From: Christiangramia flava JLT2011
Lineage (GTDB): Bacteria > Bacteroidota > Bacteroidia > Flavobacteriales > Flavobacteriaceae
Reading direction: 5' to 3'
DNA length: 64,000 bases
Assembly (NCBI RefSeq): GCF_001951155.1
Contig: NZ_CP016359.1
Span: 3,310,001 to 3,374,000 of the forward strand
A program made the translations under genes and the position numbers. The notes below the pieces were generated by a model. That model ran no database searches. It had not been told where the DNA came from and worked only from the letters and a program-made list of their open reading frames with translations. Positions within the stretch are counted from its first letter, which is position 1, and every line of letters starts with the position of its first letter. Positions 1-64,000 of the stretch are shown piece by piece.

Positions 1-1149
1 GTGGAACAACTGGATTCGGCAAATCTCATTCCCGTCTGGCAATTGCTTCTGGGTAAAAGACTGCTGTATGATCTTTTCGATAGCTTTGATCTTACGCTGT
101 TCGCTCTTGGAAATGATCACCATGGAAACCCCTTTTTTACCGGCACGACCAGTACGGCCACTTCGGTGGGTGTAGGTTTCAATCTCATCTGGCAACTGGT
201 AGTTGATCACGTGAGTGATATCATCTACATCGATTCCTCTTGCGGCCACATCTGTAGCAACCAGCATTTGAATTTGTCTCGTTCTGAAACTTTTCATAAC
301 GAGGTCACGCTGATTCTGGCTCAGATCGCCGTGAAGTGCGGCAGCATTGTAGCCATCTTCGATCAGTTTTTCCGCGATCTTTTGTGTATCTCTCTTAGTT
401 CTACAGAAAATAACCGAAAAGATATCAGGATTAGCATCTGCCAGGCGTTTCAGGGCCTCATAACGAAGGCGGTGATTCACCAGGTAGTATTCGTGGGCGA
501 CCTTATCAGTTCCCGTATTTCTTGAGCCTACAGTCACTTCCGCAGGATTACTCATGAATTTTTTGGCAATTTTCGCTACTTCTTTCGGCATGGTTGCGGA
601 AAAAAGCCAGGTATTCTTCTCTTTCGGAGTATGGGAAAGAATGGATTTAATATCCTCGTAGAAGCCCATATTCAGCATTTCATCAGCCTCATCCAGCACA
701 CAGTATGAAATTGCAGTGATATCAGCCAGGTTTCTGCGAATCATATCCTGCATTCTTCCCGGAGTTGCCACGATGATCTGAGACCCGCGATTTAACTGGC
801 GGGATTGTTCCGTAATACTGGCGCCACCATACACCGCAGTGATATTTAAACCTTTCTTGTACTTGGCGTACAAAGTTAATTCATTAGTGATCTGCAAACA
901 CAGCTCACGAGTAGGAGCCAAGACCAAAGCCTGGGTTTTCCTGCTGTTCAAATCAATTTTCTGAATAAGCGGAAATCCAAAAGCGGCAGTTTTACCGGTT
1001 CCGGTTTGAGCCAGTGACACCAGATCGGTATCACGTTCTAAAAGAATTGGGATTGATTTTTCCTGTACTTCACTTGGAGTTTCGAATCCAAGGTCTTTAA
1101 TAGCCTCAAGTAGGTTTGCTTCCAGGCCTAATGTTTGGAATTTGTTCAT
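1..1149 (-). CDS. DEAD-box ATP-dependent RNA helicase (3' end cut by window edge)
   Basis: ATP-dependent RNA helicase that remodels structured RNA in ribosome assembly, mRNA decay or cold adaptation. Reading the minus strand from the ATG at 1147-1149 gives 383 codons open to the window edge. Seen: Q-motif region near residues 4-34, Walker A AQTGTGKT at 47-54, a PTREL motif, DEAD at about 151-154, SAT near 183, then the second RecA domain with ARGID and HRSGRTGRAG. The C-terminal extension is missing from the window, so RhlE, CsdA/DeaD and other subgroups cannot be separated. Upstream of the start lie about 160 bases of non-coding DNA. Confidence 0.93.
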   Translation of the reverse strand, partial: MNKFQTLGLEANLLEAIKDLGFETPSEVQEKSIPILLERDTDLVSLAQTGTGKTAAFGFPLIQKIDLNSRKTQALVLAPTRELCLQITNELTLYAKYKKGLNITAVYGGASITEQSRQLNRGSQIIVATPGRMQDMIRRNLADITAISYCVLDEADEMLNMGFYEDIKSILSHTPKEKNTWLFSATMPKEVAKIAKKFMSNPAEVTVGSRNTGTDKVAHEYYLVNHRLRYEALKRLADANPDIFSVIFCRTKRDTQKIAEKLIEDGYNAAALHGDLSQNQRDLVMKSFRTRQIQMLVATDVAARGIDVDDITHVINYQLPDEIETYTHRSGRTGRAGKKGVSMVIISKSEQRKIKAIEKIIQQSFTQKQLPDGNEICRIQLFH

Positions 1150-1308
1150 GTAAAAATAAGTATCCGATTGCTTGTTATGATGTTACACAAGAAGAGAACC
1201 GACATACTTAAAAAACCCTAAACTTCTCCGTAACACGTCCTCACCCTGAGGAAATCGCGTGCAAATATAGTGCTATTTTTCTGATAAATGGCCGAGTAGG
1301 CCAGAATG

Positions 1309-1881
1309 TTACTTTTGAAGGTATTCTGCCAGTTGCCGAAATGCCCGGGCACGATGGCTGATTTCTGATTTTTCATCCAGCGTCATTTCGGCAAATGTCT
1401 GGTCTTTCCCATCGGGACGAAAGATCGGGTCATATCCAAAACCTTGTGAGCCTTTGCGATCTTTCACGATTCTGCCCTCACAAATCCCTGTAAATTGTTT
1501 CTGCTCTTTTTCCGTTCGGAAAGCAATGACCGTTTTAAAATGAGCAGATCTATCCGGTTTTTCTTCCAGTTCCTTCAGTAATTTCTGCATATTGTCTTCT
1601 GAATTTTTCTGAGGACCGGCATATCGTGCGGAATAAACTCCGGGAGCACCATTAAGAGCCGCGACTTCCAGCCCAGTATCATCAGCAAAACAACCGTAGC
1701 CATACTGTTCAAAAACATAGTCGGCCTTGAGCTGGGCATTTCCTTCAATAGTTTCCGCAGTTTCGGCAATATCCTCCTCGCAACCAATTTCAGTTAAGGA
1801 AAGCAGCTCAATGTGTGGCGGCAACAGGTTTTTAATTTCTTCAAATTTATGCTGGTTGTGCGTAGCAAATACAAGTTTCAT
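1309..1881 (-). CDS. rdgB: XTP/dITP diphosphatase (RdgB/HAM1 family)
   Basis: House-cleaning pyrophosphatase that hydrolyses non-canonical purine nucleoside triphosphates (dITP, XTP) to monophosphates, keeping them out of DNA and RNA. The 190-residue length is normal. Seen: N-terminal FATHNQHKFEEI substrate-binding strand, the FADDTGLEV segment with the metal-binding acidic pair near residues 66-72, GAPGVYSARYAG, and the C-terminal SHRARAF motif. It starts one base after the rlmH stop, so the two genes are almost certainly co-transcribed from the rlmH side. Confidence 0.95.
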   Translation of the reverse strand: MKLVFATHNQHKFEEIKNLLPPHIELLSLTEIGCEEDIAETAETIEGNAQLKADYVFEQYGYGCFADDTGLEVAALNGAPGVYSARYAGPQKNSEDNMQKLLKELEEKPDRSAHFKTVIAFRTEKEQKQFTGICEGRIVKDRKGSQGFGYDPIFRPDGKDQTFAEMTLDEKSEISHRARAFRQLAEYLQK

Positions 1882-1882
1882 A

Positions 1883-2356
1883 TTATCGGTGGTGGTATGG
1901 TTCGTTCTTTAATATAGTAAAAGCCCGGTAAACCTGTTCGGTAAAAAACAGGCGCACCATTTGGTGGGAAAAGGTCATTTTGGAGAGGGAAATTTTGGAA
2001 TTGGCTCTTTGATAAACTTCCTCTGAAAATCCGTACGGTCCGCCGATGACAAAAACCAGTTGTTTCAGGCCGGTATTCATTCTTTTCTGAAGGTATTCTG
2101 AAAAATCTTCTGAAGAGAACTGTTTTCCTTTTTCATCCAACAACACCACAAAATCGGAGTTTTGTATTCCGCTAAGGATCAATTCCCCTTCCTTGGTCTT
2201 TTGCTGATTTTCATCCAGGTTCTTCACTTTTTTAAGGTCCGGAATGATTTCAGTTTCAAATTTCACATAATGCTGAAGTCGGTTGGAGTAGACCGAAATC
2301 AGTGCTTCCAGTTCCTTCTTATCAGTTTTCCCAATACAGACTAATTTTATTGTCAT
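1883..2356 (-). CDS. rlmH: 23S rRNA (pseudouridine1915-N3)-methyltransferase RlmH
   Basis: SPOUT-class SAM-dependent methyltransferase that modifies pseudouridine 1915 in helix 69 of 23S rRNA. 157 residues matches the compact RlmH family. Seen: N-terminal IKLVCIGKTDK strand, the LLDEKGKQFSSEDFSE segment, the knot glycine motif VIGGPYGF near residues 104-111, and the terminal YHHR expected for RlmH. First gene of an rlmH-rdgB pair; divergent from nadC across about 50 bases that must hold both promoters. Confidence 0.95.
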   Translation of the reverse strand: MTIKLVCIGKTDKKELEALISVYSNRLQHYVKFETEIIPDLKKVKNLDENQQKTKEGELILSGIQNSDFVVLLDEKGKQFSSEDFSEYLQKRMNTGLKQLVFVIGGPYGFSEEVYQRANSKISLSKMTFSHQMVRLFFTEQVYRAFTILKNEPYHHR

Positions 2357-2408
2357 CCCGTGATTTTACTACAGACTTTACTACATTTACAAAAATAAGC
2401 AGAGAAAT

Positions 2409-3266
2409 ATGATCTCACCGGCACAATTTGAAAAAGAAATTGAATTAATCATAAAAAATGCCATTCGCGAAGATGTTGGCGATGGAGATCACAGCTCACT
2501 GGCCTGCATCCCGGCTTCGGCCACGGGCAAAGCCAAATTACTGGTTAAAGACACCGGTATTCTTGCCGGGGTAGCCTTTGCACAAAAAGTTTTCGAGTAT
2601 GTAGACAGCGATCTGAAAATGGAAATTTTCATTGCAGACGGTGAACCGATCAAAAAAGGAGATATCGCCTTTACCGTTGAAGGCAGTTCCCAATCTATTC
2701 TAAAGGCAGAAAGACTAGTATTGAATGCGATGCAGCGAATGAGCGCCATCGCTACCAAAACTTCGGAATTCGTGCAAAAACTGGAAGGCACCAAAACCAG
2801 GATTCTTGATACTCGTAAAACCACTCCCGGGATCAGGGCGCTCGAGAAATGGGCGGTAAAGATCGGGGGAGGAGAGAACCACCGTTTTGCGCTTTATGAT
2901 ATGATAATGCTAAAAGATAACCATATCGATTTCGCCGGGGGAATTACCAAAGCGATCAACAAAACGAAAAAATACCTGGAAGAAAATAACCTGGATTTGA
3001 AAATCATTGTAGAGGCAAGAAATCTTGGAGAAATTCAGGAAATTCTGAAATCTGAAGGTATCTACCGAATCCTGATCGATAATTTCAGTTTTGAAGATAC
3101 CCGTAAAGCTGTGGAACTCATCGGGGACCGTTGTCTTACGGAAAGCAGCGGCGGTATTACCCTGGAAACCACCCGCACTTATGCTGAATGCGGTGTGGAC
3201 TTTATTTCCAGCGGCGCCCTTACACATTCTGTATACAATCTCGATCTTAGTTTAAAAGCCGTGTAA
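2409..3266 (+). CDS. nadC: Nicotinate-nucleotide diphosphorylase (carboxylating), quinolinate phosphoribosyltransferase
   Basis: De novo NAD synthesis: converts quinolinate plus PRPP to nicotinate mononucleotide, CO2 and PPi in the cytosol. 285 residues is standard. Seen: N-terminal EDVGDGDHSS, the RKTTPGIR motif near residues 136-143, KDNHI near 173-177 with the active-site lysine, and the SSGGI and ISSGALTHS glycine-rich phosphate-binding segments at the end. The next gene begins one base after the stop, so the pair is probably one transcript; no nadA or nadB is nearby. Confidence 0.96.
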   Translation: MISPAQFEKEIELIIKNAIREDVGDGDHSSLACIPASATGKAKLLVKDTGILAGVAFAQKVFEYVDSDLKMEIFIADGEPIKKGDIAFTVEGSSQSILKAERLVLNAMQRMSAIATKTSEFVQKLEGTKTRILDTRKTTPGIRALEKWAVKIGGGENHRFALYDMIMLKDNHIDFAGGITKAINKTKKYLEENNLDLKIIVEARNLGEIQEILKSEGIYRILIDNFSFEDTRKAVELIGDRCLTESSGGITLETTRTYAECGVDFISSGALTHSVYNLDLSLKAV

Positions 3267-3267
3267 C

Positions 3268-4191
3268 ATGGCCATTCAAACCGAGATCCAGTCGTGGTTG
3301 CAACGTTTTTCATCCTGGTGGGAACGAAAAACGAACAAGATCATACTTCCTGGCCTGGAAGGATTGTCTCTTTGGGATCTTTGGGTGATTTATACCGGCG
3401 GAATTGTAAAAGGTACATTTTCAACTCGGGCCAGCTCCATCGCTTTTAGTTTTTTTATGGCGATCTTTCCATTCCTGTTATTTGTCTTGAACCTGATACC
3501 TTATGTGACCTTCATAGATGATTTTCAATTGGAATTTCTGATCTTCATTGATGGACTGCTTCCGCCGGAGACAGGGGATTTCTTTGGTAATATTTTTGAA
3601 GATATTGCGAAAAACCCTCGTGGTGGCTTGCTTTCGGTGTCTTTTGTTCTTTCTATTTTCCTGATGACCAACGGCGTGAATGCTATTTTCACCGGTTTTG
3701 AGTTCAGTTACCATACACAGGCTAACCGATCGATCATCCGGCAATACGTGGTAGCGATAGGGGTATCTCTTATATTGGCACTGTTGTTGCTTATTTCGGT
3801 TATCGTAGCGGTTTATTTAACCTATGCGATCGATGATCTTACCACTCTTGGCGTTATAAACGATAATGGTTTTGGAGCCAGTTTGATAAATTTCATCGCT
3901 TTTATCATTTTAATTTATACGGCGGTGGCAATATTGTATTATTTCGGAACACGGGAAGCAAGACAGGCGAGATTCTTTTCGGTTGGAGCGCTTTTCACGA
4001 CGATCCTGATCATGTTGACCACCTATTTATTCAGTTTATATATTACCAATTTTTCGAGATATAACGAATTATACGGGTCGATAGGAGCTTTACTGATTTT
4101 AATGTTTTACATCTGGCTGAATTCCAATGTATTACTTTTAGGGTTCGAATTAAATGCTTCTCTGATAAAACTGAAGAAAAAATTTAAATAA
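3268..4191 (+). CDS. YihY/BrkB family inner-membrane protein
   Basis: Polytopic inner-membrane protein of the YihY/virulence-factor-BrkB family, once misnamed ribonuclease BN. Its molecular role is unsettled; transporter-like functions have been suggested for the family. The 307 residues show about six hydrophobic segments (near 55-80, 110-135, 160-190, 205-235, 245-265 and 275-300), with the family-typical KGTFSTRASSIAFSFFMAIFP near the start and YGSIGALLILMFYIW at the end. Cytosolic basic-aromatic N-terminus. Starts one base after nadC. Confidence 0.88.
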   Translation: MAIQTEIQSWLQRFSSWWERKTNKIILPGLEGLSLWDLWVIYTGGIVKGTFSTRASSIAFSFFMAIFPFLLFVLNLIPYVTFIDDFQLEFLIFIDGLLPPETGDFFGNIFEDIAKNPRGGLLSVSFVLSIFLMTNGVNAIFTGFEFSYHTQANRSIIRQYVVAIGVSLILALLLLISVIVAVYLTYAIDDLTTLGVINDNGFGASLINFIAFIILIYTAVAILYYFGTREARQARFFSVGALFTTILIMLTTYLFSLYITNFSRYNELYGSIGALLILMFYIWLNSNVLLLGFELNASLIKLKKKFK

Positions 4192-4220
4192 CTTTAGAAA
4201 AAACCAAAAACCAATTGAAC

Positions 4221-4781
4221 ATGAAAAAAATGCTTTTTTTACTGGCTGCAGTGTTGAGTTTAAACCTTGGCGTGGCACAGACGAAGGTGGGCGATGTGAG
4301 CCTTCCGAATTCTCAATCCTTTCAGGGTACTGAACTAATGCTCAATGGAGCAGGTGTGAGGGAAAAACTTTGGATCGACCTCTATGCGGGAGGATTGTAT
4401 CTCACTGAAAAATCTTCTGATGCCAATACTATTGCCAGTGCAGATAAACCAATGGCGATCAAATTGCATATTATTTCCAAGCTTATTTCCAGCGATAAAA
4501 TGATCGATGCCGTAAACGAAGGATTCGAAAATGCTACTAACGGTAAGACCGCCCCTCTGGAAACCAAAATCGAGAAATTCCGCAGCTTCTTTATGGAAGA
4601 GATCCATAAAAACGATGTTTTTGACCTGGTGTACCTTCCCGGGAAAGGAGTGGTAGCCTACAAAAATGATAAGATGCTTGGTACCATTGAGGGACTCGAT
4701 TTCAAAAAAGCGCTTTTCGGGATTTGGCTATCCAACCGCCCAGCAGATGATGATTTGAAAGAAGCCATGCTAGGCAAATAA
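4221..4781 (+). CDS. Secreted chalcone-isomerase-like family protein
   Basis: Exported protein resembling the bacterial chalcone-isomerase-like family, whose members share the fold but usually lack flavonoid chemistry; the real role is unknown. Seen: signal peptide at residues 1-20 ending near VAQ, then the family-typical stretch around LNGAGVREKLWIDLYAGGLYL and the end segment with GTIEGLDFKKALFGIWL. I chose the ATG at 4221 over an upstream TTG at 4215 because it places lysines directly at the signal-peptide start. The next gene follows after one base. Confidence 0.78.
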   Translation: MKKMLFLLAAVLSLNLGVAQTKVGDVSLPNSQSFQGTELMLNGAGVREKLWIDLYAGGLYLTEKSSDANTIASADKPMAIKLHIISKLISSDKMIDAVNEGFENATNGKTAPLETKIEKFRSFFMEEIHKNDVFDLVYLPGKGVVAYKNDKMLGTIEGLDFKKALFGIWLSNRPADDDLKEAMLGK

Positions 4782-4782
4782 T

Positions 4783-5205
4783 ATGAGATATTTCTTAGCC
4801 CCAATATTGCTGATATTTCTCGGGCAGAGCCTGTTCGCGCAGGAAGTCACCGGGAAATGGGAAAACCGGAACCACGAAGGCACCGTCAATTCTATTATTG
4901 AAATATATAAGGAAGATGGAAAATACTTCGGAAAGGTAGACCGGATTATGAAGGAGGAAGATCGTGACCGTGTTTGTTCGGAGTGCGATGGTGAGCTGAA
5001 AGATCAGCCAATTGAAGGAATGACATTTATGTGGGACCTGGAAAAGAATGGCTCTGAATATTCCGGCGGGACGATCGTTGATCCCAAAAGCGGTAAGGAA
5101 TACCGCTGTAAGATCTGGCTGGATGAAAATGATCCTGATAGGTTGAATGTTCGTGGCTACCTCGCATTTTTCTACAAAACGAAAGTCTGGGAAAGAGCCG
5201 AATAG
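4783..5205 (+). CDS. DUF2147-family secreted protein
   Basis: Small exported protein matching DUF2147 by pattern. Function unknown; family members are often encoded with envelope or stress genes. Seen: signal peptide residues 1-19 ending FAQ, then VTGKWENRNHEGTVNSIIEIY, a CSEC pair near residues 65-68 that may form a disulphide or bind metal, and the family's C-terminal RGYLAFFYKTKVWER. Starts one base after the chalcone-isomerase-like gene, so the two are likely made together in the periplasm. Followed by a strong hairpin terminator. Confidence 0.8.
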   Translation: MRYFLAPILLIFLGQSLFAQEVTGKWENRNHEGTVNSIIEIYKEDGKYFGKVDRIMKEEDRDRVCSECDGELKDQPIEGMTFMWDLEKNGSEYSGGTIVDPKSGKEYRCKIWLDENDPDRLNVRGYLAFFYKTKVWERAE

Positions 5206-5216
5206 AATTACTGTTT

Positions 5217-5281
5217 GAAACTGCCTTTAAAATTTTAAATTTACAGTCTAAACTGTCTTAAATTTTAGAGGCAGTTTTTAT
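5217..5281 (+). terminator. Rho-independent terminator after the DUF2147 gene
   Basis: The arm AAACTGCCT...TAAAATTT is answered by AAATTTTA.AGGCAGTTTTT some 25 bases later, ending in a T-run. It separates the 2.4-5.2 kb genes from priA, whose ATG lies only 16 bases further on. Confidence 0.7.
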
Positions 5282-5296
5282 TTTAACCTATTCTGA

Positions 5297-7750
5297 ATGG
5301 CCTATTTCGCAGACCTTATTCTCCCGTTACCGCTGGATAAACGCTTTACCTATAGCTTGTCTGATGCTGAAGCTGAATTTATCTGTGAGGGAATGCGACT
5401 GGCTGTACAATTTGGTAAAAACCGCATTTACACGGGAATTGTGGCTAAAATTCATCAGAATCCTCCACAGGTCTATGAGGCGAAACCCATACACCAGATC
5501 CTGGATGAAAAGCCGCTGGTGAGCCTGCATCAGCTGAAATTCTGGAGTTGGATATCACACTACTATCTCTGTTCCGAAGGGGAAGTGATGCGTGCCGCTT
5601 TACCAGGAGCATTTTTGCTGGAAAGTGAAAGCATTGTAAAGCTACGGAAGAACTTTGATTTTCCGGAAGAAAAATTGAATGATGATGAATTCCTGGTAGT
5701 GGAAGCTTTGCAGCGACAATCCTCCATGAAGATCCAGGAAATTCAGGAATTATTGGATCGGAAAAGTGTACTGCCTGTTATCAATTTACTGGTAGAAAAG
5801 GAAGTGGTTGAGCTGAACCAGGAAATTTATGAGCAATACAAACCTAAAGAAGTTCGGTTCGTTCGGTTGCGTTCGGAATTTGAAGCGGAAGCAGCCATGC
5901 ACCGGCTGTTGGATGAATTGAGCAACGCCCCTAAGCAACGAGAAATTCTGCTTACCTATTTTTCTCTTACCGCCAATAGCAGGAAACCTTTGAAGGCTAA
6001 AACGCTTTGCGACAAGTCTGGAGCTACCAGCGCGGTGTTAAAGAGCTTGGTGAAAAAGGGAATTTTCGAAGAGTACTATGAACAGACAGATAGAGTAGGT
6101 TTCAAAGGGGAAACCTTCAATAAGGAGATCATATTTAATAAATACCAACAGCAGGCATTTGACCAGATAAAATCTTATTTCGCAGAAGAACAGGTTTGCC
6201 TTTTACACGGGGTGACTTCTTCGGGAAAAACTGAAATTTATATCAGGCTTATTGAAGATGTCCTGAAAACAGGAAAACAGGCACTTTATTTATTGCCGGA
6301 AATCGCTCTTACTACACAGCTCATTAAAAGGCTTCAGGATTATTTTGGCGATAAGGTTTTGGTCTATCATAGCCGCTATTCTTTGAATGAACGAGTAGAA
6401 GTTTACAAACACGTGCTCAGCAATTCAGAAAAAGGACAGATCATTATTGGTGCTCGTTCCTGTATCTTTTTACCGTTTCAGAATTTGGGATTGATCGTCG
6501 TCGATGAAGAACATGAAACTACCTTTAAACAATTTGATCCTGCACCACGTTATCACGCGCGAGATGCTGCGGTAGTGCTGGCAGCCCAGTTTAAAGCTGC
6601 TATTTTGCTCGGTTCTGCCACGCCTTCCCTGGAATCGTATTTCAACGCCGACCATAATAAATATGCACTGGTCGAGCTTAACAGGAGATATGGCGAGGTT
6701 CTGATGCCCGATATGGAAGTGGTAGACATCAAAACGGCGCATCGCAAAAAGAAAATGACCGGCCATTTTTCTGAAAGGCTGATTGAAGAAATCAAGGAAT
6801 CTCTGGAAGAGGAGGAACAGGTGATCCTTTTTCAGAATAGACGCGGATTTTCGCCAATTTTGGAATGCAATACTTGCGGGCATTCTCCGCAGTGTCCCAA
6901 TTGTGATGTAAGTTTAACTTATCACAGTCATAATAACCAGTTGCGCTGCCATTATTGTGGCTATCATATTGCCATGCAGCAAAAATGTATGGCCTGCGGA
7001 AGTGATGAAATCTCTACTAAGGGATTCGGGACCGAACAGGTGGAAACCGAACTGCGAGCCTTGTTCCCGGATGCCCGTATCGCCCGAATGGACCAGGATA
7101 CGACGCGGGGGAAACATTCTTATGAAAAGATCATTACGGCTTTTGAGAATTTTGAAACTGATATTTTAGTGGGCACGCAAATGCTCACCAAAGGGCTGGA
7201 CTTCCGGAAGGTGAATTTAGTCGGGATCATGAATGCTGATAATTTGCTGAATTTTCCTGATTTTCGTGCACATGAAAGAAGTTTCCAGCTCATGCAGCAA
7301 GTTGCAGGACGTTCCGGGCGAACCAAAAAACGCGGAAAAGTACTAATTCAAACTTACAATCCCTATCATCGAATCATTCAGCAGGTTTCCACAGGAAATT
7401 TTTCGGAAATGTACCGTGAACAACTGGAAGAGCGTTACCAGTACAAATATCCGCCATACTTCAGGTTAATACGCTTAACTGTAAAAAGTCGGGATTTTTC
7501 GAAAACGAATGATGCGGCAGCCTGGCTGGCAACTGCTCTGGAGAAAGTTTTTGAGCGTTTTGTATTAGGACCGGAATTTCCGCCGGTGGCAAGGATCAGG
7601 AACGAATATTATAAAAATATCCTGATTAAAATTCCGCAGAAGCAATCTTTAGGAAAAACCAAAGCAATGGTCCACAGGATTTTATCCAGTTTCGGGACGA
7701 TCGCTGCGTTCCGTTCTGTGAGGGTGATCATTAACGTGGACCCGCAATAA
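5297..7750 (+). CDS. priA: Primosomal protein N' (replication restart helicase PriA)
   Basis: 3'-to-5' DNA helicase that recognises stalled forks and reloads the replisome. 817 residues is typical for Bacteroidota PriA. Seen: N-terminal 3'-BD (FADLILPLPLDKRFTY), helicase Walker A GVTSSGKTE near residue 305, DEEH near 401, GSATPS motif, the eight-cysteine zinc region starting at about residue 524 (CNTCG, CPNCD, CHYCG, CMACG), and the motif V/VI region TQMLTKGLDF and QVAGRSGR. All helicase motifs and zinc ligands are intact. Confidence 0.97.
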   Translation: MAYFADLILPLPLDKRFTYSLSDAEAEFICEGMRLAVQFGKNRIYTGIVAKIHQNPPQVYEAKPIHQILDEKPLVSLHQLKFWSWISHYYLCSEGEVMRAALPGAFLLESESIVKLRKNFDFPEEKLNDDEFLVVEALQRQSSMKIQEIQELLDRKSVLPVINLLVEKEVVELNQEIYEQYKPKEVRFVRLRSEFEAEAAMHRLLDELSNAPKQREILLTYFSLTANSRKPLKAKTLCDKSGATSAVLKSLVKKGIFEEYYEQTDRVGFKGETFNKEIIFNKYQQQAFDQIKSYFAEEQVCLLHGVTSSGKTEIYIRLIEDVLKTGKQALYLLPEIALTTQLIKRLQDYFGDKVLVYHSRYSLNERVEVYKHVLSNSEKGQIIIGARSCIFLPFQNLGLIVVDEEHETTFKQFDPAPRYHARDAAVVLAAQFKAAILLGSATPSLESYFNADHNKYALVELNRRYGEVLMPDMEVVDIKTAHRKKKMTGHFSERLIEEIKESLEEEEQVILFQNRRGFSPILECNTCGHSPQCPNCDVSLTYHSHNNQLRCHYCGYHIAMQQKCMACGSDEISTKGFGTEQVETELRALFPDARIARMDQDTTRGKHSYEKIITAFENFETDILVGTQMLTKGLDFRKVNLVGIMNADNLLNFPDFRAHERSFQLMQQVAGRSGRTKKRGKVLIQTYNPYHRIIQQVSTGNFSEMYREQLEERYQYKYPPYFRLIRLTVKSRDFSKTNDAAAWLATALEKVFERFVLGPEFPPVARIRNEYYKNILIKIPQKQSLGKTKAMVHRILSSFGTIAAFRSVRVIINVDPQ

Positions 7751-7781
7751 AAAAAGGCCATTTTCTAAAAATGGCCCTTAG
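7751..7781. terminator. Bidirectional terminator between priA and the LytTR regulator
   Basis: Hairpin GGCCATTTT-loop-AAAATGGCC, flanked by an A-run on the left and a short T-run on the right, sits between two convergent genes and can serve both. Confidence 0.75.
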
Positions 7782-7802
7782 TATATTCTGAAAAACAAGT
7801 TG

Positions 7803-8522
7803 TTATGATTCTTCCTGAAGGGCACTCAGCGCCTCTACCAGGTTGGCTTTTTTGTGCCTGCTAAGAGGCAACTTCTCTTTATCGATCTCGATAGTTTTAC
7901 TGTTATAACGTTCGATCTTATCGAGGTTTATGATATATGATTTATGTGTACGAAGGAATCGGTCGTTTGGCAACTGTTCTTCAAAAGACTTCATGGTGGC
8001 CAGTACGACAAAATTATCTTTTTCAGTAACGAACTTCACATAATCCCCGAGCGCCTGTATATATTTCAGTTTACTAAGGAAAACCTTACGATTCTTCAGG
8101 TTACTCTTTACGAAGATGAAATCATCGTCTTCCTGAATAGGAGTCTGGTGTTTCAGTTTAAAAAGATTCACCGCTTTATTCACGGCGTTATTGAATCGAT
8201 CTTTGGTTACCGGTTTATGAATATAATCCACGGCATCGTAATCGAAAGCTTTAAAGGCATATTTGGTTTTACCGGTTACGAATATAATCTGCGGTTTGTT
8301 CGGTAAATTGTCAAGCAGCTCAAAACCGGAAAGAATTGGCATTTCGATATCCAGAAAAATAAGATCGGTTTCGGTGTCTAAAAGTCCGTTTTTTGTTTCG
8401 ATCGCATTATTGTATTCAGCCACCAACTTCAAATTGGGATGATCTTTGATCAACTTTACAATAGAAAGTCGCTGAAGGCTTGAATCATCTACAACGGCAC
8501 ATTTAAGTAATACTTCTTCCAC
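7803..8522 (-). CDS. LytTR-family response regulator
   Basis: Two-component response regulator with receiver and LytTR DNA-binding domains. Seen: receiver domain at residues about 7-120 with the phospho-acceptor Asp in LIFLDIEMP (about residue 57) and FVTGKTKYAFKAFDYDAVDY; LytTR domain at about 135-235 with the typical FLRTHKSYIIN and LPLSRHKK. The start is GTG: an in-frame TAG lies two codons upstream, so no earlier start is possible. No partner histidine kinase is adjacent, as is common for flavobacterial orphan LytTR regulators. Confidence 0.9.
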   Translation of the reverse strand: MEEVLLKCAVVDDSSLQRLSIVKLIKDHPNLKLVAEYNNAIETKNGLLDTETDLIFLDIEMPILSGFELLDNLPNKPQIIFVTGKTKYAFKAFDYDAVDYIHKPVTKDRFNNAVNKAVNLFKLKHQTPIQEDDDFIFVKSNLKNRKVFLSKLKYIQALGDYVKFVTEKDNFVVLATMKSFEEQLPNDRFLRTHKSYIINLDKIERYNSKTIEIDKEKLPLSRHKKANLVEALSALQEES

Positions 8523-8629
8523 GGTCTATTTCAGGTTAGATTTAACAATATTAGGCATTAATAAATTAAAATACAAAGTAATTTGAGTTTGTGGTCGATA
8601 AAATTTGTTTTACATCCTTTATTTCGGGC

Positions 8630-8660
8630 TTTGAAAATAGAAATAATAATACTATTTTTG
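8630..8660 (+). promoter_or_regulatory. Bacteroidota-type promoter of the rpsF operon
   Basis: TTTG at 8630-8633, a 19-base spacer, then TATTTTTG at 8653-8660, matching the Bacteroidota -33 (TTG) and -7 (TAnnTTTG) boxes. It lies 28 bases upstream of the rpsF ATG. Confidence 0.6.
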
Positions 8661-8688
8661 CAGCCGATTTAATTTAAAGTAAGTATTT

Positions 8689-9027
8689 ATGAACAATTAT
8701 GAAACTGTTTTCATCTTGAATCCCGTTTTATCTGATGAGCAGATAAAGGAAACAGTTAAGAAATACGAAGATTTTCTTGTTTCTAGAGGGGCCGAGATGG
8801 TAGCTAAAGAAGATTGGGGGCTTAGAAAGCTAGCGTATCCAATCCAGCACAAAAAGAGTGGTTTTTATCACTTATTCGAGTTTAAGGCTCCAGGAGAAGT
8901 TATTGAGCCTTTAGAGTTGGAATTCAGAAGAGACGAACGTATGATGCGTTACCTAACTGTGAAGTTAGACAAGCATGCGGTCGCCTGGGCTGAAAAGAGA
9001 AGAAAACGTAACAAGGAAAAAGCGTAA
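8689..9027 (+). CDS. rpsF: 30S ribosomal protein S6
   Basis: Small-subunit platform protein that pairs with S18. 112 residues. Seen: [11 protein letters not shown] start typical of S6, [23 protein letters not shown] core, and [26 protein letters not shown] end. First of three genes (rpsF-rpsR-rplI) in the usual bacterial order; two bases separate it from rpsR. Confidence 0.98.
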
Positions 9028-9029
9028 TC

Positions 9030-9329
9030 ATGGCAACATCTATTGAACAACAGGCAAAAGGAAAAAAAGACGGAGAGATCAGGTATCTAACTCCGCTTAA
9101 CATAGAAACTACTAAGGCTAAAAAATACTGCCGTTTCAAAAGATCAGGTATCAAGTATATCGATTACAAAGATCCTGATTTCTTGATGAGCTTCGTAAAC
9201 GAGCAAGGAAAACTTCTTCCTCGTCGTCTTACCGGTACATCTTTGAAATACCAGAGAAAAGTGGCTACTGCTGTAAAGCGTGCTCGTCACTTAGCACTAA
9301 TGCCTTATGTAGGTGATTTATTAAAATAA
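9030..9329 (+). CDS. rpsR: 30S ribosomal protein S18
   Basis: Binds S6 on the 30S platform. 99 residues. Seen: the S18 core with [19 protein letters not shown], then [34 protein letters not shown]. Located between rpsF and rplI with gaps of 2 and 12 bases, so translational coupling is likely. Confidence 0.98.
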
Positions 9330-9341
9330 AAACAGGCAGTT

Positions 9342-9791
9342 ATGGACGTAATACTTAAACAAGACGTAGATAATTTAGGCTTTAAAGACGATGTGGTATC
9401 TGTGAAGAACGGATATGGTCGTAACTACCTGATTCCTCAGGGATTTGCTGAGCTTGCGACTCCTTCAGCTAAGAAAATGCTGGCAGAGACTTTGAAGCAA
9501 CGTGCTTACAAAGAGCAAAAGCATATCGATGAAGCTAAGAAGCAGGCTGAGAAATTGAACGGCCTTGATATTAAACTTACTGCTAAAGCCGGTGCCGGAG
9601 ATAAGTTGTTTGGTTCTATTACCAATGCAGATCTTGCTGATGCACTTGCTAAAGAAGGAGTTGAAATTGATAAGAAATATATCAACATTGCTGGTGGTAA
9701 CATTAAACGTTTAGGGCAGTACGATGCTACCCTTCGTTTCCACCGCGAAGTGGTAAGCAACTTCACTTTTGACGTTGTAGCCGAAGCTTAA
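9342..9791 (+). CDS. rplI: 50S ribosomal protein L9
   Basis: Large-subunit protein binding 23S rRNA near the L1 stalk. 149 residues, normal length. Seen: N-terminal RNA-binding domain with DVDNLGFKDDVVSVKNGYGRNYLIPQG, the long connecting helix rich in Lys, Glu and Gln, and the C-terminal LFGSITNADLADAL domain. Last gene of the operon; a hairpin terminator follows. Confidence 0.98.
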   Translation: MDVILKQDVDNLGFKDDVVSVKNGYGRNYLIPQGFAELATPSAKKMLAETLKQRAYKEQKHIDEAKKQAEKLNGLDIKLTAKAGAGDKLFGSITNADLADALAKEGVEIDKKYINIAGGNIKRLGQYDATLRFHREVVSNFTFDVVAEA

Positions 9792-9809
9792 TAGCATGAA
9801 TTTATAACA

Positions 9810-9846
9810 GGAAAGCCTGCTCATACTCTGAGTAGGCTTTTCTTTT
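9810..9846 (+). terminator. Terminator of the rpsF-rpsR-rplI operon
   Basis: AAAGCCTGCTCA-loop-TGAGTAGGCTTT followed by T-rich sequence; one G-T wobble in an otherwise perfect stem. Confidence 0.8.
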
Positions 9847-9861
9847 TATATCTTATTCCCA

Positions 9862-10335
9862 ATGAAATACTCAAGACTTACCAAAGAACAGTTTGATGAA
9901 ATGCACCAGGAATTCATCAATTTCCTGGCAACCCAGTCTATTACAGCAGATGAATGGCAGAAGATCAAAACCGAAAAGCCAGAGGTAGCCGAACAAGAAC
10001 TGGATATTTTCAGTGATCTGATCTGGGAAGGCGTTCTGAATAAAGTAGAATACCTGGAGCATATTTCAGAAAAACAGCTTTTTCTTTTCCATATTTCTGA
10101 AGCGACCATTAACCTGATCGCCATTAAGGTGGAAGTAGAAGGTATCGATATTACGACCCAAAATGGTTATGGCTGGCTGCAGCAGAATTTAATGGATGAT
10201 CAAGTGAATATCTACACTTCGACCAAGGCACTGACCGAGGACCGAAATAAGGATATTTTCGCACTGATCCAACAGGGAGCCAATATTACCAAGGGCGAAC
10301 TCTATCGCTACATGCAGGAAGTCGTCCAGGAATAA
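9862..10335 (+). CDS. Conserved Bacteroidota protein, DUF6495-like
   Basis: Soluble acidic protein of 157 residues with no signal peptide or membrane segment. I recognise it only as a conserved flavobacterial protein often found downstream of rplI, probably the DUF6495 family; function unknown. It begins MKYSRLTKEQFDEMHQEF and is rich in Glu, Gln and Ile, mostly helical by pattern. It lies beyond the rplI terminator, so it probably has its own promoter, and it is convergent with the permease gene ten bases away. Confidence 0.75.
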   Translation: MKYSRLTKEQFDEMHQEFINFLATQSITADEWQKIKTEKPEVAEQELDIFSDLIWEGVLNKVEYLEHISEKQLFLFHISEATINLIAIKVEVEGIDITTQNGYGWLQQNLMDDQVNIYTSTKALTEDRNKDIFALIQQGANITKGELYRYMQEVVQE

Positions 10336-10344
10336 TTATTATTC

Positions 10345-11586
10345 TTATTCGTATCTCAACGATTCGATCGGGTCTTGCCTGGAGGCTTTAAGAGCAGGAT
10401 AACTACCGGCAAGAATAGCGACCAGAACGGTAATTGCGGTTGCCCAGAACATAGCCATCCACGGTGTGGTGAATTTGAAATCCAGGGCAGAGGAGACGGC
10501 AAATCCAATGCCGATCCCAAGCAGAATCCCTAAAATTCCACCCATCTGGCCAATGACCAGAGTTTCCAAAAAGAATTGGGTGGCAATGGTATTGCGTTTG
10601 GCACCCAGCGCCTTTCGCACACCAATCTCGCGGGTTCTCTCGGTAACGGTTACCAGCATGATATTCATCAGCGCTATGGAAGAACCGAAAATTGTGATGA
10701 TCGAGATGATCCAGGCTGCGATATTCAGGGCTCCGGTAATACTAAGAATCCGGTTAATGAGATCATCGCTTCGTTCCAGCCCGAAATTATTTTCTTCCAC
10801 AGGATTCAGTCCGCGAACATTTCTAAAGGTGATAATGGCCTCGTCCATAGCTTCTTCCAGCAGCTCTTTATTTGAAACGCGTACACTCAAATCGTAATTG
10901 ATATTCGGCTGGGAAAAGATGGAGCGTGCATGCTGAATTGGGATAAATACCCGCAGATCCTGGTTATTCCCGAAGGTACTTCCCTTAGATTCCAGAATCC
11001 CGATGATCTTGAATTTTGCACCTCGTACACTAATTGTTTTATTAACGGGATCGAGGCCCTTAAAAAGTCCGTCTCGGAAATCTGAACCTACAATGGCCAC
11101 ATTATTATTGTTCCGAATATCGAAATAGTTGAATTGGCGGCCTTCTTCCACTTCCAGCCCCGTATTGTTCAAATAGAATTCATTCACACCTAAAACCCGG
11201 ATTTCAGGATCGGTCTTCTCGTTCTCATATTTCACTTCAGCTGAAGCAGTGCCCGTAAAGGAGATAGCCGTTTCAGTAAAAGGATACTGGTAGCGGTCTT
11301 CAAACTCGCGCACTTCATTATAAGAAATGATGGGGTTGACCTTACGATCCTGGTTATTTCCGAAGCTCTGGGAGCGAAAATCGTATCGCTGAATATTAAA
11401 AGTATTAGCCCCCATAGAGGCAAAGTCACTGCTAATGGTATTTTCCAGAGCTGAAACGGCACTTAAAATACCAACCAGCGCGGTAATCCCGATGGCGATG
11501 ATAAGAACGGTAAGGATGGTTCGGAGCGCCTGGTTACGAATGGAACTCAGCGCGATCCTGATATTTTCCCTAAAAAGTGAAAACAT
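10345..11586 (-). CDS. MacB/FtsX-type ABC transporter permease
   Basis: Inner-membrane permease of the type VII (MacB-like) ABC family, which moves or extracts envelope substrates by mechanotransmission. 413 residues. Seen: first membrane helix near 20-42, a large extracytoplasmic MacB_PCD-like domain at about 45-260, and three C-terminal helices (about 285-310, 335-360, 375-395) with the FtsX signature ERTREIGVRKALGAKR and the terminal SLRYE. No ATPase (LolD/MacB type) is adjacent, so the partner must be elsewhere. Confidence 0.9.
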   Translation of the reverse strand: MFSLFRENIRIALSSIRNQALRTILTVLIIAIGITALVGILSAVSALENTISSDFASMGANTFNIQRYDFRSQSFGNNQDRKVNPIISYNEVREFEDRYQYPFTETAISFTGTASAEVKYENEKTDPEIRVLGVNEFYLNNTGLEVEEGRQFNYFDIRNNNNVAIVGSDFRDGLFKGLDPVNKTISVRGAKFKIIGILESKGSTFGNNQDLRVFIPIQHARSIFSQPNINYDLSVRVSNKELLEEAMDEAIITFRNVRGLNPVEENNFGLERSDDLINRILSITGALNIAAWIISIITIFGSSIALMNIMLVTVTERTREIGVRKALGAKRNTIATQFFLETLVIGQMGGILGILLGIGIGFAVSSALDFKFTTPWMAMFWATAITVLVAILAGSYPALKASRQDPIESLRYE

Positions 11587-11653
11587 ATGTTGGTTTTGAT
11601 GTTACCGGTTAGACTATAAAAGTAGCAGAATGTTACTTAAAATTTCAAATTTG

Positions 11654-11683
11654 TTTGGGTTCGCCTAAATTTTAAGATATTTG
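11654..11683 (+). promoter_or_regulatory. Putative hisS promoter
   Basis: TTTG at 11654-11657, an 18-base spacer and GATATTTG at 11676-11683, close to the Bacteroidota TTG / TAnnTTTG pair; 26 bases upstream of the hisS ATG. Confidence 0.4.
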
Positions 11684-11709
11684 CAAACCTGAAAAAGAAG
11701 TAAAGACCC

Positions 11710-13080
11710 ATGGCGCAAAAACCATCTATCCCTAAAGGAACTCGCGATTTTTCTCCTGCTGAAGTGGCGAAACGCGATTATATTTTCGAGACCATCCGCA
11801 GCGAGTTTAAAAAATTCGGATTTCAGCCTATTGAAACTCCAAGTTTTGAGAATTCTTCCACGCTGATGGGAAAATATGGGGAAGAAGGTGATCGCCTGAT
11901 ATTTAAAATCCTGAATTCAGGAGATTTTCTACGGAAAGCTGATAAGAATGCTTTGACTGAAGAAGACTCCAACAAACTGGCAACTTCGATTAGCGAAAAG
12001 GCGCTACGGTATGATCTTACCGTTCCGTTTGCACGTTACGTGGTACAACACCAGAACGAGATCGAGTTTCCTTTTAAGCGTTACCAGATCCAACCGGTGT
12101 GGAGAGCAGACAGGCCGCAAAAAGGTCGATTTCGCGAATTTTACCAGTGTGATGCTGATGTAGTGGGAAGCACGAGTCTCTGGCAGGAAGTGGAGTTCGT
12201 GCAGCTGTATGATTCCGTATTTTCAGCTTTAAAATTAGATGGCGTAACCATCAAGATCAATAACCGTAAAGTTTTATCAGGTTTTGCGGAAGTGATTGGA
12301 GAATCAGATAAGCTAATCGATTTCACCGTGGCGCTTGACAAGCTTGATAAAATAGGCGAGGAGGGAGTCAAAAAAGAAATGCGCGAAAAAGGAATTTCTG
12401 AAGACGCGATCAGTAAAATTGAACCGATTTTTAAACTCCAGGGTGATTTTTCAGAAAAACTGGAAGGTATTAAGGCTATTCTTTCCTCTTCGGAAACAGG
12501 AATGAAAGGTATTTCAGAATTAGAATTTATTCAGAAGGCTATTGAAAATATGCCGCTTAAAACGGCCAGTTTAGACCTGGATGTGACCCTGGCCCGCGGA
12601 CTTAATTATTACACTGGTGCTATTTATGAAGTTGTGGCTCCAGAGGGTGTGAAAATGGGCTCTATCGGTGGTGGAGGTCGTTACGACGACCTTACCGGGA
12701 TTTTCGGCTTAAAAAATATGAGCGGGATCGGTATTTCCTTTGGTCTGGACCGGATTTACCTGGTGCTCGAAGAATTGAATTTGTTTCCGGAGACCGTTAC
12801 CCAAAATACCAAGGTCTTATTTCTCAATTTTGGTGAAAAAGAAGCTTTGTATGCGATGAAGGCGGTGCGAAATTTACGTTCCGAAAACGTCATTGCCGAG
12901 CTTTATCCGGACGATGCTAAAATGGGAAAACAAATGAAATATGCCGATAAACGGGATATTCCATTTGTTGTACTGGCTGGAGACGAAGAGATGGCCCAGA
13001 AAAAATTCACCCTGAAACATATGAAATCAGGGGAACAGTTGGTCTTAAACCTGGACGAGCTAATTGCTAAGCTACAGTAG
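11710..13080 (+). CDS. hisS: Histidine--tRNA ligase
   Basis: Class II aminoacyl-tRNA synthetase charging tRNA-His. 456 residues. Seen: KGTRDFSP at the start, motif 1 region around [11 protein letters not shown], motif 2 with [19 protein letters not shown], the histidine-specific [14 protein letters not shown], motif 3 with GGGRYDDL and [13 protein letters not shown], and a C-terminal anticodon-binding domain. Its last 14 bases overlap the end of the convergent aldo/keto reductase gene. Confidence 0.97.
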
Positions 13081-14035
13081 ACTTTTTAGAACTGGCCTCT
13101 GTTAGCTGGCGCATGGATTCCTCGTCAAGCTCCAGGCTCACAGCTTCCCGAAATGCCTGGAGATGACCAGATTTCGTGGCACTGGCAATGGGAGCGGTGA
13201 TCCCTGGTCGCTGCATGATCCATCTAAGTGCGACTGCGGCCTGCGAAACTTCATATTGTTCCGCAACCTCTTCTAAAGTCTGGAGGATCTGTTTCCCACG
13301 ATCATCAAAATAGTCTTTTAAGAATGGTTCTCTTCCTGTTCCTTTAATATCTTTTTCTGAGGCGTATTTTCCGGTCAAAAACCCACTAGCCAAAGAGAAA
13401 TAACTGGTGACACCCAGATTGTAGTTTTCACAGATCTTCTGAATATCTCCTTCGAATTTCTCCCGCTCGATTAAACTGTATTCTGGCTGAAAAACCTCAT
13501 ATTTCGGTAGGTCTTCTCTTTCAGCAGCTTTTAGCGAAGCAATTAACCTGGAAGATGATAAGTTCGACGCGCCTATATACCGCACTTTTCCCTGATCAAT
13601 GAGTTTCTGGTAAGCACCCAGCGTTTCCTCAATTGGCGTTTGATCGTCATCCCAATGTGTGAAATACAGGTCTATATGATCTGTCTGCAATCTTTGCAGG
13701 GAATCTTCCACTGCCTTCAAAATATGCTTTTCGGAAATGTCTTTATTGCCTCCTTGCTGCATGCTCGAGCCCACTTTCGTTGCAAGAGTGATCTTATTCC
13801 TGTTTCCACGGTCTTTCATATATTCCCCAATGATAAGCTCAGATTCCCCACCTGAATTACCATCGGCCCAGCGAGAATACACATCAGCGGTATCGATCAT
13901 GTTGAAACCCATATCCAGGATCTCATCCATCAGTTCAAAAGATCTTTTTTTATCGGCGGTCCAGCCAAAAACGTTCCCTCCAAAAACGATTGGTGGAATT
14001 TGAAGGTTGGTGGAACCAGCTTTTTGATACTTCAT
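13067..14035 (-). CDS. Aldo/keto reductase
   Basis: NAD(P)H-dependent oxidoreductase with a TIM-barrel fold; substrate unknown. 322 residues. Seen: the catalytic tetrad in context, with Asp and Tyr in [12 protein letters not shown], Lys in LATKVG and His in [10 protein letters not shown], then [11 protein letters not shown] and the C-terminal cofactor-binding [12 protein letters not shown]. The C-terminal codons overlap the 3' end of hisS by 14 bases on the opposite strand. Confidence 0.92.
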
Positions 14036-14105
14036 AGTTTTCTTTTTAATAAAATTTACTTGAGAATTTACAATTGATTTTTCCGGTTTTGGGATTGAAA
14101 TGGAA

Positions 14106-15095
14106 TCAACTTTTCAATAAAGACTTGAAAACCGCTCCTCCTATAATTGTTCCTGCGACCAGCGCAAGGCTTTTGCGATGATCATGTATGGTATCCCAAA
14201 TACTGAAATTATGTGCTTTTTTATCAAAAGTTCCATGAGTTCCCTGATCACCCGGTACAGGTTCCCATAAATTGTCTTTACGATCGGCTTCTTCCGGCTC
14301 GTTGGTAAGCTGGCCACTAAAACCGTGTTCTGCCATATAATGGTCTAAGAATTCGGGTGCGAGCTTATTTCCCCAAATGGTTTGAACGGTAGGAAAGCCA
14401 ACCAGGCGCTGGCGTTCTCCAGTCTCAGCAACTTCTACAACGGCACGAGCTGCGACTTCTGGCTGAAAAATCCTTCCCATGGGTTTTGGCTTCTGCTGAA
14501 AACGGGTCTTCACCCAACCAAACTGTGTAGTGTTCATCGCCGGCAGGTGTACGATAGAAAGGTCTACGTTGATTTGATCGTGCAGCAGCTCTGCGCGGAG
14601 TGATTCAAAAAAGCCCTGGATTGCATGCTTGGAGGCACAGTATGCCGATTGTAAAGGAATTCCCCTGTAAGAAAGTGCGGAGCCTATCAAAATGATCTTT
14701 CCGCAGTTTCTTGTTTTCATCTTTTGCAATGCCGCAAGTGTTCCGTAAACCTGTCCCAGGTAAGTTACTTCAGTCACGCGTTTGTATTCATCATTATGCA
14801 TTTCCATCGCTTTACTGAAAACGCTAACCATCGCATTATTAACCCAGACGTCAATGGGGCCCAGGTTTTCTTCAGCAAAATCAGCAGCGGTATAAATCTG
14901 GTCAGCATTGGCGACATCTGCTTCATAGATCCACGCCTGCCCGCCAGCTTCTTCCACTTCTCTTTTTGCTCCTTCCAGGCCATCCCTACCGCGAGCGATC
15001 AATAAGATCTTAGCGCCCTGTTTGGCAAATTCTTTCGCAGTGGCACGCCCAACGCCGGCAGAAGCACCGGTAATCACGACAACTTTACTTTTCAT
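14106..15095 (-). CDS. SDR-family NAD(P)-dependent oxidoreductase with C-terminal extension
   Basis: Short-chain dehydrogenase; substrate unknown. Seen: cofactor motif TGASAGVGRATAKEF at residues 8-22, NNAMVSVFS, catalytic YCASKHAIQGF (YxxxK), then an extension of about 120 residues rich in DNLWEPVPGDQGTHG and a short hydrophobic end (ALVAGTIIGGAVFKSLL) that could be a membrane anchor. I chose the ATG at 15095 rather than one 17 codons upstream because Rossmann strand 1 starts immediately after it. A broken paralogue of the same extension lies in the island at 25.99-26.40 kb. Confidence 0.9.
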   Translation of the reverse strand: MKSKVVVITGASAGVGRATAKEFAKQGAKILLIARGRDGLEGAKREVEEAGGQAWIYEADVANADQIYTAADFAEENLGPIDVWVNNAMVSVFSKAMEMHNDEYKRVTEVTYLGQVYGTLAALQKMKTRNCGKIILIGSALSYRGIPLQSAYCASKHAIQGFFESLRAELLHDQINVDLSIVHLPAMNTTQFGWVKTRFQQKPKPMGRIFQPEVAARAVVEVAETGERQRLVGFPTVQTIWGNKLAPEFLDHYMAEHGFSGQLTNEPEEADRKDNLWEPVPGDQGTHGTFDKKAHNFSIWDTIHDHRKSLALVAGTIIGGAVFKSLLKS

Positions 15096-15230
15096 AGTCT
15101 GATTTTTAAGATTGAAACTTCCGTTTACTCCCTTAAAATTAGGCAATAGGAAAAGGCTGGATGCTGGCTTTAAGAAAGTTTCACGTGTGACGGTTAGATT
15201 TTTGGCGTTTTATTAATAATTGCTGAAACC

Positions 15231-15998
15231 TCAGTTTTCCAACTCCTTTTCGATCGTGGCGAGAATCTGGTCTATTTCCTTTAAAAGTGGGGTGTAATGA
15301 TAGTTTTCGGAACTCAGGCCGGTAACTATTTAAATCAGTAAATTATTTTCAAATTCCCGGTCTTTCAGGATATGCTGATTAGAAATTTCAGGATTTGGTT
15401 GAGAATTTCCTAAAACCGGCCCGCTGATATCGGTATTTTGTAGAATGGTCCGGATGCTATAGGTTTCTTTCCGAAAGAGATCCAGAAGTTTTTCCCGTTG
15501 CTCGCGTAAGGAATTCTCCTGCCTGCGAATACTTTGGAGGTACGAATCCCACATGGTCAAATGGCTGCGCAGTTCCGGGTTGGAAATATCCTTTAATCCG
15601 CCAGTGTTGATAATTTCGGTTACTAACGAATTATTAGGATTGTAATCGATCTCGTAACTCAGCGAATTGAACAGCAGTGTAGACAACTCTGCTTCATTGG
15701 AGATGATGTTTTGTTCCATCATTACGGCTAGCTTTCTGGCATCGCGATAGCTGTTCTGATTCACTTCCATTAAATTCAACAATTTAAGGCGGCTTTGAGA
15801 AAACTCATCGTGTAGTCCCTGTAGGTAAAACCTTTCCCGGTCCCGGGCCTGGTTTGATTGATTCCAGTTATTGATGGCCAGGGCGATCAGGATCCCGATC
15901 ACGATCAAAAGCACTTCGCCACAGGCATATATAAAGTATTTGCTGAATTTCTGCTGACTCAGCAACCATTTTCGGGTTTTTCGGAAGATCCTGAACAT
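15231..15998 (-). pseudogene. DUF6090-like membrane protein interrupted by an in-frame TAA
   Basis: Looks like the flavobacterial DUF6090 family (short basic head, one membrane helix ending in ALAINNWNQ near residues 25-50, then a helical periplasmic domain). Translation stops at a TAA on the minus strand (15330-15332) after 222 residues, but the same frame continues without a gap for 32 more sensible codons (including YTPLLKEIDQILATIEKELE), the kind of coiled tail this family normally ends with, before a TGA at 15231-15233. A single base change would explain it. A sequencing error or a still-active shortened protein cannot be excluded. Confidence 0.75.
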
Positions 15999-16214
15999 GA
16001 ATGATTGAAGTAATTTGACGTTTATCAGAAATTTGAAAATGAAAATTATTAATTAATCCTCTATTTTAACAGTCTGCACTTTAAAATTTAATCGAATGGA
16101 AGTTTTTATTCTAAATTTTGCGCATTATATTCAGAAAACCTGAAAATATTGTAACATTTTGGCTGATTCTGAGTCAAGTAATTACAAACTTTCTTAAACT
16201 ATAAACTACAGCTT

Positions 16215-17597
16215 ATGAAAAAAACAGTCACGTTGCTGTTGATGCTGGGAATGCTTATACCGGCATTCGCCCAGGATTCCAACCAACAGCAATCTAATGA
16301 ATTCCATGTTCCTGTGGAATATTACAAACTGGATAATGGCCTTAAGGTGATCCTTTCGCCAGATGATACTTCGCCAACGGCAATTATTGCAGTTTATTAC
16401 AATATCGGGTTCAGGATCGAACCTAAAGATCGAACCGGTTTCGCGCACCTTTTTGAACACATGATGTTCCAGGGCTCTCAAAACCTGGGCAAAATGGAAT
16501 TCATTAAACTAATCCAGCAAAATGGAGGAGTATTGAACGGTTCCACTCGTTTTGATTTTACGAACTATTTCGAGATCGTTCCTTCTAATAAACTGGAAAC
16601 CATGCTCTGGGCGGAAGCCGATAGAATGCGTGGCCTGGATATTACCCAGGATAATCTTACTAACCAGCAGGGTGTGGTAAAGAACGAGGTAAAAGTGAAC
16701 GTTTTAAACCAGCCATATGGCGGATTTCCTTGGCTGGACATGCCGCAGTATGCCAATACTAACTGGTATAATGCACACAATTTTTATGGTGACCTGAAAG
16801 ACCTCGATGCGGCCAATCTGGAAGATGTGGAAAATTTCTTCAAGACATATTATGCGCCAAACAATGCTGCAATTTCAGTGGTGGGAGATTTTGATCCACA
16901 GCAGGCAAAAGCCTGGATTGAGCAATATTTCGGAAATATCCCTTCTGCGGAAGTGCCTCCAATTCCGGATATTTCAGAACCAAAGCAACAGGAAGAAAAG
17001 ATGTTCGTGAAGAACGATTCCCTTGCCAATAAACCTGCAATTGCCATCGCATACCACATGCCGGAGCGCAATACCCCGGAATATTTCGCCATGGGATTAT
17101 TGAACCAGATTTTGATCGAAGGCGACAACGCCTTACTTCAGAAAAAACTGGTAGATGAGTTGGGTTACACGTCCAATGTTTCTGGAGGGATCAATTACCT
17201 TGGGAACATGTTCAATTACAATGGCCCGATGCAGATGATGTTCAATTTCACTTACGACACAGATACGTCCCAGGAGGATATTTTAACTGCCGTAGATGAA
17301 GTTGTAGCGAGTCTTTCAGATGGGGTTACCCAGGAAATGCTGGATAATGCGATGGTCAAAATGCGTTCACAGTTGTACGATAATCTTGGCAGTACCTTTG
17401 GTTTGGGACGTGCCGATCTTTTGTGCAGTTTCGCCCTGTTTGACGACGATCCTTCACGGATCAATCATCTTGAGGAAGAATTTCGCAAAATCACACCTGA
17501 GACCGTTAATAAAACTGTTTCAGAATATCTGCGGAAATCCAATCGCACCGTTTTGCGCGTCAATCCGCTTCTTGCTAACAATGAAAAAGTGAACTAA
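16215..17597 (+). CDS. M16-family zinc peptidase, catalytic subunit
   Basis: Periplasmic pitrilysin/MPP-like zinc peptidase degrading short peptides. 460 residues. Seen: signal peptide 1-20 (ends AFAQ), the inverted zinc motif HLFEH with His78, Glu81 and His82, and the distal zinc ligand Glu158 in KNEVK. One catalytic half only; the gene that follows overlaps it by one base (TAATG) and encodes the other half, so they form a heterodimer like other bacterial M16 pairs. Confidence 0.93.
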   Translation: MKKTVTLLLMLGMLIPAFAQDSNQQQSNEFHVPVEYYKLDNGLKVILSPDDTSPTAIIAVYYNIGFRIEPKDRTGFAHLFEHMMFQGSQNLGKMEFIKLIQQNGGVLNGSTRFDFTNYFEIVPSNKLETMLWAEADRMRGLDITQDNLTNQQGVVKNEVKVNVLNQPYGGFPWLDMPQYANTNWYNAHNFYGDLKDLDAANLEDVENFFKTYYAPNNAAISVVGDFDPQQAKAWIEQYFGNIPSAEVPPIPDISEPKQQEEKMFVKNDSLANKPAIAIAYHMPERNTPEYFAMGLLNQILIEGDNALLQKKLVDELGYTSNVSGGINYLGNMFNYNGPMQMMFNFTYDTDTSQEDILTAVDEVVASLSDGVTQEMLDNAMVKMRSQLYDNLGSTFGLGRADLLCSFALFDDDPSRINHLEEEFRKITPETVNKTVSEYLRKSNRTVLRVNPLLANNEKVN

Positions 17598-18976
17598 TGA
17601 AACAATCAGTATATATTTTCGTATTGGCGCTTTTAAGCATTTTTACTACCAGCGCTCAAAAACAAACTCCGCCACCTGGAGGAGAACCCAAGGGATTTAG
17701 CCTTCCGGAAAAAGAAGTGGTGAATTATGACAATGGTCTTAGCCTGGTCCTGGTGCCTTATGGCAGCCTGCCAAAAGCAACCATCAATATCACTCTGAAG
17801 ACAGGGAACATCAACGAGAAAGAAGACCAGGTTTGGGTTTCTGACCTGTTGTCCGATTTGATGGAAGAAGGCACGAATAAAGATTATTCCGTAAAAGATC
17901 GCCTGGCAGGAATGGGGGGTAACCTGAATGTTGGAGTAGGATTGCACACCACAACACTCAGCACCAGCGTACTTTCAGAATTTGCTAAGGAAGCGCTACA
18001 GGTACTTACCGATATTTTAACCGATCCAAAACTGCCGGAAAGTGAACTTGAACGATTGAAAAACAATATGAAAAGGAACCTTACGGTTTCTTTGTCACGT
18101 CCCGGCTCCCAGGCCAGAAAAGAATTTTTTGCTGAAATGTATCCAGACCATCCTTACGGAAGACTCTATCCAACCAGCGAGATGGTAGATTCTTATTCTC
18201 TGGAGGATGTAAAAGCATTTTATAATGACAATTTCGGTGCACAGCGAACCACGGTCTATGTGGTGGGAATGTTTGATGCAAATGCCGTAAAACAACTGGT
18301 TGAGCAGGAACTTGGAAACTGGAAAAAAGGCCCTTCAGTAGATTATTCGGTCGCAGAGGCCCAGTCGAATGGTGCCACCCGCATACTGGATCGCCCGGGA
18401 GCTCCGCAATCGACTATTTACTATGGGTTGCCAGTGGCCGATCCTTCCAATGAAGATTATATCGCCCTGGACATTACCAATTCACTTCTTGGCGGATCTT
18501 TTGGTTCTCGTATCACCAGTAATATCAGGGAAGACAAAGGCTATACCTATTCTCCTTACAGTTCTTTATACGCCAATTACAAATCTGGTTTATGGTTCGA
18601 AGCCGCCGATGTGACCACCGAACACACGGGCGCATCTATCTCGGAGATCACGAAAGAGATCAAACGTTTACAGGAAGAAGCGCCGACCCAGGAGGAGTTA
18701 CAAGGTATTCAGAATTATGAATCTGGTCTTTACGTACTTCAGAATTCGACTCCGGGGGGAATCATTAGTCAGCTGAATTTCCTGGATATCCATGATCTGC
18801 CGGAATCATTCCTGGTTGATAAAGTCAAAAATATCAACGCGGTCACTCCGGAAGATGTTCAGAAAATGACCAAAAAATACATTGATCCTGAAAAAATGAC
18901 GCTGATCGTGGTGGGCGATAAGCAGGTTATCCAGAACCAGGTAAAAGAAACTATCCAGGAGCCTGTGAAAGAGTAA
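17597..18976 (+). CDS. M16-family peptidase, non-catalytic partner
   Basis: Second half of the M16 peptidase. 459 residues with signal peptide 1-20 (ends TSAQ). The place where the zinc motif should be reads SDLLSDLMEEG, so no HxxEH is present. The C-terminal half retains the substrate-binding Arg/Tyr region (GSFGSRITSNIREDKGYTYS) typical of the partner subunit. Translationally coupled to the catalytic subunit, and followed by a clear terminator. Confidence 0.92.
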   Translation: MKQSVYIFVLALLSIFTTSAQKQTPPPGGEPKGFSLPEKEVVNYDNGLSLVLVPYGSLPKATINITLKTGNINEKEDQVWVSDLLSDLMEEGTNKDYSVKDRLAGMGGNLNVGVGLHTTTLSTSVLSEFAKEALQVLTDILTDPKLPESELERLKNNMKRNLTVSLSRPGSQARKEFFAEMYPDHPYGRLYPTSEMVDSYSLEDVKAFYNDNFGAQRTTVYVVGMFDANAVKQLVEQELGNWKKGPSVDYSVAEAQSNGATRILDRPGAPQSTIYYGLPVADPSNEDYIALDITNSLLGGSFGSRITSNIREDKGYTYSPYSSLYANYKSGLWFEAADVTTEHTGASISEITKEIKRLQEEAPTQEELQGIQNYESGLYVLQNSTPGGIISQLNFLDIHDLPESFLVDKVKNINAVTPEDVQKMTKKYIDPEKMTLIVVGDKQVIQNQVKETIQEPVKE

Positions 18977-18998
18977 GTTTGTTTTTAATTTTGATTAG

Positions 18999-19030
18999 AA
19001 AAATGTCATCTGCTACAGGTGGCATTTTTT
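18999..19030 (+). terminator. Terminator of the M16 peptidase operon
   Basis: AAAATGTCATCT-loop-AGGTGGCATTTTTT; two wobble pairs in a 12-base stem, then a T-run. Confidence 0.7.
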
Positions 19031-19116
19031 GTTTGGGAAAATCTTTTCTGCTTCTTCGGAATAGAAAAAGGGCTGGTATTAACTACAAATCGAGCGATTT
19101 TCATACTTTTAAAAAC

Positions 19117-19650
19117 ATGTTTCGAAAAAGACCATTTCAGAAATCACTGTCGGTTTTCATTTTGCTGGCGCTGCTTTTCAATTTTGGAGGATATATGGTC
19201 TTCTTTTATGTTCATTTACACCAGATTAGGAGAGAAGCGATCGTGAAGATCCAGAACGGCCTGGAGATAGAGGACCTTGTAAAGATCAGTTTTGGGAAGG
19301 AAGAATTGGATCACGTGAACTGGGTGGAGGATCATGAATTCCGGTTTGAAGGCCGAATGTACGACGTGATCTTTTCCGAAAAAAATGGTAATAAAACTAA
19401 CTTTTATTGCTATGATGACAGTAAAGAAACTTTCCTTTTTTCCGCCTTGGACCGAGTGCTGAAAAACCTCAAGAATACTCGCAAAAACAATCTTTTTAAA
19501 CTGATCAAGGTCTACCCGCAAAGCGAACATCCAGCATTTCAAACTACGACCGAATTTGTGGTTTCCCAGGAAATAATACCTGATTTCTACAAAAACCTCT
19601 TTAAAAGTCTGCCTGGAACCGTGCAGATTCCCCCGCCAAAATTCAGCTGA
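19117..19650 (+). CDS. Single-pass membrane protein of unknown function
   Basis: Not recognised. 177 residues from the ATG at 19117: a basic head (MFRKRPFQK), one membrane helix at about 12-33, then a soluble domain with FEGRMYDVIFSEKNGNKTNFYCYDDSKETF, which reads like a beta-rich extracytoplasmic domain. A longer frame opens at 18979, but its extra N-terminus overlaps the M16 terminator and is unlikely to be translated. No partner gene. Confidence 0.6.
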   Translation: MFRKRPFQKSLSVFILLALLFNFGGYMVFFYVHLHQIRREAIVKIQNGLEIEDLVKISFGKEELDHVNWVEDHEFRFEGRMYDVIFSEKNGNKTNFYCYDDSKETFLFSALDRVLKNLKNTRKNNLFKLIKVYPQSEHPAFQTTTEFVVSQEIIPDFYKNLFKSLPGTVQIPPPKFS

Positions 19651-19732
19651 TTTTCTTCAGAGTTTAAAAATCTACATCCTGTGATGACATGGGATGCACC
19701 CAATTTTTATACAATTTTAAAATAGTAAAAAA

Positions 19733-22093
19733 ATGATTAAATATTACCTGGCCTTTTTAGGCTTTCTGGTGGGATTTTCTATCTTCCCACAACAGGTGAA
19801 AGGTATCGTTCAGGATGCCGAAACAACCAGTCCGCTTCGCGGTGCCAGTATTCGAACTACCACTGGCGAAATCTATATTACAAAAGAAAATGGCCAATTT
19901 TCCATTCCTTGCGAAACAGGATTGGAACTCCAGGTTTCTTTTGTAGGATATGAACCTATTGATCTGAAAGTATCAGATTGTTCTAAATTTCTAACTATTT
20001 CCCTTCGAACCGCTATTGATGACCTGGAGGAAGTCCAGCTTTCAGGCTTGCTTCACCGTCAACAAACGCTGGAGAAACCGGTCTCTGTGGTCCATGTGGA
20101 AAAATATGAACTGGAACGCGGTACTGGCATCTTCCTGGATGATGCCATCAATACGAATGTTCCCGGCGTCACAATGAACCGTCGCGGGGTTTCCTCGGGC
20201 CAACAATTCAATATTCGCGGTTATGGAAACGGAATTGGTTTCCGTGGAGCGACCAACAATTTCGATGGGCAGGGATACAAAGTCTACTACAACAATATCC
20301 CGATCACCGATGCCGAAGGAGTCACCTTGATGGATGATATCGATTTTGCAAGCCTTGGACAGGTAGACGTGGTAAAAGGTCCCGCTGGAAGTTTGTACGG
20401 TTTTGCTATTGCCGGGGCGATTAACCTGGAAACAGTAAAACCCCAGCCTAATATTACCGCGCTGAAACAAAATGTGACCATTGGTAATTATGGCCTGGCT
20501 CGCTTTACCACACAATTTCAACATGGGACAGATCGTACGGGATTACTGGTAAATTATGGTCACCAGACTTCAGATGGTTATATGAGTCATAATGCTTCAC
20601 AAAAAGACTACGTCAATGCTATTTTTGATTTCAGACCCAATGACGATCAGATTATCAGCACCTATTTCGGCTACAGCAATAGCTATGATGAGCGAGGCGG
20701 GGAGTTGACCATCGAGCAGTATCAAAATCAGGATTACAGTGGAAATGCCCGCTACATCAAGAATAATGCACATAGCGAGGTGACGGCTTTTCGTGCCGGG
20801 CTCAGCCATTCCTACCAGTTCAATTCCTGGTTGCAGAATGCCACTACTGTTTTTGGCTCCGGAAGGAGTACCAACGCCAGTTCAGCAGGTGGATGGACCG
20901 ATAAGGATCCTATTAATTACGGAATACGTTCCGCGTTTGACTTCCATTTTGATGTTGCTGAAACCATTTCCTTAAACGGTATCGCCGGTCTGGAATTTCA
21001 GCAGCAGCATGCTAATAGTTTGAGCTACCGGATGGTTGAAGATCCGGAGAATCCTGAAGGTTACAATATCACTGGCGCCATTCGCAGCAACCAGGCTATT
21101 CAGTCAAAAACCAATACACTGTTTACGCAATGGACGCTGGCTTTTCCTGAAGATCTTTCTCTTACGGCAGGAATCAGTACCAGCAATCGCAGTATTGACA
21201 CCGAAGATCGCCTCTACGATCCTGAAAGTGATCTAAACCGCGATGTACATGCTCGATATGAGGGGCTTGTTGCTCCACATATTGCGATAAATAAGGTCTT
21301 CAGTGAGCAATTTTCGGTATATGCTTCTTATAGCAAAGCCTACAATACCCCGGTTTCCGGAAATATTGTGATTGCTACTACCGGCGAACTGAACGAGGGG
21401 CTCCAACCCGAAGTTGGTAAACAGTTTGAGGTTGGCTCCAAGGGAAATCTTTTTCAGGATCGATTGTTTTATGAGTTAGCAGTTTTCCAGGCGAAGTTCC
21501 AGGATAAATTCACATCTGTTGCGGTCCCGGCGGGCGATGGCACTACGGCCTATACATATGTGGCGAACGGAGGAGAACTCGATAATAAAGGAGTGGAAAT
21601 GCTGCTGAAATTCAATGCCTACCGTGCCGAGACGGGCTTTTTCAGCAATATTGATATTTTCACCAACATGACCTATTCAGATTTTGAATATGGGAACTAT
21701 CGCTACCAGTCGCTTGATGGTGATGGGCAGCCTGTAACCGCTGATTACAGCGGAAATATGGTCGCCGGAGTAGCTCCATGGGTGGTCAACGCCGGAATTG
21801 ATTTTCAAAGCAACTATGGCTTCTACGGAAATCTAACCTATAATTATCGCGATGCCGTGGCATTTACATCAGATGGGGAAAATGTAGCCGATCCTTACAA
21901 CCTGCTGAATGCGAAAATAGGCTACCGCACTGATTTTGGGAAATTTCAGCTGGATGCCTACGTGGGAGCGAATAACCTGACGGGCACCCAGTATTATTAC
22001 ATGCTTTTTCTGAATCAGTTAGATGATGCTTATATTCCTGCACCATTAGATACGGTGCTTTACGGAGGAGTAAGTCTTAATTACCAGTTCTAA
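19733..22093 (+). CDS. TonB-dependent outer-membrane receptor
   Basis: Active outer-membrane importer, probably for an iron chelate or similar ligand; substrate not determinable. 786 residues: signal peptide 1-20, carboxypeptidase-regulatory-like (CarbopepD_reg) domain at about 22-97 (VKGIVQDAETTSPLRGASI), plug domain from about 115 with VDVVKGPAGSLYGFAIAGAINL, then the 22-strand barrel ending with a terminal Phe (VSLNYQF), as needed for BAM recognition. No SusD partner follows, so it is not a glycan (SusCD) system. Last chromosomal gene before the island. Confidence 0.93.
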   Translation: MIKYYLAFLGFLVGFSIFPQQVKGIVQDAETTSPLRGASIRTTTGEIYITKENGQFSIPCETGLELQVSFVGYEPIDLKVSDCSKFLTISLRTAIDDLEEVQLSGLLHRQQTLEKPVSVVHVEKYELERGTGIFLDDAINTNVPGVTMNRRGVSSGQQFNIRGYGNGIGFRGATNNFDGQGYKVYYNNIPITDAEGVTLMDDIDFASLGQVDVVKGPAGSLYGFAIAGAINLETVKPQPNITALKQNVTIGNYGLARFTTQFQHGTDRTGLLVNYGHQTSDGYMSHNASQKDYVNAIFDFRPNDDQIISTYFGYSNSYDERGGELTIEQYQNQDYSGNARYIKNNAHSEVTAFRAGLSHSYQFNSWLQNATTVFGSGRSTNASSAGGWTDKDPINYGIRSAFDFHFDVAETISLNGIAGLEFQQQHANSLSYRMVEDPENPEGYNITGAIRSNQAIQSKTNTLFTQWTLAFPEDLSLTAGISTSNRSIDTEDRLYDPESDLNRDVHARYEGLVAPHIAINKVFSEQFSVYASYSKAYNTPVSGNIVIATTGELNEGLQPEVGKQFEVGSKGNLFQDRLFYELAVFQAKFQDKFTSVAVPAGDGTTAYTYVANGGELDNKGVEMLLKFNAYRAETGFFSNIDIFTNMTYSDFEYGNYRYQSLDGDGQPVTADYSGNMVAGVAPWVVNAGIDFQSNYGFYGNLTYNYRDAVAFTSDGENVADPYNLLNAKIGYRTDFGKFQLDAYVGANNLTGTQYYYMLFLNQLDDAYIPAPLDTVLYGGVSLNYQF

Positions 22094-22101
22094 TAAACTA
22101 T

Positions 22102-22130
22102 AAAGCCGGAATGTGTATTCCGGCTTTTTA
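22102..22130 (+). terminator. Terminator of the TonB receptor gene
   Basis: Perfect 11-base stem AAAGCCGGAAT-GTGT-ATTCCGGCTTT followed by T residues. Confidence 0.9.
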
Positions 22131-22171
22131 TGCTTTTCATAGACTTATTGAGAAGTAATTATATGTTAAAA

Positions 22172-22204
22172 AATAAAAGCCGAAGTGAAAACTTCGGCTT
22201 TTTA
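22172..22204 (-). terminator. Original terminator of the disrupted tRNA gene
   Basis: Perfect 11-base stem AAAGCCGAAGT-GAAA-ACTTCGGCTTT; read on the minus strand it sits directly after the tRNA 3' end and ends in a T-run. It stayed on the chromosome side when the island integrated. Confidence 0.75.
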
Positions 22205-22209
22205 ATTCC

Positions 22210-22253
22210 TGTAGCGAGACCGAGATTTGAACTCGGGACCTCCGGGTTATGAA
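22210..22253 (-). other. Displaced tRNA 3' half (CAU anticodon) = left attachment site (attL) of the island
   Basis: On the minus strand, bases 22253 to 22210 read as an anticodon loop TTCATAA, the 3' anticodon stem CCCGG, variable loop, a proper T-arm (CCGAG-loop-CTCGG), the 3' acceptor strand TCTCGCT and the discriminator. The 5' half is missing: the bases 5' of the anticodon loop cannot pair with CCCGG. This is the scar left when a tyrosine recombinase integrates into a tRNA 3' end; the intact tRNA-Met (or CAU tRNA-Ile) should lie at the other end of the element, outside this window. Confidence 0.85.
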
Positions 22254-22357
22254 AATATTCTGCTAGAAGTCAAATCTATCTAAAACACCTGAAAATCAAT
22301 TAGTTAATGTTGTTTTGATAAATTTTGATATTATATAATATGGCCTAAAATCAACCG

Positions 22358-22390
22358 ATTCTGTACTTATTCTGTACTTATTCTGTACTA
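22358..22390 (+). repeat. Three tandem 11-bp repeats upstream of the integrase
   Basis: ATTCTGTACTT occurs at 22358-22368 and 22369-22379, followed by ATTCTGTACTA at 22380-22390. One helical turn per repeat, between attL and the integrase start, suggests arm-type integrase or excisionase binding sites, or integrase autoregulation. Confidence 0.8.
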
Positions 22391-22438
22391 GTTTTTAGGT
22401 GTAAATTATTATATTACAGGGTTTTAAATCCTAACTGT

Positions 22439-23770
22439 ATGGCAAATTTAAAGATTGTTTTGAGGAAAAACATGAAAAAGAAGGATGGAAGGATACCTCT
22501 GGCCTTAAGAATTAGCGAAAATTATAAAACGAATTATGTTTGGCTGGGACATTCTGTATTTGAAAAAGATTGGGATAACGTTGCTTGTAAGGTTAAAAAG
22601 ACTCATCCAAACTTTAAGCAGTTAAATAACTTTTTGATGAAAAGGATGATTGAAGTCAATGATATCTATTTCAATGCAGAGAAAAAAATTACGCCAAGGC
22701 AAATAAAACAAAAATTAAAAGGGCCAGATGGCTCTAAATCTTTCTTTACTGTTGCCACTGAACATATTCAAAGTAAATATGACACGGGAGTTTTTTCAGT
22801 TGCTAAAGCGCAGTTATCAATACTATATAATATTGAAGAATTTATACAACTAAAGAATTCGAGAAGTAAGGCAAAAATCATCCAAGAAATTAAACAAAGA
22901 CGGTTAAAGCGAGTGAGCGAGGCAAGAAGATCTAAATATCACTGGATGGATGGCGTTGCATATTTTAAAAAAAATGATAACCTAAGATTCAGGGATATTG
23001 ACGAATCTTTTATTAGAAAATATAAGACATTTTGTTCTTCTTACCTGAATCATAAACCAAGGACAATAACCAATCAGCTTATTTTCATTAGAACTCTTTA
23101 TAATATTGCAATTAAAGAAGGAGTAATTGCCCAGAAATATTATCCTTTTGCTGGTGAGAAAGAGAAAATTAGAATATCCTCAGGTAATAAAATTGGATTG
23201 AATGTAGAAGAAATTGAGAAGATAGAATCACTCGAATTAGAGAAGTACTCAACTATATGGCATACTCACAACATATGGTTGTTTTCTTTTTATTTTGCCG
23301 GGATGCGAATCTCAGATGTAATTAAATTAAAATGGTCTGATTTCAAGGATAAACGTTTATACTATGTCATGGAAAAAAATGGTAAACCTCTAAGTTTAAA
23401 AATTCCTGATAAAGCTAGGATTATAATTGATTACTATCGCCCAGATAAGAAATTCAATAATGGATATTTATTCCCTTTTTTACGGGAAGTAGATCAAACT
23501 CAAGCCGAACAAATTTATACACGGACAAAGAGTACCACTAAACTTCTCAATAAATATTTAAAAAGAATAGCTAAACTCTGTGGCATTGATAAAACATTAT
23601 CGAATCATATAGCCCGTCATAGCTTTGGAAATATTGCAGGTGATAGAATTCACCCTTTAATGCTGCAAAAATTATATAGACATAGTGATTTAAAAACCAC
23701 TTTAAATTATCAGGCAAATTTTATTCATCGTGATGCTGATGAAGCTCTGGATAGTGTTATTAACTTTTAA
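22439..23770 (+). CDS. Tyrosine recombinase (phage-type integrase) of the island
   Basis: Site-specific recombinase that inserts and excises the element at the tRNA. 443 residues. Seen: N-terminal Arm/SAM-like DNA-binding part (residues about 1-240) typical of Bacteroidota conjugative-transposon integrases, then the catalytic domain with Arg290 (AGMRISD), His390-x-x-Arg393 (HIARHSFG), His415 (YRHSD) and the nucleophile Tyr424. All catalytic residues are intact, so it is likely active. It reads away from attL. A decayed copy of its last ~50 codons lies at 26.68-26.83 kb. Confidence 0.94.
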   Translation: MANLKIVLRKNMKKKDGRIPLALRISENYKTNYVWLGHSVFEKDWDNVACKVKKTHPNFKQLNNFLMKRMIEVNDIYFNAEKKITPRQIKQKLKGPDGSKSFFTVATEHIQSKYDTGVFSVAKAQLSILYNIEEFIQLKNSRSKAKIIQEIKQRRLKRVSEARRSKYHWMDGVAYFKKNDNLRFRDIDESFIRKYKTFCSSYLNHKPRTITNQLIFIRTLYNIAIKEGVIAQKYYPFAGEKEKIRISSGNKIGLNVEEIEKIESLELEKYSTIWHTHNIWLFSFYFAGMRISDVIKLKWSDFKDKRLYYVMEKNGKPLSLKIPDKARIIIDYYRPDKKFNNGYLFPFLREVDQTQAEQIYTRTKSTTKLLNKYLKRIAKLCGIDKTLSNHIARHSFGNIAGDRIHPLMLQKLYRHSDLKTTLNYQANFIHRDADEALDSVINF

Positions 23771-24020
23771 TTTGAGATTATCTTTCTTAAGTTTAATCTT
23801 ATGATAATCCTTACATTATGTAATCTTTACTTGATTTCTTATATAAAATCTAAGCTTTAATTTTGACACCGGATATTTTTCACCATCATTTAAAAATTTT
23901 AATATCCTGAATAGAATGGCTCGATACGGCATGAACTTAGACCAAATTTTATTTAGTTCTCTATCAAAATAATTGAATGCCTTAATTTTTCGGCCTTTTT
24001 AACTAACCAAAAATACCTAT

Positions 24021-25028
24021 ATGGAAATTTATCTAATTATCGGAATAATCCTGTATGTCGCCATAGTTCTGGATATTCTGCAAACCACTTTATCCATGCA
24101 GGGCGGGGGTTGGCTTACCAGCCGTTTTTCACATTTTTTCTGGAAGTTTTTATTGCTGATTTCTGGCAGGAACGGTAATTCTAAATTGCTGGCCCATGCG
24201 GGTTATTTTCTACTAATTTCTATTGTGCTAATCTGGGTATTCTTTTTATGGGCGAGCATGGTTTTTATACTTTATTCTTCTCCTGGCTCTATTATAGATA
24301 GTACCACAAAAATTCCGGCCGGTTTCTGGCAAATTACGTATTATAGTGGATTTACGGTTTCAACTTTAGGAATGGGGGATTATGTAGCCTCCACCGATCT
24401 TTGGAGGGTACTTACCACGATATATTCCTTTACAGGGCTTATTCTCCTCACCATGTCTGTCACCTATTTTATTCCGGTCCTTTCAGCAGTCATAGACCAG
24501 CGTAAACTTGGCATAAGTTTAAGTACACTGGGAAGCAGTCCCGAAGAAATTGTAATGAGTGCCTGGAATGGTGAAAATTTCGATCGGCTAACAGGTAAAA
24601 TTGATGAAATTTCAGACTCCATAATCAAATATAGCCAGCAACACCGGGCTTACCCGGTAATTCACTATTTTCATAATAATAAAGGGAAAAATGCGATTAT
24701 TCTGCAACTGGCAAGGCTTTATGAAGCTTTGTTGATTATTTCAGATCAAATTAAAGAGGAATTCAGACCTGATTCTAAAGACATAAAACCACTAATAGTA
24801 GCTTATGATAATTATTTTGAAGTAATCGCCGAGGTAACCCACATGAGGCTCTTACCTTCGGGCCCTCCGGCTTCAACTACTCATAGGCTTTTAGAAAAGG
24901 AACTTATACTGGAGAATTTTGATACGGATGGGTTTTCAGCAAAGGTGAGCAAAAATCGTCTATTTTTCAAAACTTTAGTGCGTCAGGAAGGATGGAATTG
25001 GGAACATGTAGACACAAAATATTCTTAA
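24021..25028 (+). CDS. Two-helix potassium channel-like protein
   Basis: Putative K+ channel. 335 residues: N-terminal membrane helix (1-25), another near 58-85, pore loop and selectivity filter STLGMGD at residues 114-120 (a variant of TVGYGD), an inner helix near 132-155, then a cytosolic domain of about 180 residues that is not an obvious RCK domain. Stands alone on the plus strand between the integrase and the copper-binding protein; no regulator or antiporter accompanies it. Confidence 0.75.
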   Translation: MEIYLIIGIILYVAIVLDILQTTLSMQGGGWLTSRFSHFFWKFLLLISGRNGNSKLLAHAGYFLLISIVLIWVFFLWASMVFILYSSPGSIIDSTTKIPAGFWQITYYSGFTVSTLGMGDYVASTDLWRVLTTIYSFTGLILLTMSVTYFIPVLSAVIDQRKLGISLSTLGSSPEEIVMSAWNGENFDRLTGKIDEISDSIIKYSQQHRAYPVIHYFHNNKGKNAIILQLARLYEALLIISDQIKEEFRPDSKDIKPLIVAYDNYFEVIAEVTHMRLLPSGPPASTTHRLLEKELILENFDTDGFSAKVSKNRLFFKTLVRQEGWNWEHVDTKYS

Positions 25029-25142
25029 TTATTTTACATCTAAGTTAAAATAATTTAAAACAGAAAGACCTTAGCATAATTTTAAAAGTAATTTTTAATG
25101 TGCATGCTTAATTTTATGTAGAATCAAAAAATTTAATAAATT

Positions 25143-25463
25143 ATGAGAAATGAAAAACTAATTAAAGCCCTTGGAAATTGTATTAACCATTGTAATTTTT
25201 GTGCAGATGCCTGTCTTGATGAAGATGATGTAAAGATGATGGTAGATTGTATTCGTATAGACCATGTTTGTGCTGAAGCCTGTTCTGCCTTAAGTCAAAT
25301 TTTAGCAACCAGTTATAAAGATGTACAGGGGTTAGTTGATTATTGCAAAAAAGTATGCGAAAAATGTGCTCAGGAATGTGATAAACATGATGCACAGCAC
25401 TGTAAGGATTGTGCGAAAGCATGTCGCGAATGTGCAGAAGCTTGTGCTACTTTTAAAGCTTAA
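25143..25463 (+). CDS. Four-helix bundle copper-binding protein (DUF326/Csp-like)
   Basis: Cytosolic or exported copper-storage-like protein: members of the Csp/DUF326 family bind many Cu(I) ions through cysteines lining a four-helix bundle. 106 residues with 16 cysteines, mostly as CxxC, CxxxC and CxxxxxxC spacing (for example NCINHCNFCADAC). No signal peptide, suggesting a cytosolic store. Very close in sequence to the minus-strand gene at 34.39-34.71 kb, with the same cysteine pattern. Followed by a strong terminator. Confidence 0.88.
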   Translation: MRNEKLIKALGNCINHCNFCADACLDEDDVKMMVDCIRIDHVCAEACSALSQILATSYKDVQGLVDYCKKVCEKCAQECDKHDAQHCKDCAKACRECAEACATFKA

Positions 25464-25484
25464 AGATTTAAATCAAGTTTTGTT

Positions 25485-25514
25485 AAAAACCCGGCCACGT
25501 CCGGGTTTTTTTGA
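25485..25514 (+). terminator. Terminator of the four-helix copper protein gene
   Basis: AAAACCCGG-ccacgt-CCGGGTTTTTTT, a nine-base stem and a T7 run. Confidence 0.85.
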
Positions 25515-25637
25515 AAAAATTTGGAAGGTGACAGTGAAGTTGGTGTGACGATCCTGATGTGAAGCATATGAATTTAAATCCCATAAAAGAGATAGGGTAG
25601 ATGGACGAAGTATAAAATTTATAGTATAATATAAGGC

Positions 25638-26402
25638 ATGGACAAACCGGCAATTCAGGCAAATAAAGAAGTTATTGTTGTGAGTGGAAGCAGTGGGCTA
25701 ACCATATTAACGAACTTGCTAAAAAGTATCTTGTCGTAGGGCTGGATAATGTGGGTTATCCCTTTCCTCCACCCACGGCAGAATGTGTATGTATAGACTT
25801 CACCTCAGATACCAGTATAAAAAATGCCTTTGAACGAGTACGTTTTGCCTATGGAAATAGAATTGCCTCTGTGGTGCATCTTGCGGCTTATTATGATTTT
25901 TCAGGAGAATCCAGCCCTCTTTATCAAAAAATTACTGTGGAAGGCACCGAAAGGCTTCTGAAAGAATTACAGGATTTTGAAGTGGAGCAGTCTGGGTAAA
26001 AACAAGGTTTATCCAAAAACCTATGCCTGTGGGAAAAATATACCAGCCGGAAGTTGCGGCCAGGGCCATTGTAGAAGTCGAAAAACAGTAGATCGGCTAA
26101 GGATGGTAGGATACCCTACGATTCAAACAATTTTACGAAATAAATTAGTGCCCGATTTTCTTGACCATTATATGGCAAAATACGGGATTGAGGGTCAGTT
26201 AACAAATGAGCAAGAAGATCCACACAGAAAAGATAACCTTTGGGAACCCGTACCAGGCGATCCGGGTATTTATGGCGATTTTAAGGACCGCGCGCAGGAT
26301 TATAGTACCTTTGATCAGATTTACGAACACAAAAAAGTAATAGGGGTTTTTGGTGTCCCTATGCTGGGAGTGTCAATCCTTACACGAATAATGAAATCCT
26401 AA
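25638..26402 (+). pseudogene. Chimeric pseudogene: NAD-epimerase head joined to SDR tail
   Basis: Decayed gene in several frames. Start MDKPAIQANKEVIVVSGSSGL, then a frameshift; the next frame resumes with INELAKKYLVVGLDNVGYP and continues through HLAAYYDFSGE to LLKELQDFEVEQ, all typical of an NAD-dependent epimerase. At about 25990 the sequence switches to WVKTRF.QKPMPVGKIYQPEVAARA, which matches the chromosomal SDR at 14.1-15.1 kb, and after another frameshift and stop runs to DNLWEPVPGDPGIYG and the same C-terminus. A deletion apparently fused two neighbouring genes, and point decay followed. No function expected. Confidence 0.8.
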
Positions 26403-26494
26403 ATGCTTTAAAAAGGAATTTGCAAAAATTATCTGGTCGGTTTAAAATAAAATGAAAGGTAAAGCAGAATGACACATAATTATAAAAAACTGGA

Positions 26495-26650
26495 ATTTAG
26501 CTGCAACTATTGACGGTTCCGTGCAATAGAATCCCATCAGAGGAAGATGGAGTGATTAATGCCTCCGTGAACCTTTAAACAGAGAAACTGAACAATTTTA
26601 TTTATGATCAGATTACTACGAACCTTCTAAAAAACATTAAAAAAAATAGC
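26495..26650 (+). pseudogene. Decayed heavy-metal-associated (HMA) domain fragment
   Basis: Within an otherwise gene-free stretch, one frame contains ATIDGSVQ, then (after a frameshift) EDGVINASVNL, a stop, TEKLN and YDQIT, the familiar pattern of an HMA metal-binding domain from a CopA ATPase or CopZ chaperone. The CxxC itself is lost. Remnant only; the assignment rests on pattern. Confidence 0.45.
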
Positions 26651-26675
26651 TAAAAAGAAAAAATAAAAGTCTTTC

Positions 26676-26834
26676 TAATCACACCGCCAGACATACAAGA
26701 TTGCCGGCGATTCCATTAATCCTTTAATGCTACAAATTATATAGACATAGTGATTTAAAAACCACCTTGAATTATGGGGCAATTTTATCCATAAAGAAGC
26801 AGATGATGTACTGAATAGTGTGGTGAACTTCTAA
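26676..26834 (+). pseudogene. Decayed C-terminal end of a second tyrosine recombinase
   Basis: Nucleotide-level copy of the 3' end of the 22.4-23.8 kb integrase: a shared run around ATTATATAGACATAGTGATT (the RHSD motif region) and AAAACCAC, then diverged sequence ending with NSVVNF and TAA, like NSVINF/DSVINF. Single-base deletions put it in several frames. It marks an older element end or a partial duplication. Confidence 0.85.
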
Positions 26835-26984
26835 AAAACAACATCTGCCATCTTTTTCGATTGTTAATTCATTAATTTTTACAAGTTGGAAATCTAACGC
26901 CGTATGAAAAACCTAATTTCCTTTTGGATGACGTAGAAATTCTATTTTTGAATTTACCAATGATGGAATGGACATAATTTTCCA

Positions 26985-29276
26985 TTAATAATTTAAATTA
27001 AGACCGACTCCAAAACCCATATCACTGTCGAAATGAGTGGTAATCCCCAAATTACGTGTTGTGATATAACGCAAACCAGCCATATATTCCTTATCTGTAT
27101 TCCACATCAGGTTCATACGCAACCTTTGGGTTACGGGTATATCATTGCGCTCAAATTGTAACCTGATATTACCGTCCGTAAATATTTCTGCTTGTGCCAT
27201 TACCAACATCGGTAGGGTGTAATTGACTCCTATGCTCACTAAAGAGCGTTTATCTTTGGTGTTTTTTTGGCTAAACAAATTTTCCTCAACCTCATTATGT
27301 CCCAATTTTCTATAGCGCCAATCAAACCCAACAAACGGTATCAGCCACTGCATTTTTCCAATATACCTTCCTATGTGTGTTTCTGTTTCATAACCGTGCA
27401 TATCATTGTAGCCCAAACGCCATTCGGTGCCAAAACTCCATCGTGTACTTTGAGCCATCAGCAATCCATCATTTCCGTTGGTCGCAAAATCGTTTTCTAC
27501 CATCAGGTGGAAATCCCGGTCGTCACCTTTTAATTTTCTTAACGCCAATTCAGGGTTTGGTATCAAAGGATTTGGCTCTTGGTTTTCATAACTGAAAACC
27601 CTGCCCATACCGCTCATCATATGGTACAATATGTGGCAGTGAAAAAACCAGTCGCCTTCTACATTGGCCTCAAACTCGATAACATCGGTTTCCATAGGCA
27701 TAATATCCACTACATTTTTTAGCGGTGCATACTCGCCTTGGCTGTTGAGCAACCTAAAGTCGTGGCCGTGCAGGTGCATCGGGTGTCGCATCATTGAATT
27801 GTTATACAGGGTAATCCTTACTTTCTCCCCTTTTTTTATTAATATTTTATCGCTTTCTGAAATAACCTTATTGTCCAAGCTCCAAACATAACGGTTCATA
27901 TTGCCGGTTAACGTAAAGTGCAGTTCCTTTATGGGTGCATCCTGTGGAAGTTTTGTTACCGTAGGCGATTTCAACATAGCGTAGTTGAGGGTCGTAATGT
28001 TTGCAAGTTCGTTGCTCTTGTACATAGCTTCGCTCATCTTCATTCCATCCATATCCTGTTTTCCATCGATTTTGTGGCCATTAGGATCTTCGCCATCCAT
28101 TTCCATTTTCTTGTCTTTTCCGTTATCCTCAGGACCGGTTATTTCAGGATACATCACCACGTTCATATCCATTTGCTGCATACTCATACTCATTCCCATT
28201 TGGTCCAGATCGCCGTTCATCTTCATCATTTCGTTCATCATTTCCATACCTTCAAAATATTTCAGTTTTGGAAGCCGTTCCGTAAGTTTTTTGATGCCCT
28301 CTCCAAGATATATGGAAGCCGATTTTGTACGGTCTTCCGGTGTTACTAAAAATTCAAAGGCAGTATTGTCCGCAGGAATGGTAACAACCACATCATAGGT
28401 TTCTGATACAGCAATAAACATTCTATCAACATCCACAGGTTCCACATCATTACCGTCGTTGGCCACCACGGTTATTTTACCACCGGCGTAGGTAAGCCAA
28501 AAATAACTGGAAGCACCGCCATTTGAAACGCGCAGCCGTACTTTATCGCCAGCTTTTAAGCCCTTGAGGGATGTATCTTCATTTTCACTTTTGCCATTGA
28601 TGAGGAATTTGTCATAATACACATCGCTCACGTCCATTGCAAGCATCCGTTTCCATTCATTATGAAGTTTTGTTTTAAAGTGCCCCTTTTTAATAGCCTC
28701 GGCATAACTCTGTGTAGTCCCTTTTTGTATGGCAAACCAGTCGGATGCGTTGTGGAGCATACGATGCACATTTTCTGGTTTCAAGTCCGTCCATTCGCTC
28801 AATACTATGGGAATGGTGGGCAGGTCGTCAATGCCTTTTCTGAAGGTCTTATCGTCCGGTCTCTTGTTCAAAATCATAGAACCATACATACCAATCTGTT
28901 CCTGAAGCCCAAAATGGCTGTGGTACCAATGGGTCCCGTGCTGTATGATTGGGAAGGTATATTTATGGACGCTATGCGGCGGAATGGGCATTTGGGTAAG
29001 GTAAGGTACGCCATCTTCCTTATTGGGCAAAAACAGACCGTGCCAATGCAGGGCTGTTTCTTCATCCAACTCATTGTGCACATAAATTTCGGCAATGTCG
29101 CCTTCTGTGAACGTTAGCGTTGGCATTGGTATTTGTCCGTTCACTGCGATGGCACGTTTTTCCTTACCCGTAAAATTTACGATGGTATCACGAACATATA
29201 GGTCGTAGCGCACTATATTTTGTGCCTTTATGGAAAGCGTTTCGAGAAACAGGATTATTATTATAATTTTTTTCAT
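26985..29276 (-). CDS. Multicopper oxidase with C-terminal outer-membrane-barrel-like domain (CopA/PcoA type)
   Basis: Oxidises Cu(I) to less toxic Cu(II) outside the cytosol. 763 residues from the ATG at 29276: signal peptide 1-19, cupredoxin domain 1 with HWHG (His77/His79) and WYHSHF, a Met-rich segment (about 350-400, MNEMMKMNGDLDQMGMSMSM), and the C-terminal copper cluster HPMHLHGHDF and HCHILYHMMSGM with the type 1 axial Met. After about residue 570 comes a domain of about 190 residues with alternating hydrophobic strands ending in a terminal Tyr, resembling the CopB barrel. Last gene of the block. Confidence 0.9.
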   Translation of the reverse strand: MKKIIIIILFLETLSIKAQNIVRYDLYVRDTIVNFTGKEKRAIAVNGQIPMPTLTFTEGDIAEIYVHNELDEETALHWHGLFLPNKEDGVPYLTQMPIPPHSVHKYTFPIIQHGTHWYHSHFGLQEQIGMYGSMILNKRPDDKTFRKGIDDLPTIPIVLSEWTDLKPENVHRMLHNASDWFAIQKGTTQSYAEAIKKGHFKTKLHNEWKRMLAMDVSDVYYDKFLINGKSENEDTSLKGLKAGDKVRLRVSNGGASSYFWLTYAGGKITVVANDGNDVEPVDVDRMFIAVSETYDVVVTIPADNTAFEFLVTPEDRTKSASIYLGEGIKKLTERLPKLKYFEGMEMMNEMMKMNGDLDQMGMSMSMQQMDMNVVMYPEITGPEDNGKDKKMEMDGEDPNGHKIDGKQDMDGMKMSEAMYKSNELANITTLNYAMLKSPTVTKLPQDAPIKELHFTLTGNMNRYVWSLDNKVISESDKILIKKGEKVRITLYNNSMMRHPMHLHGHDFRLLNSQGEYAPLKNVVDIMPMETDVIEFEANVEGDWFFHCHILYHMMSGMGRVFSYENQEPNPLIPNPELALRKLKGDDRDFHLMVENDFATNGNDGLLMAQSTRWSFGTEWRLGYNDMHGYETETHIGRYIGKMQWLIPFVGFDWRYRKLGHNEVEENLFSQKNTKDKRSLVSIGVNYTLPMLVMAQAEIFTDGNIRLQFERNDIPVTQRLRMNLMWNTDKEYMAGLRYITTRNLGITTHFDSDMGFGVGLNLNY

Positions 29277-29306
29277 TTTGGTATCAAAAATCAAATTTTA
29301 TTGAAT

Positions 29307-30167
29307 TCAATTTTTAGTGTCAATAGTTTCCACGGTAGAGCCACAGCTTAACATTTGAGAACCATAATAGGGATTTTTAACGGTCTTGTCCTTGCTCAAC
29401 CAATTGGCATCCTGCATTGGGCAGTATTGGTAATAAAGGGTCTCATTGGTATCGTAAACAGAAATTATATCGTGCATATATTTTGACAGAACCTTAAATG
29501 TTTCCCGTTGCTTGCCAATATCCTTGGTTGCTGCAATGCTTTTTGCGGCTTCCATTAAAGATGGCATTACCTTGGTTACAGCGGTTTGCCCTTCCGCCGT
29601 CAACGCTTCTGTTTTCAAGTTTTTTAATATAGTCAACCATTCCGCAGATTTTCCATTCGCTATCGTCGCATTGGTTTTTACCAGGGCATCTTTTATAGCA
29701 AAATAATTATTGAACACGGCTTCCATTGGATTTGTTTCCGTCATTTCAGGCATTGTCATTTCTTCCATTGGTTTATTTTTTTTCTTCTCCATTTTGGTAT
29801 GGTCCATAGCCCTTATGGGCTGCTTTTGCTGTCTTTCGTACTTGCAATATTCGGCAAGTTGTGCATAAGCAGCATCCGGTGCCAGATATTCGTCGTTGTC
29901 ATAACCTGCCAACGCGATGCGTTTTAATATTTCGTCCCGATTTGTTTTTTCGGAATCGAAGCTTATTTCTGCCATTTTGCTGTCCTTGTTCCAAGTAACG
30001 CTGGCCACATTTTTAAGCTTTCCCGCATTTTCGATAGCTGATTTACACGTATCGCAGTTACCGAGAATTTTTACAGTTTCCCTTGTTGGGTTTTTAATTT
30101 GGGCGAAGCCCGTAGTTGTTGATAGCACCACCGATAGCACTATCAATATGTTAAATATTGATTTCAT
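29307..30167 (-). CDS. Secreted HMA + DUF3347 fusion protein
   Basis: Extracytoplasmic metal-binding protein. 286 residues: signal peptide 1-22, an HMA-like ferredoxin fold at about 30-95 with a CDTC metal site (Cys38 and Cys41), a His/Met/Lys-rich linker (DHTKMEKKKNKPMEEMTMPEM), then DUF3347 at about 150-280 with the signature YCPM, NPYYGSQMLSCG. DUF3347 is usually found at the end of CusB-like adaptors and is thought to bind copper. Thirty bases upstream of the multicopper oxidase in the same operon, so a copper-delivery role is likely. Confidence 0.82.
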   Translation of the reverse strand: MKSIFNILIVLSVVLSTTTGFAQIKNPTRETVKILGNCDTCKSAIENAGKLKNVASVTWNKDSKMAEISFDSEKTNRDEILKRIALAGYDNDEYLAPDAAYAQLAEYCKYERQQKQPIRAMDHTKMEKKKNKPMEEMTMPEMTETNPMEAVFNNYFAIKDALVKTNATIANGKSAEWLTILKNLKTEALTAEGQTAVTKVMPSLMEAAKSIAATKDIGKQRETFKVLSKYMHDIISVYDTNETLYYQYCPMQDANWLSKDKTVKNPYYGSQMLSCGSTVETIDTKN

Positions 30168-30260
30168 TATAAAAGATTTGAATTATTTGATACGTTTTAA
30201 TTTTGAAAACAAGAAGTTCGTTTTCAATCTGACATAGCTTTGGCTGTCAAGGTAGATGAA

Positions 30261-30635
30261 CTAACTTAATTTTGGCGGGGACCAAATCTGGAAATAGACT
30301 GGTTTTGGCTGTTGTTTTGCATAGTTCCAAAGATTTTTGAAAGCAGCCATAGCAACAGGATTTGATGCTTCTGAAGTTGAAGAATAATTTATTGGTAAAA
30401 TTGTGGTTGATGGGCAATGGCAGGAAATACTTCCACAGGTTCCATCGCAATCCTTTTCTTTCTTGTCTTGGCTTTTATGACCCTTGCAACAATCGCTCTT
30501 TGAGTGTTCTGCACTATCTGCACAACTGATTTTTTCAGATGGGTGGGAAAGATCAATATGTGCCCATACGCTCGTTGGCACTAAAAAAATGCCAAGGGTA
30601 AGTACAATTATCACTATTTGAATCTTTTTTCCCAT
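30261..30635 (-). CDS. Small Cys/His-rich secreted protein
   Basis: 124 residues, signal peptide 1-25 (ends VWAH), then Cys-rich segment SDCCKGHKSQDKKEKDCDGTCG and CHC. Ends with SPPKLS, which recalls the PP at the end of HYC_CC_PP proteins elsewhere in this island. Likely a periplasmic copper- or silver-binding protein by context; family not certain. Heads the small operon with the HMA-DUF3347 and oxidase genes. Confidence 0.7.
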   Translation of the reverse strand: MGKKIQIVIIVLTLGIFLVPTSVWAHIDLSHPSEKISCADSAEHSKSDCCKGHKSQDKKEKDCDGTCGSISCHCPSTTILPINYSSTSEASNPVAMAAFKNLWNYAKQQPKPVYFQIWSPPKLS

Positions 30636-30896
30636 TTTGAATAGCGCAGCGAATTTAGTGAAAAAAGCAATCCGTTTTACAGCTCGGTCTTCTGTAGAAT
30701 TAAATATGCTTTTACTCTTAAAGTTTATCCAACTTCATCAGTGACAATTTCAGAGCTCAACATTTTGGGAAAAGCTTCTAGTACCAAAAAACGATAGAAT
30801 TAATGAATGTGCTCCTCTTCATTCTGTTCTTATCAATCCATTTTAAGACCTCACATCTTTAGGCAACATCAGTCATTTTTTGATTAAAACATTTAA

Positions 30897-31637
30897 TCAC
30901 ATTTTGAATAATTCGGGATGTTTCTTTTTTAGGAAGTCTGGACGTTCAAAAAAATACTCTGAAGCAACGGCCAGGAATTCAGCTTGATTGGTTCCTCCAT
31001 ATTTTCTAATAGCAGAATGGTTATCATTTATCGCTTTCATCTCTTCATGGATTAAATTTAATCAAGGTATTGCATATTGATGTTCCCTTAGCTGTTCTGG
31101 CACACCGTCTGTTCTGTCGTCCAACTTATCTATAAGATGTACGAATTCGTGTATGCCGGTATTACTTTTATCGCTGGTATTTTTAAAGCCGTGGTATAAT
31201 GCTTTTTAAGGAAGTATCATCTGTTTCTCGAACCTTCCATTCCCAACTATTCCACCAATATTCCATGCGTTATCCTTACTACTAGAGTGCATATCCTCAT
31301 TAAATTTATCTGGATATAAAAGGATGCCGCTTAAATTGGTGTAGTGCCATTCTTCGAAGCCAAAAACAGGGATTACTGCGCTTGCCGCAATTAAAATCTT
31401 GTCCAATTCTTCCAATTCAAGCTTCACAGTGTCGATATAGACCTCACTTAAAAATAGCATCATTTTTTGCTGAAAAATCAGCTGCCTATCTTTTGAAAGG
31501 TTTCTATAAAACAGCACATTATCCATCAGTAATTTGTGCCAATGCTCTGGAAATGGCTTTACGCTATGGCGTTTCGCTTTTCTATAAAAATGAACAGCAA
31601 AGAGAACAATCACAACCGAAATTAAAATGTAAACCAT
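30897..31637 (-). pseudogene. M90/MtfA-type zinc peptidase, broken by two in-frame stops
   Basis: Begins with a membrane helix (residues 3-16) and the MtfA-like FPEHWHKLLMDNVLFYRNLS. The frame is stopped by TAA at 31206-31208 (just after MILP) but continues perfectly with YHGFKNTSDKSNTGIHEFVHLIDKL, holding the HEFVH zinc motif, and is stopped again by TGA at 31062-31064 (expected Trp), then runs to EYFFERPDFLKKKHPELF and a final TGA at 30897. Full length would be about 247 codons, as expected for the family. Both changes are single substitutions, so the loss is recent. Confidence 0.85.
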
Positions 31638-31651
31638 ATTAAAAAAACGTA

Positions 31652-31864
31652 TTAATCTATAGGTTCGGCTTTAAATCCCACTTTTTGCAAAACCGATTTT
31701 ACATCTTCTTCGGTTGCACCATCGCTTTCAATGGTTAGGATTTTATCAGGATTAGAGGTATCTACTTCCCAACTTTCTACACCTTCTTGTTTGTTTAAAA
31801 AAGGGGTTACTTTTGATACACACCCACCACAATTGATATTTGTTTTAAATTTTAAAGTTTTCAT
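31652..31864 (-). CDS. CopZ-like copper chaperone (HMA domain)
   Basis: Single HMA domain of 70 residues with a CGGC metal site (Cys12, Cys15) in an NINCGGCVSKV context. Expected to bind Cu(I) in the cytosol and deliver it to the P-type ATPase, whose gene ends 20 bases upstream. The metal site lacks the Met of the classical MxCxxC. Similar to the plus-strand HMA gene at 54.4 kb. Confidence 0.9.
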   Translation of the reverse strand: MKTLKFKTNINCGGCVSKVTPFLNKQEGVESWEVDTSNPDKILTIESDGATEEDVKSVLQKVGFKAEPID

Positions 31865-31884
31865 AGTATTGAATTTATTTATTA

Positions 31885-34143
31885 TTAAAGTTTTACTCGT
31901 TTAAGTCTTAAGCTATTTGCAACAACAGATACACTACTGAATGCCATTGCTGCGCCTGCAATCATCGGGTCCAATAAAAAACCGTTTACGGGATACAGAA
32001 TTCCCGCTGCAATTGGAATACCGATGATGTTATAAATGAATGCCCAAAATAAGTTTTGACGTATGCCCAACACGGTTCTTTTTGACAGTTCCAATGCTTT
32101 TGGGATGGATTGCAAATCTGACGTTATCAAGGTCATTTTTGCGACATCCATTGCTATGTCCGAACCTTTACCCATTGCAATACTTACATTGGCTTGCGCC
32201 AAAGCGTGCGAATCGTTGATACCATCGCCAACCATTGCGACTATCTTTCCATCTGTCTGTAATTTTTCAACAAAAGCGGCTTTGTCCGAAGGCATTACTT
32301 CGCCCTGGTAATTTGAAATCCCCACCTGATTTGCCACGGCGGAAGCCGTTTTATTGTTATCTCCCGTGAGCATATAGACCTCGATGCCCCTTTCTTGAAG
32401 CGTAGCGATGGCTTTTTTTGAAGTTTCTTTAATCCTGTCCGCAATTGCCAGTATCGCAAGCACTTGATTTTCGTTACCCAAGAATATGACTGTTTTTGCC
32501 TTCTCTTCCAGACTTTCTGCTGTTTGTATCAAAGAAGCGTCGATTTGAATATTCTTTTCGACCATAAGTTTATGGTTGCCCACATAATATTTTGAACCAT
32601 TCTCTGATTTGGCCTTTACACCTTTTCCCGTGATACTTTCGAAGGAAGTAATTTCTGCTTGTACAATATTTTCCTCTTTTAAATGATTGACTACCGCTTC
32701 TGCCAAAGGATGTTCTGATTGTGATTCGATAGCCAAAAGAATTTCCTTGTATTCATTTTTATTTTCAAGCTTATGCTTCCAAAAAATGTCGGTTACCAAT
32801 GGTTTTCCTTCCGTAATCGTACCCGTTTTATCAAGGATTACTGCATTCACTTTATGTCCAAGCTCTAGACTTTCGGCATCTTTTATCAAAATATTATTTT
32901 CCGCTCCCTTGCCGATACCCACCATTATGGCAGTCGGCGTTGCCAAGCCCAGGGCACAGGGACAAGCGATAACCAATACGGCTACCGAGGTCAATAAGGC
33001 TTGTGAGAAGGCATTATCGCCTCCTACTGACATCCAGACAATGAAGGTTACAATGGAAATACCCAATACCACAGGAACGAAAATACCGGCAATCTTATCG
33101 ACCAGTTTTTGAACGGGGGCCTTACTCCCCTGCGCTTGCTGCACCATTTTAATGATTTGGGAAAGCAGGGTTTCCCCACCTACTTTTTCAGCGGTAAATT
33201 GAAAGCTCCCTTTTTGATTAACCGTACCAGCAAACACCTTTTCCCCTTGGGATTTCTGAACTGGCACGGGTTCTCCCGTAATCATACTTTCATCTACATA
33301 AGAGCTTCCCTTGGAAACTTCGCCATCTACGGGAATCTTTTCTCCGGGACGTACCAAAATGGTCTGACCCACCTGTACGGATGAAATAGGGATTTCTTTT
33401 TCTTCCCCATTCTCAATAATTTTAAGGGTTTTAGGCTGAAGGCCCATCAGTTTTTTTATGGCCGAAGATGTATTTGATTTAGCCTTTTCTTCCAATAGTT
33501 TCCCCAAGGAAATAAAGGTAATAATGACGGTAGCCGCTTCGTAATATACGTGAGGCTCGATGCCACGACTCAACCAAAATTCAGGAAAGAAAGTGTTAAA
33601 TACACTAAAGATGAAGGCGATTCCGGTACTCAAAGCGACCAAGGTATCCATATTAGCTTTACCGTGTTTGGCCTGCTTGAACGCATTGATGAAAAAGCTA
33701 CGCCCGAACCAAAAAAGAATGGGAAAGGCCAATACCAAAGAAATCCACTTCCCTGGTTCCCATTGCATATAGAACATTCCCAACACAAAAATGGGGAGCG
33801 TAAGTATAGCCGACCAGATAGTACGGTTTTTTATGTCCTTATAATGCTTTTGTTGAAGTTCTTGTTGTACTTCTGAAGGATTCTCCGCATCAATGATAAT
33901 GTCATAACCCACTTCGCGAAGTGCATTTTGAAATTGATTAGGACTCAACTCTTTGTCGTAATCTACAAGAACAGAACTGCTCGCAAAGTTTACGCTTGCA
34001 TCAAATACGCCATCTGTGTGTTTTAATACAGATTCAACACTTGATGCACACGATGCGCAGGTCATTCCTGTAACAGGGAATGATTCTTTTATACCCTGTT
34101 TGTGGTTCTTTTCTTTAGTTTCAAATATGTTAATTGTCTCCAT
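31885..34143 (-). CDS. copA: Copper-translocating P1B-type ATPase (CopA)
   Basis: Pumps Cu(I) (or Ag(I)) out of the cytosol at the expense of ATP. 752 residues: one N-terminal HMA domain with GMTCASC (Cys29, Cys32), eight membrane helices, the CPC ion motif at 394-396 followed by ALGLATP, the phosphorylation site Asp438 in [13 protein letters not shown] (HP motif), [10 protein letters not shown] and [14 protein letters not shown]. End helices include the [11 protein letters not shown] of P1B-1 ATPases, so specificity is most likely Cu(I)/Ag(I). Confidence 0.95.
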
Positions 34144-34301
34144 AATCGCATTCTTATTGATACACTACAAAATTCAGGATTTAAAGTCTTTAGTATGTTG
34201 CGTTATAAGCTGAATGATTTGTAGAATTATCTTGGTAACGGTTGTTAAATTGAAACTAATCGAATTTCTACTCCAAACAAGGTAAGTTATACCCAATTTT
34301 C

Positions 34302-34341
34302 AATAAAATAAAAAAAACCACAATTTTAGCTGTGGTCTTTG
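34302..34341 (-). terminator. Terminator of the minus-strand four-helix copper protein
   Basis: On the minus strand ACCACAGC-loop-TGTGGT is followed by a long T-run (A-run 34302-34316 on the plus strand), about 50 bases after the stop at 34391. Confidence 0.75.
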
Positions 34342-34390
34342 GAAATTTGAGGTGGCAGCACCTAATTATGCTTAATAAAAGTGAATTGTA

Positions 34391-34711
34391 TTATTTTAAA
34401 TATTCCTCACAAGCTTTCTCACATTTTCTACAGGCGTCTGCACATTCTTGACAATGTTTATGGTCGTGCTTAGAACATACATCAGCACATTTTTTACAAA
34501 TATCACGGCATTGCTCTACCATACTTCTTACATCTTTATAATTTGACGCAAGCAAATTTGCTGTTGCTCTACAGATTTCAGCACAAGCCCTATCAGTTCT
34601 TATACAATCTACCATCATCTTGATGTCGCCTTCGTCAAGACAAGCATCTGCACAATAATTACAATGTGTTACACAATTATTTAAAGCTTCGATTAACTTT
34701 GAATTTTTCAT
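34391..34711 (-). CDS. Four-helix bundle copper-binding protein (DUF326/Csp-like), second copy
   Basis: 106 residues, 16 cysteines in the same positions as the copy at 25.1 kb (for example NCVTHCNYCADAC and CKKCADVC). Cytosolic Cu(I) store by family knowledge. Separated from both neighbours by about 140-250 bases and with its own terminator, so it is transcribed alone. Confidence 0.88.
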   Translation of the reverse strand: MKNSKLIEALNNCVTHCNYCADACLDEGDIKMMVDCIRTDRACAEICRATANLLASNYKDVRSMVEQCRDICKKCADVCSKHDHKHCQECADACRKCEKACEEYLK

Positions 34712-34854
34712 AAATATTTAAGAATTAAAATTGTTAAAATTAGTCCACTAATATAGCAGACATTAGTAAGGACAATTTAATATTTGAAGTAGTGTTTTTT
34801 GTTATGGAATATGCCGAATGATTTGTAAAATTTTCGGATTAACAGAGTTTAACA

Positions 34855-35421
34855 TCAAATCTCATCCAAAGATTTGCGATTCTGATTTGTGCTTTTTTTA
34901 AACTGTGTAGGTGTCATTCCTGTAACCTTTTTAAACTGATTGCTTAAATACGCGACACTACTATAATGTAGTTGAAAAGCTATCTCACTCAAGGTTAATT
35001 CATCGTAAACTATAAGTTCTTTAACACGTTCAATTTTCTGGTTTATGATGTACTGCTCGAACGTAATACTTTCTACCGACGAAAAAAGTGAACTTAAATA
35101 TTTATAATCCAAGTTAAGTTCGCCTGTAACAATATCTGCCCATTTGAAATCGAGCTCCTCGGAAGAATGATGGATTTTATCTACAACCAATGTTTTCAGT
35201 TGTTCAATAAGTTGACTTTTACGGTCGTCAATCAAACTAAAACCTGAATTTTGAAGCGCTTTGGAAAGACCATTTTTGGTCTGGACACTTAATGAAGAAA
35301 CTAATTTAACCTCCCCCAGTTTTATAGAAACATACAGTATTTCAAGTTGTTCCAAAATATTAGATACCGCCGAGATACATCTTGGGCAGACCATATTTTT
35401 AATATGGATAATCTCATTCAT
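34855..35421 (-). CDS. AraC-type regulator with N-terminal HMA-like metal domain
   Basis: Transcription factor, 188 residues. The first 70 residues look like an HMA domain with a MVCPRC site (Cys12, Cys15); residues about 85-185 form an AraC-type double helix-turn-helix (LTLSEIAFQLHYSSVAYLSNQFKK and GMTPTQF). A direct link of a metal-binding domain to an AraC DNA-binding domain suggests a one-component copper/silver sensor. The last gene of the channel-CusB block, followed by no terminator of usual form. A second regulator of the same design is at 52.8 kb. Confidence 0.85.
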   Translation of the reverse strand: MNEIIHIKNMVCPRCISAVSNILEQLEILYVSIKLGEVKLVSSLSVQTKNGLSKALQNSGFSLIDDRKSQLIEQLKTLVVDKIHHSSEELDFKWADIVTGELNLDYKYLSSLFSSVESITFEQYIINQKIERVKELIVYDELTLSEIAFQLHYSSVAYLSNQFKKVTGMTPTQFKKSTNQNRKSLDEI

Positions 35422-35433
35422 ATAGTACTTGTT

Positions 35434-35610
35434 TCAAAATAATTTTAATCCAGATTTGTATAGAGAATAATAAACAGCAGCTATTGCAGCAACTACAAAA
35501 ATCAATACTATCACAACTAAAGCGATAATTTTATCTTTTCTTGAAATATCACTTTTAGGCTGATGTTTCTTTCTGTCATTTTTTCTTCTATTTCTTCTAC
35601 TTTCACTCAT
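35434..35610 (-). CDS. Small basic single-pass membrane protein
   Basis: 58 residues from the ATG at 35610: highly basic head (ESRRNRRKNDRKKHQPK), then one hydrophobic helix (about 25-47), short tail. No family recognised. Sits in the block between cusB-like and the AraC gene, so may be co-expressed with them; the positive head places it with the N-terminus in the cytosol. Confidence 0.5.
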   Translation of the reverse strand: MSESRRNRRKNDRKKHQPKSDISRKDKIIALVVIVLIFVVAAIAAVYYSLYKSGLKLF

Positions 35611-35683
35611 TATCGTTCGCCGTGATAAAACCAAAATTAATTTATGGTCTTATTCAGATTACTTGATTAATCCATAATTCGCT

Positions 35684-37486
35684 TTATTGTAAAGTTGCAT
35701 TTACTTCGCCACAGGTTAACATAGCCTCTCCATAATATGGGTTTCGCACCTCTTTTTCCAAACTAATCCAATAAGCTCCCTTATTGTTATCGGCCATTGG
35801 ACAAAACTGGATATATACATTTTCGTTAACACCAAAAAGTTGCACGCTACTTATCATATGCGCAGAAAGATGTTTAAAATGTGCTCTTTGTGTTGCTATA
35901 TCTGAATTGTTCTCAATAGTATTAGCCGAGGTCTTTAGTTCTTTTTGAATGGTCATCCAATGGTTATGTGCTTTTTCATCAGATAATAATTTCATATCCA
36001 CTTTTTTCAAAGATTGGTTTATTTGTTTTCCTGCCTGTTGAGCGCCCTTGGCATCATCATTTACCAAAGCATCTTTTAAAAGGATATAATCATCAAAAAC
36101 CTGTTTTAACTGATTCTGAAATTTGTTTGAAACTTCAATCCTTTCTTTCATTTGAGAATGGTTGGCTTCATTTGTATTTTCTCCAGAATTATCTTCTTGC
36201 ATTCCCAAATGCCCTTCGTGGCCTGTCATTGTTTTACCACCAGATGCATTCATCATACTTTTTTTTCCCTGTAATTGTGCAGCGGCATCTACGGTAAACG
36301 TTCCGTTAGTTACGACTTCATCTCCATTCTTTAAACCTTCAAGAATGGTATAACTATCGCCATTGGCATTGCCCAATAAAACTTCCCTCATTTCAAAAAT
36401 AGCTTCATTAGGGTTTGTTTTGACATAGACTACAGAGCGTTCTCCCGTCCACATAACAGCGGTTGACGGTACGGAAACGGTATTCTCGGTGCTTGTTTGC
36501 GTACCCTCAATTATACCTTCCACAAACATTCCCGGTTTAAAGAGGTCTTTCTTATTTTGCAAGACCGCTCTTACAACCACCGTTCTAGTTGCAGAATTTA
36601 ATAAGGGGTCGATGAATGAGACTTTTGCATCAAAAACCTCATTGCGATAAGCATTTGTGGTCACTTTAATAGTTTGCCCTTCTTTTAGGGATGCAATTTG
36701 ATTTTCATAAGCATCAAATTCTGCCCATACTGTATTGAGATTCGCAATTTTATATAAGGGTTGTCCTTGCTTTAAATAATCCCCTTCTTCTACCATTTTC
36801 ATTGTTACCGTTCCTGAAACGGTTGCAAAAACCGGAAAGTTTTCTTGCACTTTCCCAGCAGTTTCTATGGCGTTGATTTGCTTTTCGGAAAGTTTCCAAA
36901 GTTTAAGTTTGTTCCTAACAGCCTTATACAATTCTGGTTGCGATTCTTTTAATGATGAAGCGGTAAGCAGTTCTTGCTGTGCAGCAACCAATTCTGGCGA
37001 ATAAATAGTTGCCAAGCGTTGTCCTGCTCCAACACGTTCTCCTGTAGAATTAACGTACAGTTTTTCTATTCTTCCTCCAAAATATGTAACCTGTACTGCA
37101 TTTGACTCTTCATTAGCTTTTATCTTACCAGATAATTTAAGGGAATTATTTCCCATTTGTCCTTTTCCTACAAGTGATGTTTGGATATTGGCCAGTGCCA
37201 TTGCGTTATCGGTCATTTTTATTTCATTGGCATTAAGACCATCTGCACCAGATTCGGCTGGAATTAAATCCATTCCACAAATGGGACAATCCCCAGGTTC
37301 TGGTTGCATAATCTGTGGATGCATAGAACACGTCCACATTTGATTAGAAGCAATTTCTTCTGAATGGTCGTGGGTGTCTTTCGCATTATTTGTTGCCTTG
37401 TCCGCAGAACCTCCACCGAATAGTAGAAAGCCGCCTAACAGGCCAACAATCAAGGCAACACTTATATAAATGATGTTTTTATTCAT
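35684..37486 (-). CDS. CusB/CzcB-type RND adaptor with C-terminal DUF3347
   Basis: Periplasmic adaptor of a heavy-metal RND efflux pump. 600 residues: N-terminal signal-anchor (5-25), heavy-metal-binding domain with WTCSMHPQIM and CPICGMDL near residues 51-75, barrel-sandwich and alpha-hairpin domains, beta-barrel, and an added DUF3347 at about 455-596 with YIQFCPMAD and NPYYGEAMLTCG. It lies about 10 kb from the pump and TolC genes of the same minus-strand block, an unusual split for a CusBA system. Confidence 0.92.
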   Translation of the reverse strand: MNKNIIYISVALIVGLLGGFLLFGGGSADKATNNAKDTHDHSEEIASNQMWTCSMHPQIMQPEPGDCPICGMDLIPAESGADGLNANEIKMTDNAMALANIQTSLVGKGQMGNNSLKLSGKIKANEESNAVQVTYFGGRIEKLYVNSTGERVGAGQRLATIYSPELVAAQQELLTASSLKESQPELYKAVRNKLKLWKLSEKQINAIETAGKVQENFPVFATVSGTVTMKMVEEGDYLKQGQPLYKIANLNTVWAEFDAYENQIASLKEGQTIKVTTNAYRNEVFDAKVSFIDPLLNSATRTVVVRAVLQNKKDLFKPGMFVEGIIEGTQTSTENTVSVPSTAVMWTGERSVVYVKTNPNEAIFEMREVLLGNANGDSYTILEGLKNGDEVVTNGTFTVDAAAQLQGKKSMMNASGGKTMTGHEGHLGMQEDNSGENTNEANHSQMKERIEVSNKFQNQLKQVFDDYILLKDALVNDDAKGAQQAGKQINQSLKKVDMKLLSDEKAHNHWMTIQKELKTSANTIENNSDIATQRAHFKHLSAHMISSVQLFGVNENVYIQFCPMADNNKGAYWISLEKEVRNPYYGEAMLTCGEVNATLQ

Positions 37487-37497
37487 TTTAATTTTAT

Positions 37498-37926
37498 TTA
37501 TTTGTTATTTTCCAATCGTTTTATCATTGCTTTCATTTCTGCAATTTCCTTTTCTTGTGCCTTGATAATATCTTCAGCTAACTTTTTAACTTCTGGATCT
37601 TGGATATCAGCACGCTCACTTGTTAAAATCGCAATAGAGTGGTGAGGTATCATTGCTTTCATCCACAATATGTCTCCTACCGTTGACTTCTGATCGCGTA
37701 CCAATCCTAATGCACCAACAAATAGCACAATGCTACCCAAAACAATGGCGATATTCTTCTTTTTGTTTTGGTACATATTACGCATCGCCACAAACATTAT
37801 AATGGCCATAGCAGCAATACCCAAGCAACTCATATAAAAACGAGTAAGGCTAAAATAGACGTGATCTAATTGATAAGAGTTTAGGTACATTGTAATGTAC
37901 ATTGCCACAAATGATGCCGCCAGCAT
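37498..37926 (-). CDS. DUF305-type membrane protein, possible upstream frameshift
   Basis: Family of uncertain function often found in metal islands. Seen: two to three membrane helices in residues 1-75, then the DUF305 core with MIPHHSIAILTSERADI. The usual flavobacterial start is longer: an upstream ATG at 37982-37984 would give it, but runs out of frame through an A9 tract. With one more A the frame reads through to NNYTKFVGML and joins this ORF. I annotated only the safe part; see findings. Confidence 0.8.
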   Translation of the reverse strand: MLAASFVAMYITMYLNSYQLDHVYFSLTRFYMSCLGIAAMAIIMFVAMRNMYQNKKKNIAIVLGSIVLFVGALGLVRDQKSTVGDILWMKAMIPHHSIAILTSERADIQDPEVKKLAEDIIKAQEKEIAEMKAMIKRLENNK

Positions 37927-38001
37927 ACCTACAAATTTTGTGTAATTGTTTTTTTTTGAATTTTGATTTGAATTTTCATTATATATTGATTTTAGTGTTA
38001 C

Positions 38002-38712
38002 TTATTTTCGTTTCTTTTTAATTATTTTTCTAATGGTTGGGGATGACGTGTACCAAAGTAAAAAACCACTTAATACAGTAATCAACCCTAATAGTGAAAA
38101 CCCTCGCAATACTAATGTGTTAAAATTGTCTCTACCTTGATAATCCATAGTGTGTGTCATCCAAAGGAAATCGAACCAACGCCAATCCCTGTGTCTTACC
38201 GTTTGAAATGCGCCATTTTCAATGGCCACGTAGGCCTTTAAATTTTGAGGTGTTTCATACGAAATTTCATACGCCGGAAGTGGACGACCACGATATTCGT
38301 GATGCTGCCCTACCGTATCGACCCGTTGAATTTCAGCTATTTTTAAATCGGTTAGCATATACCTATTTGCAACTTCTTGCGCCTCTTCTTCAGAAACCCC
38401 ATTTTTCTTATGTCCTGTTCTGGCATTAATAAGTTGTGTTTCATTAATCCAATAGTAAGGTTCGTTTGCAATTTCCAATAGTTCTAAAGTTTGGATTGGT
38501 TGCTCTGTATCGAGTTGAGATGTACCGAGTAAATCGTTAAAAGACTTCTGTTTAGGTGCTACTTTTTTAAACTGGTCGCCGTGAATTTCATCTATATCTG
38601 TCCAACTGAAATACATCCCGCTAATCGTCCACATCAAAAACTGGATACCTAAGAAGATACCCAAGTAACGGTGTGCTTTTCTAATCCATTTTGCTGTTTT
38701 TCTGTTGACCAT
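38002..38712 (-). CDS. PepSY-domain membrane protein
   Basis: 236 residues: membrane helix near 12-35 (RYLGIFLGIQFLMWTISGMYFSW), PepSY-like extracytoplasmic domain (about 50-190) and a final helix at 205-225. Family members act in ferric-reductase-like or membrane-linked redox processes, but the role here is not known. Adjacent genes in the same operon are DUF305 and a permease. Confidence 0.8.
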   Translation of the reverse strand: MVNRKTAKWIRKAHRYLGIFLGIQFLMWTISGMYFSWTDIDEIHGDQFKKVAPKQKSFNDLLGTSQLDTEQPIQTLELLEIANEPYYWINETQLINARTGHKKNGVSEEEAQEVANRYMLTDLKIAEIQRVDTVGQHHEYRGRPLPAYEISYETPQNLKAYVAIENGAFQTVRHRDWRWFDFLWMTHTMDYQGRDNFNTLVLRGFSLLGLITVLSGFLLWYTSSPTIRKIIKKKRK

Positions 38713-38743
38713 TATTGTTTTTACTTTATTCTTTATCTATATT

Positions 38744-39970
38744 TTAATTCACGAAAAATTTTACAATCAGTCCACCTGCCAACCATATATAACAGATATA
38801 GGCCGCATATTTTAAAACACTTTCAAGCAATGGACTTTTCGGTGCCATTTCGCTCATTGAGTGCTTTACATCCTTTCTCTTGAAAAACCCTAAGTATATG
38901 AGATATCCTGAAATTGCGAGAAAAGCCATATTCAAATAGAAGGTATAGTCAATTTTGAAATGCTCTTTGTCCTGTATTTTAACTTGTGATGTGTCAGGCA
39001 ACATACCCAACAAATCGAAAGAGTAATGCAGAGCCAAAGCTGTTCCTATTAATGCCGTAAACAGTAAGAATAAAATGAACAGCGACATTTTCCACCCATA
39101 ATACTTGGCGTTAATACGAAGTACAGGAAAGACTACCAAATCACTAAAAATAAAAGCCATAACCCCTGCAAAACTCACGCCCTTTCCAAAAAGCAATGCC
39201 GCCAACGGAATATTACCCATTGAGCCAATAAAAGTTAAAAATGCGGCAATAGGTCCTACAACGATATGTTCCAATATTTCAAGAAAGGTAAAGTCTGTAT
39301 TGCCTTGACCACTATTGATAAATAGTGTCTGGAAGAAAGAATCGGGAACGAAGGCTGCGACGATACCTGCAATGGTAAAGCCAACGGTAACGTCCTTCCA
39401 TACCATCTGCCATTCCATCTTATATTTTTTGGCAACCCTTGCCCAACTATCTTCTTTCTTGATTTGTTTTTTCCAATCTTTGGAATCATCCATTGAATCG
39501 TCATCTTCGTTCTCTAAATTCTTGCGCGCTTTTTCTATGAGCTTTTTAGGATTGATTATTCGTATCAAAATCCACGAAATAAGAATTAAAAGGATTCCAC
39601 CTACATATTCGCCGACTACAAACTGCCATCCCAAAAATATGGAAATGATGATTCCAAGCTCAATTACGAGATTGGTCGATGCAAGAAGAAAAGCAATGGA
39701 AGACACAAAGCTTGCACCTTTTTTAAAGATAGATTTTGTGCCCGCTAAAGCCGAAAAACTACACGAGCTGCTTATAAAACCGAAAAACGTGCCTAAGAGT
39801 ACACTTTTACCTTCACTCTCGTTCATTGTTTTTTGCATCCTTTTTTCAGTCACAAAAATCTGTATCATACTACTGATGATGTATCCCAAGATGAATGCCC
39901 AAAGCGCCATCCAGAAAAATCCGGTGGTCGTATAGGCCGCTTCGCCCCATTGTTTTAAGAATTCGCTCAC
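38744..39970 (-). CDS. Permease of the DUF318/ArsP-like family
   Basis: Polytopic inner-membrane protein, 408 residues with about ten helices. Seen: FFGFISSSCSFSALAG, a GFIGSMGNIPLAALLFGKGVSF-like repeat (two-fold inverted pattern with Ser/Cys and Gly-rich loops) and a central basic-acidic loop (ENEDDDSMDDSKDWKKQ). Family members export metals or metalloid compounds; by context copper or zinc is plausible, but the substrate is inference. Confidence 0.75.
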   Translation of the reverse strand: MSEFLKQWGEAAYTTTGFFWMALWAFILGYIISSMIQIFVTEKRMQKTMNESEGKSVLLGTFFGFISSSCSFSALAGTKSIFKKGASFVSSIAFLLASTNLVIELGIIISIFLGWQFVVGEYVGGILLILISWILIRIINPKKLIEKARKNLENEDDDSMDDSKDWKKQIKKEDSWARVAKKYKMEWQMVWKDVTVGFTIAGIVAAFVPDSFFQTLFINSGQGNTDFTFLEILEHIVVGPIAAFLTFIGSMGNIPLAALLFGKGVSFAGVMAFIFSDLVVFPVLRINAKYYGWKMSLFILFLLFTALIGTALALHYSFDLLGMLPDTSQVKIQDKEHFKIDYTFYLNMAFLAISGYLIYLGFFKRKDVKHSMSEMAPKSPLLESVLKYAAYICYIWLAGGLIVKFFVN

Positions 39971-39980
39971 AGTTTAAATT

Positions 39981-40463
39981 TTATTTTACATTTCTTGACG
40001 AAGAATGTGTTTTAATAATCTTCCATTTACCATCCATCTTTTTTAAGATAGACGTCGCTACTCCTTTTTTCTTTATCGTTCTACTTTCGCCTTTTTCATC
40101 TGGATTGAGCACGATAGTGTAGATGTAGGTTTCAGTAGTAAATGCATAAGGCAAATCTACTTCCGCATCAATTTCATAATCTGAAAATTCAAATTTTTTG
40201 AAATGCCCCAACTCAGGCCCCAAATGGTGTTCTATATAGTGCGCATACGAGCCTTCTACACCACCAGATTCAAATACTTTTGAATCTTCTGTAAATAGTT
40301 CAAATGTCCCCTCGGTCGTTAAGTTTTGTAGTGCATCTTTGTAAGCTTTCATTACTGCGATAACATCTTCTTTATCTTTAGAATCTTTATCATTCTGTGC
40401 ATTGGTAATGCTGACTGTTGAAATGAGAACAGTTATGAGTGTAATAATTTTAAGTACTTTCAT
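39981..40463 (-). CDS. Secreted NTF2-like (DUF4440-type) protein
   Basis: 160 residues from the ATG at 40463: signal peptide 1-20 (ends TNAQ), then a cone-shaped NTF2-like fold (DVIAVMKAYKDAL, AFTTETYIYTIVL, KKMDGKWKIIKTHSSSR). These proteins bind small ligands or act as minor enzymes; no catalytic residues are certain. The upstream TTG/GTG extension lacks a signal peptide and was rejected. Confidence 0.75.
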   Translation of the reverse strand: MKVLKIITLITVLISTVSITNAQNDKDSKDKEDVIAVMKAYKDALQNLTTEGTFELFTEDSKVFESGGVEGSYAHYIEHHLGPELGHFKKFEFSDYEIDAEVDLPYAFTTETYIYTIVLNPDEKGESRTIKKKGVATSILKKMDGKWKIIKTHSSSRNVK

Positions 40464-40482
40464 ATTTATATTTTTAAAGGGG

Positions 40483-41040
40483 TTATTTGTTAACGTGAAT
40501 TCTATTAATGTTTGCAATACCAAATACCAATACCAAAAAGCTCAAGAAAACTTCCATCATTACCAATAGTTTACCTGCAATATTCAATGGTACAATATCT
40601 CCGAAGCCAACCGATGAAAAAGTAATTAAGCTGAAATATAAAAACTCAAAAAACTGTAATGAAAATGAGCCATTGAGCGCTGTACTCGATTTAAAATTTT
40701 CAGGGTTCAAAGTATATAAAGCGTGATAATCTGCTGAAAACGAAAGGACAATCAAAATAATCAATACTCCAAATAAAGTAAGAACGTGGGTTAGCTGATG
40801 ACTTTCGCCTATTATTTTACTTAACTGTATAAAAGTGAGCCTTACGATAAAAATGGTTTTGACCAAAGCCAAACCAACAATTATAAAGGGTAGAAATTGG
40901 CTGGCGGAATCTACACCTACCCATAGTATATAACTTAACGATAGAGCAATCACTATACTTGCAGTAAGCAATACCTTTTTAAACAGTTGCTTGTAAAAGC
41001 CAATTCTTTCAGATTTTTCTATTGTGTTCACTTTAGTCAT
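40483..41040 (-). CDS. Two-helix K+ channel-like protein
   Basis: 185 residues: four hydrophobic segments, the last two flanking a pore loop with the selectivity filter TFSSVGFGD, a variant of TVGYGD. No regulatory domain, so it is a minimal channel. Start chosen at the ATG 41038-41040 (a TTG two codons upstream is less likely). Co-oriented with the metal genes; what potassium has to do with copper tolerance is not known. Confidence 0.8.
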   Translation of the reverse strand: MTKVNTIEKSERIGFYKQLFKKVLLTASIVIALSLSYILWVGVDSASQFLPFIIVGLALVKTIFIVRLTFIQLSKIIGESHQLTHVLTLFGVLIILIVLSFSADYHALYTLNPENFKSSTALNGSFSLQFFEFLYFSLITFSSVGFGDIVPLNIAGKLLVMMEVFLSFLVLVFGIANINRIHVNK

Positions 41041-41055
41041 TTTCAATTTATTTCC

Positions 41056-41190
41056 TTAACTAAATAATTGAAGCGCCAAAGCACCACCAACTATTAAGAT
41101 TAGTATGGTATATATTATGTAATTGAACCATTTTCTAACTACAGACTTTTCAGTTGTATTTTGACACCCGTCTTTGCAACACTCTTTCAT
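41056..41190 (-). CDS. 44-residue Cys-containing single-pass membrane peptide
   Basis: Small ORF, ATG at 41188-41190, TAA at 41056-41058: head MKECCKDGCQNTTEKS with three cysteines, then basic residues and one hydrophobic helix (about 20-42). The CC...C head may bind copper or silver; similar tiny proteins are common in flavobacterial metal islands but I know no name. It sits 15 bases upstream of the channel gene in the same direction. Confidence 0.6.
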   Translation of the reverse strand: MKECCKDGCQNTTEKSVVRKWFNYIIYTILILIVGGALALQLFS

Positions 41191-41593
41191 TGTTATATCT
41201 TCCTTTTTTATATGCAAAATCCTTTAAATAATACTTGAAAATGAGAGGCAACCTTTATTAACCAATAAACCAACCAAATGTTTACCCCTCACAATCAAGT
41301 ACTCTTCACTAAACTTCTCTTCATCATAAATTTTTAATTGCCTGACATAGGAAGAGAGATGTTATTATTTTAGGGATATATTCTCTCTCCCTTGTGCAGG
41401 CTGCTATTAACCAAATCAACTTTTCTTTTCAAAATTAATTGTGCCTGACTAGGGAAGGAACTAACACTAACCATCAACATTGTTTTCCTTCCCAGGACAG
41501 GACTTAAAAACTATTCGGATATCTTTATCATTTTACAACCTTCTGTTAACTAATAAACCAGAACATTGAAAATATTTTTATACAAAAGGCTAT
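41191..41593. other. 400-base non-coding spacer with two related inverted repeats
   Basis: No ORF of any plausible kind. Contains imperfect hairpins at 41340-41401 and 41442-41512, both with outer CCTGAC and inner GGAAG arms, and flanking related sequences CAACCTTTATTAACCAATAAACC (41249 area) and CAACCTTCTGTTAACTAATAAACC (41535 area). Described under findings. Confidence 0.8.
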
Positions 41594-42145
41594 CTATTGA
41601 ATAGTTTTTTGAACTTTTCCACATTTAAGCATTTTGCTTCCGTAATACGGGTTCCTAACTTCGTTACTTGTACTTAACCAAGCACTACCTTTATCATACA
41701 TTGGGCAAAATTGCTCGTATAACGTGCTTTTTGTACCCGTAATAGCTACCATATCAGTAATATCCTTACTTAACGTTTTAAAATGCTCGCGTTGGTGGTC
41801 TATGGCACTTTCAGAAATATGTTCTGCGTGCTCGGTAGCATCTTCAATAATATCGGCCAATTCTTCTTGGTGTTCTTTGGTATAGCTACTGGTATCAAAG
41901 GCTTTAAGAGAAGCTACCAATTTTGTGCCTTCTTGGGCTGCCTTTTTGCTATCGTCTGCCACCAAGGCATCTTTTAGACTGAAGTAATCATTTAAAATTG
42001 CTTCTGCTTTTGGATCACTGTTCATATTCATCATTTTACCGTGGTCCATTTTATGGTCCATCTTCATTTTTTCCTTTTCCTGTGCATTGGTAAAAGAAAC
42101 TACCAACAACAACATAGTGGCTATACTCATTTTTAACTTTTTCAT
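41594..42145 (-). CDS. Secreted DUF3347 protein
   Basis: 183 residues: signal peptide 1-21, Met/His/Lys-rich linker ([19 protein letters not shown]), DUF3347 at about 48-183 with [20 protein letters not shown]. Probably a periplasmic copper-binding protein, like the DUF3347 tail of the CusB-like adaptor but without adaptor. Closest in sequence to the lipoprotein at 42.6 kb; the two and the heme protein between them form one operon. Confidence 0.88.
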
Positions 42146-42164
42146 CTTTTTATTTTTTAATTAT

Positions 42165-42617
42165 TTATAAGCTGTCTTTTAATTGTGTTACCCAATTGAT
42201 TATTTCTTCTGCCTCTGCTTCTGAAAACCTTGCGTCTCTATGAATGAACGTATAAGAATCTAAAGGCATTTCGCCATTTTCAATCTGTTTGATGATAGAC
42301 CTTAACTTACTGGTCTTTCTTCGGGTTGATAGTGAATCCCATTCGTTGAAATTCAGTTCGGCCTTGCCTTCTTTAATATGGTCTTCCAAAAACCAAGCAA
42401 CAGGCTGAACTTTGTTATACCACGGGTATTGCGTATTATTACTGTGACAATCATAGCAGGATACCTGTAACTTGTTTTGAATGTTCTCTGGAACATCATT
42501 AACCAACATAAAATCAGTTTCGGGTACAGAATCACTTTGGTTACGAGATGATGGTATAAATTGAATACCTACAAACACCACCAATAAAACAATCGCTATG
42601 ATTTTTACTATTTTCAT
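42165..42617 (-). CDS. Heme-binding-domain protein with one CxxCH
   Basis: 150 residues: signal anchor 1-20, then c-type heme site CYDCH (Cys54, Cys57, His58) in SCYDCHSNNTQYPWYNKVQPV, typical of the flavobacterial heme-binding domain family. Likely an electron-transfer or sensor protein on the periplasmic side. Placed between two DUF3347 genes; a redox partner for copper oxidation is inference. Confidence 0.88.
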   Translation of the reverse strand: MKIVKIIAIVLLVVFVGIQFIPSSRNQSDSVPETDFMLVNDVPENIQNKLQVSCYDCHSNNTQYPWYNKVQPVAWFLEDHIKEGKAELNFNEWDSLSTRRKTSKLRSIIKQIENGEMPLDSYTFIHRDARFSEAEAEEIINWVTQLKDSL

Positions 42618-43220
42618 TTAGTTGATTTCTCGCTGCACTTTGCCACAGGTTAACATTTTGCTACCGTAGTAGGGATTACGCACTTCCTCTTTAGTACTTA
42701 ACCACGCCGTACCGCCATCATACATAGGGCAAAACTGCTCGTAAAGCTTCATCTCTGCTCCTGTTATAGCTACCATATCTATTACATCTTTACTTAAAAC
42801 TTTAAAATGTTCGCGCTGGTGTGCTATATCACTTTCTGAAATGTGTTCTGCGTGTTCAACTGCATCCTCAACAATATCCTTTAATTCCGATTGCTGGGTA
42901 TCGGTATATTGTGAGGCGTCAAAATTTCCTAAGGATGTTGCGAGGGTTGCCCCAAGTTCTTTGGCTTTGCCATTATCATCTCCCACCAACGCATTCTTTA
43001 AGTTGAAATAGTCATTTAATACCGCTTGCGCATTACTATCTCCACTCATTGCCATTTCCTTCTTTTCGCCGTCGTGATGACCATCACTGTTATCGTGGTT
43101 CATTTGTGAATGGTCTCCATCCGTGCTATTTTGTTCTTTGCTGTTGTCTTTACAAGACATTACTGTTAAGGTTATGAATGCTATCGCAACTATACCTAAT
43201 GTTGATTTTAATTTGCTCAT
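42618..43220 (-). CDS. DUF3347 lipoprotein
   Basis: 200 residues: lipobox VMSC (Cys about 23), a His/Asp/Met-rich linker ([16 protein letters not shown]), DUF3347 at about 65-200 with the same [11 protein letters not shown] and [13 protein letters not shown] end. Its stop abuts the heme-protein start. Probably anchored to a membrane and binding copper. Confidence 0.88.
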
Positions 43221-43277
43221 TTTGTTTTAATTTAAGTTTGTGTTTATTAATTATTATTACTGCCTTTTTATAGTGTC

Positions 43278-43664
43278 TTATAATTTTTCAATGACGTTTT
43301 CCAACATTGCAGTTATTTCGCTGGCTACCTCATTCAATTTTTCATTTTTTACAGCTTGCATTGATGCCATTGGGTTTACGGCCGCAACTTCAATGATACC
43401 TGCTTCGATTTCCTGTACTATGACATTGCAGGGCAACATCGTTCCAATTTTATCTTCTGCTTGCAAAGCTTTATGTGCATAGGGCGGATTACAAGCTCCG
43501 AGTATCCTATACTTTTTAAAGTCTATATCCAGTTTTTTCTTTAGTGTTTCTGTTACATCAATTTCTGTAAGGATTCCAAAACCTTCTTCCTTTAATCCTT
43601 GTGTCACTTTCTCGATGACCTCTTCGAAGGTTCCATTGATTGTTTTATTAAAATAATAGTTCAT
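43278..43664 (-). CDS. DUF302-family protein
   Basis: 128 residues, no signal peptide seen. Core with FEEVIEKVTQGLKEEGFGILTEIDV and LGACNPPYAHKALQAEDKIGTMLPCNVIV matches DUF302, a small family common in sulfur- and metal-linked loci; the two cysteines (in GACNPP and MLPCN) might bind metal. Function unknown. Between the large oxidase and the DUF3347 group. Confidence 0.85.
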   Translation of the reverse strand: MNYYFNKTINGTFEEVIEKVTQGLKEEGFGILTEIDVTETLKKKLDIDFKKYRILGACNPPYAHKALQAEDKIGTMLPCNVIVQEIEAGIIEVAAVNPMASMQAVKNEKLNEVASEITAMLENVIEKL

Positions 43665-43683
43665 CTTTTTAATTTTTAGTTGT

Positions 43684-46053
43684 TTAAAATCTTGCTAATA
43701 GTCCACCACCCAATCCATATCGGTTATTGTAGTTAGCTTGGATTGAAAAATTGCGCGAAAGAATGTATGCAACCCCTACCAACCATTGTGTTTCGCTTTC
43801 AAATGATTTATTATTCTCTAAATCATTGACCCATCCAAAATCTGCTCTGTATTCGTATTCGCCTTCCAAAAAAATTCTTGGAAAAATCAATAATTCTCTG
43901 TCCAAACGTATTCTTGGGCGTAGCTGATGGTCCATACTCACATCTACATTAAATCTATAAGGCGTAAAATACTTTACACCAACCAATCCTACGGTATTAA
44001 ATGTATCGTAAGAATCTGGTGTTGACGTTTCGGTATTTACTCCTGCATAAACACGTACCCAATCGTTCAGATACCTATTATAACTTATTTCGGCTTCAAG
44101 ATTTTGGTCGTAATCGAACTCTGTTCTCAAACCAAATTCATTTCGGATATTGCTCGACGTTAAAAAGAGTTCATTAAAATTTGAACCTGCACGAGCCAAT
44201 CCCCACGAATAATAATGGTCTGTCTCATCGATAAGTTTCTGAACTGGATAATCTTTCATTCTATCATCCCTTGGGGTATCGTAACTAAACACTCTTGCCA
44301 TACCACCCATCATATGGTACAATACGTGACAATGAAAGAACCAATCGCCATACTCTTCGTTATAAAATTCAATAATAACTTTCTGCATTGGTGGTACGTT
44401 CACGGTATGCTTTAATGGGGAACGTTCTCCTTTTTCATTGATGACCCTGAAGTAATGACCGTGCAAGTGCATTGGATGGTGCATCATAGTCAGGTTATTT
44501 AATGTAATTCTGGTTACCTCGCCTCCTTTTATATTTATCTTATCGGTTTCTGATAATGGAACCCCATTCATACTCCATACATAGCGATTCATATTACCTG
44601 TTAGGTTAAGCAACACTTCATTTACTGGTAAATCTGCCTTAAATTCAGTTTTTTCTTTTGCCTCTAAAAAATCATAGTTGAAGTATGTCTTTCGCTCCTC
44701 ATAATCAAAAGAAGTAGAATCCTTCTGCATCATTGGCATATTGTGCATATGACCTTCCATTTTATTTGATGCTCCATTATGGCTCATTGACATCGAGTCT
44801 TTTTTCATTCCCATTGTATCATCCATCTTCATATCCATTTGGTCATTCATTTTGCCATCTTTCATCGACATCTTATCGTTCCCCATTTTCATCTCGCCGT
44901 CCTTCATATTCATCTTCATTCCGTACTTCTGCATTAAAACTTCGGGTGTATTCTTCTTCTTGTTTCCAACCATTGCAGGTGCTCCCATTTTCATATCCAT
45001 TTTAGCCATTTGCTTCATCATCGCTACCTTATCAGGTCTATCAATTCTTTTGGCTGGGTAAAGAGTGCCATTACCTAACTGTATAGAGGTATGACCTGAA
45101 CCATCTTGAGCGGTTGCGGTAATTTCAATAGTTCCTTCTGGAATAGTTACAATTACATCATACGTTTCGGCTATGCCAAAGAGAAATCTGCTTTTGGAAA
45201 CGGGTTGCACGTCAACACCATCACTGGAAACCAACATTGGGTTACCTCCGCCAAAGTCCATCCAATAATAGGTAGAAGCCGATGCGTTAATGAAGCGAAG
45301 CCTTACTTTTTCGCCAGCCGTAAATTCTGGATACTCTGCCAGTTTTTTACCGTTGGACAAAAATGCGGGATAATAAATGTCTGCAATATCAGCCCCTTCC
45401 ATACGGTCTCTCCAAAATTTAAGTTGAGCACCAAAGGCACCTTCTGAAATGACCCTACTTAATGGCACTGCTGTGCCTTTTTTAACTTGATACCACTCGT
45501 TACCTCTTTTAAGGTTTCGTAATACATTCATTGGTTTTTCATTGGTCCAATCTGATAATACCACGACTAAATCTTTATCATATTCCAAGGTTTTCTCTTT
45601 TGGATGAATGATAATAGACCCATAAACACCTTTTTGTTCTTGTAGCATTGTGTGGGAATGGTACCAATATGTTCCCGATTGGTTGATTGGAATCCTGTAT
45701 TGGAAGGTTGTTCCTGGCTCAATCGGTGGGGTAGTTAAATATGGAACCCCGTCGTAAAAATTGGGAAGTATCAATCCGTGCCAATGCACTGAAGTTTCTT
45801 CATCCATTTTATTGGTTACGTTGATTATAGCAAGGTCTCCTTCATTAAATTCCAAAACAGGCCCAGGGATACCTCCATTGATGGTCATTGCATTGGCAGT
45901 AACACCTCCAAGTGTCATTTCGTTTTCCTCAATGGTAAGGTTATACTCCTTAACAGGTCGCCCATCTTCCTTTCTATCATTTCCGTTTGTGCCTACTTGG
46001 GCAAAAATTGAAGTTGTGAAAAGTAATAGCGTAATAATTTTTATTGTTTTCAT
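43684..46053 (-). CDS. Multicopper oxidase with Met-rich insert and C-terminal outer-membrane-barrel-like domain
   Basis: 789 residues. Signal peptide 1-18; HWHG (SVHWHGLILP) and WYHSHTM in domain 1; a long Met/Lys/Asp region (about 345-455) with repeats like MKMNMKDGEMKMG and MDMKMDDTMGMKKDSMSM; copper cluster HPMHLHGHYF and HCHVLYHMMGGMARVF; then about 180 residues of alternating strands with many aromatics ending LLARF, barrel-like. The stop of tolC-like lies in its start (ATGA overlap). Resembles the oxidase at 27-29 kb but is not a close copy. Confidence 0.92.
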   Translation of the reverse strand: MKTIKIITLLLFTTSIFAQVGTNGNDRKEDGRPVKEYNLTIEENEMTLGGVTANAMTINGGIPGPVLEFNEGDLAIINVTNKMDEETSVHWHGLILPNFYDGVPYLTTPPIEPGTTFQYRIPINQSGTYWYHSHTMLQEQKGVYGSIIIHPKEKTLEYDKDLVVVLSDWTNEKPMNVLRNLKRGNEWYQVKKGTAVPLSRVISEGAFGAQLKFWRDRMEGADIADIYYPAFLSNGKKLAEYPEFTAGEKVRLRFINASASTYYWMDFGGGNPMLVSSDGVDVQPVSKSRFLFGIAETYDVIVTIPEGTIEITATAQDGSGHTSIQLGNGTLYPAKRIDRPDKVAMMKQMAKMDMKMGAPAMVGNKKKNTPEVLMQKYGMKMNMKDGEMKMGNDKMSMKDGKMNDQMDMKMDDTMGMKKDSMSMSHNGASNKMEGHMHNMPMMQKDSTSFDYEERKTYFNYDFLEAKEKTEFKADLPVNEVLLNLTGNMNRYVWSMNGVPLSETDKINIKGGEVTRITLNNLTMMHHPMHLHGHYFRVINEKGERSPLKHTVNVPPMQKVIIEFYNEEYGDWFFHCHVLYHMMGGMARVFSYDTPRDDRMKDYPVQKLIDETDHYYSWGLARAGSNFNELFLTSSNIRNEFGLRTEFDYDQNLEAEISYNRYLNDWVRVYAGVNTETSTPDSYDTFNTVGLVGVKYFTPYRFNVDVSMDHQLRPRIRLDRELLIFPRIFLEGEYEYRADFGWVNDLENNKSFESETQWLVGVAYILSRNFSIQANYNNRYGLGGGLLARF

Positions 46054-47267
46054 TTTGTCAAATAATTTATGATGGCATATTCTGTATAATACCCTCTATT
46101 AGATTCGATTAAATTGATTTGAAACCTTAACTGCAATTCTTGTACATCGAGCACATCGTTAAAATCTATAGTTCCGGTTTCGTAATTCTTAATGAGAATT
46201 TCTTCGGCGTCATTCGCCTGCTTTAAATTGTCTGTTTGTACATTAAACTTAATTCTCATTGTATTTCTATTATAAATAGCTTGTGCAAGACGTGTTTCAA
46301 GGTTATTGAGCCTCTCTTCTTTCTGTGATTTTATTTCCAATTGTTTCAATTCATTTTGCTTTGTCACTGACTTATATTTATTATTGAAAATGGGAATTGA
46401 AATAGAAACCATAGGCATCACAATGTCTTTACCATTATCGGAAAAATTCATATCTGGACGTTCTGATACAGGCACATAGTCCAAACCAAAACCGATATTG
46501 GGCGCACTCTCTTTTTGGTTTAATAATTCGGCTTCTTCGATAGATTCATATAATTTATCGTATTTAATAAGTTCTGGGTTAAGCTGTAGATTGTCAGTCA
46601 AAATAAACACATCTTCTTCGGGAATTATCATCTGCTTTACGACCTCTACGGCAATATTTTCATCACGATTCAAAAGATTATTAAAGAGCGCTTGCTCCGC
46701 CAAATAATCTTGTTCCAGCACTTCTTTCTGCTGAATCAACTCGTTCTGTCTTATCTGAAGGCGAAGTACATCAACCGCTGATGCCTTTCCCACTTCTACA
46801 GAGGTTAATGCAAGGCGTTCATAGGTTTCCAGAAGTTCTATATTCTCATCCAGAATACCCTGTTTTGCACTTATGGCATAGAGTTTATAATAGGATTGGG
46901 ATACTGATAACGAAAGTTTTCTTTTTGCAATCGCTATATCAACAAATTGGGCTTCGGCCATTGATGAAGTATAGTTTTCCCTTGCTGATATGGTTCCAAA
47001 CCAAGGCAACATTTGCTTTACTGAAAAACGTGCACGTTGCGCCCCTGTTCGGGTTTCTGGTTCGCTCACAAAGTAGCCTACGCCAATCTCTGTATTTGGT
47101 AACCAATCTGCTTCATTTACCTTTTCTTCCGCTATGTTGTAGCGCAATTCAAAAGCTTGAATTTCTGGATTATTCTTTTCAGCTTCCTGAATATAGGATG
47201 CTAAATCTTGTGCATTTACTTCCGCGAAAGCGAAAAAAACAAATATTATTAAAATTATATATCTCAT
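46050..47267 (-). CDS. TolC-family outer-membrane channel (CusC-like)
   Basis: Exit duct of the heavy-metal efflux pump. 405 residues from the ATG at 47267: signal peptide 1-19 (ends VNAQ), two OEP repeats rich in coiled-coil helices (YNIAEEKVNEADWLPNTEIGVGYF, YKSVTKQNELKQLEIKSQKEERL). Shorter than E. coli CusC but normal for Bacteroidota. Its ATG overlaps the stop of the pump gene (ATGA) and its stop overlaps the oxidase start, so all three are translationally coupled. Confidence 0.92.
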   Translation of the reverse strand: MRYIILIIFVFFAFAEVNAQDLASYIQEAEKNNPEIQAFELRYNIAEEKVNEADWLPNTEIGVGYFVSEPETRTGAQRARFSVKQMLPWFGTISARENYTSSMAEAQFVDIAIAKRKLSLSVSQSYYKLYAISAKQGILDENIELLETYERLALTSVEVGKASAVDVLRLQIRQNELIQQKEVLEQDYLAEQALFNNLLNRDENIAVEVVKQMIIPEEDVFILTDNLQLNPELIKYDKLYESIEEAELLNQKESAPNIGFGLDYVPVSERPDMNFSDNGKDIVMPMVSISIPIFNNKYKSVTKQNELKQLEIKSQKEERLNNLETRLAQAIYNRNTMRIKFNVQTDNLKQANDAEEILIKNYETGTIDFNDVLDVQELQLRFQINLIESNRGYYTEYAIINYLTK

Positions 47268-50200
47268 TTTGTAGCTCGTTTTAATTGAAATTCCTGCTTC
47301 CAACTGAATAAAACTGGCACAACAAATAGCGTTACAAGTGCTATAAGCATTCCGCCAAATGAAGGGATTGCCATCGGAATCATTATATCACTCCCACGAC
47401 CTGTTGATGTCAATACAGGTAACAAAGCGAGAATAGTTGTTGCAGTTGTCATTAAACACGGACGGATACGCTTTTCTCCAGCTTCAACTACAGATGCCCT
47501 AATTTCCTGTTTTGTTTCTGGGGTATTTCTATCAAAGGTTTGGGTCAAATAAGTTGCCATAACCACACCATCATCAGTTGCAATACCGAATAGGGCAATA
47601 AAACCAACCCAAACGGCAACACTCAAGTTTATAGTGTGCATTTGGAACAGGTCTCGTAGGTTTTCACCAAAGAAGCTAAAGTTCAAAAACCAATCCTGTC
47701 CATAAAACCAAATCATTAGAAAGCCTCCTGCAAAAGCCACGGCAATACCTGTAAAAACCATAAGGGATGTTGCAACAGAACGGAACTGGAAATAAAGAAT
47801 GAGAAATATAATTAGCAATGCGAGTGGCACAACTACACCAAGTGTTTTTTCGGCCCTTAATTGGTTCTCATAGGTTCCTGTAAATTGATAGTTAATTCCT
47901 TTTGGCACAACAAGCTGTCCATTATCAATCTTCTCTTGTATGAGTGCTTGGGCGTTTTCTACCACATCTACCTCGGCATAACCATCCAACTTATCAAAGA
48001 GCACGTAACCTACTAAAAAAGTATCCTCACTTTTTATGATTTGTGGTCCTTGCTCATAACGAATGGTAACCAATTCACTTATGGGTACTGGGTTGCCCTT
48101 TTCTACCGGAACATAAATATCTTTTAAATCATTTGGATTTGCACGTAGCTCTCTTGGATAACGTACGCGTATTCCATATCGCTCCCTGCCTTCAACAGTT
48201 TGTGTAAGCACCATACCACCTATAGACACTTGTATCACTTGCTGTACCTGCTGTATGGAAATACCATAACGAGCAAGCTTGTCTCTATCGATATCCAATA
48301 AAAGGTAAGGTTTACCAACTATTCGGTCTGCAAAAACGGCTTCATCCTTAACACCGTCGGCTTGTTTTAATATATCCTCCAATTGCACTCCAAAGGCTTC
48401 TATCTCATTTAAATCTTGCCCTTTCACTTTGATACCCATTGGTGCTCGCATACCCGTTTGAAGCATTACCAATCGGGTTTCAATAGGTTGTAATTTAGGT
48501 GCTGAAGTAACTCCGGGAAGTTTAGTTACCTTTACAATCTCTTTCCAAATATCATCTGGCGATTCAATTTCTGGTCGCCAGTTTCTATAATACTCACCAT
48601 CGTCGTCTGGTATAAGTTGTCTATCAGTAATGTTAAAAGGGTCTTTTAATAAGGTGGCATCATACTTGCCTTCGTCTACTTCCAATTCAACATTTGGATT
48701 TGTAACCAAGCTACCATCCTTTAACATAAAGAGACCATCTTCATTAACTTTAAATCGTTGTCTTTCTCTTTTATCATTTAAAATGTATTCAGACTTGTAC
48801 TGAATTACATTTTCATACATTGACAACGGTGCTGGGTCTAAAGCCGATTCTGTGCGTCCTGATTTACCAACCACCGTTTCAATCTCTGGGATGCTAGCAA
48901 CGGCCATATCCAATTGTTGTAAAACACGCTTGTTCTCCTCAACCCCAGCGTGAGGCATAGAAGTTGGCATTAAGAGGAAAGAACCTTCATTAAGTGATGG
49001 CATAAATTCCTTACCCGTATTCCGCATTATCATAACACCGAAGATGACAATAGCAGTGGGTATGGCTAGAAACAAGAGTTTATTGCGTAACGCCCAATTT
49101 AATATGCGCACATAATAGCTCCTAAATAGCGTAAATATACCCAACAGGCCAAAGCATATCAGGCCTACAAATATTAAGTTCCAGAAAATGCTTCTATCTA
49201 CACCCAATGGTCTCCAATATTCCGCCAACAAGAATACAATGGCAAAGGCTGAAATAAATATGTTGATGATATTAGCTCTATCTGCCGATATTTTTTCTTT
49301 AATAGACAGTAAACCAACGATACCATATGCAACCAGTATAAGCCCAAGGGTATGTCCAAAAATTACTGCTAACAGACCAATTATTACTAAAGCAATATTG
49401 AGAATGTATCTAAAAGAAATTTTTACATTACGCTTTCTGAAAAAATAGGCTGCAAAAGGTGGTATAAGAAATAATGCCACTATAAGAGATGCTGTGAGTG
49501 CCGCTGTTTTTGTGAAGGCCAAAGGTCTAAATAACTTACCTTCAGCTCCTATCATAGTGAATACAGGAATAAAACTTATTATTGTGGTCATAACAGCAGT
49601 TAGAATAGCGCCAGAGACCTCGGCTGTGGCATTATATACAACTGTATTCATTGGTAGGTTCTGGTCATTTTCATCTATATGACGCAGTACATTTTCAGAT
49701 AGAATAACTCCCACATCTACCATTGTACCAATGGCGATGGCAATACCAGATAAGGCGACAATATTGGCATCTACATTAAACAACTTCATTGATATAAAAA
49801 CCATCAATACCGCCACAGGTAATAGTCCTGAAATCAATACAGAAGCTCTGAGGTTGAATACCATAATGATAATTACGAAAATGGTTATCAAAATTTCTAG
49901 AGTCAATGCTTCATCAAGTGTTCCTAATGTTTCCTGTATGAGTTCGGTTCTATCATAAAAAGGAACAATGGTCAACTGCGATGTCCTTCCATCGCTCAGA
50001 GTTTTAGAAGGTAAGCCTGAACTTAGTTCATTTATTTTCTCCTTAACATTATTAATAACCGCCATAGGGTTAGCGCCGTAGCGGGCTACTACAACACCAC
50101 CTACAACTTCAGCACCTTCTTTATCTAAAAGCCCTCTTCTTGTTGCAGGTCCGTGAGAGACATTGGCAATATCCTTTAAGCGTATAGAGGTAAAATCTTC

Positions 50201-51004
50201 TGAAGTAACTACTGCATTCTCTAGGTCTGAAATAGACTTAACATATCCTAAACCCCGGATTAGATATTCAGCTTGGTTTATTTCTAATGTTTGCGCACCT
50301 ACGTCTTGGTTACTTTGCTTAACAGCTTTAACGACTTGATTTAAGTCAATTTTATACTGCTTCATCAACTCTGGGTTGACATCCACTTGGTATTCTAAAA
50401 CGTAACCACCAATAGAGGCTACTTCTGAAACACCGCTTGCTGAGGACAGTGCATATTTCACATAAAAGTCCTGGATACTTCTTAATTCTTGTAAGTCCCA
50501 ACCGCCTGTTACATTTCCATTTTCATCACGACCCTCTAATGTGTACCAATAAATTTGCCCTAGACCTGTAGCATCCGGACCCAGTGCGGGATTCACTCCG
50601 TCGGGTAATAATCCAGCGGGCAACGAATTTAATTTTTCGAGAATACGGCTTCGACTCCAATAAAATTCTATGTCTTCTTCAAAAATGATATAAATACTGG
50701 AAAAACCGAACATCGAAGAACTCCGTATGGTCTTTACCCCAGGAATACCAAGAAGTGAAGTGGTAAGCGGATAGGTTATTTGGTCTTCAATATCTTGTGG
50801 CGAACGTCCATCCCATTTCGTAAATACAATTTGTTGGTTTTCGCCAATATCGGGAATGGCATCCACCGCTACAGGATTACGTGGTAAGGAACCAGTATTC
50901 CATTCAAAAGGTGCATTTACAATACCCCAAGCCACGAATAAGGCTAGTAACAGAACCGCTACTAGTTTATTTTCTATTAAAAATTTGATGCTTTTATTTA
51001 GCAT
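47264..51004 (-). CDS. CusA/CzcA-type heavy-metal RND efflux pump
   Basis: Inner-membrane proton-driven pump expelling Cu(I)/Ag(I) or divalent ions through an adaptor and TolC. 1246 residues, about 200 longer than E. coli CusA: an insert of extra hydrophobic helices follows the sixth helix (near residues 530-650), plus an acidic periplasmic insert (about 770-840). Seen: AVDAIPDIGENQ, GQIYWYTLEG and the membrane motif GIAIAIGTMVDVGVILSENV with the proton-relay acids. Methionines are present but the Cu(I)-specific triad was not verified, so the Cus or Czc subclass is inference. Confidence 0.95.
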   Translation of the reverse strand: MLNKSIKFLIENKLVAVLLLALFVAWGIVNAPFEWNTGSLPRNPVAVDAIPDIGENQQIVFTKWDGRSPQDIEDQITYPLTTSLLGIPGVKTIRSSSMFGFSSIYIIFEEDIEFYWSRSRILEKLNSLPAGLLPDGVNPALGPDATGLGQIYWYTLEGRDENGNVTGGWDLQELRSIQDFYVKYALSSASGVSEVASIGGYVLEYQVDVNPELMKQYKIDLNQVVKAVKQSNQDVGAQTLEINQAEYLIRGLGYVKSISDLENAVVTSEDFTSIRLKDIANVSHGPATRRGLLDKEGAEVVGGVVVARYGANPMAVINNVKEKINELSSGLPSKTLSDGRTSQLTIVPFYDRTELIQETLGTLDEALTLEILITIFVIIIMVFNLRASVLISGLLPVAVLMVFISMKLFNVDANIVALSGIAIAIGTMVDVGVILSENVLRHIDENDQNLPMNTVVYNATAEVSGAILTAVMTTIISFIPVFTMIGAEGKLFRPLAFTKTAALTASLIVALFLIPPFAAYFFRKRNVKISFRYILNIALVIIGLLAVIFGHTLGLILVAYGIVGLLSIKEKISADRANIINIFISAFAIVFLLAEYWRPLGVDRSIFWNLIFVGLICFGLLGIFTLFRSYYVRILNWALRNKLLFLAIPTAIVIFGVMIMRNTGKEFMPSLNEGSFLLMPTSMPHAGVEENKRVLQQLDMAVASIPEIETVVGKSGRTESALDPAPLSMYENVIQYKSEYILNDKRERQRFKVNEDGLFMLKDGSLVTNPNVELEVDEGKYDATLLKDPFNITDRQLIPDDDGEYYRNWRPEIESPDDIWKEIVKVTKLPGVTSAPKLQPIETRLVMLQTGMRAPMGIKVKGQDLNEIEAFGVQLEDILKQADGVKDEAVFADRIVGKPYLLLDIDRDKLARYGISIQQVQQVIQVSIGGMVLTQTVEGRERYGIRVRYPRELRANPNDLKDIYVPVEKGNPVPISELVTIRYEQGPQIIKSEDTFLVGYVLFDKLDGYAEVDVVENAQALIQEKIDNGQLVVPKGINYQFTGTYENQLRAEKTLGVVVPLALLIIFLILYFQFRSVATSLMVFTGIAVAFAGGFLMIWFYGQDWFLNFSFFGENLRDLFQMHTINLSVAVWVGFIALFGIATDDGVVMATYLTQTFDRNTPETKQEIRASVVEAGEKRIRPCLMTTATTILALLPVLTSTGRGSDIMIPMAIPSFGGMLIALVTLFVVPVLFSWKQEFQLKRATK

Positions 51005-51108
51005 ATAAATGAGTTTTTAAGTAATTATAATTTTGTTGTCTAAAACAAAAACCAAGCAGTTTAGTCCATACAATTTAATGTTGGACTACAGTACTAATTA
51101 CTTAAAAA

Positions 51109-51525
51109 TCAAATAAGGAAAGTTTGGTCTAAAACTTGAACATCCCTGACCAAGGGAGGCGGAGAATAATCCGTGAAAGTAGTTTTTTCTGTTTGTTGTT
51201 CTGCAAACAGATTTATATAAGTGTAAATAAATGTAGCAACTAATTTCTGTTGCTCTTTATTTAATTTATCAAAAGAAAGTTTTAAGTTATCTTGACCATC
51301 TACAACTAATTGCTCGTTACTGCAACAGTCTTTTTTAGCCAAACTGCATTCCGAAGAATCAGTTTTTTGTTGGGTTTCCATACCACAGGTATCTACAGCA
51401 TCGAACATTGAAGTATCCACTAAAACATCCCCACAATAATGACTTTCAATTGTGAAAGACAATGTAGATAGGAACACTAAAAGTGCCATACAAAAGGATA
51501 CTATTTTATAAAAAACCTTCTTCAT
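51109..51525 (-). CDS. HYC_CC_PP-type small secreted protein, copy 1
   Basis: 138 residues with signal peptide, then the family landmarks HYC (residue about 29), CC (KDCCSNEQ) and PP (YSPPPLVRD). This Bacteroidota family is found next to metal pumps; function unknown but cysteine pairs suggest copper or silver binding. Ends 104 bases before the pump start in the same direction, so it likely leads that operon. A candidate regulatory element (TTTTGTTTAACAT) lies 35 bases upstream. Confidence 0.88.
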   Translation of the reverse strand: MKKVFYKIVSFCMALLVFLSTLSFTIESHYCGDVLVDTSMFDAVDTCGMETQQKTDSSECSLAKKDCCSNEQLVVDGQDNLKLSFDKLNKEQQKLVATFIYTYINLFAEQQTEKTTFTDYSPPPLVRDVQVLDQTFLI

Positions 51526-51533
51526 TGGTTCTG

Positions 51534-51541
51534 CAAAGCTA
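51534..51541 (-). promoter_or_regulatory. Putative -7 box of the first HYC_CC_PP gene
   Basis: TAGCTTTG on the minus strand, a perfect TAnnTTTG -7 element, nine bases upstream of the start; 18 bases behind the TTTTGTTTAACAT element. Confidence 0.4.
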
Positions 51542-51603
51542 CAAAAATTTCAACATTTTAATTTTGTTTAACATAAATTGAGATTATTTTTTTGAGTAAA
51601 ATA

Positions 51604-52038
51604 TCAATCCTTTTTACCTGATTGACTTAATGAAATAATATAATTTACAAGGTTTTTAATCTCCAATGGCGGGTTGCCGTGGTCAAAGTTAGTAGACGTG
51701 AATTCATTCTCGTTTTTAATCACTTTCAATTTTGCAATGGCAGCACCATCAATTTCCCTTCTCTTAGATGGAGCCTTAAATAAGGAAAGACTTTCAAGCT
51801 CTACTTTTTTAACCAATCCAACTAATTTTTCCCATTGCTTTTCATCTATTTCAACAGTAACATCTTTACTTTTATTTCTGTTCTCCTGAAAAAAAAGTAT
51901 ACCTTTTTCAACTTTAATTCTTTGATAGAACCCTCTAGAAGACGCTTCATATTCAAAAGAAAGTTCAGATATTCTCTCTTGAGAAAATATTGACTGTACA
52001 ATTGTAATTGCCAGTATCGCAATCAGTATCTTCTTCAT
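51604..52038 (-). CDS. Secreted protein of unknown function
   Basis: 144 residues, signal peptide 1-19 (ends FSQ), then RISELSFEYEASSRGFYQRIKVEKGILFF and a final helix. No family recognised; no cysteine. It shares the divergent 52.04-52.24 kb promoter region with the second HYC_CC_PP gene, so may belong to the same response. Confidence 0.6.
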   Translation of the reverse strand: MKKILIAILAITIVQSIFSQERISELSFEYEASSRGFYQRIKVEKGILFFQENRNKSKDVTVEIDEKQWEKLVGLVKKVELESLSLFKAPSKRREIDGAAIAKLKVIKNENEFTSTNFDHGNPPLEIKNLVNYIISLSQSGKKD

Positions 52039-52057
52039 AACTAAGTATTTAATTCTA

Positions 52058-52065
52058 CAAACATA
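52058..52065 (-). promoter_or_regulatory. Putative -7 box of the 51.6-52.0 kb gene
   Basis: TATGTTTG on the minus strand matches TAnnTTTG exactly, 20 bases upstream of the start at 52038. No convincing -33 box. Confidence 0.35.
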
Positions 52066-52139
52066 TCAATCTGTATTTTACTGAAATATGACAAAAGTCA
52101 TTATTCTGTTTAATCTTTAGATTTATATTTGTATGAATG

Positions 52140-52223
52140 GAAATTTGTTTAACATTCATAAAATATTAATAATGAGCGTATTGAAAGCAAAACTTATTTT
52201 ACTTAAATGTTAAACAAAATTTC
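52140..52223. promoter_or_regulatory. Inverted TTTGTTTAACATT elements in the divergent control region
   Basis: GAAATTTGTTTAACATT at 52140-52156 is mirrored by AATGTTAAACAAAATTTC at 52206-52223 (one base longer), 49 bases between them. A third copy, AATTTTGTTTAACAT at 51560-51574, lies before the first HYC_CC_PP gene. Candidate operator for an AraC-type regulator, possibly the HMA-AraC proteins encoded nearby; this link is inference. Confidence 0.55.
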
Positions 52224-52236
52224 TTAACTTTACCTA

Positions 52237-52659
52237 GTGAAAACATTTTTTACAAAAATATTGTCTTTCTTTTTGGCAGCATTTATTTTGCTATCAACCT
52301 CTTCCTTTACAGTAAATATGCATTTTTGCTGTAATAAGTTAGTGGATATGGCATTCTTCAGCAGAGCTGAAGCTTGCAAGGACAAGGTTCAAAAGGAAAA
52401 TAATCCTTTTAAAAAATGTACATCATTACAAGAAAAGGATTGTTGCGACAATCAGACTATACTTAAAGAAGCTAATGACAGCTTCAAAAAATCAACTACG
52501 GTTTTAGAAGCTGACCAATTAGTATTCTTAAAAACATTTATTTACTCCTACATTAACCTTTTTGAAGGGCTAGATAAAAATATAGTTCCTTTCGAGGCCT
52601 ACAGGCCGCCCTTGTTGTCTAAGGACATCCATACTCTATACGAGATTTACTTAATTTGA
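52237..52659 (+). CDS. HYC_CC_PP-type small secreted protein, copy 2
   Basis: 140 residues; start GTG 14 bases after the inverted element. Signal peptide, then HFCC in place of HYC, KDCCDNQT, and RPPLLSKD, the HYC/CC/PP landmarks. A diverged relative of the minus-strand copy at 51.1 kb, so the two flank the divergent control region. Expected to bind copper or silver in the periplasm; no experiment known to me. Confidence 0.83.
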   Translation: MKTFFTKILSFFLAAFILLSTSSFTVNMHFCCNKLVDMAFFSRAEACKDKVQKENNPFKKCTSLQEKDCCDNQTILKEANDSFKKSTTVLEADQLVFLKTFIYSYINLFEGLDKNIVPFEAYRPPLLSKDIHTLYEIYLI

Positions 52660-52836
52660 TTTTCTACATAGCAGTAAAAGCCCTTTTACTGCACAATTGG
52701 TTATAGCCAGCGCTTAGTCTTTGGCTGTAAACTGTTGTACCCTATTCCCTACAGTTTTATTTGCAAATTACCCTGTAAACATACAATTACAGGATTGGCT
52801 ATTGAGCAAAAGCCCAATAACAATACCCTATTAGAT

Positions 52837-53418
52837 ATGACACAACCAAAAGAATTTTGGGTTAAAAATATGGTGTGTAGTCGTTGCTTAAAAGTAATTA
52901 AGCAAGAACTACAAGAACTAGGAATAACGGTCCTTTGCCTAGAGCTAGGAAAGCTTTTAGTAGAAGCACCAGACCTAAGCAAGGCACAAATTAACCAAGA
53001 GGTTACCCAAGTGCTGCACGCAAATGGTTTTGAGATAGTAAAAAGTGAAGAAGATATGCTTGTTGAAAGAATAAAAATTTTTCTAATCGAACAACTTGAT
53101 GAGCTACCGCTAACGCTAAAAGTTAAGACCTCAGAACATTTATCATCAACCCTTCACCGAGATTACAAGGCATTGAGCAAACTGTTCTCATATAAGGAAA
53201 AGACCACCATTGAAAAGTACTTTATAAAATTAAAAATTGAAAAAGTCAAGGAACTCATACAGCTAAAACAGCATTCCTTCTCTGATATAGGGTACTTATT
53301 GGATTACAGCAGTGTAAATCACTTATCCAGACAATTTAAGGATGTGGTTGGATTGAGTATGACAGATTACAAAAACACAGAAAATTGGAAGCGAAATTAT
53401 TACGATGAAATTATGTAG
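52837..53418 (+). CDS. AraC-type regulator with N-terminal HMA-like metal domain, copy 2
   Basis: 193 residues from the ATG at 52837 (an in-frame TTG at 52735 would add 34 residues but looks unlikely). HMA-like domain at 1-70 with NMVCSRC (Cys14, Cys17); AraC double helix-turn-helix at about 90-185 (HSFSDIGYLLDYSSVNHLSRQFKD, GLSMTDYK). Same architecture as the regulator at 34.9 kb but clearly diverged, so the two control points of the island may respond separately. Located directly after the second HYC_CC_PP gene. Confidence 0.85.
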   Translation: MTQPKEFWVKNMVCSRCLKVIKQELQELGITVLCLELGKLLVEAPDLSKAQINQEVTQVLHANGFEIVKSEEDMLVERIKIFLIEQLDELPLTLKVKTSEHLSSTLHRDYKALSKLFSYKEKTTIEKYFIKLKIEKVKELIQLKQHSFSDIGYLLDYSSVNHLSRQFKDVVGLSMTDYKNTENWKRNYYDEIM

Positions 53419-53489
53419 ATATGAACGAAAGTTGTGCAGATAAAGGCTTATGTCATTCGCTATTTTCATCAAACTAAAATGTATAAAAA

Positions 53490-54092
53490 ATGAAAACAAT
53501 CTTCCTCACATTATTAATTATCCCAATACTGGGAATTGGACAAACCATAGAAAACATTGACTTTGTATCCCCTTTTCACGATGGTCTTTCAGCAGTAAAA
53601 AAAGGAAATAACTGGGCATTTATTGACCAAAACGGCTCTATAATCATTGATTTTAGACAAGACTTGGTAAAGACCAAAACCGACAAAGGCTACTATCCTC
53701 TGTTCAGTAATGGAAAATGTATTATAGCGCAGAAAAAAGATGATATACTCCTTTATGGGTTTATTGACAAAAAAGGAAACATAAGTATCGAACCACAGTT
53801 TCTAAATGTCTTAAACTTTCAAGGTAACAAGACCTTGGCATTAATAGTACATAAAGAGACCATAGGCTTTAATGATATTTTTAAAAAAGATGTTGTTAAC
53901 TACCATTATTTTGAGGTGGTCATCGATGAGAACGGAAATTCTCTAGACCACCTTACCCAATTGGCTTTACATATTTCCCCAAAATACTCTAAAAGCAAAG
54001 AACCACCTGTTATCACATCTAAATTTATTTCTGATAATCTGATAGCAGTAAAAAGCGATGAAAATAAATGGAACTTAAGAAAAATCAAGTAG
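53490..54092 (+). CDS. Secreted WG-repeat-like protein
   Basis: 200 residues: signal peptide 1-18, then WG-type repeats (FHDGLSAVKKGNNWAFIDQNGSIIIDF; GFIDKKGNISIEPQF; VIDENGNSL). WG repeats form small beta units, probably for binding. Function not known. Follows the regulator after 70 bases on the same strand. Confidence 0.75.
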   Translation: MKTIFLTLLIIPILGIGQTIENIDFVSPFHDGLSAVKKGNNWAFIDQNGSIIIDFRQDLVKTKTDKGYYPLFSNGKCIIAQKKDDILLYGFIDKKGNISIEPQFLNVLNFQGNKTLALIVHKETIGFNDIFKKDVVNYHYFEVVIDENGNSLDHLTQLALHISPKYSKSKEPPVITSKFISDNLIAVKSDENKWNLRKIK

Positions 54093-54143
54093 TAAGATGT
54101 ATTCACTTAAAGAAAAAATAAAAAAGTAATAAAACTAAAGATT

Positions 54144-54413
54144 ATGAAAAACAATCACTGGATATGGATGATTCTAGGCTGTGGCTTACCGCTTCTGTTC
54201 ATTTTTCTAACACCTTCTTTTGGTATAGGTGGAGGCTCATCCCTTTTCAACTTCATATTATTTATGTTCGCCATTCACCTGTTTATGCCTCACGGGTCTC
54301 ACGGCCACGGAGGACACAGACACAACAATGGAAACCATAATAATCACGAACATAATGAAAAGCAGTCTGATGATGGTTCAACAGAGAAAAGAAAAGGACA
54401 TCAACATCATTAA
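54144..54413 (+). CDS. His-rich small membrane protein (DUF2933-like)
   Basis: 89 residues: two hydrophobic stretches (5-25 and 35-50), then an extreme His/Gly/Asn tail (HGSHGHGGHRHNNGNHNNHE) that would bind metal ions such as copper, nickel or zinc. Head resembles DUF2933 proteins of metal islands. First of a run of five small genes. Confidence 0.7.
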   Translation: MKNNHWIWMILGCGLPLLFIFLTPSFGIGGGSSLFNFILFMFAIHLFMPHGSHGHGGHRHNNGNHNNHEHNEKQSDDGSTEKRKGHQHH

Positions 54414-54424
54414 TAGCAAATGTT

Positions 54425-54643
54425 ATGAAACAAAAATTTCAAATAAGCGGAATCAGTTGTGGCGGATGCGTTGCAAGGGTCAAGAAAACCTTGGAGAATC
54501 ATCCTAATATCGAAAAAGCAGAGATTTTTTTGGCACCAAAAGGTGCTACAATTATCACTATGAACGAAACGCTCTCGGTTGAAGACATACAAAAGCAACT
54601 TGATGAACTCAACGGATATACAATTTCAAAAATAAATCAATAA
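54425..54643 (+). CDS. CopZ-like HMA domain protein, second copy
   Basis: 72-residue single HMA domain with ISCGGCVARV (Cys12, Cys15), cytosolic. Metal chaperone by family. Related to the copy beside CopA (31.65 kb) in its CGGC site. No P-type ATPase accompanies it here. Confidence 0.9.
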   Translation: MKQKFQISGISCGGCVARVKKTLENHPNIEKAEIFLAPKGATIITMNETLSVEDIQKQLDELNGYTISKINQ

Positions 54644-54662
54644 CAATTTAAAACTAAAAATT

Positions 54663-54881
54663 ATGCATTTATACGACGGACACTTTGGGGGTATGCACCT
54701 AATATGGTGGATTATATGGATTATTTTATTGGCTTGGATATTTTTCATTCCAACAGATATACCATATCAAAAAACAAAAAAAGAAGATCCTTTAGACATT
54801 CTTAAGAAAAGATTTGCTGAAGGCTTCATTACAAAGGAGGAATATGAAGAATCAAAAAAGATTCTAAAATCAGATAATTAA
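54663..54881 (+). CDS. SHOCT-domain small membrane protein
   Basis: 72 residues: hydrophobic helix (11-28, LIWWIIWIILLAWIFF), then a C-terminal SHOCT motif, LKKRFAEGFITKEEYEESKKIL. SHOCT is a short domain used for oligomerisation. Common in metal-resistance gene strings. Confidence 0.85.
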   Translation: MHLYDGHFGGMHLIWWIIWIILLAWIFFIPTDIPYQKTKKEDPLDILKKRFAEGFITKEEYEESKKILKSDN

Positions 54882-54898
54882 TTCAAAACTATAAAATT

Positions 54899-55177
54899 AT
54901 GTACCGATTAAACGTAAAAAAACTCGGGTTTGCTTTTGGTCTAACCGGAGCATTAATCTATTTGGGCTGTATGATAGTGATGTCAACTGCAGGTAGGGAA
55001 GCCACAATCGACTTTTTCAACAGCCTTTTGCACGGATTGGACACTACAAGTATAATCAGAATGGATGTTCCACTGTGGGAAGCTGGTTTAGGAATCATAC
55101 AGACCTTCATACTGGGTTGGCTGGTTGGTGCCTGTATTGCGGCATTTTACAACGCACAACTTAAAATAAAAAAATAA
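54899..55177 (+). CDS. DUF5676-type membrane protein
   Basis: 92 residues with two membrane helices (about 10-32 and 65-85). The PLWEAGLGIIQTFILGWLVG-like second helix is typical of DUF5676, a family known from copper and mercury islands. Function unknown. Confidence 0.75.
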   Translation: MYRLNVKKLGFAFGLTGALIYLGCMIVMSTAGREATIDFFNSLLHGLDTTSIIRMDVPLWEAGLGIIQTFILGWLVGACIAAFYNAQLKIKK

Positions 55178-55193
55178 AAGCTTGTAACATTTT

Positions 55194-55901
55194 ATGCAAT
55201 ACGTCTGGTTTATATGGTCATTAATTATCCTGGCGCTTTGGGCAGTAATATATCTCTTCAAGAAAGATTCTAGAAAAGAAATGCTCAAGATGAGCCTGAT
55301 TACATTGCCTTTTGGCTTAACAGAACCATTGTTTATGCCAGAATATTGGATGCCACCTTCGCTTTTTGATTTGGCTGAAAAAACAAGGTTTGATATCGAA
55401 AGTCTCATTTTTTCTTTTGCAATCGGTGGTATAGGTGTGGTACTTTATAATCTTATTTTTAAACAAACCTTTCAAGAAATAACACATACAGAGCGAAATC
55501 ACAGAAGACATCGCTTGCATATATACATCTTATTTGTACCAGCAATCGTGTTTTTAATATTAGCACTATTTACATCATTAAACCATATTTATTGTGGTAC
55601 TATAGCGATGTTCCTAGGTGGTTTAGCAACATTATACTGTCGCCCAGATTTAAAAAGAAAGATATGGGTTGGGGGCATCTTGTTTACGGTATTATACTTC
55701 ATATACTTTGGAAGTATCCTTCCATTTTATCCGCAATATGTTGAGCTGTACTGGAACCTTGACAGCCTAACCCATATTCTGGTTCTGGGAATCCCCTTTG
55801 AAGAATTATTGTTCGCCTTCACCTTTGGAATGTACTGGTCTGGATTGTACGAACACATCTATTGGCGAAAACTTATACACTTAAATAAAGCACGTAATTA
55901 A
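55194..55901 (+). CDS. Lycopene-cyclase-domain membrane protein
   Basis: 235 residues with six to seven helices. Two internal repeats match the carotenoid cyclase (CrtYcd-type) pattern: LTEPLFMPEYWMPPSLFDL in the first half, GIPFEELLFAFTFG in the second. Known members close the rings of lycopene to beta-carotene. No phytoene synthase or desaturase is next to it here, so whether it acts on carotenoids is open. Co-oriented with small metal-associated genes. Confidence 0.75.
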   Translation: MQYVWFIWSLIILALWAVIYLFKKDSRKEMLKMSLITLPFGLTEPLFMPEYWMPPSLFDLAEKTRFDIESLIFSFAIGGIGVVLYNLIFKQTFQEITHTERNHRRHRLHIYILFVPAIVFLILALFTSLNHIYCGTIAMFLGGLATLYCRPDLKRKIWVGGILFTVLYFIYFGSILPFYPQYVELYWNLDSLTHILVLGIPFEELLFAFTFGMYWSGLYEHIYWRKLIHLNKARN

Positions 55902-55917
55902 TTTAAAACTATATAAA

Positions 55918-56433
55918 ATGAAACAAATCCCTTTAAATAAAAAAAACAGTAAGATGCAAGTCATAGTCCGTAAAAACCCAGTGGAAAAGATTTATCGATT
56001 GTCCATAGGTCTTGTAATGCTTTTATTGCTCTCAATGTTGCTTCTATCTTGTGCCGACAAGAACAAAGAAGTTACTGAAAGTACACTACAGTTAAATACC
56101 GAAGTCTCTAAAAAGATAAAAGAAAACAATTCTGCTGCCCAAAACTATGAAATTGTCCCAAACGACAAAGTGTGTATGGTAAACGACAGGTTTATGGGCG
56201 TAACGCAAATACCTATTGAAGCCAACGGAACTACTTATTACGGTTGTTGTGAAAATTGTGTTGAAAAATTACAGAAAAATCTGGGTGATGTCCGTTTTGG
56301 CGTAAACCCTCTTAATGATTCAAAAGTAGATAAAGCTTCGGCAATTATTGTTCAGGATAAAAACAGCGGAAGTGTTTTTTACTTCATATCGAAAGAAGAT
56401 GCCCAAACATTTATAAACAAGAATAAGGCATAG
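55918..56433 (+). CDS. TRASH/MlpB-like metal-binding lipoprotein
   Basis: 171 residues: long head, hydrophobic helix and a lipobox-like LLLSC at Cys45, then a metal-binding domain with KVCMVNDRFMG and YYGCCENC. The pattern Cys-x(n)-CCxxC resembles TRASH-type metal domains. Likely a periplasmic copper or silver binder; family assignment is by pattern. Confidence 0.7.
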   Translation: MKQIPLNKKNSKMQVIVRKNPVEKIYRLSIGLVMLLLLSMLLLSCADKNKEVTESTLQLNTEVSKKIKENNSAAQNYEIVPNDKVCMVNDRFMGVTQIPIEANGTTYYGCCENCVEKLQKNLGDVRFGVNPLNDSKVDKASAIIVQDKNSGSVFYFISKEDAQTFINKNKA

Positions 56434-56462
56434 GACATCTCAATTAATAACACCTTCAAATT

Positions 56463-56924
56463 ATGAAAATTGTATTGGCCATAGATGGTTCAGATTTTAG
56501 TAAAGTAGCCATTAACGAGCTTAAGAAAATGACTTTATCCTCAAATAGTGAAATTCATATTATAAATGTTTATGAAGTTCCTAAAACAACCAGTCTGGGA
56601 TTGCATACTATGGGCGGCAAGATAGGAAATTACATAGAAGAAATTAAAAGTAACGCTCAAAAATTGGGAAACAAAATCGTTTCAGAGGCTTCCGATAAAA
56701 TCAAGGCCGAAAACAAAGCACTTACCATAACCACAAGCGTTGTTAGCGGACTACCCAAAAGTATTATTAATGAAAAAGCAGAAGATTGGGGTGCAGATTT
56801 AATTGTAGTAGGCTCTCAGGGTCTCGGTGCTTTTTCTCGCTTAGTATTGGGCTCTGTATCCCAATATTTGACCACAAATGCCAAATGTTCAGTACTGATT
56901 GCAAGAGATAGAAATAAAAAATGA
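56463..56924 (+). CDS. Universal stress protein (UspA family)
   Basis: 153-residue alpha/beta nucleotide-binding protein. Seen: IVLAIDGSDFSKVAIN at the start and the ATP-binding glycine motif GSQGLGAFSRLVLGSVSQYL near 120-140. Stress-induced regulator or chaperone-like protein by family. Its stop overlaps the NDH-2 start, so the two are coupled and open the metabolic block. Confidence 0.92.
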   Translation: MKIVLAIDGSDFSKVAINELKKMTLSSNSEIHIINVYEVPKTTSLGLHTMGGKIGNYIEEIKSNAQKLGNKIVSEASDKIKAENKALTITTSVVSGLPKSIINEKAEDWGADLIVVGSQGLGAFSRLVLGSVSQYLTTNAKCSVLIARDRNKK

Positions 56925-58276
56925 AAGAAAAGCAAACACATAGCATTAAATTAGAATCCACTTGTAAGATAACAGATGAGATATGTCTCCCCGATACTAA
57001 ATTACCTCGTGTGGTTATCGTTGGTGGTGGGTTTGCAGGTTTGGCATTGGTTGAGAAACTGAAACACAAAGAAGTTCAAGTGGTTTTACTCGATAAAAAT
57101 AACTTCCATCAGTTTCAGCCTTTATTGTATCAAGTGGCAACGAGTGCCCTGGAGCCTGACAGTATTGTATTTCCATTCAGAAAACAAATCAATGGCTATA
57201 AAAATGTTTTCTTTCGTTTGGCTGAAGTTGAGGAAATTCAACCTGATTCAAATACTATATTGACCAATAAGGGAAGTATTTCTTATGACTATTTAGTGTT
57301 GGCTACTGGCACGACCACCAATTTCTTTGGGATGGATTCTGTGGCCGAAAATAGTTTGGGGATGAAGGATATTCGCGATTCCCTCAACATCCGTCATATG
57401 ATGTTGCAAAATTTGGAACAGGCAGCTATTACTTGTGATGATGAAGAACGCGACGCGTTGACAAATTTTGTAATAGTAGGTGGTGGTCCAGCAGGCGTAG
57501 AAATGGCAGGAGCTTTGGCAGAGTTTTGCAAATACATCCTTCCCAAAGATTACCCAGAGTACCCTTCTTCCATTATGAATATTTATCTAATAGAAGCCAT
57601 TGATGAGTTGTTAAGTACAATGTCTGATAAAGCATCTTCGAAAACCCTCAAATATTTAGAGGATTTAAATGTAAAGGTATTATTAAATGAAGCTGTAAGC
57701 AATTATGATGGAAAGGAAGTCACTACCAAAAGTGATAAGACCATATTGGCTAAAAACCTTATCTGGACGGCTGGCGTAAAAGGACAATTCCCAAATGGTA
57801 TTGATGGAAAACACGTAGTCAGAGGCAACCGTATTAAAACCAATGCCAATTTAAAAGTAGAAGGCTACGAAAATATTTTTGCCATAGGTGATATCGCAGC
57901 ACTCATTTCCAAAGAAACCCCAAAAGGACATCCACAAGTAGCACAGACCGCTATTCAACAAGGTAAATACCTGGGCGATTCGATATTAAATATCATAAAT
58001 AACAAATCCATAAAACCTTTCAAATATAAAGATAAAGGTTCCTTAGCAACCGTAGGTAAACGCAAGGCAGTTGCCGATTTGGGCAAATTTAAATTTGCAG
58101 GCTATTTCGCCTGGTTGCTGTGGTCCGTTGTTCACTTGATGTCCATAAGTGGATTTAGAAATAGATTGATGGTTGGTTTTAATTGGGCGGTAAGTTATTT
58201 CACTTATGAAAAGAGCAACCGCCTGATTATTAGAAACTTTAAACCGAAATCTTCGATTAAAAACAGGGAAAAATAA
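56921..58276 (+). CDS. Type II NADH:quinone oxidoreductase (NDH-2)
   Basis: Single-subunit membrane-associated flavoenzyme that passes electrons from NADH to quinone without pumping protons and without Fe-S clusters. 451 residues: FAD-binding VVIVGGGFAGLALVEKL near residue 31, NAD-binding FVIVGGGPAGVEMAGAL near 185, FAIGDIAAL near 325, and an amphipathic end (YFAWLLWSVVHLMSISGFRNR) for membrane attachment. Redundant with the usual chromosomal complexes, so its presence on an island suggests a stress role. Confidence 0.9.
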   Translation: MKEKQTHSIKLESTCKITDEICLPDTKLPRVVIVGGGFAGLALVEKLKHKEVQVVLLDKNNFHQFQPLLYQVATSALEPDSIVFPFRKQINGYKNVFFRLAEVEEIQPDSNTILTNKGSISYDYLVLATGTTTNFFGMDSVAENSLGMKDIRDSLNIRHMMLQNLEQAAITCDDEERDALTNFVIVGGGPAGVEMAGALAEFCKYILPKDYPEYPSSIMNIYLIEAIDELLSTMSDKASSKTLKYLEDLNVKVLLNEAVSNYDGKEVTTKSDKTILAKNLIWTAGVKGQFPNGIDGKHVVRGNRIKTNANLKVEGYENIFAIGDIAALISKETPKGHPQVAQTAIQQGKYLGDSILNIINNKSIKPFKYKDKGSLATVGKRKAVADLGKFKFAGYFAWLLWSVVHLMSISGFRNRLMVGFNWAVSYFTYEKSNRLIIRNFKPKSSIKNREK

Positions 58277-58283
58277 TTTTGAA

Positions 58284-59639
58284 ATGAAAAACACCACAGA
58301 TAAAAATAATAAGCTTTCCTTATTAGGTTCCATATCTCTTGGTACAGGCGTAATGATTGGTGCTGGCATATTTGTCCTTATGGGGCAAATAGCAGAGTTG
58401 GTGGGTGATCTATTTCCCATTGCATTTATTGCAGGTGCTGTTGTGGTGGGTTTTAGCTCATATTCCTATGTCAAGTTTTCAAATGCTTTTCCATCGTCTG
58501 GAGGTGTGGTTAAATTCCTTAACAAATCCTATGGACCTGGAACAACAACAGGGTTTTATTCTTTGCTGATGTACGTATCAATGGTAGTTTCCGAAAGTCT
58601 GGTGGCGGGCACTTTTGGAGCATATACGTTGAGACTATTTCCCGAGTCCTATGCAGGTTATGCCTCTACCCTGGGTGTTGGGCTAATTGTTGTTGCTTAT
58701 ATAGTGAACATCCTGGGCAATAAGGTTATTGGTGCCACCGCGACATTTACCGCTATTATAAAGGTAGTGGGAATAGCAATTTTAGCTATTGCCGGCCTTG
58801 CAATTTCAGGTTTTGCCGATATTACGGGAAACTATATTCCCAAAAATACTGAGACATTACCACAAGGCTTCGGATTTGTGGCCGCTTTGGCGTTATCTAT
58901 CCTTGCTTATAAAGGCTTTACCACTATCACGAACCAAGGGGCCGATATTAAAAACCCGCATAAAAATCTTGGTAGGTCTATCGTGTTTTCCATACTTATC
59001 TGCACACTGATATATGTAGCCCTGGCATTAGCTGTTGCGGGAGGTTTAAGCATTCCTGAAATAATCGAAGCTAAAGATTATGCCCTTGCAGCCGCCGCAA
59101 AACCTGTTTTTGGGGAATGGGGTTCCTGGATTACCATTGGCATTGCCATTATTGCCACGGTTTCTGGGGTCATTGCCAGTATCTTTTCCTCTTCACGCTT
59201 GTTGGCAATGCTCAGCAATATGAAACAGGTGCCTTCTTTAACCAAACTTGGTAGCTTAAAAAATCCAGCACTAATATTCACGTCTTCCCTCGCCATTTTA
59301 CTGACCGTGCTTTTCGATTTGACAAGGATAGCATCCATTGGGGCTATTTTTTACCTTATTATGGATATCGCTATCCATTGGGGGCTGTTCCGTCACCTTA
59401 AAAACAAAGTGGTTTTTCAGCCTATCATCCCATTAATAGCCATCGTATTGGACATTGCGGTATTGGCAGCTTTTCTTTATATAAAATATCTGAACGATCC
59501 TTTGGTGCTTATCGTAGCAGCGATTGGGATTGTTCTAATACTTGTGGCGGAACGCCTTTTTATGATTTCACATACAGACGATGAAGGTAATATGCCAATG
59601 GGAATGAAGAATACAAGTGACAAAAACAATAAAACATAA
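58284..59639 (+). CDS. APC-family amino acid/polyamine permease
   Basis: 451 residues with about 12 helices. Seen: the APC start GTGVMIGAGIFVLMGQIAEL (helix 1 with GAGIF) and GAVVVGFSSYSYVKFSNAFPSSGG. Secondary transporter; substrate not determinable. Ends with a short polar tail. Confidence 0.9.
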   Translation: MKNTTDKNNKLSLLGSISLGTGVMIGAGIFVLMGQIAELVGDLFPIAFIAGAVVVGFSSYSYVKFSNAFPSSGGVVKFLNKSYGPGTTTGFYSLLMYVSMVVSESLVAGTFGAYTLRLFPESYAGYASTLGVGLIVVAYIVNILGNKVIGATATFTAIIKVVGIAILAIAGLAISGFADITGNYIPKNTETLPQGFGFVAALALSILAYKGFTTITNQGADIKNPHKNLGRSIVFSILICTLIYVALALAVAGGLSIPEIIEAKDYALAAAAKPVFGEWGSWITIGIAIIATVSGVIASIFSSSRLLAMLSNMKQVPSLTKLGSLKNPALIFTSSLAILLTVLFDLTRIASIGAIFYLIMDIAIHWGLFRHLKNKVVFQPIIPLIAIVLDIAVLAAFLYIKYLNDPLVLIVAAIGIVLILVAERLFMISHTDDEGNMPMGMKNTSDKNNKT

Positions 59640-59658
59640 TTAATTAAAAACAATTTAT

Positions 59659-60672
59659 ATGAAAAATGTAGCAGTTATAGGTTACGGAGTCATTGGAAAA
59701 AGGGTGGCAGATGCCATCAACTTACAAAACGATATGAAGCTTTCGGGAGTATGTGATATCATTAGCGACTGGCGAATTCAAAATGCCGTAAGAAAGAATT
59801 ACAACATATACGCAGCAACTCAAGATGCAGCTGATAATATGAAATCTGAAGGGATTTCTGTTAAAGGCAATATGCAGGAACTTTTAAAGAAATCAGACCT
59901 TGTAGTGGACTGTACGCCTAAAAAGATTGCTGCTCAAAATGTAGCGATTTATAAAGAACAGAATATAAAATTTATTCTACACGGTGGCGAAAAACACGAA
60001 ACCACAGGGCATTCCTTTAGTGCAGAAAATAATTACAAATCAGCTCTAAACTTGAATGCGACAAGAGTAGTTTCCTGTAATACTACGTCTATTTTAAGAA
60101 CCTTGACCGCTTTAAAAAGAGCCGATTTATTGGATTATGCCAGAGGTACACTTTTAAGAAGAGCTACAGACCCTTGGGAAAGTCATTTGGGTGGTATTAT
60201 GAATACGATGGTTCCCGAAAAAGATATCCCAAGCCATCAAGGTCCGGATGCTAAAAGTGTTGACCCAGAACTGGATGTCATCACCGCAGCGGTAAAAGTA
60301 CCCGAAACATTGAGCCATATGCACTACTGGAATGTGAAATTGAAAAAGCAGGCGACAAAGCAAGAAGTGCTAAATGCTTTCAAAACGTCCAGCCGTATTA
60401 AATTGATTCAATATGACCAAGGTCTGGTTTCTAACAACACCATTAAGGAAATGTTCTTGGATATGGGAAGGCCTTGGGGCGATATGTACGAAGTAGCACT
60501 ATGGGAAGATATGCTGAAGGTACAGGGAGACGAACTCTTTTATGCCTACGTGGTCGATAACCAAGCTATTGTAATCCCGGAAACAATTGATGCTATTAGG
60601 GCTTTAACTGGAATTGAAACAGATGGTACAAAATCCATAGCCAAAACAAATGAAAGTTTAGGAATCCATTAA
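59659..60672 (+). CDS. Type II (archaeal-like) glyceraldehyde-3-phosphate dehydrogenase
   Basis: Oxidises glyceraldehyde-3-phosphate to 1,3-bisphosphoglycerate. 337 residues of the type II class common in archaea and rare in bacteria: Rossmann motif [15 protein letters not shown] at 5-19, catalytic Cys140 in [26 protein letters not shown], and [14 protein letters not shown]. It differs from the normal bacterial GapA, which core metabolism must supply elsewhere, so it is a second, unrelated enzyme for the same step. Confidence 0.93.
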
Positions 60673-60683
60673 ATACTATCAAA

Positions 60684-61745
60684 ATGAAAACAGACAAGAA
60701 TATAGTAGAACTTTTAGGAGAAAAAGCAGACTTCTATTTAGAACACGTTTGTGAAAAAATAACAAAGGATGAATTGCAAGTGCCAAGCAAAAATAGTTTA
60801 GAAAAAGTATTTGGCAGTAGCAACAGAAATCCGCAGGTGCTTCGAAGTCTTTCACAATTGTACAACAACGGAAATCTGGGAGGCACGGGATATTTAAGCA
60901 TTCTTCCTGTAGACCAAGGCATTGAGCATAGCGCGGCCTTTTCATTCTATAAAAACCCAGATTATTTCGACCCAGAGAACATTATAAAACTCGCCCTTGA
61001 GGCCGGTTGTAATGGGGTGGCTTCCACGTTTGGAGTTTTGGGTCTAAATGCCAGAAAGTACGCTCATAAAATACCTTTTATTGTGAAGATTAACCACAAT
61101 GAACTGCTAACCTACCCAAATAAATATGACCAAACATTATTTGGAAAGGTAAAAGATGCTTGGAATATGGGAGCGGTTGCCATTGGTGCAACCATCTATT
61201 TTGGCTCAAAAGAAAGCAATAGGCAGATTAAAGAAATTTCAGAGGCTTTTGAAGAAGCTCATAGTCTGGGTATGGCAACCATCTTATGGTGCTATACGCG
61301 TAACAAAGCTTTTAAAACAGAAAAAGAAGATTATCACGCTGCTGCTGACATAACTGGTCAGGCAAATCATTTAGGTGTCACCATACAGGCCGATATCATC
61401 AAACAAAAATTGCCAATAAACAATTTTGGTTTTAAGAATATTGATTTTGGCAAATACAATGCTGAAATGTATGAAACCCTCACTACAGAACACCCAATTG
61501 ATTTATGCAGGTTGCAAGTGGCAAATTGTTATATGGGTAAAATAGGACTGATAAATTCTGGCGGTGGTTCTAAAGGGAAGTCCGATTTAGTTGATGCTAT
61601 AACTACTGCCGTCATCAATAAAAGGGCTGGTGGCTCTGGGCTGATAATGGGAAGAAAAGCATTTCAAAAGCCTTTTAGCAAAGGCGTGAAAGTATTACAA
61701 TCTGTTCAGGAAGTTTATTTGGACGATAAAATTAGTATAGCATAA
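60684..61745 (+). CDS. Class I fructose-bisphosphate aldolase (DhnA-type)
   Basis: Cleaves fructose-1,6-bisphosphate by a lysine Schiff base, with no metal cofactor. 353 residues: [18 protein letters not shown] (DhnA/FbaB-like), [25 protein letters not shown], and the phosphate-binding end ([29 protein letters not shown]). Long N-terminal extension relative to E. coli DhnA. Most Bacteroidota use the metal-dependent class II enzyme; the lysine residue itself was not assigned. Confidence 0.92.
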
Positions 61746-61753
61746 TCAACAGA

Positions 61754-63094
61754 ATGTTTGATACAGAGATAAAATCATTAAAATCACTTAACCACTACCT
61801 CCTTAAACTGGTAGAAAGCCGTCTATGGCTTAAAGTAATCATTGCCTTATTTTTAGGTGTTGGATTTGGTCTGCTATTGAGTCCACAAAATGGATGGATT
61901 TCTAAAGAAAAAGCAGATATCGCGGGGAATTGGCTGGCATTGCCTGGTGTACTATTTCTGAAACTGGTTCAAATGATTATGATCCCGTTGATTGTGGCTT
62001 CCATCATCACAGGAATCGCAAGCAACGATAAGGAAAGTCTAAAAAAACTGGGCGGTGGCGTTTTACTGTATTTTTTGGGCACAACAATAGTTTCGGTTAG
62101 CATTGGTACGATACTATCCCAAATTTTTAGACCGGGTCGTTTTCTTCATCAACAAGCACTAAAAGAGCATAATGAAATTACGGCAGTTTCAACTGATGAA
62201 CCCGAGCTTTCCTTCGGAGTTGAAACGATTCCTGATGCCATCTCAAACCTGCTTCCTGAAAATCCATTGGCATCTATGGTAAGTGGTGAAATGTTAAGTA
62301 TCGTGATTTTCACAATCATTATTGGTGTAGCTGTGCTATCACTTGAAAATGCTTTACTGCGCCCAGTGAAGCTGCTTCTAAGTGCCATTCAGGAAGTCTG
62401 TATGACAGTAGTAAAATGGTCAATGCTTCTAGTGCCTATTGCCGTTTTTGGTCTTATGGCACAGCTCACCTCTAGCGTTGGTTTGAGTTCTCTATCTGGC
62501 CTCACCTACTATGTGGGTGTCGTCTTGCTCGGTCTGTTATTCTTAGTGATTTTCTATTTAGGGCTAATTGTGCTTCTTGGAAAATCAAACCCTATGCATT
62601 TCCTGAAAAAAATAAGGGATGTTCAGCTATTGGCTTTTTCAACCACAAGCTCTGCCGCTGTGATGCCACTTTCTCTTCAAACAGCCGAAGAAAAACTAAA
62701 GGTGGACAAGACCATTAGCAATTTTATCATTCCCATTGGCGCAACCGTCAATATGGATGGTACTGCACTTTATCAAACGATAACAACCCTTTTTATAGCC
62801 CAAGCCTATGGACTGGAAATGAGTTTACTCAATATTATTGTGGTCATTGTAACTATCGTTGCTGCTTCAATCGGCACACCTGCCATTCCCGGAGGTGGTG
62901 TGGTGATACTCGCTTCTGTTTTGGGAAGTGTTGGTATCCCAGCCGAAGGCATCATCATTATTATTGGTGTAGAAAGATTGTTGGGAATGTTCAGGACTGC
63001 TGTAAACGTAACGGGTGACCTTACAGCTTGTATGGTTTTTAATAGGTTGTATGGTATAAAAAACATTGAAATTCTTAAAAAAGAAGCTTTATAA
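61754..63094 (+). CDS. Dicarboxylate/amino acid:cation symporter (SDF family)
   Basis: 446 residues, about eight helices with two re-entrant loops. Seen: STTSSAAVMPLSL and TVNMDGTALYQTI and AIPGGGVVILASVLGSVGIPAEG, the DAACS hairpin motifs. Imports C4-dicarboxylates or acidic amino acids with Na+ or H+. Carbon source and glycolysis enzymes around it suggest a metabolic role. Confidence 0.9.
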   Translation: MFDTEIKSLKSLNHYLLKLVESRLWLKVIIALFLGVGFGLLLSPQNGWISKEKADIAGNWLALPGVLFLKLVQMIMIPLIVASIITGIASNDKESLKKLGGGVLLYFLGTTIVSVSIGTILSQIFRPGRFLHQQALKEHNEITAVSTDEPELSFGVETIPDAISNLLPENPLASMVSGEMLSIVIFTIIIGVAVLSLENALLRPVKLLLSAIQEVCMTVVKWSMLLVPIAVFGLMAQLTSSVGLSSLSGLTYYVGVVLLGLLFLVIFYLGLIVLLGKSNPMHFLKKIRDVQLLAFSTTSSAAVMPLSLQTAEEKLKVDKTISNFIIPIGATVNMDGTALYQTITTLFIAQAYGLEMSLLNIIVVIVTIVAASIGTPAIPGGGVVILASVLGSVGIPAEGIIIIIGVERLLGMFRTAVNVTGDLTACMVFNRLYGIKNIEILKKEAL

Positions 63095-63096
63095 CT

Positions 63097-64000
63097 ATGG
63101 ATAGTACTATAAAACATATAGGTGTATTTACCTCTGGAGGTGATAGTCCAGGGATGAATTCAGCCTTGTACGCCATTGCAAAAACGGCTGAAGCAACTGG
63201 TATAAAAGTTAGTGGTTTTAGAAAAGGATATGAAGGATTGATAGACGGTGACTTGGTTCAATTTAAATCACACGAATTACAAAAACTGACCCAAAAGGGT
63301 GGCACAATTCTAAAGACCGCACGAAGCAAACGTTTTCTCGAACTGGAAGGTCGAAAAAAAGCCCTGCAAACCCTAAATGCAAACAAAATAGATGCCCTGA
63401 TTGCCATTGGTGGCGATGGCACATTTAAAGGACTACTTACTTTTTCAGAAATATGCGACATTCCGTTTATCGGCATTCCTGGTACTATAGATAATGATAT
63501 TTCAGGAACAGATTATACCCTTGGTTTTGATTCCGCAGTAAATACAGCCATTGAGAATATTGATAAAATAAAGGACACTGCGGAATCTCACAATCGGGTA
63601 TTCATTGTGGAAGTAATGGGCAGGGATTCTGGCTACATCGCCATTCATTCAGGACTTACCACAGGAGCAGATGCCATTTTAATTCCCGAGAGTGGAAAGG
63701 ACTTTATTTATCTATTGGATAAGGTTAAAAATTACGATAGCGAAGATGCTTTTCTTGTCGTGGTTTCAGAAGGCGATGAAATAGGTGCCGAACTTGTTTC
63801 TTCAAAAATAAAGGAAGTCAACCCCAATGTCGATTTACGAATTACAAAACTTGGGCACGTACAGCGTGGTGGAAATCCTTCTGCTTTAGATAGGATGTTG
63901 GGTATTAGGCTTGGGGTGGAAGCCGTAAAATCACTTTTACAAAGTAAAAAGAATGTAATGGTCGGGATTTTAAACAATCAATTGCACTTAACCCCTTTTA
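63097..64000 (+). CDS. pfkA: 6-phosphofructokinase (3' end cut by window edge)
   Basis: Phosphorylates fructose-6-phosphate. Start ATG at 63097, two bases after the symporter stop; open to the window edge (301 codons seen). Seen: FTSGGDSPGMN near residues 10-20, IGGDGTFKGL, the catalytic GTIDNDI, VEVMGRDSGYIA, and HVQRGGNPSALDRMLG. ATP-type signatures (GGDGT and PGTIDND) indicate the PfkA class. With the aldolase and GAPDH it covers three consecutive glycolytic steps, missing only triose isomerase. Confidence 0.94.
   Translation, partial: MDSTIKHIGVFTSGGDSPGMNSALYAIAKTAEATGIKVSGFRKGYEGLIDGDLVQFKSHELQKLTQKGGTILKTARSKRFLELEGRKKALQTLNANKIDALIAIGGDGTFKGLLTFSEICDIPFIGIPGTIDNDISGTDYTLGFDSAVNTAIENIDKIKDTAESHNRVFIVEVMGRDSGYIAIHSGLTTGADAILIPESGKDFIYLLDKVKNYDSEDAFLVVVSEGDEIGAELVSSKIKEVNPNVDLRITKLGHVQRGGNPSALDRMLGIRLGVEAVKSLLQSKKNVMVGILNNQLHLTPF

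What the first reader, a model, noticed from the sequence alone, without database searches (positions are those of the whole stretch)
56463..64000. A candidate metal-tolerant glycolysis/respiration backup on a copper island
Seen: Usp, NDH-2, APC permease, type II GAPDH, class I aldolase, symporter and PfkA follow directly after copper genes on one strand, with 2-20 base spacing and one overlap. Known: the usual bacterial GapA is a recognised copper-sensitive enzyme, class II aldolase needs a displaceable metal ion, and copper destroys Fe-S clusters. Each island enzyme is an alternative form without the sensitive feature (type II GAPDH, Schiff-base aldolase, single-subunit NDH-2). Inference: the island carries spare central metabolism that keeps running under copper or silver load. 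I know no described system of this kind.
Basis: partly seen in the sequence, partly recalled or inferred. Interest (0 to 1): 0.82.

Follow-up and report, generated by a model that had tools for sequence, protein, structure and literature searches.

The report
Spare glycolysis genes in copper islands
Mobile copper- and silver-resistance islands in marine bacteria carry their own second set of sugar-burning and nucleotide-making enzymes, including stand-ins for two enzymes that copper is known to poison, which points to a way of surviving metal by replacing the damaged machinery as well as pumping the metal out.

Summary
Usp, NDH-2, APC permease, type II GAPDH, class I aldolase, symporter and PfkA lie in one tight array. 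It starts with a predicted metal-sensing HMA-AraC regulator and a CopZ-like chaperone, runs 11 kb past the window (D-LDH, Usp, AMP phosphorylase, PRPP synthetase and others) and reaches a copper-translocating P-type ATPase. The metal link is not chance: all 12 GAPDH-II loci found in 395 order genomes lie among copper genes; strictly defined metal genes occur in 17 of 27 GAPDH-II 20-kb windows and 0 of 25 controls; 71 of the 80 closest named loci have a copper-type pump or oxidase within 25 kb, the other nine being cut by contig ends. It recurs on plasmids of three more phyla (8 of 14 examined; 4 of 14 without), and once beside mercury genes. Chromosomal GAPDH, PFK, class II aldolase, NDH-2 and PRPP synthetase exist, so these are spare. 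But both published copper targets, GAPDH and PRPP synthetase, are duplicated by unrelated or divergent forms. The function, a metabolic bypass under metal, is inferred.

The parts
52837..53418 (+). HMA-AraC regulator: N-terminal HMA-like fold with MxCxxC, C-terminal AraC DNA-binding domain (longer TTG start possible at 52735)
   Evidence: HTH_18; M12, C14, C17 invariant in 25 sequences; AF2 mean pLDDT 88; fold matches to AraC domains and, more weakly, to copper chaperones
53490..54092 (+). WG-repeat protein
54144..54413 (+). His-rich 89-aa membrane protein (no Pfam hit)
54425..54643 (+). HMA metallochaperone (CopZ/Atx1-like, GISCGGC)
   Evidence: at 50% identity or more in 66 of 80 related loci
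54663..54881 (+). SHOCT-domain protein
54899..55177 (+). DUF5676 membrane protein
   Evidence: 71 of 80 related loci
55194..55901 (+). lycopene-cyclase-domain membrane protein
55918..56433 (+). lipoprotein with paired cysteines (YHS-like by eye; no family over cut-off)
56463..56924 (+). universal stress protein
56921..58276 (+). type II NADH dehydrogenase (NDH-2)
   Evidence: chromosomal sibling
58284..59639 (+). APC amino-acid permease
59659..60672 (+). type II GAPDH, catalytic Cys140 kept
60684..61745 (+). class I (Schiff-base type) fructose-bisphosphate aldolase
61754..63094 (+). SDF dicarboxylate/glutamate symporter
63097..64000 (+). ATP-dependent 6-phosphofructokinase (ends 68 bp past the window). 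The array continues in L002: LDH 1072-2067, Usp 2086-2916, ATP-cone nuclease 2919-3761, beta-CASP 4129-5505, AMP phosphorylase 5534-7036, PRPP synthetase 7047-7940, hypothetical 7937-8581, copper P-type ATPase 8900-11002, MFS 11003-12241
47264..51004 (-). CusA/CzcA family RND pump, divergent from the array
   Evidence: TIGR00914, 777 bits, cut-off 701
46050..47303 (-). CusC-type outer membrane factor
   Evidence: named from sequence and position
43684..46053 (-). multicopper oxidase
   Evidence: copper_res_A, 418 bits, under its cut-off of 479
35684..37486 (-). CusB-type adaptor with DUF3347 and HMBD
31885..34143 (-). copper-translocating P-type ATPase (CopA type)
   Evidence: TIGR01511, 616 bits, cut-off 397
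26985..29294 (-). multicopper oxidase
   Evidence: copper_res_A, 379 bits, under its cut-off of 479
22439..23770 (+). tyrosine recombinase at the left end of the island
   Evidence: named from sequence by eye

Best explanation
This is a horizontally spread copper/silver resistance island with a metabolic arm. A predicted metal-binding HMA-AraC regulator controls the array (inferred). Pumps, multicopper oxidases and the HMA chaperone lower free Cu(I)/Ag(I). When the cytosol is nevertheless loaded, GAPDH-II, fed by the island's PFK and class I aldolase, carries the GAPDH step that Cu(I)/Ag(I) blocks in GapA. NDH-2 (no Fe-S cluster) and D-lactate dehydrogenase reoxidise the NADH. A divergent PRPP synthetase, with AMP phosphorylase recycling AMP, covers the PRPP step that Cu(I) also blocks. 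In effect it is target replacement for a metal poison, with GAPDH-II as its core gene. Shown: gene content, linkage, recurrence and spare status. Inferred: metal induction, lower metal sensitivity and the physiological role.
For: Linkage: 12 of 12 GAPDH-II loci in the order lie among Cus, MCO or copper P-ATPase genes. All 11 GAPDH-II genomes fall among the 35 of 395 with a match to the island's P-ATPase at E<=1e-150 (hypergeometric 5e-13). Strict test in 20-kb windows: 17 of 27 GAPDH-II, 0 of 25 controls (p=4e-7). Named genomes: 71 of 80 loci have a copper-type pump or MCO within 25 kb: 44 inside the fetched flanks, 26 more by the P-ATPase orthologue on the same contig, and L141, which lies on the contig read. 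Other phyla: 8 of 14 plasmid loci examined. One locus beside MerA-, MerT- and MerR-type genes. Regulator with HMA-like N-terminus and AraC C-terminus. Targets: GapA inhibited by Cu(I) and Ag(I) in S. aureus (PMC6350627, one section read); Prs inhibited by Cu(I), and more prs protects (PMC10249872, abstract and two sections read). Both steps are duplicated on the island by unrelated or very divergent enzymes.
Against: GAPDH-II keeps the catalytic cysteine and the island enzymes are not generally poorer in cysteine, so lower copper sensitivity is not evident from sequence. PfkA and NDH-2 are ordinary forms. Extra gapA did not raise copper tolerance in S. aureus (stated as data not shown, PMC6350627). 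4 of 14 plasmid loci show no metal pump within 10 kb. Aldolase, PFK, LDH and PRPP synthetase are missing from many loci. The HMA chaperone is found in 0 of 15 loci outside the order. No shared operator was found. No expression data.
Confidence: 0.6

Rival explanations
1. A general low-energy or low-oxygen survival module. Usp, PFK, aldolase, GAPDH-II, D-LDH, NDH-2, AMP phosphorylase and (in other phyla) phosphoketolase, acetate kinase and glucan phosphorylase keep substrate-level ATP supply going when respiration stops, from any cause. It shares islands with metal genes because both are stress cargo.
For: D-LDH and Usp genes in the array. Plasmid loci with phosphoketolase, acetate kinase, glucan phosphorylase, enolase, PEP synthase or pyruvate:ferredoxin oxidoreductase beside GAPDH-II, some with no metal pump within 10 kb.
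Against: 0 of 25 control windows against 17 of 27 and the tight Bacteroidota linkage, including an HMA chaperone inside the array in 66 of 80 loci, call for a specific tie to metal. No excess of FNR-type sites in the window (2 matches, 2.96 expected, neither upstream of the array).
Confidence: 0.3
2. Hitchhiking: metabolic genes captured on a mobile element with metal genes, maintained by linkage and transfer, without a joint function.
For: Patchy distribution (11 of 395 genomes), mosaic identities between genera (LDH and DUF302 100%, regulator 76% between the window genome and G138), variable gene sets.
Against: The same genes stay together through rearranged orders, lie in one close-packed array, and GAPDH-II is found with metal genes again in other phyla.
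Confidence: 0.1

Closest known systems
Cus/Sil and Pco copper-silver resistance islands (for example CHASRI of enterobacteria; recalled)
   Same: RND pump, P-type ATPases and multicopper oxidases on an island with an integrase
   Different: as recalled, those islands carry no glycolytic or PRPP genes; here much of the array is central metabolism
Copper inhibition of GapA and Prs in Staphylococcus aureus (PMC6350627, PMC10249872)
   Same: the same two steps, GAPDH and PRPP synthesis, are duplicated here
   Different: those papers concern the ordinary enzymes; no replacement enzymes on an island are described in the sections I read
Target-replacement drug resistance (for example acquired insensitive dihydrofolate reductases; recalled)
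   Same: a mobile element would supply a substitute for the poisoned enzyme
   Different: the poison is a metal ion, several steps are covered, and insensitivity is not yet shown
Archaeal AMP phosphorylase (4ga5, from T. kodakarensis as recalled) and archaeal type II GAPDH (2czc, 1cf2, 1b7g)
   Same: homologous enzymes
   Different: here in bacteria, in a metal island

Membership tests
Type II glyceraldehyde-3-phosphate dehydrogenase | score over the NF003251 / TIGR01546 curated cut-offs | tested here: met
   449 and 326 bits against cut-offs 185 and 232.9
Type II glyceraldehyde-3-phosphate dehydrogenase | catalytic cysteine in the SCNTT motif (motif recalled) | tested here: met
   Cys140 invariant in 11 of 11 and aligned with SCNTT of two archaeal structures
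Class I fructose-bisphosphate aldolase, DhnA type | score over NF006707 cut-off; lysine at the Schiff-base position of the T. tenax enzyme (position recalled) | tested here: met
   633 bits, cut-off 327; Lys240 aligns with Lys177 of 1ojx
Copper/silver resistance island | RND pump, copper P-type ATPase, multicopper oxidase and metal chaperone genes together | tested here: met
   (the multicopper oxidases score below their family cut-offs)
Copper/silver resistance island | raises copper or silver tolerance | not testable with these tools
   needs deletion and growth assays
Metal-insensitive replacement of central metabolism | separate chromosomal enzymes for the same steps | tested here: met
   (LDH, AMP phosphorylase and the transporters were not checked)
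Metal-insensitive replacement of central metabolism | island forms lack the metal-binding residues of the sensitive forms | tested here: inconclusive
   catalytic Cys kept; second active-site Cys of the main GapA (SCTTNC) absent (SCNTTS), but also absent from the two other chromosomal GAPDHs; cysteine content not generally lower
HMA-type metal-sensing regulator | HMA fold with MxCxxC joined to a DNA-binding domain | tested here: met
   by structure prediction and weak fold matches (E 0.015 to 0.14 to copper chaperones); Pfam HMA not hit
Locus of heat resistance / stress-tolerance islands | sHSP, ClpK, FtsH and YfdX gene set (recalled) | not tested
   not searched in the window; FtsH and YfdX seen beside two plasmid GAPDH-II genes

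The most novel reading that the evidence does not exclude
Mobile target replacement against thiol-loving metals. Across at least four phyla, type II GAPDH travels with copper, silver and mercury resistance genes as a replacement for the poisoned GapA step. In Flavobacteriia it has grown into a metal-controlled second glycolytic and PRPP pathway inside the resistance operon.
Probability: 0.45. Interest if true: 0.88.

Novelty: new variant of a known kind. Interest (0 to 1): 0.78.

Why it matters
Which enzymes copper and silver poison in cells, and whether that is what limits growth, is a long-standing question. If evolution has repeatedly packed stand-ins for GAPDH and PRPP synthetase into copper islands, those steps are likely to be limiting targets in nature. 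The islands then supply ready-made pairs of sensitive and possibly insensitive enzymes with which to test this. It would also add a type of metal resistance, replacing the target, to export, oxidation and sequestration. GAPDH-II would be a simple marker for such islands in genome surveys.

Tried and rejected
Tried: shared operator motif in the island's intergenic regions: only AT-rich dyads, best count 6 against a shuffled maximum of 5; not taken as a signal. FNR-like and Bacteroidetes-type promoter patterns: no excess. Exact direct repeats of 13 to 30 bases between 21901-22440 and 78001-83000 as attachment sites: none. Lower cysteine content as the basis of insensitivity: rejected. A first, lenient count of metal genes in the 80 named loci (57 of 80) included small and weak matches; 18 of the 57 rested only on those. 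I replaced it by a firmer rule (30% identity, 100 bits) and by looking further out on the contigs.

Literature: ten full-text searches listed no paper that, by title and start of abstract, describes this gene set. The last matched 453 papers, of which 15 were listed. Three of those, on metal-resistance islands (PMC6316836, PMC8478169, PMC4781885), were searched for terms and had no occurrence of glyceraldehyde, aldolase, universal stress, phosphofructokinase or glycoly in the main text, nor of a sixth term (thymidine phosphorylase in the first, phosphoketolase in the other two). Supplements and most subscription papers were not seen.

Their 25-kb reach is wider than the 20-kb control windows. 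Plasmid contexts were read for 16 of 37 records (14 at 54% identity or more, 2 at 31-34%), and the PLSDB gene table is incomplete. The phylum test fetched 15 of 15 loci from genomes not already in the order set (for G678 one of two gene fragments). Five of the 15 had no strict hit: L179, L181 and L182 were cut at 10-12 kb by contig ends, L178 has an ArsP-type permease but no copper gene, L180 has mercury genes. The order set scored 7 of 12 by the strict 20-kb test and 12 of 12 in contexts of 25-40 kb (83 kb for the window genome). The control windows were fixed offsets on the same contigs, not random draws. The search for the three small proteins was run without composition correction (controls 0 of 25).
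Full report
What is there. The window is positions 3310001-3374000 of a 4.01-Mb single-contig genome; the named carriers of its nearest relatives are mostly Flavobacteriia (taxonomy recalled). From about 22.4 kb a lower-GC island begins (0.37 against 0.43 for 1-22 kb) with a tyrosine recombinase (by eye), a copper P-type ATPase, a CusB-type adaptor, a CusA/CzcA-family pump and multicopper oxidases that score below their family cut-offs. At 56463-64000 lie Usp, NDH-2, APC permease, type II GAPDH, class I aldolase, SDF symporter and PfkA.

The array is longer than the finding. On the same strand upstream are an AraC-type regulator, a WG-repeat protein, a His-rich small protein, an HMA metallochaperone with GISCGGC, SHOCT, DUF5676, a lycopene-cyclase-domain protein and a lipoprotein. 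Beyond the window end (L002) it runs on through D-2-hydroxyacid dehydrogenase, a double Usp, an ATP-cone/Mrr nuclease, a beta-CASP MBL protein, AMP phosphorylase (closest solved relative 4ga5), PRPP synthetase, a hypothetical gene, a copper-translocating P-type ATPase (TIGR01511, 616 bits, cut-off 397) and an MFS gene. From DUF5676 to MFS all gaps are 29 bp or less, or overlaps, except 367 and 318 bp. More metal genes follow: DUF3347, DUF305, a multicopper oxidase, a second CusA/CzcA-family pump (1147 bits) and a heavy-metal P-type ATPase, with CopA-, CusB- and CDF-type genes named by eye.

The copies are spare. The genome has three other GAPDH-family genes, two other PFKs, a class II aldolase, a second NDH-2 and a second PRPP synthetase. 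LDH, AMP phosphorylase and the transporters were not checked for second copies.

The link to metal genes in Bacteroidota. In the order, 11 of 395 genomes have a GAPDH-II over the curated cut-off, in 12 loci. All 12 lie among Cus, multicopper oxidase or copper P-ATPase genes in contexts of 25-40 kb (83 kb for the window genome), with gene orders that differ between genomes. A match to the island's P-ATPase at E<=1e-150 occurs in 35 of 395 order genomes (the handles agree) and includes all 11 (probability 5e-13 under random placement among genomes). At 84% identity or more, 8 of 10 carriers of that pump have GAPDH-II; G350 and G164 do not. In the phylum sample 18 of 395 genomes have GAPDH-II. 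The 15 not already in the order set and 25 control windows on the same contigs were fetched. With a strict rule (30% identity and 50% coverage to a Cop, Cus, MCO or Znt protein within 20 kb) the order gives 7 of 12, the phylum 10 of 15 and the controls 0 of 25; pooled 17 of 27 against 0 of 25, p=4e-7. The loci are related by descent and transfer, so the p-values overstate independence.

Negatives followed up. Of the five phylum loci without a strict hit, L180 has MerA-type (HMA plus pyridine nucleotide-disulphide oxidoreductase), MerT-HMA and MerR-type genes 4-7 kb from GAPDH-II. L178 has an ArsP-type permease, PfkB and a glucan phosphorylase. L179, L181 and L182 are cut by contig ends; L179 shows nearly the same run of ORF lengths as the L180 mer genes, but was not scanned.

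Named genomes. A scan with 11 aligned GAPDH-II proteins gave 525 encoded relatives, of which the best 80 were returned. Most are marine Flavobacteriia; others are Marinicella (Gammaproteobacteria), Sphingobacterium, Roseivirga and Membranihabitans (taxonomy recalled). In the fetched flanks (10 kb or less), 76 of 80 have the aldolase, 66 NDH-2, 51 PFK and 39 LDH. A copper-type pump or multicopper oxidase at 30% identity and 100 bits or more is inside those flanks in 44 of 80. L141 lies on the contig G218:C8, where one search shows the CusA-type pump about 16 kb away. That makes 71 of 80. In the other nine (L076, L086, L097, L106, L114, L115, L118, L129, L136) the contig ends within 15 kb downstream of GAPDH-II (ranges). 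The HMA chaperone occurs at 50% identity or more in 66 of 80, in 5 of 12 order loci (three more at 31%), in 0 of 15 phylum loci and in 0 of 25 controls.

Other phyla. GAPDH-II relatives occur on 37 plasmid records. Of 14 examined at 54% identity or more, 8 have a heavy-metal P-ATPase and/or a multicopper oxidase in the region: Hoeflea, Paracoccus, Methylocystis, Meiothermus, Mycolicibacterium, Rhodococcus, Corynebacterium comes and Pseudarthrobacter. Two are ambiguous: Pontibacter with an RND system and Phenylobacterium with a P-ATPase of unstated ion. Four show none within 10 kb: Methylophaga (only an HMA protein), Croceicoccus, Indioceanicola and Acidovorax. Regions were 10 kb each side, 15 kb. 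The neighbours in these phyla are again carbon-metabolism genes: phosphoketolase in three by name and, in two more, a product labelled xylulose 5-phosphate 3-epimerase that I take for one by its size; aldolase, PFK, glucan phosphorylase, enolase, and PRPP synthetase with AMP phosphorylase and MBL. Two distant paralogues (31-34%) lie in unrelated clusters without metal genes.

Regulator. The regulator at the head of the array has invariant Met12, Cys14 and Cys17 in 25 sequences. Its predicted structure (mean pLDDT 88) has a beta-alpha-beta-beta-alpha N-terminus and an AraC-like helical C-terminus. Foldseek matches AraC domains (two at E<=0.001) and, at E 0.015 to 0.14, copper chaperones and metal-binding domains (2l3m, 3cjk, 2gcf, 6ff1). 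Copper or silver sensing is therefore likely but inferred, and so is its control of the array.

How it probably works. In S. aureus, Cu(I) and Ag(I) inhibit GAPDH activity of GapA (PMC6350627; one section read) and Cu(I) inhibits PRPP synthetase, while more prs protects (PMC10249872; abstract and two sections read). The island carries an unrelated-sequence GAPDH and a PRPP synthetase only 21% identical to the chromosomal one, plus enzymes before these steps and two NADH outlets. The simplest reading is that pumps and oxidases lower the metal while the metabolic arm bypasses the two poisoned steps. Against an easy version of this: GAPDH-II keeps the catalytic cysteine, cysteine content is not generally reduced, PfkA and NDH-2 are ordinary, and extra gapA did not help S. 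aureus. One small difference is that the main chromosomal GapA has SCTTNC where GAPDH-II has SCNTTS, but the two other chromosomal GAPDHs also lack the second cysteine. What AMP phosphorylase does here is unresolved; recycling of AMP to a ribose phosphate is my inference from its family.

Rivals. A general energy-survival module explains the LDH, phosphoketolase and Usp genes and the four plasmid loci without metal pumps. Hitchhiking explains the mosaic identities. Neither easily explains the chaperone inside the array, the 0 of 25 controls, or recurrence in several phyla. I put the metal-bypass reading at 0.6.

Novelty. Ten full-text searches of the held library listed no description of this set. 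Copper islands are known; the metabolic arm as a recurrent part of them is, as far as these searches show, not described. I file it as a new variant of a known kind until insensitivity is measured.

Noticed in passing
L180:14542-17566: A divergent GAPDH-II locus lies next to MerR-type, MerT-HMA and HMA-MerA-type genes, linking GAPDH-II to mercury as well as copper.
   Followed up: partly
window:54144-54881: Relatives of the His-rich 89-aa protein and the SHOCT protein occur within the fetched window around GAPDH-II in 12 and 8 of 15 loci outside the order and in 0 of 25 controls; functions unknown.
   Followed up: partly
L145, L147, L178, L180, L211, L217: An isoprenylcysteine-carboxylmethyltransferase-like membrane protein is a recurrent neighbour of GAPDH-II in several phyla, on plasmids often with DUF2933.
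   Followed up: no
window:34855-35421: A second HMA-AraC-type regulator (34% identical) beside the copper P-ATPase and CusB-type genes.
   Followed up: partly
window:35684-37486: CusB-type adaptor carrying a C-terminal DUF3347 domain and an N-terminal heavy-metal-binding domain.
   Followed up: no
L052/L053 against the window: Between two genera the island is mosaic: LDH and DUF302 100% identical, ATP-cone 80%, regulator 76%, suggesting recent transfer and recombination of parts.
   Followed up: no
window:25977-26402: An SDR-like fragment near the integrase resembles (by eye) the C-terminus of the SDR at 14106-15146; possible trace of insertion or duplication.
   Followed up: no
L139 and L140: Paenimyroides and Sphingobacterium, different families (recalled), share nearly the same GAPDH-II copper locus by gene order and panel identities.
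   Followed up: no
L218, L219: Distant GAPDH-II paralogues (31-34% identity) lie near prs genes in Bradyrhizobium and Streptomyces plasmid clusters without metal genes, perhaps biosynthetic pathways.
   Followed up: no
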